A stretch of 27,422 nt of DNA, taken from IMG/VR virus record IMGVR_UViG_3300034407_001431, positions 1 to 27,422 of that record; one strand, given 5' to 3'. A program made the translations under genes and the position numbers. Source of the DNA: a virus. Numbering within the stretch: position 1 is the first letter of the stretch; each line of letters starts with the position of its first letter. Shown one piece after another: positions 1 through 27,422 of this stretch. The notes beneath the pieces are model-generated. The model searched no databases and was not told where the DNA came from. It was given only the letters and a program-made list of their open reading frames with translations.

Positions 1-819
1 AAGGCGCTGAAACCAATCAACCAACTGAGGATGATGGAAGACTCTATAGTCATCTATCGTTTGGCCAGAGCACCAGAACGCCGTATTTTCTATATTGATG
101 TAGGTAACTTACCCAAAGGTAAGGCCGAAGAATATATGAAAAACATTATGTCACGTTATCGCAATAAGCTTGTGTATGATGCACAAACAGGCGAGATTCG
201 TGATGATCGTAAGCATATGTCTATGCTTGAGGATTTTTGGTTACCTCGTCGTGAGGGTGGCCGTGGCACTGAGATCACAACTCTACCAGGGGGTGAAAAC
301 CTAGGTCAGATTGATGATATCCTATATTTCCAGAAAAAGTTATATCGTTCACTGAATGTTCCTATTAGTAGATTAGAGCAAGAGAATAACTTCAGTCTTG
401 GTCGGTCAACGGAAATCAGTAGGGATGAGTTAAAGTTCCAAAAGTTTATTGATAAGTTGCGCCGACGTTTCGCGCATTTGTTCCTGGGTATTCTTAAGAA
501 ACAACTTATCCTTAAAGGTCTTATTACTGAAGAAGATTGGGATGATTGGAAACAGGACCTCATTATCGACTACGTCCGTGATAATCATTTTACTGAATTG
601 CGTGATGCAGAGATGTTGCGTGAAAAGATCACAATGTTAGATCAGATGCAGAATTACGTCGGAGAGTTCTTCTCTAAGGAATTCATCTATAAGAAAGTCT
701 TATTGATGAGTGATGATGAAGTAGAGGATGTTAAGAAACAAATCGAAGACGAAAAGAAATCAGGTGATATTGCACCAGATGATGAAACGAGTGATGGTGG
801 TAACACACCGGCTCAATAA
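1..819 (+). CDS. 20: Portal vertex protein gp20, C-terminal part (5' end outside window)
   Basis: This is the C-terminal part of the T4-type portal, the dodecamer at the special head vertex through which DNA is packaged and to which the neck attaches. The reading frame is open from base 1, and the residues before the first ATG (KALKPINQLRMMED) already belong to the conserved gp20 core, so the ATG at 31 is internal. Diagnostic stretches are RAPERRIFYIDVGNLPKGKA, the DDRKHMSMLEDFWLPRREGG segment and FSLGRSTEISRDELKF. The tail is acidic and probably disordered. It is followed after 21 nt by the gp67-like gene, which has a strong ribosome site (TTAGGAGA), and this matches T4 order 20-67-68-21-22-23. 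The family assignment is very secure; only the N-terminal half is missing. Confidence 0.97.
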   Translation, partial: KALKPINQLRMMEDSIVIYRLARAPERRIFYIDVGNLPKGKAEEYMKNIMSRYRNKLVYDAQTGEIRDDRKHMSMLEDFWLPRREGGRGTEITTLPGGENLGQIDDILYFQKKLYRSLNVPISRLEQENNFSLGRSTEISRDELKFQKFIDKLRRRFAHLFLGILKKQLILKGLITEEDWDDWKQDLIIDYVRDNHFTELRDAEMLREKITMLDQMQNYVGEFFSKEFIYKKVLLMSDDEVEDVKKQIEDEKKSGDIAPDDETSDGGNTPAQ

Positions 820-840
820 TATAAGCTTTAGGAGAATAAA

Positions 841-1134
841 ATGAGTGAGATTAAAGATCTAATTAGACATGCTTTGGACCAAGATTACAATAAAGCAAAT
901 GATACATTTGGTGAGATCATGAGTATTAAAATGACTGATTTGATAAACCAAGAAGAAATCAAGGTAGCAAATAGCATCTATAATGGTGTTGAGGATACCG
1001 ATGATGAGGAAGAAGGAATTGAAATTGATGACGCCGATTTGGATGATATTGAAGATATCGAGGACGACGAAGTCGAAGAAGATAATGATCCCATCAGTGA
1101 TGATGATGGCGATGATGAGGACGAAGAGAGCTAA
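841..1134 (+). CDS. 67: Prohead core protein gp67-like, acidic
   Basis: This 97-residue protein has a helical N-terminal half (residues 1-50) and an almost purely Asp/Glu C-terminal half (about 52-97). T4 gp67 has the same design: a short helical head containing a DLI-(K/N)xE motif followed by an acidic tail. It also sits in the same place, between the portal and the prohead protease. In T4 this protein is part of the scaffolding core of the prohead and is degraded by gp21 during maturation. Here the pattern TDLINQEEIKVA aligns by eye with the T4 core. The start has a good TTAGGAGA ribosome site. The assignment rests on position, composition and this short motif, not on a computed alignment. 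Confidence 0.8.
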   Translation: MSEIKDLIRHALDQDYNKANDTFGEIMSIKMTDLINQEEIKVANSIYNGVEDTDDEEEGIEIDDADLDDIEDIEDDEVEEDNDPISDDDGDDEDEES

Positions 1135-1153
1135 TTGCTAAAATCTACTTTTA

Positions 1154-1161
1154 TATAAATA
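1154..1161 (+). promoter_or_regulatory. T4-type late promoter box TATAAATA
   Basis: Exact match to the T4 late consensus TATAAATA in the short gap before the ATG at 1165. The box would place transcription start at about 1167, within the start codon region. It could drive the small gene and gp21-gp22-gp23 downstream. The exact eight-base match in a 30-nt gap is the evidence; activity is inferred. Confidence 0.6.
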
Positions 1162-1164
1162 ATT

Positions 1165-1362
1165 ATGAAAAAGTTTAATGACGTTCGCACTAGAAAAGAA
1201 AAACCTGTTTATTCAAAACGGGTTGGTGGATTTAGTGTACAGGTACGTAAAAATTCTGGCCGATACGATGCTTATGTAGACAACGATCTACTTGATAGCT
1301 TTAAAAGTCAGAATGATGCTGTAAAGGCAGCATCAGAGTTTATAAAACAATATAGGGATTAA
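1165..1362 (+). CDS. Small basic protein in the gp68 position
   Basis: A 65-residue basic protein that I do not recognise by sequence. It occupies the place of T4 gene 68 (prohead core) between the gp67-like gene and gp21, but is less than half the length of T4 gp68, so homology is only positional. The sequence VGGFSVQVRKNSGRYDAYVDN reads like a small beta-sheet unit, followed by a helix (NDAVKAASEFIKQY). No Shine-Dalgarno is visible before the ATG. Instead a late box lies three bases upstream, so the message may be leaderless. Its end contains the ribosome site (AGGGAT) for gp21, which starts one base after its stop, so the two are probably translationally coupled. Confidence 0.65.
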   Translation: MKKFNDVRTRKEKPVYSKRVGGFSVQVRKNSGRYDAYVDNDLLDSFKSQNDAVKAASEFIKQYRD

Positions 1363-1363
1363 G

Positions 1364-2023
1364 ATGAAACTAATTGCAGAATTTCATGACCAAGATCTAA
1401 ATGTTCTTACTGAAGCCAAAAAGGACGGCGGTAAGAAGTATTATATCGAAGGTGTGTTTGCTCAAGCAGAGCAAAAGAATCGCAATGGTAGAGTCTATCC
1501 AAAACAAATTATGGAATCTGCTGTCGGTAAATATGTTACTGAGCAGGTTGCAAAAGGTCGATCCGTTGGTGAGTTAAATCACCCTGAGGGTCCAACGGTC
1601 AACCTTGATAAAGTTTCGCATCTCATTACCAGCCTCCAGTGGGAAGGTAATGATATTGTCGGAAAAGCCGCTATTTTGGATACACCAATGGGTAAGATCG
1701 TACAAGGTCTGCTTGAGGGTGGAGTTCAACTTGGGGTTTCAACTCGTGGTATGGGAAGTCTAGAGCGTAATAATGGCGCAATGGTTGTAAAACCAGATTT
1801 TATTCTTAATGCAATTGATATTGTACAAGATCCATCCGCACCTGGAGCATTCGTTAATGGGATAATGGAAGGTGTTGATTGGGTTTGGAATAATGGTATT
1901 ATTGAAGCTAGGACTATTGAGAAGATGGAGACCGAAATTAAGAAAGCATCAAGGACTGATCTCTATGAGACACAGACGCGTGAGTTCAAAAATTTCCTCT
2001 CGTTACTCAAATCTAAAAAATAG
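1364..2023 (+). CDS. 21: Prohead core protease gp21
   Basis: This is the T4-type serine protease of the prohead core (herpesvirus-assemblin-like fold). It cleaves scaffold and shell proteins before DNA packaging and then destroys itself. At 219 residues it is close to T4 gp21. Visible motifs are the catalytic-His segment GELNHPEGPTVN (His73), the nucleophile segment QLGVSTRGMGS (Ser126), and IDIVQDPSAPGA (Asp152/Asp156, candidates for the third acidic residue). The NRNGRVYPKQIM segment near residue 40 is also typical of the family. It lies between the core-protein genes and gp22, as in T4. gp22 follows after 8 nt with a GGAG ribosome site. Confidence 0.95.
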   Translation: MKLIAEFHDQDLNVLTEAKKDGGKKYYIEGVFAQAEQKNRNGRVYPKQIMESAVGKYVTEQVAKGRSVGELNHPEGPTVNLDKVSHLITSLQWEGNDIVGKAAILDTPMGKIVQGLLEGGVQLGVSTRGMGSLERNNGAMVVKPDFILNAIDIVQDPSAPGAFVNGIMEGVDWVWNNGIIEARTIEKMETEIKKASRTDLYETQTREFKNFLSLLKSKK

Positions 2024-2031
2024 GAGTCATA

Positions 2032-3090
2032 ATGACTAAAGACCAAAGAATGGATCAAGTCGAACTCCACGATGAAGAGAACGATATCGTGGAAGCCGCT
2101 ACTCATGATCCTAAGAATGCTGAGGCGCAATCTCTTGCTTCAGTAGATAAAGCTGGTGATGCTACCGGTACCGCTAAAAAGCGGAAAGGTGACAACACTA
2201 AGCAAGATCCTATGCCTAAAACAAAGGCTGGCATGATCAATGCTGCTTATGTTAAAATGAATGGCATGAAGAAGGAAGATCTTGCAATGATGATGTCAAA
2301 GTTGATGTCTGAAGAAATCGATGCTGAGGATGAAGAAGTTGTAGCTGAAAATGCTACCTTTGAATACGAAGCAGATTTTTCATCTGACTTGAATGCTTTG
2401 GTTCAATCAGAAGCTACTCTATCTGAAGAGTTCAAGGAAAAAGCTGAAGTTATTTTTGAAGCTGCGATTAAATCTAAGCTATCAGAAGAAATCGACCGTC
2501 TCGAGGCTCGGTACAATGAAGAATTGTCTGAGGAAATCAGTTCAACGAAAGAAGAATTGGTCGAGAAAGTTGACAGCTACCTCAACTACGTAGTTGAAAA
2601 GTGGATGGACGACAACCGTGTCGCTATCCAATCTGGCCTCCGTGCTGAAATCGCTGAAAAGTTCATGGGTGGGTTGAAAGATCTATTCGTTGAATCATAC
2701 ATCGAAATCCCGGAAAGCAAGGTTGACTTGGTTGACGATTTGGCCGAATCAGTTGAAGAGCTTGAGTCTAAACTCAATCAAACAACTGCTGATGCTATCG
2801 CCATGGCCGAAGAGCTTGAAGTTTATAAGCGTGATGCTATCATCCGTGAATCTGCTCAAGACCTCGCCGCAACCCAAGTTGAAAAACTCAAGTCCTTGGT
2901 TGAAGACATTGATTTTGAAGACGCTGATACTTTTGCTAAGAAAGTTCAAACCGTCAAGGAATCATATTTTACCAAGAAAGTTTCTGAGACTACTCAAGAG
3001 ATCACTGAAGACGAAGACGGCGATGCCGCAGTTGTCTCCTCTGGCTCTATGGCTCAGTACTTAACCGCCCTCAAAAAATCTGCAAAATAA
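2032..3090 (+). CDS. 22: Prohead core scaffold protein gp22
   Basis: This is the main internal scaffold of the prohead, around which gp23 assembles and which gp21 later digests. The 352-residue product is longer than T4 gp22, highly acidic and almost wholly helical. It has long charged coiled-coil-like stretches at about 95-200 and 225-270, and many L/I/V-x-E tripeptides that could serve as gp21 cleavage sites. The N-terminal 75 residues are polar and low in hydrophobics. Sequence conservation of gp22 is weak in general. The call rests on composition, size and its place between gp21 and gp23. The C-terminal segment ending in SGSMAQYLTALKKSAK looks like the conserved shell-contact end of the family. 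Confidence 0.9.
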   Translation: MTKDQRMDQVELHDEENDIVEAATHDPKNAEAQSLASVDKAGDATGTAKKRKGDNTKQDPMPKTKAGMINAAYVKMNGMKKEDLAMMMSKLMSEEIDAEDEEVVAENATFEYEADFSSDLNALVQSEATLSEEFKEKAEVIFEAAIKSKLSEEIDRLEARYNEELSEEISSTKEELVEKVDSYLNYVVEKWMDDNRVAIQSGLRAEIAEKFMGGLKDLFVESYIEIPESKVDLVDDLAESVEELESKLNQTTADAIAMAEELEVYKRDAIIRESAQDLAATQVEKLKSLVEDIDFEDADTFAKKVQTVKESYFTKKVSETTQEITEDEDGDAAVVSSGSMAQYLTALKKSAK

Positions 3091-3102
3091 GGAATAATCC
3101 AA

Positions 3103-4437
3103 ATGCAACAATCATATGACAAACTTATTGAAAAGTGGTCACCAGTTCTAAACGAAGAGACCGCCGGCACAATTAAAGATTCACACCGTCGTGCCGTAAC
3201 GGCACAAATCTTGGAAAACCAAGAACTTGCTTTCTCTGAGCAACGCGCTCAAAGTGGTATGTTGATGGAAACACCAACCAATGCTACGACTGCCGCTGCC
3301 AATTGGGACCCAGTCCTTATTGCCTTGGTTCGCCGTGCAATGCCTAACTTGATGGCTTATGACATCGCTGGTGTTCAACCAATGACTGGTCCTACCGGTT
3401 TGATCTTTGCCATGAAGAGCCAATACAAAACCACCAAAGCTGGTGTGTCTAGTGGCGATGAGGCATTGTTCAATGAAGCCGCTGTTGGTTTCTCTGGTGA
3501 CTCTTCTACTGCCTCACAAGGTGGTACTTCAGGTCTCGAGAGTGTTACCGACACTGATGCTGATAGCTCAATCGTTGACTCAGGCGCATCTTATGTTCCT
3601 GGTATCGGTGATGCATACACAACGGCTGAAGCTGAAAACCTCGGCGCTGCTGGTGAGGCATTTGCTGAAATGGGTTTCACCATTGAAAAGGCTACCGTTA
3701 CTGCTAAGTCACGTGCTTTGAAGGCTGAATACAGCTTGGAATTGGCTCAAGACTTGAAGGCAATTCATGGCTTGGATGCTGAAACGGAATTGGCTAACAT
3801 TCTCTCCACAGAGATCTTGGCTGAAATCAACCGTGAAGTTATCCGTACCATGAACTCACAAGCTAAGATTGGCGCACGCCAAGACGGTTTGCAAGTTAAG
3901 GGTATTTTCAACTTGTCTACCGATGCCGATGGCCGTTGGTCTGTTGAGAAGTTCAAGGGTTTGATTCTTCAAATCGAGCGTGAAGCTAACACCATCGCTA
4001 AAGAAACCCGTCGCGGTAAGGGCAACTTCATTGTTTGCTCATCTGACGTCGCTTCTGCCTTGGCAGCTTCTGGCATGTTGGACTATTCACCTGCTATGTC
4101 TACCAACTTGAATGTTGATGACACGGGTTCTACCTTTGCTGGTGTGATGAATGGCCGTACTAAGGTTTATATCGATCCTTATGCAACTGCTGATTACGTT
4201 ACCGTTGGTTATAAGGGCACAAACCCCTATGACGCTGGTATGTTCTACTGCCCATACGTTCCATTGACCATGGTTCGTGCGGTTGGTGAGGATACGTTCC
4301 AGCCTAAAATTGGCTTCAAGACTCGCTACGGTATGGCTTCAAACCCATTCGTCGGCGCTACTGCTGCCAATGGTTTGGCCACGGTTCGTACCAACCAATA
4401 CTACAGAATCTTCCGCGTGGACAACATCCTCGCCTAA
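3103..4437 (+). CDS. 23: Major capsid protein gp23
   Basis: This is the T4-type major head protein, 444 residues (T4 has 521; marine relatives are commonly shorter). Diagnostic blocks are LVRRAMPNLMAYDIAGVQPM and GPTGLIFAMKSQY (about 75-108), EMGFTIEKATVTAKSRALKA with EYSLELAQDLKAIHGLDAE, and the C-terminal block with GYKGTNPYDAGMFYCPYVPL. A likely maturation site for gp21 is LME|TP at about Glu56-Thr57, which fits the usual L/I-x-E rule and would leave the conserved part as the mature protein. GC content and codon choice look more optimised than in the surrounding genes, as expected for a very highly expressed gene. A strong terminator follows directly, and no gp24 vertex paralogue is next to it. 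Confidence 0.98.
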   Translation: MQQSYDKLIEKWSPVLNEETAGTIKDSHRRAVTAQILENQELAFSEQRAQSGMLMETPTNATTAAANWDPVLIALVRRAMPNLMAYDIAGVQPMTGPTGLIFAMKSQYKTTKAGVSSGDEALFNEAAVGFSGDSSTASQGGTSGLESVTDTDADSSIVDSGASYVPGIGDAYTTAEAENLGAAGEAFAEMGFTIEKATVTAKSRALKAEYSLELAQDLKAIHGLDAETELANILSTEILAEINREVIRTMNSQAKIGARQDGLQVKGIFNLSTDADGRWSVEKFKGLILQIEREANTIAKETRRGKGNFIVCSSDVASALAASGMLDYSPAMSTNLNVDDTGSTFAGVMNGRTKVYIDPYATADYVTVGYKGTNPYDAGMFYCPYVPLTMVRAVGEDTFQPKIGFKTRYGMASNPFVGATAANGLATVRTNQYYRIFRVDNILA

Positions 4438-4446
4438 GTGTAGTCA

Positions 4447-4500
4447 AAAAAAGAGCCCAGTCCACTGGGCCTTTAAAGGGATCTTCGGATCCCTTTTTTT
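4447..4500 (+). terminator. Tandem-hairpin intrinsic terminator after gp23
   Basis: There are two consecutive hairpins. The first is GCCCAG (4455-4460), loop TCCA, CTGGGC (4465-4470), flanked by A-rich and T-rich arms. The second is AAAGGGATC (4475-4483), a TTCG loop closed by C-G, GATCCCTTT (4488-4496), running on into a T tract to 4500. The second has a nine-base-pair stem with the very stable UUCG tetraloop followed by U residues, a textbook intrinsic terminator. It separates the head operon from the late promoter at 4514. Confidence 0.93.
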
Positions 4501-4513
4501 ATGAGCTATAAAG

Positions 4514-4521
4514 TATAAATA
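4514..4521 (+). promoter_or_regulatory. T4-type late promoter box TATAAATA
   Basis: Exact late consensus in the gap between the gp23 terminator and the next ATG. With T4 spacing (box at -13 to -6) the first transcribed base is 4527, the A of the ATG, so the transcript would be leaderless. No Shine-Dalgarno is visible. Confidence 0.75.
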
Positions 4522-4526
4522 GATGT

Positions 4527-5084
4527 ATGGCGACCTTAACTAATAACATTAATTACTTACAACCGACATCGTTTAAGATTAGTCTTGATCGAAAGAATTA
4601 TCCGAATCTGGAATTCTTTTGTCAAAGCATTACCCATCCAGGTATGCTATTAAACTCTGTTGAAGTACCATTTAGAAAAATTGCAGGCATTCCCTTTGCT
4701 GGCGATAAGTTGACGTTTAATGAACTAACGGCAAATATTATTCTAGATGAGGATATGACTTCTTACTCAGAAATGTACAGTTGGATCCGTAGGTTATTGG
4801 ACACAAAACCCGTGTCTGCTTTAAACCGTACGAGTGATACAGCAGCAACGTATGCTGATATTACCCTACATATGTTATCGAGTGCAAATAATACAACCAA
4901 ACAGATTCGGTATTTGGATTGTGTACCCACGGCGTTGGGTGATATTCAATTGGAATCAACTGGTTCAGGTGGTGAATTTGTTACCTTCGCTGCTTCATTC
5001 CGATTCTCATACTTTGAATTAATGGATATAAATAAAACGACAGGCGCAATTACTGAATCATTTACAGTATCAACTACATTATAA
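4527..5084 (+). CDS. gp19-family tail-tube-fold protein
   Basis: The 185-residue protein matches the layout of T4 gp19. An N-terminal FKISLDRK(N)-type strand is followed by LEFFCQSITHPG, then VPFRKIAGIPFAGDKLTFNE, NIILDEDMTSYSEMYSWIRR, and near the C-terminus a VPTALGDIQLESTGSGGE strand pair with FVTFAASFRFSYFEL. In T4, gp19 polymerises into the inner tail tube and its gene lies just upstream of gene 20. Here the gene lies after gp23, so it is probably a second member of the fold (a tube paralogue, tube cap or initiator-like protein) and not the main tube. The start has no ribosome site and abuts a late box, suggesting leaderless late expression. The fold assignment is good; the exact structural role is open. 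Confidence 0.8.
   Translation: MATLTNNINYLQPTSFKISLDRKNYPNLEFFCQSITHPGMLLNSVEVPFRKIAGIPFAGDKLTFNELTANIILDEDMTSYSEMYSWIRRLLDTKPVSALNRTSDTAATYADITLHMLSSANNTTKQIRYLDCVPTALGDIQLESTGSGGEFVTFAASFRFSYFELMDINKTTGAITESFTVSTTL
5027..5034 (+). promoter_or_regulatory. Possible late promoter for uvsY-uvsW
   Basis: TATAAATA lies inside the 3' end of the tail-tube-fold gene, about 76 nt before the uvsY ATG. UvsW is a late protein in T4, so a late promoter here makes sense. However, the box is within coding sequence (an Asp-Ile-Asn-Lys segment) and could be chance. Confidence 0.4.
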
Positions 5085-5102
5085 TTGAAATGGAACTATA
5101 TT

Positions 5103-5549
5103 ATGTTAGAACTGCAAGACATTCTAAACGAGTGGTCGGAAGACTGCCAGATTAACGATATGCGTTTAGATGAGGCCTCAAGGGTTTCACCTAAGTTACA
5201 CGCAAAATATCTCACACTCTCCTCTAATTACAAGTTAATGCTTAAGCGTTCAGAGTTTAAGCAAAAAGAACTACTCAAAGACAAGTGGTTATACTATAAC
5301 GGTAAGCTATCGCCAGAGGAAATCAAAGAAAAGAATTGGAAACCAGATCCCTTTGATGGATTAAAAGTCTTAAAAGGTGAGATGGATTATTACTATGATT
5401 CGGATCCAGATATTCAACGGTCGGAAGAGAAAATCCAATATTATAAGACCGTTATAGATACTTTACATGAGATCATAGAAAACATTAAATGGCGACACCA
5501 AACAGTGAAGAATATAATTGAATGGAAAAAATTTCAATCTGGAAGTTAA
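5103..5549 (+). CDS. uvsY: UvsY recombination mediator
   Basis: UvsY loads the UvsX recombinase onto single-stranded DNA coated with gp32. The 148-residue product (T4: 137) is charged and helical. It shares with T4 UvsY an N-terminal (M)LELQDILNEW segment, a central Lys-rich KLMLKRSEFKQKELLKDKWL helix followed by YYNGKLS, and a C-terminal NIKWRHQTVKNIIEWKKFQS segment that parallels T4's AIKSRGFAIKHIQDMRAFEA. The frame is open upstream to a TTG at 5085. I prefer the ATG at 5103 because it has a GGAAC ribosome-site-like element 7 nt upstream and matches the T4 N-terminus. Its last 28 nt overlap the start of uvsW in another frame, which implies coupled translation. Confidence 0.9.
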   Translation: MLELQDILNEWSEDCQINDMRLDEASRVSPKLHAKYLTLSSNYKLMLKRSEFKQKELLKDKWLYYNGKLSPEEIKEKNWKPDPFDGLKVLKGEMDYYYDSDPDIQRSEEKIQYYKTVIDTLHEIIENIKWRHQTVKNIIEWKKFQSGS

Positions 5550-7015
5550 ATCATGCTACCATGGGTTTACAATGTGACCCTGGTATTGCAGCAGAAATAA
5601 ATGAGTATTTCTCATTCTTTGTGCCTGGGTATAAATTTATGCCAGCATTTAAGAATAAGATATGGGACGGTAAGATTCGTCTCTATAACGCACGCACTGG
5701 TACACTACCTGGTGGGTTGTTTTATCATTTACTCAAATTCTGTGAGCAACGAGAGTACGAATTAGACCAACACGCTAGTGATTATGGTCCTCCAGAATCG
5801 GCAAATAAAGTTTTGCCAGAAGATATTATGGATTACGTCCGGAGTCTTAATTTACCATTTCCAATTAGAGATTATCAGTTTGATGCGGTATGTAACGCGA
5901 TTCATAAAAAGAAGGGGATATTGGTATCACCCACTGGCTCTGGTAAATCATTAATTATCTACACCTTGCTTCGTTGGTTCCTTGCCAATTCTGATAAAAG
6001 AGTCCTAGTTATTGTACCCACAACATCATTGGTTGAGCAGATGTATGGGGATTTTAATGACTATGCTACGAATGACTTGTTTGATTCCAAGAATGAAGTC
6101 CACAGAATTTACTCAGGTAGAGATAAGAATGCTGATGCAAGGGTTTATGTATCCACGTGGCAATCGATATATAAGTTTCCATTAGATTGGTTCTCACAAT
6201 TCGGCGCTGTATTTGGTGATGAGTGCCATGGGTTTAAATCCAAATCACTCACTACGATTATGGAAAAGTGTACCGAGGCAGAGTACCGATTTGGCACCAC
6301 TGGTACACTGGACGGTTCACTCACTCATGAATTGGTCTTACAAGGTCTCTTCGGCCGTGTGTTTAAGGTAACCACAACCCGTGCGTTGCAGGATAATGAT
6401 ACACTTGCTAAGTTGGCAATCACTCGCCTCGTATTAAATTACAGCAACACTACACGTGAGGCATGTAATGGATTAACGTATCAAGATGAGATTGATTTTG
6501 TCGTCACCAATGAGAAAAGAAATACACTAATAAGAAACTTGGCCGTGGACCAAAAGGGTAACACACTCGTGTTATTTCAGTATGTAGAGAAACATGGCAA
6601 GGTTTTATATGATATAATAAGAGCTAAGGCACACGAAGATAGAAAAGTCTTCTTTGTCTCTGGTCAGACGGAAACGGCAGATAGGGAAGCGATCCGAAAG
6701 ATTACGGAGAAACAAAGTGATGCAATTATTGTGGCATCCATGGGTACATTTTCTACTGGTATAAACATTAAGAACCTACACAATATTGTATTTGCATCTC
6801 CATCCAAGTCACAGATCAGGGTACTACAAAGTATTGGCCGTGGGTTGAGAAAAAGTGATGATGGTAGGGTTACAAAACTATTTGATATAACGGATGATTT
6901 ATCTATTAGAAACAAAAAGAACTTCTGTCTGTTACACTCAGGTGAACGGTTGAAGATGTATCAGAATGAAAATTTTGATTATAAAACATATGAGATAAAC
7001 ATTGATGGAGATTAA
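5522..7015 (+). CDS. uvsW: UvsW recombination/branch-migration helicase
   Basis: UvsW is a superfamily 2 DNA/RNA helicase that branch-migrates forks and Holliday junctions, unwinds R-loops and shifts T4 replication from origin- to recombination-dependent mode. The 497-residue protein (T4: 503) carries the N-terminal DNA-binding domain (FSFFVPGYKFMPAFKNKIWD, about 31-49, as in T4), a Q-motif-like RDYQFDAV (116-123), Walker A SPTGSGKS (136-143), motif Ia IVPTTSL, the DECH box (233-236), motif III-like GTTGTLDG, and C-terminal helicase motifs ASMGTFSTGINIKNL and QSIGRGLRK (motif VI). The start at 5522 aligns with the T4 N-terminus, so the 28-nt overlap with uvsY is real. Its last 11 nt overlap the next gene. 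Confidence 0.97.
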   Translation: MEKISIWKLNHATMGLQCDPGIAAEINEYFSFFVPGYKFMPAFKNKIWDGKIRLYNARTGTLPGGLFYHLLKFCEQREYELDQHASDYGPPESANKVLPEDIMDYVRSLNLPFPIRDYQFDAVCNAIHKKKGILVSPTGSGKSLIIYTLLRWFLANSDKRVLVIVPTTSLVEQMYGDFNDYATNDLFDSKNEVHRIYSGRDKNADARVYVSTWQSIYKFPLDWFSQFGAVFGDECHGFKSKSLTTIMEKCTEAEYRFGTTGTLDGSLTHELVLQGLFGRVFKVTTTRALQDNDTLAKLAITRLVLNYSNTTREACNGLTYQDEIDFVVTNEKRNTLIRNLAVDQKGNTLVLFQYVEKHGKVLYDIIRAKAHEDRKVFFVSGQTETADREAIRKITEKQSDAIIVASMGTFSTGINIKNLHNIVFASPSKSQIRVLQSIGRGLRKSDDGRVTKLFDITDDLSIRNKKNFCLLHSGERLKMYQNENFDYKTYEINIDGD

Positions 7016-7517
7016 AAATAATCATCTTATCCAGCACCATGAATGTGATTTTGATCTTGATAAGTTGCGTGCTGAAATAGAAGATATTTCTGTTTTTAAG
7101 AACTTTTATGTACCACACTCAAATATGCTCATAGAAGGTTGGTTTTACCATAAAGCAACTAAAGAGTATAGTGTTGGTATTGCCCATTATCTTGCTGATA
7201 TAACGAATACTGATATCCAGGAAGTCTCGAGTAGATTTTATATTCAAGAAAAAGGATATGCAATACCATTCCACCGTGACGTTGGTACTATGTGCTCACT
7301 TAATATTTTATTATCGGAAGCAAATGATCCAATATACTTTTATCAAAAAGGTGAAAAGACTCATCATTCATATAAGAGTGCTCTTATTAATGTATCAGAA
7401 CAACATAGTGTTCCAGCACCTATAGATGAACCTCGCTTATTGTTTAAGGTTAGTTTTTTTAGTAAATCATTCAAGGATATAGCAAGTGTTCTGCCAACTC
7501 AATTATCATATAGATAA
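7005..7517 (+). CDS. Small Fe(II)/2-oxoglutarate dioxygenase-like protein A
   Basis: The 170-residue product looks like a compact double-stranded beta-helix dioxygenase. The facial triad is readable as His90-x-Asp92 (in the segment AIPFHRDVGTMCSLNILL) and His134 (NVSEQHSVPAP), with Arg144 (DEPRLLFKVSF) ten residues later as the likely 2-oxoglutarate-binding Arg. This is the HxD...H...R pattern of the superfamily. The substrate cannot be told from sequence: protein hydroxylases, small-molecule hydroxylases and nucleobase oxygenases share it. The open frame begins with a TTG at 7002, but the ATG at 7005 is the better start. It overlaps uvsW by 11 nt and the next dioxygenase-like gene by 32 nt. 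Locally the DNA is more A+T-rich than the replication genes around it, consistent with later acquisition. Confidence 0.65.
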   Translation: MEIKNNHLIQHHECDFDLDKLRAEIEDISVFKNFYVPHSNMLIEGWFYHKATKEYSVGIAHYLADITNTDIQEVSSRFYIQEKGYAIPFHRDVGTMCSLNILLSEANDPIYFYQKGEKTHHSYKSALINVSEQHSVPAPIDEPRLLFKVSFFSKSFKDIASVLPTQLSYR

Positions 7518-8007
7518 AGAATTACATTGTAATATATTCTTTGATAATATTGATTTAGCACACCATCATAAAACACCATTCAGTGAATTTACTTTTTGGA
7601 AAAAATATTTTTATTTTGGCCCTGAGGTACAACAAATAGTAAATGATCTTAATCTGCAGGGATTGAATATAAAGCCACGCTATAGTTGGCAAGAGAGTAA
7701 CACATTACTTCCACCACATATAGATAAGAATAGAATCATAGGTATAAATATTAACTTAATGGATGAACCTGCTGTACTACATATCAATAGCGTGCCGTAT
7801 ACTTATGAATGTGCTCTTATAGATGTTGGGACACAATTGCATAGTGTAGAACCATTCCATAAAGATAGATTGGTTTTAAAATTAGCAATCCGCAACTCAT
7901 GGGAGGAGATTTGGAATAGATTAAATAGTATAGGTATGATAGGTAAACCATACGGTCCGTATAAATCTATTCTTTATAATAATATGAAAAAATTTGTGAG
8001 AGTTTAA
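7486..8007 (+). CDS. Small Fe(II)/2-oxoglutarate dioxygenase-like protein B
   Basis: This is a second member of the same apparent family, 173 residues, in tandem with the previous gene. The pattern is His78-x-Asp80 (LLPPHIDKNRIIGININL), His119 (DVGTQLHSVEPF) and Arg128 (KDRLVLKLAIRN), giving HxD-39-H-9-R spacing close to that of protein A (HxD-42-H-10-R). The segment between (EPAVLHINSVPYTYECALI) corresponds to protein A's DPIYFYQKGE...SALI. This supports a duplication followed by strong divergence. No ATG is available early in the frame. The GTG at 7486 is chosen because an AAGGA ribosome site lies about 9 nt upstream. The 32-nt overlap suggests coupled translation. Substrate unknown. Confidence 0.62.
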   Translation: MFCQLNYHIDKELHCNIFFDNIDLAHHHKTPFSEFTFWKKYFYFGPEVQQIVNDLNLQGLNIKPRYSWQESNTLLPPHIDKNRIIGININLMDEPAVLHINSVPYTYECALIDVGTQLHSVEPFHKDRLVLKLAIRNSWEEIWNRLNSIGMIGKPYGPYKSILYNNMKKFVRV

Positions 8008-8010
8008 ATA

Positions 8011-8397
8011 ATGGAAATCAAACAACTTAAACTTACTAATAACGATGAAATTATCTGTGATATAGTTTCATTGGATCAACATGGTGATCTCATTGTAGTA
8101 AATGCTTTTAGAATTTTAAATGTTGAGGATTCCACACGAGGTTTAAAGTACTACTATTTTAGACCTTTTATGGTATTCCAAGAAAATAATGAGCAGAGAA
8201 TAAATAGTGCTCATATTATTGCTGACACATACCCATCGGATGAGATGCTTGAACATTATGCAGGGGCAATTAAAGATGCTTTGGATACTGCAGAAAATAG
8301 AGTAACGATTACTGAGGATGAGTTGGAAGCAATGGAAAGTGAAAACATTGAGATTGATAAGCTAATGGATCCAGAAGTGAAGAAACACTTTCATTAG
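8011..8397 (+). CDS. Small protein with Sm-like/'LTxxEEI' N-terminal domain, paralogue of 17309 gene
   Basis: I do not recognise this as a named family. The 128-residue product begins IKQLKLTNNDEIICDIV and contains RPFMVFQEN and SAHIIADTYPSDEMLEHYAGAI. The product at 17309-17593 has the same blocks (IVRLTSGEELIADV, APFMAYGE, NEHIMFLIEPVDGLRQQY) in the same order, so the two are paralogues. The early strand-turn-strand pattern (LTxG/NEEhhxDV) recalls small Sm/Hfq-like barrels, but that is only a resemblance. The C-terminal 40 residues are acidic and helical, an extension the paralogue lacks. It starts 3 nt after the dioxygenase-like gene and belongs to that operon. Confidence 0.6.
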   Translation: MEIKQLKLTNNDEIICDIVSLDQHGDLIVVNAFRILNVEDSTRGLKYYYFRPFMVFQENNEQRINSAHIIADTYPSDEMLEHYAGAIKDALDTAENRVTITEDELEAMESENIEIDKLMDPEVKKHFH

Positions 8398-8498
8398 TAA
8401 GGGTATACCACTGCCTCCGTACCATTGTATTAGGATTATATCATACTTTCGGTATGCTGTAAACCACTAGATGCTTTAATTAAACTAGTCATTTGGTA

Positions 8499-8527
8499 TG
8501 TACTTTTATTATGAAACGTGTTATAAT
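8499..8527 (+). promoter_or_regulatory. Sigma70-like promoter before gp55
   Basis: -35-like TGTACT (8499-8504), 17-nt spacer ending in GTGT, and -10 TATAAT (8522-8527) with an extended TGT. The leader is short and contains AAAGGAG before the ATG at 8551. The rest of the 153-nt gap from 8398 holds a small hairpin (CATAC 8442-8446 / GTATG 8452-8456) and an ACTAG/CTAGT inverted repeat of unknown role. Confidence 0.72.
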
Positions 8528-8550
8528 AGACACTATGAAAGGAGTGAACT

Positions 8551-9132
8551 ATGTCCAAAAAGGAAAATGTTCATTATGTAAATAATGCTCAATTCTCACA
8601 ATCCGTGGTTGATTATGTAACCTTGGTAAGAGAAGCAGAGAAAGATAACAATCCAATTCCGATTGTTCCCAATTATATAGCAGAATGCTTTTTACGCATC
8701 TCTGAGGGTCTGTCCCACAAGTCAAACTTTATTCGTTACACCTATCGTGAAGAGATGGTAATGGATGGGGTTGAAAACTGCCTAAAGGCCATTCTGAATT
8801 ATAATTTGGAATTTGCAACGCGTACGGGTAGACCCAATGCATTTGCATACTTCACACAGATTGTATGGTACGCGTTCCTTCGCCGTATTGCAAAAGAGAA
8901 GAAGCAACAGGATATTAAAATGTCTTACCTCTCCAAGGTGAGTGTTGAAGATCTTATGGGTGCTGGCGAAGGTGAGGATTTTGTCCAAACAGAGCACATA
9001 GTTGAAGCCATCCGTCAACGTATCGGTCGTATTAGGGAAACCGATAACCAGATTAAGATATACGCTAAAGAAGAAAAGAAGAAGCGTAAGAGTAAAAACC
9101 AAGATTCTGACTTGAGTGACTTTTTAGAATGA
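8551..9132 (+). CDS. 55: Late-transcription sigma factor gp55
   Basis: This is the T4-type minimal sigma factor that replaces the host sigma on RNA polymerase and recognises TATAAATA late promoters. The 193-residue protein (T4: 185) shares the N-terminal YVNNAQ(F), ISEGLSHKSNFIRYTYREEM (sigma region 2-like, about 51-70), DGVENCLKAILNY, and AYFTQIVWYAFLRRIAKEKK. It ends in SDLSDFLE (186-193), matching the T4 gp55 C-terminal epitope that binds the gp45 sliding clamp. The clamp-activated late transcription mechanism therefore appears conserved, and the genome has late boxes for it to use. It has a strong AAAGGAG ribosome site and overlaps gp47 by 4 nt (ATGA). Confidence 0.96.
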   Translation: MSKKENVHYVNNAQFSQSVVDYVTLVREAEKDNNPIPIVPNYIAECFLRISEGLSHKSNFIRYTYREEMVMDGVENCLKAILNYNLEFATRTGRPNAFAYFTQIVWYAFLRRIAKEKKQQDIKMSYLSKVSVEDLMGAGEGEDFVQTEHIVEAIRQRIGRIRETDNQIKIYAKEEKKKRKSKNQDSDLSDFLE

Positions 9133-10190
9133 AAATTGCCTTTCTTAATGATACCCATTGTGGTATCCGTAATTCGTCCGATATTTTTCTAAAGAACCAT
9201 GAGGACTTTTATGGTAAAGTTTTCTTTCCATATCTTTTAGAAAATAATATTACTCAGATTATCCATTTGGGTGATTACTACGACCATCGTAAGTTTATTA
9301 ATTTTAAAGCGATGCATCACAATCGTAGGCACTTCCTCGAACCCCTGCGTAAATACGGCATTAAAATGGATATCATCCCCGGTAACCATGATACGTATTA
9401 TAAGAATACAAACAATCTAAATTCATTAAAAGAACTCTTTGGCCACTTTATGAATGAGATTCATATCGTCATGGAACCAAAGGTTATGGAGTATGATAAA
9501 CTAAAGATTGGATTGATGCCTTGGATCTGTGCAGATAACTATGAGAAATCCATGGACTTTATCCGTAACTGTGAAGCAGACATTCTTGGTGCTCACTTAG
9601 AGTTAAATGGATTTGATCTAATGCGTGGTGTCAAGGCAACCGAGGGTATGGATCCTTCGCTATTCAAACGCTTTGAGATGGTCTTATCAGGTCACTACCA
9701 TACGAAGTCACAGAAGGGTAATATCCATTATTTTGGTTCACAGATGGAATATTTCTGGTCCGATGCTGGTGACCCAAAATACTTCCATATTTTAGATACA
9801 GATACACGTGAGCTAACGGCAGTAAACAATCCGAACACTTTATTTGAAAAAGTTGTTTACGATGACAGCAAAATGGATTATAATACATATGACGTGTCAA
9901 AATTTGATAATAAGTTCGTTAAGCTTATTGTCACCAATAAATCGGATGCATTTATTTTTGACAGGTTTGTGGATAGAATCCAGCAACGTGAAATCTATGA
10001 ATTAAAAATTGCCGAAACCTTTAATGAGTTTATAGGTGAAAACGTTGATGATGAGAATATCTCTTTTGAGGATACGGGTGAGTTGCTGAACACATATGTT
10101 GACGCGGTCGATACGGAATTGGACAAGGGCCGTATTAAAATACAGATGAGCGAACTTATGGTTGAAGCACAAACATTAGAAGTTGCATGA
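9129..10190 (+). CDS. 47: Recombination endonuclease subunit gp47 (Mre11-like)
   Basis: This is the nuclease subunit of the gp46-gp47 complex (SbcD/Mre11 family), which resects DNA ends to start recombination-dependent replication. It has 353 residues (T4: 339). Metallophosphatase motifs are visible in order: FLNDTHCG (Asp8, His10), HLGDYYDHR (48-54), PGNHDTYY (84-91), GAHLELNG and LSGHYHTKS. The remaining C-terminal part is the capping and gp46-contact region. It overlaps gp55 by 4 nt and gp46 by 4 nt (ATGA at both ends), indicating coupled translation and stoichiometric production of the complex. Confidence 0.96.
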   Translation: MKIAFLNDTHCGIRNSSDIFLKNHEDFYGKVFFPYLLENNITQIIHLGDYYDHRKFINFKAMHHNRRHFLEPLRKYGIKMDIIPGNHDTYYKNTNNLNSLKELFGHFMNEIHIVMEPKVMEYDKLKIGLMPWICADNYEKSMDFIRNCEADILGAHLELNGFDLMRGVKATEGMDPSLFKRFEMVLSGHYHTKSQKGNIHYFGSQMEYFWSDAGDPKYFHILDTDTRELTAVNNPNTLFEKVVYDDSKMDYNTYDVSKFDNKFVKLIVTNKSDAFIFDRFVDRIQQREIYELKIAETFNEFIGENVDDENISFEDTGELLNTYVDAVDTELDKGRIKIQMSELMVEAQTLEVA

Positions 10191-11923
10191 TTAGATTTAC
10201 TAAAATTCGATATAAAAATTTCCTTTCAACGGGTAATGCTTTTACAGAGATTGATTTTACTCGCAATAAATCCACTCTGGTTGTTGGGCAGAATGGCGCT
10301 GGCAAATCAACGATGCTTGATGCTATCTCCTTCGGTCTCTTTGGTAAACCACATCGGAACATTAATAAACCACAACTGGTTAATTCAGTAAATGGTAAGA
10401 ATTGTGTCGTTGAGGTTGAGTTCACCATAGGCAATAATAACTTTAAAATCATTAGAGGTATCTCTCCTGGTGTGTTTGAGGTTTGGAAGAATGACCAAAT
10501 GCTCAACCAGTCGTCACACTCTAAAGAATATCAGAAGATCCTAGAACAAAACATCCTCAAACTGAACCATAAATCGTTCCATCAAGTTGTGGTTCTAGGA
10601 TCTTCGTCTTTTATTCCCTTTATGCAACTACAGTCAGGTCACCGGCGTGAAGTGATTGAGGACTTGCTTGACATTAATATCTTTTCCAAGATGAATACGT
10701 TACTGCGCGAGCAGACAAATACATTAAAAGAGAGTATTCGTCAAGTATCCTATGAGGTTGATATCTCTAAGACTCGGATTGAATCCCACGAGAAATATAT
10801 TAAGGATGTCCAAGTATTAACTGAAGCTAATATTGAGACAAAGAAAAAGAAAATTAGCGCAAGCCAAGATGCCATCAATGAGTTATTGAAAACCAATACA
10901 ACAATTACTGATGACATTGAAAAAGAGCAAGCGCCTATTGAGCAAGAAATCTCTAAGCTTACTACAAAGCAACAGACAATTATCCAGTATCAAGCACAGT
11001 TCAAGCAACGGATGACCAGTGTGGCCAAGGATGCAAAGTTTTATGAAGAACATGAAAACTGCCCAACCTGTTCACAGGATATTACTGAAGAGTTAAGAAC
11101 GGTAAAACTTAATTCGGCAAAATCTACTGCAAAAGAACTTAAAATTGCAATGGATAAAGCCAAGGAAGAAAGTACTTTACTTGAGTCTTCTCTCTCCACT
11201 GCCAATGAAACACTTACCAAGGTGCGTGAATGGCAAAGAGATTTATTGTCCAATACAAAAGAGATCACAAGACTGCAGGGTGAAATTAGAGAACTTGAAT
11301 CTGAAATTGCAAGTACTGCTGTTGAGGATCTACACAATGCTCGAAATGAACTAAAAGAACACATTGAACAAAAACAAGGTCTGATGGAACGTAAGCTTGA
11401 CTTGAATGACCAACTAGCCTATAATGGTGTTATTAGTGAAATGCTGAAGGATACTGGCATTAAAACTAAAATCATCAAGCAGTATTTGCCATCAATCAAC
11501 AAGTTGGTAAATCAATACTTACAGATTCTGGACTTCTTCGTACACTTTGATTTAGATGAGTCATTCCAAGAAACTATTCGTTCACGTCACCGTGATGAGT
11601 TTACCTATGAATCATTCTCTGAGGGTGAGAAACAACGTATCGACCTTTCACTACTATTCACTTGGCGCCAGGTTGCTAAGATGAAGAACTCTATTGCAAC
11701 TAACTTACTTATTTTAGATGAAACCTTTGACTCGAGTCTTGACGCTGACGGCGTTGAAAATTTACTTAAGATTCTATATACTCTCCCTGACGATTCGAAT
11801 ATTTTTGTCATCTCTCACAAGGGGGAGATTCTAGATGGTAAGTTTGAAAACAAGATTGAATTTTATAAAGATAAGAACTTCAGTAAAATAAAGTGTTTAC
11901 AAGAAGTCGAAACCGTGATATAA
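10187..11923 (+). CDS. 46: Recombination endonuclease subunit gp46 (Rad50-like)
   Basis: This is the SMC-type ATPase partner of gp47. The 578 residues (T4: 560) run as follows: Walker A GQNGAGKST (34-42), a long coiled coil (about 170-400) interrupted at its apex by a CPTC zinc hook (Cys292, Cys295), the ABC signature SEGEKQRIDLS (478-488) and Walker B NLLILDETFD (506-515), followed by a switch-His segment (VISHKGE). The zinc hook should dimerise the complex. The last codons overlap the -10 element of the promoter for gp45, so this 3' end carries both coding and regulatory information. Confidence 0.96.
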   Translation: MIRFTKIRYKNFLSTGNAFTEIDFTRNKSTLVVGQNGAGKSTMLDAISFGLFGKPHRNINKPQLVNSVNGKNCVVEVEFTIGNNNFKIIRGISPGVFEVWKNDQMLNQSSHSKEYQKILEQNILKLNHKSFHQVVVLGSSSFIPFMQLQSGHRREVIEDLLDINIFSKMNTLLREQTNTLKESIRQVSYEVDISKTRIESHEKYIKDVQVLTEANIETKKKKISASQDAINELLKTNTTITDDIEKEQAPIEQEISKLTTKQQTIIQYQAQFKQRMTSVAKDAKFYEEHENCPTCSQDITEELRTVKLNSAKSTAKELKIAMDKAKEESTLLESSLSTANETLTKVREWQRDLLSNTKEITRLQGEIRELESEIASTAVEDLHNARNELKEHIEQKQGLMERKLDLNDQLAYNGVISEMLKDTGIKTKIIKQYLPSINKLVNQYLQILDFFVHFDLDESFQETIRSRHRDEFTYESFSEGEKQRIDLSLLFTWRQVAKMKNSIATNLLILDETFDSSLDADGVENLLKILYTLPDDSNIFVISHKGEILDGKFENKIEFYKDKNFSKIKCLQEVETVI

Positions 11924-11924
11924 T
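11896..11924 (+). promoter_or_regulatory. Sigma70-like promoter for gp45
   Basis: TTTACA (11896-11901), exact 17-nt spacer, TATAAT (11919-11924) preceded by GTGA (extended -10). It overlaps the stop codon of gp46. The leader carries TGAGGAA before the ATG at 11958. It gives the clamp, the most abundantly needed replisome protein, its own promoter. Confidence 0.85.
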
Positions 11925-11957
11925 ACATCATACACATTTTTTTATGAGGAACCTACT

Positions 11958-12635
11958 ATGGAACTAAGCGATAACACTCTCACAATTCTCAAGAACTTCT
12001 CTGGTATTAACCAGAACCTAATGGTTCGCGAGGGCAATACGGTCAAGACTATGTCTGAGGCACGTAACATTATGGCATCAGCAGATGTCGTGGAAACATT
12101 TCCACAAACATTTGGCGTCTACGACCTAAATGAATTTATCAGTGTCCTTGACCTGGTTGATAAACCACAACTCAACTTTAACGAAAGTTACGTAGTCGTT
12201 GGCGATACTGCTGGTCGGTCCAAGGTCAAATACTTCTTCTCGCCTGAGGAAACCCTTACCACACCAAGTAAGGATATTAAGATGCCTGAGTCCGAGGTTA
12301 AGTTTGAACTGACCGCTGATACGCTTACAAAACTAAAACGTGCAGCATCGGCCTTGGGTCACAGTGATGTTTCAATTACAGGCAAGAGTGGCGTATTAAA
12401 CTTTGCCGTTGTCGATAGTGCCAATACTACATCGAATACATATTCTATTGATGTTGATGGTGAGTTCGATTCTGAAAAGCCTTTTAACTTTATTATGGGC
12501 ATTGGTAATCTTAAGATTGTACCTGGTGATTACGATGTATCAATCTCATCGAAACTCATTTCACATTTTCAACACAAAAAACTTAATGTGCAATATTGGA
12601 TTGCATTAGAGAAATCATCTACCTTTGGAGCTTAA
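11958..12635 (+). CDS. 45: Sliding clamp gp45
   Basis: This is the T4-type trimeric processivity clamp for DNA polymerase gp43 and the mobile activator of late transcription through gp55. The 225-residue protein (T4: 228) begins with MELSDNTLTILKNFSGINQN and contains VREGNTVKTMSEARNIMASA, TFGVYDLNEFISVLDLVDKP and the C-terminal VQYWIALEKSSTF, all parallel to T4 gp45. It has its own promoter and a GAGGAA ribosome site. The clamp-loader genes gp44 and gp62 follow, as in T4. It ends 1 nt before the next small gene, whose GGAG ribosome site lies inside the gp45 3' end. Confidence 0.96.
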   Translation: MELSDNTLTILKNFSGINQNLMVREGNTVKTMSEARNIMASADVVETFPQTFGVYDLNEFISVLDLVDKPQLNFNESYVVVGDTAGRSKVKYFFSPEETLTTPSKDIKMPESEVKFELTADTLTKLKRAASALGHSDVSITGKSGVLNFAVVDSANTTSNTYSIDVDGEFDSEKPFNFIMGIGNLKIVPGDYDVSISSKLISHFQHKKLNVQYWIALEKSSTFGA

Positions 12636-12636
12636 T

Positions 12637-12840
12637 ATGTCAGAAAAAACAACACAACAACAACTAAATGATCTTACTAGCCGTATCGGCCGTAGTACCA
12701 TTGCCGTCGTTGATGCCATTACACAACGTGGTGGTTTTAAAGGCGAAGAACTCTCGACGATCGGTCAATTGCGTGACCAATGTGTTCAAGCAGTTCAATT
12801 GGTTGAACAACTGCAACAAGATGAGGCAATGAATAGTTAA
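12637..12840 (+). CDS. Small helical protein between gp45 and gp44
   Basis: A 67-residue protein, unrecognised. The frame is open from a TTG at 12625, but the ATG at 12637 has a GGAG ribosome site six bases upstream and avoids overlapping gp45. The sequence is hydrophilic and helical, with heptad-like spacing in LNDLTSRIGRSTIAVVDAI and a Gln-rich C-terminal helix (QAVQLVEQLQQDEA). Its place between clamp and clamp-loader genes suggests a replication accessory role, but nothing in the sequence shows one. Confidence 0.65.
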   Translation: MSEKTTQQQLNDLTSRIGRSTIAVVDAITQRGGFKGEELSTIGQLRDQCVQAVQLVEQLQQDEAMNS

Positions 12841-12903
12841 TGTATCAAACAATTGATCGAGTTAGTGTGAATAAATTTATTAAAGTATGGAGTAACTTGT
12901 CAA

Positions 12904-13842
12904 ATGTCTAATGAATTCTTGTGGGTAGAAAAATACAGGCCCAAAAAAATCAATGATACTATTTTACCGCAACAGCTAAAGGACACCTTCAATGCAATTG
13001 TCGACAAAGGTGACCTGCCTAATATGCTTTTTACTGGCACTGCTGGCCTTGGTAAAACCACCGTTGCTCGTGCTTTGTGCAACTCTTTGGACCTTGACCA
13101 TATTGTTATCAACGGTTCCGAAGAGGGTAACATTGAAACCTTAAGAGGTAAGATTAAACAATTTGCCTCTACCGTATCCCTGCAAGGTGGTTATAAGGTT
13201 GTTATCTTGGATGAGGCAGACTATTTAAATCCCCAGTCTACTCAGCCTGCACTTCGTGGATTCATTGAGGAATTCAGCAACAACTGCCGATTCATTCTCA
13301 CCTGTAACTTCAAGAATCGAATCATTGAACCCCTTCACTCTCGCTGTGGTGTATATGAGTTTAATACTACAAAGAAGGACTTGGCTCAACTTGCGGCTCA
13401 ATTCATGAAACGCATGAAGTTCATCCTTGAAGAGGAAGGCGTGAGCTATGAAGAGATGGCTATTGCAGACTTGATCATGAAGTTTGCACCAGACTGGCGT
13501 CGTGTTATTAATGAGTGCCAACGATATTCATTATCAGGGTTCATTGATTCTAATGTTACCAAGAATCTGACTAATGATAACTACGATGGACTGCTCAAAC
13601 TCTTAAAGGAAAAAGATTTTAAGAAAATGCGGTCATGGGTTGCAAATAATATCGACACTGATGCGTCTGTTATTTTTAGAGCAATCTATGATAGAGCCAC
13701 GGTGAGTGTAAAACCAGAATCACTACCCCAGTTGATTTTAATCCTTGCTGATTATCAATATAAAAATTCATTCGTTGCTGACCACGAACTAAATGTGGTT
13801 GCGTGTATGACAGAAATTATGGCCAATGTTGAGTTTATCTAA
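12904..13842 (+). CDS. 44: Clamp loader large subunit gp44
   Basis: This is the AAA+ ATPase of the gp44/gp62 clamp loader, which opens gp45 and places it on primed DNA. It has 312 residues (T4: 319). Motifs are WVEKYRPKKINDTILP (RFC box II), Walker A FTGTAGLGKTT (43-53), Walker B VVILDEADYLNP (99-110), sensor I ILTCNFKNRIIEP and the SRC arginine-finger motif (146-148). The C-terminal third is the collar domain. The start has TATGGAG upstream. In T4, gp62 follows directly; here three other genes come between. Confidence 0.96.
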   Translation: MSNEFLWVEKYRPKKINDTILPQQLKDTFNAIVDKGDLPNMLFTGTAGLGKTTVARALCNSLDLDHIVINGSEEGNIETLRGKIKQFASTVSLQGGYKVVILDEADYLNPQSTQPALRGFIEEFSNNCRFILTCNFKNRIIEPLHSRCGVYEFNTTKKDLAQLAAQFMKRMKFILEEEGVSYEEMAIADLIMKFAPDWRRVINECQRYSLSGFIDSNVTKNLTNDNYDGLLKLLKEKDFKKMRSWVANNIDTDASVIFRAIYDRATVSVKPESLPQLILILADYQYKNSFVADHELNVVACMTEIMANVEFI

Positions 13843-13898
13843 ACTGTAGTGTCTTTGGCCAATGGCCGAACGCTAGGGTTTTGGTAAAATATAGATAT

Positions 13899-14327
13899 AT
13901 GATGACAAAACAAAAAATTAAAGAATACTACGTACAGTTACCTGATATAGTAGCAAAGAAAAAATTCTCCCACCAAACCAGATTGCTTGCTGCCAATCTT
14001 ATGGAGAATCCCTATTTAAGTGTTGGTGCTTATCTTACTAAGTTATCAACAATTGAATTGGATTATTTAAATGAGTTGTCTGAGGTTGAGGATACTGACC
14101 CCAGATTACAGGAATTGATTATCATCACACTCATGTTATTACAAGCTGAAGGTACTATCGTATCATCAGAAGATGATGTCATTGATCATTTATCATCATT
14201 TAAATTAATGATTGCCGGTACATCCTTAGGCCGAAAAGGATATATAAAGGTTAATTATGAAAATTTATCATTTAATGATGACATGTCAGATTTGATAGTA
14301 TTTGAAAAACTTAATGAGGAAGATTAA
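13899..14327 (+). CDS. Unrecognised protein between gp44 and gp62
   Basis: I do not recognise this protein. The frame is open from a TTG at 13881, but the paired ATG codons at 13899/13902 are more likely, giving about 141 residues. It is helical with a basic N-terminal part (KQKIKEYYVQLPDIVAKKKF) and an acidic C-terminus (FEKLNEED). The middle contains hydrophobic helices (QELIIITLMLLQAEGTIV) typical of a small globular all-alpha protein, with no transmembrane-length run. No clear ribosome site is seen in the 56-nt gap, which holds a GGCCAATGGCC palindrome (about 13855-13865). It ends 1 nt before the next ATG. The operon position suggests a DNA-replication accessory role; function unknown. 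Confidence 0.6.
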   Translation: MMTKQKIKEYYVQLPDIVAKKKFSHQTRLLAANLMENPYLSVGAYLTKLSTIELDYLNELSEVEDTDPRLQELIIITLMLLQAEGTIVSSEDDVIDHLSSFKLMIAGTSLGRKGYIKVNYENLSFNDDMSDLIVFEKLNEED

Positions 14328-14328
14328 A

Positions 14329-14700
14329 ATGTTTAAACAACTAAAAGCATTATGGAATTCACTTTTCGGTAAAGACACTGAGACCGATTACAGTAAGGAA
14401 GCACCATATAAACTTGAGCCAACCGATGAGGTTGTGGCAGAAACCCCTGTTGAGGAACCGGTTAAAGTCCAACCACCTCCACTTCCAACAGACCCGGTTA
14501 GCTATTGGCCCTTTCCTAGCGCACCACCACACGAAGCTAATAAGCCTGTTAAGGAAAGAAAGAAACGAAAAGTGGTAAAGCGCGAGGAACCTGTTACTGC
14601 AACACCAACGGAAACAAAGAAGACACCTAAGCAGATTGCTGCAGACAGACGCAAGGCCGCTGCTACAAAAGATAGGAATCGCGCCAAAGGCAAAAAATAA
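14329..14700 (+). CDS. Proline- and lysine-rich, probably disordered protein
   Basis: A 123-residue protein, unrecognised. The frame extends upstream to 14302, but the ATG at 14329 has a GAGGA ribosome site eight bases upstream, within the end of the preceding gene. A short amphipathic helix (MFKQLKALWNSLFG) is followed by an acidic Pro/Glu/Val-rich segment (residues about 25-65, with PPPLP and PPH) and a strongly basic C-terminal tail (KERKKRKVVKREE and AADRRKAAATKDRNRAKGKK). The tail could bind nucleic acid. This architecture suggests an adaptor or DNA/RNA-binding tether rather than an enzyme. Confidence 0.6.
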   Translation: MFKQLKALWNSLFGKDTETDYSKEAPYKLEPTDEVVAETPVEEPVKVQPPPLPTDPVSYWPFPSAPPHEANKPVKERKKRKVVKREEPVTATPTETKKTPKQIAADRRKAAATKDRNRAKGKK

Positions 14701-14720
14701 TTCACTGAATACACTATATT

Positions 14721-15134
14721 ATGAAAATTGGACTTACTGCTTCAACCTTTGATTTACTCCACGCTGGTCATATTGCCATGCTTAGAGAAGCCAAGTCGAA
14801 ATGTGATTATCTAATCTGTGCGCTGCAAGTGGATCCAAGTGTTGATCGTACAGAAAAAAACGCCCCCGTTCAGAGTATTGTTGAGCGGCAAGCACAACTT
14901 GCTGCAGTTAAATATGTAGATGAGGTACTAGTATACTGTACAGAGACCGATTTACTTGATATAATAAACATGTACCCTGTTACTGTTAGAATTCTTGGCG
15001 AAGAGTATCGTCAGAAGGATTTTACTGGTAAAGATGAATGTCGCAACCGTGGCATTGAACTCTACTTTAATAAACGTGATCATAGGTTCTCATCCAGTGA
15101 TCTGAGAAAACGTGTGGCGCAAAAAGAATTATGA
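14721..15134 (+). CDS. Cytidylyltransferase-like nucleotidyltransferase
   Basis: The 137-residue protein is a complete HIGH-superfamily nucleotidyltransferase of the glycerol-3-phosphate cytidylyltransferase (TagD) type. The N-terminal TASTFDLLHAGHIAMLREAK carries the HxGH motif (His14-Ala-Gly-His17), the middle RQAQLAAVKYVDEVLVY matches the family's RxxxLxxhxyVDxVh block, and the C-terminal FSSSDLRKRV (about 123-132) is the ISSTxIR-like signature. It should transfer a nucleotidyl group, typically CMP, to a phosphorylated alcohol or sugar. The substrate is not evident. It lies within the clamp-loader cluster and overlaps gp62 by 4 nt (ATGA). No ribosome site is obvious before its ATG, which is preceded by ACTATATT. 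Confidence 0.82.
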   Translation: MKIGLTASTFDLLHAGHIAMLREAKSKCDYLICALQVDPSVDRTEKNAPVQSIVERQAQLAAVKYVDEVLVYCTETDLLDIINMYPVTVRILGEEYRQKDFTGKDECRNRGIELYFNKRDHRFSSSDLRKRVAQKEL

Positions 15135-15508
15135 ATCCATTTGAATATGTAAATGCTATTAACTATAGTAAAGAAAAATTAATTGTAGATGACTTAACCG
15201 AAAAGGCCTATAATGGCTATATGGTCAATAGGTCACTATCTTATTTTCCCGACACCGTCCTTGCTGCTAATGAAATGAATGTCAATCATCAACTTGACAA
15301 GAAAATGCAGTTTGACTTTCTTATAAATATTATTAGAAAACGAAAGCGCTTTTCAAAATGGGAAAAGAAAAAAGCTGACGGTGATGTGGATGTAGTCAAA
15401 GAGTATTATGGTTATAACGATTTAAAAGCTCGTCAAGTACTTGGTCTTCTATCACCTGAACAATTAGAACAATTATATAAAAAGGTGAACAAAGGTGGAA
15501 GAAAGTAA
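15131..15508 (+). CDS. 62: Clamp loader small subunit gp62
   Basis: This is the small subunit of the gp44/gp62 clamp loader. The 125-residue product is shorter than T4 gp62 (187), as is usual for the marine branch. Shared features are the YNGYMVNRSLSYFPDTV block (T4: KFMVENALSQFPEC), followed by NEMNVNHQLDKKMQFDFLIN and a basic RKRKRFSKWEKK (T4: RGKRYGKWAKL), then EYYGYNDLKARQVLGLL. It overlaps the nucleotidyltransferase gene by 4 nt and regA by 14 nt. The RegA ribosome site (AGGTGA) lies in its last codons, so translation of the three is coupled. Confidence 0.87.
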   Translation: MNPFEYVNAINYSKEKLIVDDLTEKAYNGYMVNRSLSYFPDTVLAANEMNVNHQLDKKMQFDFLINIIRKRKRFSKWEKKKADGDVDVVKEYYGYNDLKARQVLGLLSPEQLEQLYKKVNKGGRK

Positions 15509-15911
15509 CTTGATTGAATGGACACCCAACTCAATGTTGGAAGTTGCCTTAAATGAACCGGACGATTTTTTAAAGATCCGGGAAACCCTAACTCGCATTG
15601 GTGTAGCATCTCGTAAGGATAGAAAACTATATCAGTCATGTCACATACTGCATAAGCAGGGTAGATATTTTATAGTTCATTTTAAAGAACTATTTCTACT
15701 TGATGGCAAAAAATCCAATTTAGAGGAAAATGATATTGCTCGTAGGAATACAATCGCCACATTGATGAGCGACTGGGGCCTGTTAACTATTGAGCAAGTA
15801 AATCAGGCGCAACCTATTGCACCTCTCCGACAAATTAAAATCATTCCTTATAAGGAAAAGAACGAATGGGAATTGTGTCCAAAATATAACATTGGAAACA
15901 AGCCTCATTAA
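15495..15911 (+). CDS. regA: Translational repressor RegA
   Basis: RegA binds around start codons of early mRNAs, including its own and clamp-loader messages in T4, and represses translation. From the internal ATG at 15534 the sequence MLEVALNEPDDFLKIRETLT parallels the T4 N-terminus. Next come RIGVASRKDRKLYQSCHILHK and RYFIVHFKELFLLDG, then MSDWGLL and a C-terminal ELCPKYNIGN that matches T4's KLVPKYTIGN. Two starts are possible. The GTG at 15495 has a good AGGTGA ribosome site 7 nt upstream and gives 138 residues. The ATG at 15534 gives 125 residues (T4: 122) but lacks a ribosome site. I list the longer form. Confidence 0.94.
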   Translation: MEESNLIEWTPNSMLEVALNEPDDFLKIRETLTRIGVASRKDRKLYQSCHILHKQGRYFIVHFKELFLLDGKKSNLEENDIARRNTIATLMSDWGLLTIEQVNQAQPIAPLRQIKIIPYKEKNEWELCPKYNIGNKPH

Positions 15912-16008
15912 AGAACCCACCTTAGGGCCGTTGTAATGCAAACGGTAAAAAAGCATTCGAACAATTGGACTGGCACTCGTTAGTTGTCCCTGTATAAAGT
16001 AAGCAGGA

Positions 16009-16016
16009 TATAAATA
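16009..16016 (+). promoter_or_regulatory. T4-type late promoter box TATAAATA
   Basis: Exact late box in the 168-nt gap between regA and hsp20. The predicted start at about 16022 leaves a leader of about 58 nt with a strong TTAGGAGG ribosome site before the ATG at 16080. The same gap contains a CCGTT/AACGG hairpin (15930-15947) with no T-run after it. Confidence 0.78.
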
Positions 16017-16079
16017 GAATTGGATGCCGAATACTCGGGTCTATAACTACAACCTTGCTTTTATTAGGAGGTCATAATC

Positions 16080-16565
16080 ATGACACATTTTAAGTTACCA
16101 CGCTCAGCGTTTATTGGCTTTGATAACATCTTTGATGAGTTGGATAAATTATCCAATCAATCAACGGGTGATAATTATCCGCCACATAATATCCTTAAAC
16201 TTACCGATAACAAATATGCAATTGAACTTGCTGTTGTAGGGTTCAAAGAGAGTGATCTCGAGCTCAATCAACAGGATGGTATTTTGCATGTCACAGGTGA
16301 TAAGTCCAGTAAATATTTACCGACTGATTACTTGCATCGGGGAATTTCAGGAAGATCTTTCAAGCGTTCCTTTCGACTGTCTGAACACGTAGAAGTAAAA
16401 GGAGCTAATCTAAGGGACGGACTGCTTGTCATCGAACTAGAAAGAGTCATCCCAGACGAAAAGCGTCCACGTACGATTCCTATTAATCAATTCGTGGAGA
16501 ACACACATGACACAAATCAAAAAAATCCTCAGTTTCTTTCAGAAAATGGGACTCAGCATGCTTGA
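16080..16565 (+). CDS. hsp20: Small heat-shock protein (Hsp20/IbpA-like)
   Basis: This is an alpha-crystallin-domain chaperone of 161 residues. The order is typical: an N-terminal FxxIFDELDKL segment (about 12-25), YPPHNILKLTDNKYAIELAV starting the beta-sandwich, the strand GILHVTGDK, the dimerisation-loop region with YLHRGISGRSFKRSFRL (the usual RGIAxRxFxRxFxL motif), and ANLRDGLLVIELER near the end of the domain (GLL motif). It holds unfolding proteins in a refoldable state. Similar genes are common in T4-like marine phages. The late box and strong ribosome site suggest late, high expression, perhaps to protect virion assembly. The C-terminal tail overlaps the next gene by 59 nt. Confidence 0.93.
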   Translation: MTHFKLPRSAFIGFDNIFDELDKLSNQSTGDNYPPHNILKLTDNKYAIELAVVGFKESDLELNQQDGILHVTGDKSSKYLPTDYLHRGISGRSFKRSFRLSEHVEVKGANLRDGLLVIELERVIPDEKRPRTIPINQFVENTHDTNQKNPQFLSENGTQHA

Positions 16566-16689
16566 CAGTATGATTGAAGCCCGCCAACGACAGGTCGAAG
16601 CCTATTTGGCCCGCTCTGTTGACTTGGCTGACTTGGAGAGACGACAGAGAGAAATTCAAAAAGCCGGTGTCGGCCAATTGAAGTATTAA
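16507..16689 (+). CDS. DUF3563-like small protein, overlapping hsp20
   Basis: A 60-residue protein whose frame overlaps the last 59 nt of hsp20. A GTGGAGAA ribosome site about 8 nt upstream of the ATG supports it. The segment EAYLARSVDLADLERRQREI (31-50) closely resembles the conserved core of DUF3563, a short cytoplasmic protein family common in proteobacteria (pattern YLAxAxDLxDLExRxRxh). The N-terminal part KKILSFFQKMG is amphipathic. Function is unknown in the family as well. Since such proteins occur mainly in proteobacterial genomes, it may be of host origin and hints at the host group. The resemblance is by eye. Confidence 0.7.
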   Translation: MTQIKKILSFFQKMGLSMLDSMIEARQRQVEAYLARSVDLADLERRQREIQKAGVGQLKY

Positions 16690-16691
16690 TA

Positions 16692-16751
16692 TATAATAAT
16701 ATGAGTTGAGGAGCATCTCATACAAAACAAAAGCTCCACCATTCACTCAAC
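16692..16751 (+). promoter_or_regulatory. Possible weak promoter and structured leader before 16779 gene
   Basis: TATAAT at 16692-16697 without a recognisable -35, followed by an inverted repeat that can form a long stem: GTTGA (16705-16709) with TCAAC (16747-16751), and GGAGC (16710-16714) with GCTCC (16733-16737). The ribosome site CAGGAGAA lies downstream of the stem, so the structure may affect translation or RNA stability rather than terminate transcription. Confidence 0.35.
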
Positions 16752-16778
16752 ACAACACACACATACAGGAGAACTAAT

Positions 16779-16994
16779 ATGTTCACACCCAACTTTTACA
16801 TCGATCAGTTTCAAGCAACAAAGAAAATTGTTGCAGATCAAATCTTCAAAGATCAACCTGAGTTACAAGAAGTAGCAGTTAAGTTTATTGACACACAAAC
16901 AGCGTTTGCCAAGATGCTTGTCGATAACACCGTTACCGTTAACAAATTATTTTGGGATAAGGCAACTGCTTTGTCACCTACCAAAGTTAAATAA
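16779..16994 (+). CDS. Small helical, phasin-like protein 1
   Basis: A 71-residue, almost all-helical protein without Cys or Gly-rich turns. Its pattern (FYIDQFQATKKIVADQIF..., VAVKFIDTQTAFAKMLVDNT, NKLFWDKATAL) resembles the amphipathic helices of phasins and related small helical proteins. I would not assign a function. It has a CAGGAGAA ribosome site and a structured leader. Its stop codon overlaps an ATG of the next gene's frame (TAATG), and the neighbour is similarly small and helical, so the pair may act together. Both belong to the late-type hsp20 block. Confidence 0.6.
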   Translation: MFTPNFYIDQFQATKKIVADQIFKDQPELQEVAVKFIDTQTAFAKMLVDNTVTVNKLFWDKATALSPTKVK

Positions 16995-17005
16995 TGGAGA
17001 ATATT

Positions 17006-17227
17006 ATGAGCAATAAAAACCCCTTTGAAATTCGTGCAGAGATGCTCCAAATGGCTAAAGACTATATGGACCAACAATGGCATATGAACGTGGATTTTAC
17101 AAAACAGTTGTTTGAAAAGAATATGAAAACAGTTGGTGAAATGGAAGCTGCGTTAAAGCCTTATTCCACAGAAGAGTTAATGAAGAAAGCATCAGAGATG
17201 TATTCCTTCGTCTCTAAGAAGGATTAA
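17006..17227 (+). CDS. Small helical, phasin-like protein 2
   Basis: A 73-residue, highly helical protein. The frame is open from an ATG at 16994, but the ATG at 17006 has the TGGAG ribosome site correctly placed. The N-terminal NPFEIRAEMLQMAKDYMDQQ and the following VDFTKQLFEKNMKTVGEMEA form long amphipathic helices, and PYSTEELMKKASEMYSFVSK closes it. The NPFEIRxExLxMAKDYhxxQ opening looks like a recurring small protein of T4-like aquatic phages, with a loose similarity to phasins. No function is shown. It is the last gene before a strong terminator. Confidence 0.62.
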   Translation: MSNKNPFEIRAEMLQMAKDYMDQQWHMNVDFTKQLFEKNMKTVGEMEAALKPYSTEELMKKASEMYSFVSKKD

Positions 17228-17231
17228 GAAC

Positions 17232-17257
17232 AAAAAAAGGGCCTTCGGGCCCTATTT
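17232..17257 (+). terminator. Intrinsic terminator with UUCG loop
   Basis: A run of seven A, then GGGCC (17239-17243), loop TTCG, GGCCC (17248-17252) and TATTT. It has the same C(UUCG)G tetraloop as the gp23 terminator. The U tract is interrupted. It separates the hsp20 block from the promoter at 17255, whose -35 lies within its tail. Confidence 0.82.
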
Positions 17258-17283
17258 ACATTGTCTCAGTTTTGTGATATAAT
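17255..17283 (+). promoter_or_regulatory. Sigma70-like promoter
   Basis: TTTACA (17255-17260), 17-nt spacer, TATAAT (17278-17283) with TGTGA immediately before. It drives the small gene at 17309 (leader with TATGGAG). The spacer shares the stretch TTGTCTCAGTT with the promoter at 22740. Confidence 0.85.
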
Positions 17284-17308
17284 GTACTATTAAATTATGG
17301 AGTGAAAA

Positions 17309-17593
17309 ATGTCAGATATTCAAATCGTTCGTCTAACCTCAGGCGAAGAACTCATTGCAGATGTCACCATACAGACAGACGGATACCTTCTATCCGATGT
17401 TGCAATCCTAATCCCAACCCAACAAAATCAACTAGGCCTTGCCCCATTCATGGCATATGGAGAACCTAAGGATGGTATCTTCTTTAAGAATGAGCATATC
17501 ATGTTTCTTATAGAACCCGTAGACGGTCTTCGTCAACAATATCAAACTATGTTTGGAAAAGTAATCACACCTCCTACTAGTATTATTTCGTGA
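17309..17593 (+). CDS. Small protein, paralogue of 8011 gene (Sm-like-looking)
   Basis: A 94-residue protein that opens IQIVRLTSGEELIADVTI, then LGLAPFMAYGE and NEHIMFLIEPVDGLRQQYQT. These three blocks occur in the same order in the longer product at 8011-8397. The compact beta-rich first half is reminiscent of Sm-fold proteins, without proof. It has its own strong promoter and ends about 50 nt before gp43, which has a second promoter, so it stands as a separately expressed unit upstream of the polymerase. Function unknown. Confidence 0.62.
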   Translation: MSDIQIVRLTSGEELIADVTIQTDGYLLSDVAILIPTQQNQLGLAPFMAYGEPKDGIFFKNEHIMFLIEPVDGLRQQYQTMFGKVITPPTSIIS

Positions 17594-17622
17594 TATACAG
17601 CTCTTGTATTTTGTGTTATAAT
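17594..17622 (+). promoter_or_regulatory. Sigma70-like promoter for DNA polymerase gp43
   Basis: TATACA (17594-17599), 17-nt spacer, TATAAT (17617-17622) with TGT extension. The leader contains ATAAGGAGTA before the ATG at 17643. Confidence 0.82.
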
Positions 17623-17642
17623 ATTAGAAAATAAGGAGTAAG

Positions 17643-20150
17643 ATGTCTTTTTACACGTCAGTTTTTCGTTATGGTAACAATATCCTATTCCGTGGATATG
17701 ATGACCAAGGCCGTCGTTACCAGCGTAAAGAACCATTCCAACCCACGTACTATGTGCCCTCACAGAAAGACGTAGGTTGGCGTGGTCTCGATGGTGCTAT
17801 CATTGGTCCCATCAAACTTGAGAGTATGCGTGAGGGCAAGGAATGGATGGAGAAGTACAAGGATGTTTCCGGCTTCAACATCTATGGCAACCCTAATCAA
17901 ATTCACCAGTTCATCTCAGAGAAATTTCCAGGCGATATTAAATTTGACCGTGATCGGATTAACGTAACCACAATCGATATTGAGACTGCATACGATGATG
18001 GGTTTCCACACCCCAGCAAGGCAGAGAACGAAGTATTGGCTATTACTATTAAAAACAATATTGATGGCATGTATTACGTTTGGGGTTATGGTGATTACGA
18101 CACAGAGAAGGCGCTCATCAAACCAGTGCGGTACACTAAGTGCTCATCTGAGGCAGAGTTGTTCAAATCATTCCTCACACATTGGCAAGCGCCACAGTTC
18201 TCACCTGATGTGATTACTGGTTGGAATGCACGATTCTTTGATATGCCTTATCTAGTAAACCGAGTGACTAAGATCCTTGGCGAAGATTGGGCCAAGAAAT
18301 TCTCACCGTGGGGTATGCTGAATTATCGGCAAGTGACTCGGATGAACAAAGTCGATGATACCTATAACATCGAGGGTATTCAGACACTGGATTACTTAGA
18401 GCTCTTTCAGAAGTTTGGTTACTCCTACGGCAATCAAGAGTCCTACAAACTAAATCACATCGCCTATGTTGTACTTGGTGATACTAAGCTTTCGTTCGAA
18501 GAATCAGGTTCTCTTAAAAATCTCTACAAGGATGATTACCAAAAGTACATTGACTATAACATGAAGGACGTGGAACTTGTAGATCGGCTTGAGGATAAAA
18601 TGGGTCTTATTACCCTTGCCATGACCATGGCGTATAAGGGTGGTGTGAACTACCAGGACACATTTGGTGTTACGGCGATTTGGGAATCCATTATCTACCG
18701 TAAGCTCAAGTCACAAAACGTCATGCCATCTCTTGGCGATGGTAATCACCATAAGACTGCCTTTGCTGGTGGTTATGTCAAGGACCCCAAAGTCGGACTT
18801 CACAACTGGGTTGTATCCTTTGACTTGAACTCACTCTATCCAAACATTATTGTGCAGAACAATATGTCACCCGAGACAGTGACTGATAAGTTCGTTAAAT
18901 CTGGTGTTGAATATTATTTGGATGGCAACAAGGCAGATGTTGAGGGCTATGCCGCTGCGGCGAATGGTTCCACATACCGTAAGGACATTGATGGTGTTGT
19001 TCCTGGTATCATTATAGATTACTACGACGAACGGTCGGCGACCAAAAAGGCCATGCTTGCCTCACAACAGGCGTATGAGAAGAATAAGACCTATGAACTT
19101 GAGAAGGAAATCAACCGACTCGAGAATACTCAAATGGCTCTTAAAATTCTACTCAACTCACTTTATGGTGCTCTCGGTAATGCTTATTTCCGTTACTTTG
19201 ATATCCGTCTTGCCGAGGGTGTTACCCTAACTGGTCAGTTGGCTATTCAATGGGCCGAAAAAGCCATGAATGCCTCAATGAATAAGATACTCAAGACCAA
19301 GGACAAAGACTATGTAATTGCTATTGATACGGACTCACTCTACGTTGACTTTGGTCCTCTTATCGACACAATGGTTTGGAAACCTAATGACGGTGTGGAT
19401 AAAAAAGTTGCCTTCCTCAACAAGGTCTGCAGTGAACACTTTGAGCCAGTGCTTGAAAAAGCATATCAAGAACTCTTTGTGAACATGAATGGCCACAAGA
19501 ACCGGATGGTGATGAAACGTGAAGTGATTGCTGACCGTGGCATTTGGACTGCCAAGAAACGCTATATACTTAATGTGCATAACAGTGAGGGTGTGCAGTA
19601 CGCTGAACCGAAACTCAAGATCATGGGCATTGAGGCAATTAAATCCTCTACGCCAGAAGTGGTCCGAGCCAAGTTTAAGGAAGTGTTTAAAATTATTATC
19701 AGTGGCGATGAGTTGGCGACACGTGATTTTATCGTTAAATTTAAAAATGATTTTAAACAACTGCCGCCCGAGCAGGTTGCCTTTCCACGTGGTGTGAGCA
19801 ATATTACCGACTGGTCGGATAGAAAGACTATCTTCAAGAAAGGTACACCCATTCACGTCCGTGGCTCATTACTATATAATCATTATATTAAGGATGCTAG
19901 ATTAAATGACCGGTACGAACTTATTCAAAATGGTTCCAAGGTAAAATTTGCATACCTAAAAATGCCAAATACTATCAAGCAGAATATTATCTCATTCCCA
20001 GATGAGTTGCCAAAAGAACTTGGTCTGCATAAATTTATTGATTATGAAACCCAATTCGGTAAAACATTTATCGAACCGCTACGATTTATTCTAGATGCAG
20101 TAGGATGGTCGGTAGAGGAACAAGCAACATTAGAGGATTTTTTCGCATGA
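17643..20150 (+). CDS. 43: DNA polymerase gp43 (family B)
   Basis: This is the replicative DNA polymerase with proofreading exonuclease, 835 residues (T4: 898). Exonuclease motifs: Exo[13 protein letters not shown] (Asp112, Glu114), Exo[14 protein letters not shown] (193-204) and Exo[15 protein letters not shown] (Tyr305, Asp309). Polymerase motifs: [13 protein letters not shown] (Asp394), [14 protein letters not shown] (501-513) and [12 protein letters not shown] (Asp562, Asp564). The C-terminal LEDFFA is a likely gp45-clamp-binding tail, comparable to the hydrophobic end of T4 gp43. The gene is intact, with no intron or intein interruption. Its stop overlaps the start of the MazG-like gene (ATGA). 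Confidence 0.98.
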
Positions 20151-20524
20151 CGAATGCAAACAAAGTAAAATTATTCATGGAATCTTTCGGACAGGAAGTA
20201 AAATCCAAACCAGAGTTTCCATCGGATGATACCGTAAAATTACGGATTGAACTTATTTCAGAAGAGTTACAAGAGTTGGTAGATGCTTGTAATGCCAATG
20301 ATATTATTGAGGTAGCAGATGCCCTTACGGATATTCTTTACGTCACCTATGGCGCTGCACACTCGTTTGGTATTCCCATTGACGAATGTTTTAAAGAAGT
20401 GCAGAGATCTAATATGAGTAAACTTGGTGAAGATGGTAAACCCATCTATCGTGAAGATGGTAAAGTCATGAAAGGTCCCAATTACTCAGTGCCTAACTTA
20501 AAAAATGTTTTACAAACTGCCTAA
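20147..20524 (+). CDS. MazG-like NTP pyrophosphohydrolase
   Basis: A 125-residue all-alpha NTP pyrophosphatase-like protein. The metal-binding pattern is visible as SEELQEL (Glu39, Glu40, Glu43) and [17 protein letters not shown] (Glu55, Asp58), the EExxE...ExxD signature. The later [19 protein letters not shown] segment occurs in the phage MazG-like/phosphoribosyl-ATP-pyrophosphatase-like branch. Such enzymes hydrolyse (d)NTPs to monophosphates and may shape the dNTP pool; the substrate cannot be told here. The open frame extends back to 20105, but the ATG at 20147 overlapping the gp43 stop has an AGAGGA ribosome site. The promoter for the glycosyltransferase begins inside its 3' end. Confidence 0.85.
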
Positions 20525-20537
20525 TTTGTGTTATAAT
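20509..20537 (+). promoter_or_regulatory. Sigma70-like promoter for the glycosyltransferase
   Basis: TTTACA (20509-20514), 17-nt spacer ending TGTGT, TATAAT (20532-20537). The -10 ends seven bases before the ATG at 20545, so the message should start at or next to the start codon (leaderless). Confidence 0.85.
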
Positions 20538-20544
20538 ATACAAC

Positions 20545-21495
20545 ATGCATAATCCAAAATACCCAATTTATATTATCTCTAAAGGTCGATGGGAATCTCG
20601 TATGACACAGCGTACGATGGAAGACATCGGCGTACCGTATCGTATTGTGATCGAGGACGCGGAATACGACAAGTATGCCGAACACGTGCCTAAGGAAAAG
20701 ATCCTTGTTCTGCCGAATGGTTTCCGTGAGAATCCAAAATACGCATATAAGGATGAGCGCACCGGTTTGTTAGGTGGTTCCATTCCCGTTCGTAACTTCG
20801 TGTGGGAACACTCCATCGAAGAAGGGCATAAGAAACATTGGGTCTTGGATGATAACATGCGGCATGTCTATCGGATGAATCGTAACCTCAAGACTCGTAT
20901 GACCAGTGGCGCGGCATTCCGTATTTGTGAGGACTTTACCGACCGATATGAAAATGTAAAACTATCTGGTATGAACTATGCATTCTTCGCTCCCGCATCA
21001 GTTCGTAAACCACCTTACTATACAAACACTCGTATTTACTCTTGCATTCTTATTGATAACTCTATCACCCATCGCTGGCGTGGTAAGTACAATGAGGACA
21101 CAGACTTGAGTTTGCGTGTACTTAAAGACGGCGACTGCTCTATGTTGTTTAATTGTTTCCTCGTCGGCAAGGCAGCAACCATGACAATGAAAGGCGGCAA
21201 TACGGAAGAAGTGTACAACGTTGGTCAAACGGGTGACCGACATGCACGAGGTGGCGAAAACTTTGATAACCGTAAATCATTTGTTGAATCACTTATTGAA
21301 CAACATCCCGAGCATGTAAAACTTGCATTCAAATGGGGTCGTTGGCACCACGATGTGAATTATAGTGTATTCACTCAAAAACCAGTTATGAAACCAGGTC
21401 TAAATATTACTAAAGGTACCGACGAATACGGTATGGTACTCAAGGCAATTTCACCTGAACAAAACACACCTGATGGAGAAGAATATGGCGACTAA
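20545..21495 (+). CDS. TET-associated-type glycosyltransferase (TAGT/GREB1-like GT)
   Basis: The 316-residue protein matches by eye the glycosyltransferase family described as associated with TET/JBP oxygenases in phages (also the C-terminal GREB1 domain), thought to add sugars to hydroxylated bases in DNA. Visible blocks are PIYIISKGRW (7-16), DIGVPYRIVIED and YDKYAEHVP, KILVLPNG, GSIPVRNFVWEHSIEEGH, HWVLDDNMRHVYRMNRN with an Asp-Asp pair (102-103) typical of GT-A metal sites, and YNEDTDLSLRVLKDG (182-196) resembling the catalytic acidic motif. No ribosome site precedes the ATG, and the first conserved strand begins within ten residues, so the start must be here. It overlaps the next gene by 11 nt. 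DNA as acceptor is an inference from the family. Confidence 0.8.
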   Translation: MHNPKYPIYIISKGRWESRMTQRTMEDIGVPYRIVIEDAEYDKYAEHVPKEKILVLPNGFRENPKYAYKDERTGLLGGSIPVRNFVWEHSIEEGHKKHWVLDDNMRHVYRMNRNLKTRMTSGAAFRICEDFTDRYENVKLSGMNYAFFAPASVRKPPYYTNTRIYSCILIDNSITHRWRGKYNEDTDLSLRVLKDGDCSMLFNCFLVGKAATMTMKGGNTEEVYNVGQTGDRHARGGENFDNRKSFVESLIEQHPEHVKLAFKWGRWHHDVNYSVFTQKPVMKPGLNITKGTDEYGMVLKAISPEQNTPDGEEYGD

Positions 21496-21772
21496 TAAAT
21501 TAAATGTAGATACAGCATCTAATAACTTGTTTATCCTTGCTGGCGAAGAGGATAAGCGCACACCTTATGATTGGGATGGCATGCCTGAGTTCGTTCAAGA
21601 AGATGTTGAAGCATACGCAAAGATCACGGTACGTATTCGTGATGAAGCAGACCTGAAAAAGTTTGCAGAAATTATGAATCAACCTAGCATTACTACCAAA
21701 ACAAAAGCAGTTTGGTATCCACAGTTGGACAGAAATCGCAACTCTTTGCTTCGTTGGATGGACGAAGAATAA
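21485..21772 (+). CDS. Small conserved phage protein, companion of the glycosyltransferase
   Basis: A 95-residue protein with a GGAG ribosome site about 6 nt before the ATG at 21485; the open frame goes back to 21473. The central segment WDGMPEFVQEDVEAYAKITV, followed by IRDEADLKKFAEIM and TKTKAVWYPQLDR, is a pattern I have seen in small phage proteins and in domains attached to ParB/Srx-like or DNA-methylase proteins. I cannot name the family or its activity. The 11-nt overlap with the TAGT-type gene indicates co-translation, so a role in the same DNA-modification process is plausible but unproven. Confidence 0.7.
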   Translation: MATNKLNVDTASNNLFILAGEEDKRTPYDWDGMPEFVQEDVEAYAKITVRIRDEADLKKFAEIMNQPSITTKTKAVWYPQLDRNRNSLLRWMDEE

Positions 21773-21777
21773 AGAAT

Positions 21778-21788
21778 TGTGATATAAT
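21778..21788 (+). promoter_or_regulatory. Extended -10 promoter
   Basis: TGTGATATAAT (-10 TATAAT at 21783-21788) without a good -35 at the 17-nt distance. It lies 8 bases before the ATG at 21797, so the leader would be 0-3 nt. Confidence 0.65.
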
Positions 21789-21796
21789 ACTATATT

Positions 21797-22726
21797 ATGA
21801 TATCACTTACATCATTCAAAAGTCTCTTTGATAATAAAACGGATAAGAGACTCGATTTTAAATCCTTCCCGGATTTTGAAAAGGCTTTGTACGCACTCTC
21901 CAAAAAAGAGTGTGAGACAAAGAAAAAAGCATTCCTTATTTCCCCTGCCACTTTTATTGAAGGCACAACGCGTGCGAATAGGAATGTAATTGAATGGGGT
22001 GGGTGGGCAGCGGTTGACGTGGACGACCACGAATTTAAAGGAGACTTAAAAAATGAGCTTTATTCTAGGTTTGGCAAGTGGTATTATATTTGTTATAGTA
22101 CTGCAAGCAGCACTATTGCACGGCCGAAGTTCAGACTCATCTTTCCTCTTACGAGCGCTGTACCTGAGGCAAAAATCCGCCACTTCTGGTTCGCACTCAA
22201 CTCTGAGCTTGGATCAATCGGAGATAAACAGACTAAAGATCTCAGCAGAATGTATTACATCCCTGCGACGTATGCTGGCGCTAACAACTTTATCTTTACT
22301 AATCACGGTGACCCTATTGATGTTAGTACTCTTACCGCCAAATGGCCATATAACGATAGGGCCAATAACTCAAATAGTTTCATCGACCGATTACCTGATG
22401 AATGGCAACGACAAATTATCGAGCACAGAAAATCGCAACTAGAAAATGTCAATGTCAAATGGAGTGGTTATCGCGATTGTCCATTCTGGCCTAAGAAACT
22501 TGCATCAGAGTACCAGGTTATCAACAGCACTGGTTGGTACCATAAGATGTATCAGATCATGGTTGCCGTTGCAGGTAATGCCATTAAAAATGAATACCCC
22601 ATTACTGTGCAAGAGATTACACAGATGTGTAGGCAATTTGATGCCGATACGGGTAATTGGTACGCTACTCGACCTCTGGATAAGGAAGCAGATAGGGCAC
22701 TAGAGTTTGTATACAAGACAATGTAA
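21797..22726 (+). CDS. AEP/PrimPol-like primase-related protein
   Basis: The 309-residue protein looks like a replication primase-related protein of the archaeo-eukaryotic (AEP) type found in phages and plasmids. GGWAAVDVDDHEF (68-80) gives the metal-binding DxD (Asp74, Asp76). YICYSTASSTIARPKFRLIF (97-116) matches the 'Y-S-T-x-S...P-R-x-R-h-h-hP' strand that follows it in such primases, and TKDLSRMYYIPATY (146-159) matches the later conserved block. The C-terminal third (KLASEYQ...NSTGWYHKMYQIMVAVAG) is helical and resembles the C-terminal region of phage primase-like proteins. There is no helicase domain. The usual T4 primase gp61 is not in this window, so whether this replaces it is open. 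It has a near-leaderless start with no ribosome site. Confidence 0.55.
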   Translation: MISLTSFKSLFDNKTDKRLDFKSFPDFEKALYALSKKECETKKKAFLISPATFIEGTTRANRNVIEWGGWAAVDVDDHEFKGDLKNELYSRFGKWYYICYSTASSTIARPKFRLIFPLTSAVPEAKIRHFWFALNSELGSIGDKQTKDLSRMYYIPATYAGANNFIFTNHGDPIDVSTLTAKWPYNDRANNSNSFIDRLPDEWQRQIIEHRKSQLENVNVKWSGYRDCPFWPKKLASEYQVINSTGWYHKMYQIMVAVAGNAIKNEYPITVQEITQMCRQFDADTGNWYATRPLDKEADRALEFVYKTM

Positions 22727-22739
22727 TACTTTTGATATA

Positions 22740-22768
22740 TTTACTTTTGTCTCAGTTCGTGGTATAAT
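22740..22768 (+). promoter_or_regulatory. Sigma70-like promoter for the GIY-YIG gene
   Basis: TTTACT (22740-22745), 17-nt spacer, TATAAT (22763-22768) with GTGG before it. The predicted start near 22774-22776 excludes or truncates the ATG at 22775 and favours the ATG at 22796. Confidence 0.82.
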
Positions 22769-22795
22769 AACCATATGAAATCTTTTGGAACTACT

Positions 22796-23494
22796 ATGAG
22801 TGAACTAGGCAGTGGGGCATTCTTTGAATCCCTCGGTCAGTATGTTTACGGCTATCGCAAGGAAGATTCTTTTACCTGGGACTATATTGGCAAGGGTAAT
22901 GGAAATCGTGCCGTTCAGCATATAAAGACCAAGGGTTATAATGCCAAGAATCTTTATATTATCGCCAAGAACCTGGAGCGATTTGCCGATAAAGGTGATG
23001 CAGAATCTTTCCTATTGGAATCTTTTTTAATTACAACAACCAAACCAACTGATAATCGCGTTGCTGGTCACTATGAGGAGTGCTTTACTATGGCAAAATG
23101 GTCTGAACTATTTAATGAATTTCAAGCATCAATGTATGACAACTTTGAGGCACTACCTACGTGGTATGTCGAAAATTATGAAAAGATTAAAGGTAAAGTT
23201 GGCGTTGTGACTATTAAGTCCGATGTGTTTTACTTGGAATCTAAAACGCTAAATAAAGTACAATTCTCATGGTATACGAATACTGATGGTAGTACTAAGT
23301 CGGTCAAGTTCCAAGTTTGGAATACGGATGAAAATGAGTCAGAGGTAAAACGCCAACAGATTTACTCATTCTGTGAGTCCATGGGAATTGATCATGACGA
23401 AGTTGAGTTAACAGGTACTCGCCAGAGTTATGAGATCAAAAAAGAACTTGATGTAAATCAGGTTATGGAAATTTTTATTAATTTTGTTAGTTAA
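22796..23494 (+). CDS. GIY-YIG nuclease (LEM-3/COG3680-like)
   Basis: A 232-residue protein with an N-terminal GIY-YIG nuclease domain of the LEM-3/ANKLE1 (COG3680) subtype: QYVYGYRKED (the 'GIY' strand as VYGY), DYIGKGNGNRAVQHI (the 'YIG' as YIGKG with the conserved Arg), and ESFLLESFLI carrying the acidic metal-binding residue. The C-terminal 140 residues (about 90-232) show no domain I recognise. They may bind DNA or set specificity. The frame is open from an ATG at 22775, but the promoter's predicted start coincides with that codon, whereas the ATG at 22796 has a TTTTGGAA ribosome site. It is free-standing between two metabolic genes, as homing or competition nucleases often are. Confidence 0.72.
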   Translation: MSELGSGAFFESLGQYVYGYRKEDSFTWDYIGKGNGNRAVQHIKTKGYNAKNLYIIAKNLERFADKGDAESFLLESFLITTTKPTDNRVAGHYEECFTMAKWSELFNEFQASMYDNFEALPTWYVENYEKIKGKVGVVTIKSDVFYLESKTLNKVQFSWYTNTDGSTKSVKFQVWNTDENESEVKRQQIYSFCESMGIDHDEVELTGTRQSYEIKKELDVNQVMEIFINFVS

Positions 23495-23506
23495 GGAAAC
23501 ACAATC

Positions 23507-24319
23507 ATGGAATTAAAAATGGCAATCATCGGTCACGGCTTCGTCGGCAAGGCAGTTGACTATGGATTCACACACCCTCAGGTTCATAAGACAATTATTG
23601 ATCCCGTCTACGGTACATCGGTAAAAGATATTCCAACGGGCACTGACCTTATCTTTATTGCGGTTCCCACACCCATGGAAAATTTCACCATTTTCCGCAA
23701 CGTGATGCAAGAGTTGGAAGAGCGTGGATTTATCGGCAGTTCGATTGTGGCAATTAAATCCACCGTACGGCCGGATGTATTAAAAGAATTCCGTAAACCA
23801 AGTGTGATTTACAATCCTGAGTTCTTGACAGAGAAATTTGCATCCGAAGACTTTATCAATCCACCAATGCATGTGTTTGGTGGTGAACCCCACGCGTGTG
23901 ATGTCTTGGAAAGTTACTACACAAAATACAGTCTCTGTTCACCAGCTCCTGCATTCAAGGTCGGTATTGAGGAGGCATCCATTATTAAGTACTCTATTAA
24001 CTCATTCCTTGCAACCAAGGTAATGTTCTTTAATCAAATTTATCAGGTCTGCCAAGATCAAGAATTGGACTTCAACCGTATCGTAAATGCCATCGGCACT
24101 GATCCACGTATTGGACGTAGTCACACTAAGGTGCCAGGGTTCGATGCTAAACTTGGCTTTGGTGGTGCATGTTTCCCCAAGGATACCAAGGCGTTCATCG
24201 ACTACAGCGATCGCCTGAGTGTTCTACGCGCCGTTGTTGATGCGAACAATAAAGTACGTGCAGATTATGAGTTGGATGACCGTGAAAAAGTTCAAGGTGT
24301 TGTTTACAAGATCGCATAA
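23507..24319 (+). CDS. UDP-glucose 6-dehydrogenase family protein, short form
   Basis: This is a member of the UDP-glucose/GDP-mannose dehydrogenase family, which oxidises UDP-glucose to UDP-glucuronate with two NAD+. The N-terminal Rossmann motif is IIGHGFVGKA (7-16). Next come IAVPTPM, the YNPEFLTEKF motif (102-111), KYSINSFLATKVMFFNQIYQ (161-180, with the catalytic Lys and Asn) and FGGACFPKDTKAF (218-230) with the catalytic Cys222. At 270 residues it lacks most of the C-terminal nucleotide-sugar-binding domain of the usual 390-450-residue enzymes, so activity on UDP-glucose is uncertain, although the active-site residues are intact. It has an AAGGAA ribosome site. With the epimerase at 25049 it would form a two-step UDP-uronate pathway. 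Confidence 0.8.
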   Translation: MELKMAIIGHGFVGKAVDYGFTHPQVHKTIIDPVYGTSVKDIPTGTDLIFIAVPTPMENFTIFRNVMQELEERGFIGSSIVAIKSTVRPDVLKEFRKPSVIYNPEFLTEKFASEDFINPPMHVFGGEPHACDVLESYYTKYSLCSPAPAFKVGIEEASIIKYSINSFLATKVMFFNQIYQVCQDQELDFNRIVNAIGTDPRIGRSHTKVPGFDAKLGFGGACFPKDTKAFIDYSDRLSVLRAVVDANNKVRADYELDDREKVQGVVYKIA

Positions 24320-24331
24320 TCCATATATAAT
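24303..24331 (+). promoter_or_regulatory. Sigma70-like promoter
   Basis: TTTACA (24303-24308), 17-nt spacer, TATAAT (24326-24331). It starts inside the 3' end of the dehydrogenase gene and serves the small gene at 24362 (AAGGATAGG ribosome region) plus dCMP deaminase. It lacks the TG extension seen in the others. Confidence 0.75.
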
Positions 24332-24361
24332 GTGTATTAACACACACAAGGATAGGAAATT

Positions 24362-24589
24362 ATGTCCGATACTAAAAAACGACTTAATGATGTAACACCT
24401 GCTGAGTGGGACAAGGCCCATGCAAATTGGTCTGATAAATCTAAACCCGCACACTTTGAAAAATTGGTAACAACCGATACCGACAATCATTCAGATCACT
24501 ACTATGATACTGATAGAAATAAATCACTAAATTATGAAAAAGCAGACACCTCCTGGGACAATTGGAAACCATCAAGAACGATTAGTTGA
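24362..24589 (+). CDS. Small hydrophilic protein before dCMP deaminase
   Basis: A 75-residue, very polar protein, unrecognised. It is rich in Asp, Lys, Asn, His and Trp (for example WDKAHANWSD and DNHSDHYYDT) and has no hydrophobic core of note, so it is likely disordered or a short binding peptide. A promoter and an AAGGATAGGAAA ribosome site precede it, which supports translation. The last 56 nt overlap the start of dCMP deaminase in another frame, and dCMP deaminase has no ribosome site of its own, so this gene may serve as a translational lead for the enzyme. Confidence 0.55.
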   Translation: MSDTKKRLNDVTPAEWDKAHANWSDKSKPAHFEKLVTTDTDNHSDHYYDTDRNKSLNYEKADTSWDNWKPSRTIS

Positions 24590-25043
24590 ATCTCATCCCG
24601 TTGGGTATTGGGACCAAGTATTTCTACGACTTGCTAAGGAAGTAGCATCTTGGTCCAAAGACCCATCAACCAAGGTTGGTGCGGTCGCCGTTGGTCCGAA
24701 ACGCAATGTTTTGGCACAAGGTTATAATGGGTTTCCGAGAGGCATTTTTGATTATGCCGAAAGATATAATGATAAACCTACTAAATATAAGTACGTCGTT
24801 CATGCGGAGATGAATGTAATCTATAACGCTACATATAATGGTGTTTCCCTTGATGATGCATCACTTTACGTCTACGGTCTACCCCCATGCTCTGAGTGCG
24901 CCAAGGGTATTATCCAAGTCGGCATTAAAGAAATCATCACAGAGATACAAGGTATACCTAAAAAATGGCAAGATTCATGGGACTTTTCCAAGAGCATGTT
25001 TGACGAAGCAGGTATTATAGTACGAACAATTGAAAGGCAGTAA
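24534..25043 (+). CDS. cd: dCMP deaminase
   Basis: This zinc-dependent deoxycytidylate deaminase converts dCMP to dUMP, feeding dTMP (or a modified pyrimidine) synthesis. It has 169 residues. The motifs are complete: KDPSTKVGAVAV, GYNGFPRG (allosteric/substrate region), HAEMNVI (His90, Glu92; proton shuttle and zinc ligand) and LPPCSECAKGII (Cys119, Cys122; zinc ligands). The first 20 residues precede the conserved core. The ATG at 24534 is the only ATG before the core, without a ribosome site, and overlaps the preceding gene by 56 nt. The SDR gene follows after 5 nt. Confidence 0.93.
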   Translation: MKKQTPPGTIGNHQERLVESHPVGYWDQVFLRLAKEVASWSKDPSTKVGAVAVGPKRNVLAQGYNGFPRGIFDYAERYNDKPTKYKYVVHAEMNVIYNATYNGVSLDDASLYVYGLPPCSECAKGIIQVGIKEIITEIQGIPKKWQDSWDFSKSMFDEAGIIVRTIERQ

Positions 25044-25048
25044 AAAAA

Positions 25049-26005
25049 ATGGCAAAAATTCTAATCACCGGTGGTGCAGGTTTCATTGCGTATCACCTAG
25101 CACAAAAACTACAAGCAGAAGGGCATCGGGTATGCGGCTTTGATAACTATAATGATTATTATGATGTTAATCTAAAGTACGCTCGTGCGCGTTCACTGGC
25201 AACAAGAGGCATTGAGGTCATCACCGGTGATTTGGTAAATCTGATTGATGCAGAGTTTGCTGTTACTACCTTTGCACCAGATGTGGTAATACACTTGGGT
25301 GCATACGCTGGTGTTCGGCATTCACTGGATCATCCAAAATTATACGTTGACAACAACATTAATGGTACACATAACTTAATTGAAGTTTGTGAAAAACGTG
25401 GCGTTAATAAAATCATTTATGCATCAACATCATGTGTAATGGCTGGCAATGAACTACCTTGGAATGAGAGTGAAAAGTTAGGTTATCAACTCAATGCGTA
25501 TGGTTACTCCAAGGCAACGAACGAGGCACAGTTTATGGCTAGTAAAATACCCGTAACCATTGGCCTTCGATTCTTTACTGTCTACGGTCCTTGGGGTCGT
25601 CCTGACATGGCACTGTTTACATTTACCAAATCCATTATTGACGGCACTCCTATTAAGTTGTTTAACTACGGTGATATGATCCGTGACTTTACTTACGTTG
25701 ATGATATTGTCCAGGGTGTTAATATTGTTATTAATAGAGCAATTAATACGACACAGAACCTAAAAGAAGTGTATAATATAGGTTACGGCGAACAGGTTCA
25801 ACTTTTGGACTTTGTGAGTGAAATTGAAAAGAACGTTGGTAAGAAGGCAATTAGAGAATTGGTTGAGAAACACCCAGCCGATACACAGGCTACTTGGTCG
25901 GATACAACGAAACTTCAAGCACTTGGTTATAAACCAACAACATCAGTGAAGGTTGGTGTTGCTAAATTTGTTGAATGGTACAAAGAGTACTATGAAATTG
26001 GGTAA
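25049..26005 (+). CDS. NAD-dependent sugar epimerase, UDP-glucuronate 4-epimerase-like
   Basis: An extended short-chain dehydrogenase of 318 residues. It has an NAD-binding GGAGFIA (8-14; the last Gly of GxxGxxG is Ala), DNYNDYYDVNLKYARAR (32-48), IHLGAYAGVRHSLDHP (81-96), an ASTSC active-site strand (125-129), YGYSK (Tyr151, Lys155; catalytic pair), FFTVYGPWGRPDMALF (175-190) and GDMIRDFTYVDD. The NDYYDxxLK, AGVRxSxxxP and VYGPWGRPDMAxF blocks are those of UDP-glucuronate 4-epimerases (CapI/LpsL type), which make UDP-galacturonate. Related GalE or dTDP-glucose dehydratase activities are possible but less likely. It lies downstream of the UDP-glucose dehydrogenase-like gene, which would provide its substrate. 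Confidence 0.87.
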   Translation: MAKILITGGAGFIAYHLAQKLQAEGHRVCGFDNYNDYYDVNLKYARARSLATRGIEVITGDLVNLIDAEFAVTTFAPDVVIHLGAYAGVRHSLDHPKLYVDNNINGTHNLIEVCEKRGVNKIIYASTSCVMAGNELPWNESEKLGYQLNAYGYSKATNEAQFMASKIPVTIGLRFFTVYGPWGRPDMALFTFTKSIIDGTPIKLFNYGDMIRDFTYVDDIVQGVNIVINRAINTTQNLKEVYNIGYGEQVQLLDFVSEIEKNVGKKAIRELVEKHPADTQATWSDTTKLQALGYKPTTSVKVGVAKFVEWYKEYYEIG

Positions 26006-26008
26006 GTG

Positions 26009-26037
26009 TTTACATTTATCCGTATTTGTGTTATAAT
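26009..26037 (+). promoter_or_regulatory. Sigma70-like promoter before the zinc-ribbon gene and uvsX
   Basis: TTTACA (26009-26014), 17-nt spacer ending TTGTGT, TATAAT (26032-26037). The start would be near 26044, leaving about 11 nt before the ATG at 26055. It probably also drives uvsX. Confidence 0.87.
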
Positions 26038-26054
26038 ATACTTTTGAAATAATC

Positions 26055-26342
26055 ATGGCAAAATATGCTAATCGCACCTGCTACAGTTGTGGTATACGTT
26101 TACCTCAACCAGAGATGGCAGAAAAAATAATTGAAGAAAAGGCAGGGCATTCTACTGGCTACGGTACGAATTTTTTGTCATGGTTTGATGAAAAAAGAAA
26201 AAATAACATAAATCTCTCTCGCAGAAATTATACACGTAAAAAGAAAGTTTGGATGTGTCCATCGTGTAATAACAAATCATCATGGTTGGAAAATGTGCTA
26301 GGATTTTTTGTTATTCTGTTTGTCGTATTGCTTTTTATATAG
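26055..26342 (+). CDS. Small zinc-ribbon membrane protein
   Basis: A 95-residue protein, unrecognised as a family. Two CxxC pairs (Cys9/Cys12 in RTCYSCGIRL, Cys68/Cys71 in WMCPSCNNK) form a likely zinc ribbon interrupted by a basic stretch (RRNYTRKKK). The last 15 residues (81-95, VLGFFVILFVVLLFI) are a hydrophobic tail that could anchor it in the membrane, with the zinc domain in the cytoplasm. The 11-nt leader has no ribosome site. It ends 10 nt before uvsX and shares its promoter. Confidence 0.65.
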   Translation: MAKYANRTCYSCGIRLPQPEMAEKIIEEKAGHSTGYGTNFLSWFDEKRKNNINLSRRNYTRKKKVWMCPSCNNKSSWLENVLGFFVILFVVLLFI

Positions 26343-26352
26343 GAACTATATT

Positions 26353-27390
26353 ATGTCCATTATGGATAAATTAAAAAAGAATAGTAAGTTAGATCATACT
26401 GAAATTCTATCGGAATCTAAATTCTTCAATGAGAAGGATATGGTTGCCACTGATGTGCCAATGATTAATGTTGCACTATCTGGTAAAGTTGATGGTGGCT
26501 TGAGTCCAGGACTGACGGTGTTGGCCGGTCCATCAAAGCACTTTAAAACATCCTTTGCTCTTATTATGGCTAGTGCCTATCTGAAGGCGTATCCTGATGC
26601 AGTAATGTTATTTTATGACTCTGAGTTTGGTTCACCTCAATCGTACTTTGAACAGTTCGGTATTGATCCATCACGTGTACTGCACACACCAATCACTAAC
26701 GTTGAAGAGCTTAAGTTTGACTTGATCGGTCAACTCGAAGGCATTACACGTGGCGATAAGGTATGCGTCGTTATTGATTCGGTTGGTAACTTGGCTTCTA
26801 AGAAAGAATTGGAAGATGCTATCAATGAGAAATCAGTGGCAGATATGTCTCGCGCCAAGGCGTTGAAGGGTCTCTTCCGTATGTGTACGCCGTACTTGAA
26901 TATGAAAAATATTCCCATGATTGCCGTTAATCACACATACAAGGAAATCGGTCTGTTTCCTAAGGATATTGTCTCTGGTGGCACTGGCATTTACTACTCG
27001 GCCGATAACATTTGGATCCTGGGTCGTCAACAGGATAAGGTTGGTACTGAGATCCAAGGTTACCACTTTATTATTAACGTAGAGAAATCACGGTACGTCC
27101 GAGAGAAATCAAAGATTCCAATCTCCGTATCATGGGAAGGTGGCGTACAGCGTTGGTCCGGTCTACTGGATGTTGCTCTCACTGGTGGATATGTTGTTAA
27201 ACCTAGCAACGGTTGGTATCAAAAAGTCGATAAGTCCACAGGCGAAATGATTGAAGGTAAATATAGAGAAAAGGATACTCTGAACGAAGAGTTCTGGAAA
27301 CCTGTTTTCGACACTACGGACTTTGCCGATCATTTGGCTAGATCCTATATGATTAGAAGAGAAGTATATGCAGACCCCGATGGAGAATGA
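26353..27390 (+). CDS. uvsX: UvsX recombinase (RecA-like)
   Basis: This is the strand-exchange recombinase of T4-like phages and partner of UvsY, used for recombination-dependent replication. It has 345 residues (T4: 391), lacking only the poorly conserved acidic C-terminal tail. Shared blocks are ESKFFNEKDMV, PMINVALSGKVDGGLSPGLT, Walker A LAGPSKHFKT (57-66; T4 GPSKSFKS), LFYDSEFGSPQSYF, VCVVIDSVGNLASKKELEDA (Walker B), MSRAKALKGLFR, IPMIAVNHTYKEIG and GGTGIYYSADNIWILGR. The open frame runs back to 26308, but the ATG at 26353 has an AGGAAC ribosome site and matches the T4 N-terminus. Confidence 0.97.
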   Translation: MSIMDKLKKNSKLDHTEILSESKFFNEKDMVATDVPMINVALSGKVDGGLSPGLTVLAGPSKHFKTSFALIMASAYLKAYPDAVMLFYDSEFGSPQSYFEQFGIDPSRVLHTPITNVEELKFDLIGQLEGITRGDKVCVVIDSVGNLASKKELEDAINEKSVADMSRAKALKGLFRMCTPYLNMKNIPMIAVNHTYKEIGLFPKDIVSGGTGIYYSADNIWILGRQQDKVGTEIQGYHFIINVEKSRYVREKSKIPISVSWEGGVQRWSGLLDVALTGGYVVKPSNGWYQKVDKSTGEMIEGKYREKDTLNEEFWKPVFDTTDFADHLARSYMIRREVYADPDGE

Positions 27391-27422
27391 ATTAAAAGAA
27401 AACGTTGATTATGTTCTAACAC
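27380..27422 (+). CDS. Start of another gene (truncated by window end)
   Basis: An ATG at 27380 overlaps the last 11 nt of uvsX and opens a frame (MENELKENVDYVLT) that runs off the window. The short overlap is the usual style of this genome. Fourteen codons are too few to name it. In related phages the helicase gene 41 often follows uvsX, but these residues do not resemble the start of gp41 that I know. Confidence 0.4.
   Translation, partial: MENELKENVDYVLT

Follow-up and report, generated by a model that had tools for sequence, protein, structure and literature searches.

TAGT glycosyltransferases (PF20691) are found in many phages, and the only TAGT type with tested activity is the T2/T6 beta-glucosyl-HMC alpha-glucosyltransferase (ggt). 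This enzyme, which belongs by name to PF20691, acts on glucosyl-hmC (PMC13216743), and in T6 its gene lies between gp43 and uvsX in a hotspot (PMC13216743, PMC13390438). Solitary TAGTs are carried by 288 of 753 phage genomes and are an acknowledged open question (PMC13216743). The Aeh1ORF087c-type TAGT, encoded in the Aeromonas phages Aeh1, 65 and Ah1, has been listed among presumed modifiers whose target base is unknown (PMC8056088), and gene 42 was not reported in Aeh1 and 65 (PMC2993671). In Bacillus phage SP-15, glucuronolactone phosphate and glucose are attached to dihydroxypentyluracil, and genes for UDP-glucose dehydrogenase and dCMP deaminase are present (PMC5977210); thus, an acidic sugar on phage DNA is not unprecedented.

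In this study, we analyzed 27,422 nucleotides of a marine T4-like phage genome, a fragment hereafter called the window. Open reading frames listed in an earlier note, prepared from the sequence alone, proved to be real genes and correctly placed. The features discussed below are:

14721..15134, plus strand: HldE-type nucleotidyltransferase-like protein (CTP_transf_like)
20105..20524, plus strand: PRA-PH/MazG-type NTP pyrophosphohydrolase, directly 5' of TAGT (profile matches)
20147..21814, no strand: segment for which G043, a close relative with gp42, has other sequence (flanking DNA 86.3% and 79.3% identical)
20545..21495, plus strand: TAGT (PF20691) GT-A glycosyltransferase, 316 aa (profile, fold model, conserved residues)
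21485..21772, plus strand: h99, separately encoded partner domain of TAGT, 95 aa (11 nt overlap with TAGT)
23507..24319, plus strand: short UDP-glucose dehydrogenase-like protein (UGD), 270 aa, lacking PF03720 (profile matches)
24534..25043, plus strand: dCMP deaminase, within the hotspot (PF00383)
25049..26005, plus strand: SDR, UDP-glucuronate 4-epimerase-like (profile and nearest solved sequences)

The product of 20545-21495 matched PF20691 over the whole domain (profile positions 1-205 of 205; E=2.9e-40; 138.8 bits against a curated cut-off of 27.5 bits) as well as PHROG 842 (E=7e-39), which confirms its proposed assignment to the TAGT family. DDN and ED acidic motifs, corresponding to GT-A catalytic residues, are invariant in TAGT. 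An AF2 model (pLDDT 87.4) had GT-A enzymes as its best PDB matches, with TM-scores of 0.34-0.45. Compared with the relative L005, dN/dS was 0.050 for TAGT, 0.061 for h99, 0.035 for gp43, 0.108 for SDR and 0.149 for UGD, i.e., all five genes are under purifying selection.

The small companion gene, h99, starts at 21485 with a conserved MATN... sequence, at the coordinate given previously; its start overlaps the TAGT end by 11 nt and is preceded by GGAG. Its product is homologous to a domain that, in unrelated phages, is fused to the same TAGT subfamily or encoded just upstream of it. The linkage is nearly constant: h99 was co-located with TAGT in 79/80 and 80/80 loci, accompanied it in all 16 phage-record matches, and was fused to it or located nearby in 37 of 42 bacterial-genome contigs. 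No h99 domain separate from TAGT was detected in phages, plasmids or viral contigs, save one at a contig end, and TAGT and h99 therefore look like one split enzyme. The earlier suggestion that the companion is a functional partner of TAGT is supported by this linkage and by the fused and split architectures. In other phages, h99 often follows a ParB_N domain, which was present in 27 of 43 long partner proteins, and many of the loci have terminase genes downstream. No third gene was widely common beside TAGT in prophages beyond the h99 partner.

Close relatives that share the window's sugar genes yet lack TAGT carry the gp42 dCMP hydroxymethylase, and in two of them, L414 and L359, the T4-type DNA alpha-glucosyltransferase (AGT) occurs together with gp42, UGD and SDR. 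One relative is G043, which is 86% (86.3%) identical to the window in DNA sequence through gp43 and then has gp42 and neither TAGT nor its partner. The NTP pyrophosphohydrolase gene upstream of TAGT is swapped along with it, for a different NTP pyrophosphohydrolase in gp42-type relatives. Among contigs that are not phylogenetically independent, SDR loci contained TAGT in 33 cases, gp42 in 8 and both in none, and the thymidylate synthase (TS)/gp42 family (PF00303) was found in 0/19 whole contigs with TAGT versus 10/11 contigs of relatives without it. The T4-type alpha-glucosyltransferase (PF11440) was absent from the window, nine TAGT-containing contigs of its group and G048, and present in the gp42-containing G047 and G053. 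In C48C1, a Dam-type methyltransferase occupies the TAGT slot. These patterns suggest that TAGT plus h99 is an allele alternative to gp42/AGT-type cytosine modification in the same hotspot. The window and G043 also form a natural near-isogenic pair in which DNA-modification alleles could be compared for their response to restriction, CRISPR and base-targeting glycosylases.

The earlier note proposed that the phage may decorate a hydroxymethylated pyrimidine. In a specific form of this idea, a hydroxymethylase or TET/JBP enzyme encoded elsewhere in the genome would supply the base to which TAGT adds a uronic acid. The T6 TAGT indeed acts on an hmC-derived base (PMC13216743), and the sugar genes are common to gp42-type relatives, where a uronate on hmC is plausible. 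However, neither PF00303 nor TET/JBP was found in the searched TAGT-containing environmental contigs, up to 177 kb in length, and TAGT and gp42 are mutually exclusive. By profile search, Tet_JBP (PF12851) was present in 0/19 contigs of the window's group and 0/24 other TAGT contigs; positive controls were T6 gp42 for PF00303 and, for Tet_JBP, P12024L, which was detected. In addition, the TS genes of the cultured TAGT phages Ah1 and henriette resemble plain thymidylate synthase. The missing PF12851 lowers the value of the "TET-associated" label and leaves the sequence-family assignment to TAGT intact. By the measure of the earlier note, which counted the lack of any such gene in the genome against its proposal, these absences probably refute its hydroxymethyl form within the group to which the window belongs, although the window itself is only a 27-kb fragment. 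We consider this form quite improbable.

Two further candidates for a base-activating enzyme were rejected. Tandem ORFs at 7002-8007 show HxD...H...R patterns like those of 2OG-Fe(II) oxygenases, but matched no Pfam or PHROG family, and the second had no phage match; since the long TAGT-containing contigs have no homologue of either, these ORFs cannot explain the acceptor of the group. ThyX, considered as a variant hydroxymethylase, is encoded in 5/5 long contigs; its RHR...QEFSQRY motif, however, is an ordinary one.

As no base-activating enzyme was found in the TAGT-containing contigs, we also considered that TAGT plus h99 might act on a protein of the phage or its host, such as one near the packaging or head genes. 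The cassettes often adjoin terminase and portal genes, and the top structural neighbors of the TAGT model are protein-modifying GT-A enzymes. Nevertheless, this explanation is unlikely given the family precedent on DNA, the ParB_N linkage and the alleles in which gp42/AGT or a DNA methyltransferase takes the place of TAGT. The same hotspot alleles and ParB_N linkage, together with the terminase-proximal cassettes, uphold the DNA-modification role originally proposed.

Sugar-nucleotide genes accompany the pair. UGD matched PF00984 (E=1.5e-20) and, partially, PF03721 (E=2.6e-10), has the active-site GGACFPKD with the catalytic Cys, and matched the SP-15 UGD at E=1e-15. L037 has a 395-aa form with the C-terminal UDP-binding domain PF03720, but a profile search did not find this domain in the 270-aa protein of the window, which makes the activity of the window's protein uncertain. 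SDR matched PF01370 (E=3e-45), with 5u4q (3e-77) and 6zl6 (5e-46) as nearest solved sequences, and carries the YxxxK and RPDMA motifs used to recognize UDP-glucuronate 4-epimerases (YGYSK and YGPWGRPDMALF); its predicted activity is UDP-GlcA-4-epimerase-like. Among 39 contigs spanning the gp43-uvsX hotspot with TAGT, UGD was present in 38 and SDR in all 39, so the proposed link between TAGT and a predicted route from UDP-Glc through UDP-GlcA to UDP-GalA is supported. UGD comes in two non-orthologous classes and SDR in two types, all filling the same sugar role. The SDR of L032, a candidate UDP-xylose synthase, was nearest to UXS1 (4e-28), but has GSSTKF in place of the expected TSEVYG. The HldE-type nucleotidyltransferase gene, located within the hotspot in 28/39 relatives, is a possible further sugar-nucleotide gene. 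The predicted dCMP deaminase is likewise real (PF00383, E=1.3e-21), but its inclusion in the module failed: it occurs in only 2/39 TAGT-to-uvsX loci and tracks gp42-type relatives, not TAGT.

UGD and SDR might instead serve host-surface or other glycans and merely share the hotspot, with TAGT plus h99 modifying DNA using host UDP-glucose, as T6 ggt does. C48C1 and the gp42-type relatives retain both genes although they have no TAGT, so the association with TAGT is not exclusive, and neither gene is present in most prophage cassettes with TAGT. This separation is rather doubtful in view of the co-occurrence in 38-39 of 39 loci, the replacement of TAGT by gp42/AGT beside the same sugar genes, the SDR genes adjoining ParB_N-h99-TAGT in unrelated phages, and the cassette mobility in L032 and L034, in which TAGT, h99, SDR and UGD overlap elsewhere in the genome, adjoining topoisomerase, RNase H and ligase genes.

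Overall, we favor, with a probability of about 0.52, a two-part DNA glycosyltransferase that is an alternative allele to gp42/AGT, has predicted uronate donors made by UGD and SDR, and operates with no known hydroxymethylase. TAGT and h99 would form one two-subunit GT-A enzyme, with h99 probably positioning it on its acceptor; the family, the hotspot alleles and the ParB_N linkage point to phage DNA as that acceptor. UDP-GlcA and UDP-GalA would be the likely donors. Since, unlike T6, the system would rely on neither a TS-family hydroxymethylase nor TET/JBP, the acceptor may be a canonical base or one activated by another enzyme. A bolder version, in which a base is glycosylated with phage-made uronic acid without prior TS-family or TET/JBP hydroxylation, yielding DNA modified with an acidic sugar by a cassette swapped against gp42/AGT, is tentative and on balance unlikely. 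Conceivable targets of such direct glycosylation are an exocyclic amine or a base that a novel enzyme has activated.

Among known systems, T6 ggt and the window's TAGT resemble each other only at the profile level (E about 7e-5). The h99 domain is missing from T6, gp42 adjoins its ggt, and this enzyme uses host UDP-glucose on already glucosylated hmC, whereas in the group of the window h99 is present, gp42 is absent, and UGD and SDR are encoded by the phages themselves. With about 39-42% identity, the Aeh1ORF087c-type TAGTs belong to the closest cultured relatives and have the same partner domain, but as an N-terminal fusion instead of a separate downstream gene; unlike in the window, no UGD or SDR is annotated beside TAGT in Ah1. 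Cultured phages with both TAGT and h99 include Aeh1, Ah1, POP12 and Vibrio 1.124.O. T4 gp42 and the alpha-glucosyltransferase share the hotspot and, in L414 and L359, the UGD and SDR, but the latter enzyme has a GT-B fold whereas TAGT is GT-A, and gp42 and AGT are absent from the tested TAGT-containing contigs. SP-15 differs in having a hydroxymethyl-dUMP synthase, a teichuronic-acid-like gene cluster and a phosphate-linked sugar, with no TAGT described. The CmoX/CmoY system of Synechococcus phage S-B43, which makes 5-carboxymethylcytosine, is likewise a ParB_N-associated DNA modification with no hydroxymethyl handle (PMC12783734), but uses a carboxymethyl handle with an amide ligase and no glycosyltransferase. 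The obligate partner, the missing known hydroxylases and the exchange with gp42 make the solitary-TAGT question testable, i.e., which acceptor is used and whether the sugar is a uronic acid. Set beside these systems, the genomic data suggest that TAGT and its partner constitute an alternative module for glycosylating DNA, one that does not depend on known hydroxymethylases and draws on a shared, predicted UDP-uronate supply.

The record, a linear contig of 27,422 bases from a virus, is probably a fragment; its genes were named by profile matches in some cases and by sequence and synteny with annotated relatives in others. Their order is of the T4 type: gp20, 21, 22, 23, 19, uvsY, uvsW, gp55, 47, 46, 45, 44, 62, regA, hsp20, gp43, the module and uvsX. 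The nearest named gp43 is that of phage C48C1 (Kyanoviridae, 53.6%), with cyanophages next. A small ORF overlapping the end of hsp20 (16507-16689) matches PF12086 (DUF3563, E=1e-9). All five module genes listed in an earlier note were found, within the variable hotspot between gp43 and uvsX:

20545-21495, TAGT glycosyltransferase (PF20691)
21485-21772, companion gene h99, TAGT partner domain
23507-24319, UDP-glucose dehydrogenase-like gene (UGD)
24534-25043, dCMP deaminase
25049-26005, UDP-glucuronate 4-epimerase-like gene (SDR)

The TAGT assignment was borne out by a PF20691 match spanning the full length of the protein. Invariant residues include D102-D103 and E184-D185, and the top PDB matches of an AlphaFold2 model (pLDDT 87.4) are GT-A-type enzymes, with modest TM-scores. 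Constraint on TAGT and its companion (dN/dS 0.050 and 0.061) almost equals that on gp43 (0.035). Three loci carry a second TAGT paralogue in the same hotspot without its own h99 gene (L072 13473-14312, L068 11261-12112, L023 5152-6156; 28-39% identity to the window TAGT).

The overlapping companion had been proposed as a functional partner, and h99 is indeed a domain fused to or near TAGT elsewhere. A profile of this 95-aa protein matches TAGTs of cultured phages in their N-terminal region (POP12, 5e-14; Ah1, 2e-12; PTm1, 1e-8; Kuja, 3e-6), and among 50,697 phage records all 16 matches fell in that region of TAGT proteins and none elsewhere. In 37 of the 42 bacterial-genome contigs that carry a TAGT of this class, the domain is fused to TAGT or encoded nearby. 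When viral contigs were scanned with the upstream-type domain, TAGT was present at each of the 80 loci recovered. ParB_N scores in 27/43 long partners, and one 673-aa protein (L226) joins ParB_N, h99 and TAGT in a single chain. In the window's group, unlike the usual arrangement, the domain is separate and shifted downstream, and the two genes overlap in all pairs measured. From this fusion, proximity and co-occurrence we infer that TAGT and h99 would form an obligate two-part enzyme (probability roughly 0.85). Small genes directly after the fused TAGTs of Ah1 (L002 8903-9103) and POP12 (L003 8852-9031) look like additional, diverged h99 copies. The predicted structure of a 468-aa fused protein (L260 7437-8843) has two beta-alpha-beta units ahead of TAGT (residues 45-170), which suggests that the partner domain may be duplicated in fused forms.

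The earlier note suggested that the glycosyltransferase may act on a hydroxymethylated pyrimidine, and the search for base-hydroxylating enzymes speaks against such an acceptor. PF00303, the family of thymidylate synthase (TS), gp42 and dUMP-hydroxymethylase, was not found in 18 TAGT-positive contigs of the group (including contigs of 177, 121 and 93 kb) or in a further 24 contigs with TAGT, 28-96 kb long. Tet_JBP was absent from the TAGT-positive contigs searched, with Nonlabens phage P12024L detected as positive control. Long TAGT-positive contigs contain ThyX for thymidylate, and the TS-type Asn is seen in the PF00303 proteins of Ah1 and henriette, two cultured phages with TAGT. Gene 42 is not listed for Aeh1 and 65 (PMC2993671), and the Aeh1 TAGT has been assigned to an "unknown base" (PMC8056088). 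Two tandem overlapping window ORFs (7002-7517 and 7486-8007) show HxD...H...R patterns like those of 2OG-Fe(II) oxygenases; they have no family match and are absent from long relatives.

Searching with the window SDR recovered TAGT-less relatives that share the hotspot together with its UGD and SDR. Eight of these loci encode gp42 dCMP hydroxymethylase (5e-66 to 8e-73 against T6 gp42; Asp-type FGYKNDYAW motif), and three others a different TS-family gene. TAGT occurred in 33 of the SDR-search loci, gp42 in 8 and both in none. By whole contig, PF00303 was found in 0/19 TAGT-positive and 10/11 TAGT-negative contigs (T6 as positive control; Fisher p about 4e-7, with relatedness of contigs ignored). 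Two gp42 contigs encode a T4-type DNA alpha-glucosyltransferase (PF11440, E about 1e-55), and L361 a C5-cytosine methylase. One relative, G043, aligns with the window over 15220-20146 (86.3% identity) and again from 21815 (79.3%); between these blocks TAGT and h99 are missing and the NTP-PPase is a different one, and its gp42 follows UGD. The slot holds a Dam-type methyltransferase in C48C1, and gene 42 plus a TAGT of its own in T6. The gp42/TAGT exclusion, the G043 swap and the C48C1 and T6 slots therefore suggest that the hotspot exchanges DNA-modification alleles above a common sugar supply.

Several gp42-type or TAGT-less relatives differ further. In L355 (2831-6351), gp42 is followed by four genes (PHROG 13881, a weak PLP-enzyme match and two without assignment), which may be another hmC hypermodification pathway. 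A TS-family protein of L376 (480-1262; also L377 and L380), with an unusual GDWMIGVPSDAV motif replacing the usual LGLPFN, is possibly a different pyrimidine-modifying enzyme. In L405, which has neither TAGT nor gp42, the hotspot encodes a DruA-like protein (PF14236) along with a GT4-type glycosyltransferase, at 719-1831 and 4122-5177.

The proposed UDP-GlcA/UDP-GalA pathway held in its linkage to TAGT: among 39 loci covering TAGT through uvsX, UGD occurred in 38, SDR in 39 and h99 in 39. The window SDR is similar to UDP-GlcA 4-epimerases, 6zl6 among them. A profile search of the window UGD found no UDP-binding domain, which makes its predicted activity less certain. dCMP deaminase, also counted in the module by the earlier note, drops out, being present in 2/39 of these loci versus 8/8 gp42 loci. 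UGDs of about 274 aa and of about 395 aa make up two classes, and the SDRs are of two types. L032 and L034 carry an overlapping TAGT-h99-SDR-UGD cassette at another site, between RNase H and ligase genes, and TAGT is accompanied by SDR genes in unrelated phages as well. In some relatives the hotspot also holds a methyltransferase-like gene, another TAGT or a GT4-type glycosyltransferase, consistent with further elaboration. The window UGD is 66% identical to those of L004/L005, the window's nearest relatives, much more diverged than neighbouring genes, which suggests recombination within the hotspot. An ORF at 22775-23494 with weak GIY-YIG-like similarity varies among relatives (54% in the otherwise much closer L004) and is a possible homing-type element.

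Most likely, UGD and SDR would supply UDP-GlcA and UDP-GalA, and TAGT with h99 would transfer a sugar onto phage DNA, replacing the gp42-based route. Independence from gp42 and TET/JBP in the window's clade is highly probable, DNA as the acceptor is rather likely, and a uronate donor is a tentative proposal. TAGT is already known as a DNA-modification family, and published work treats solitary TAGTs as an open question (PMC13216743). No description of the obligate partner domain, split architecture or gp42 allelic exchange was found in the literature, in a search that did not cover the founding TAGT paper. Phage DNA bearing a uronate is already known from SP-15 (PMC5977210).
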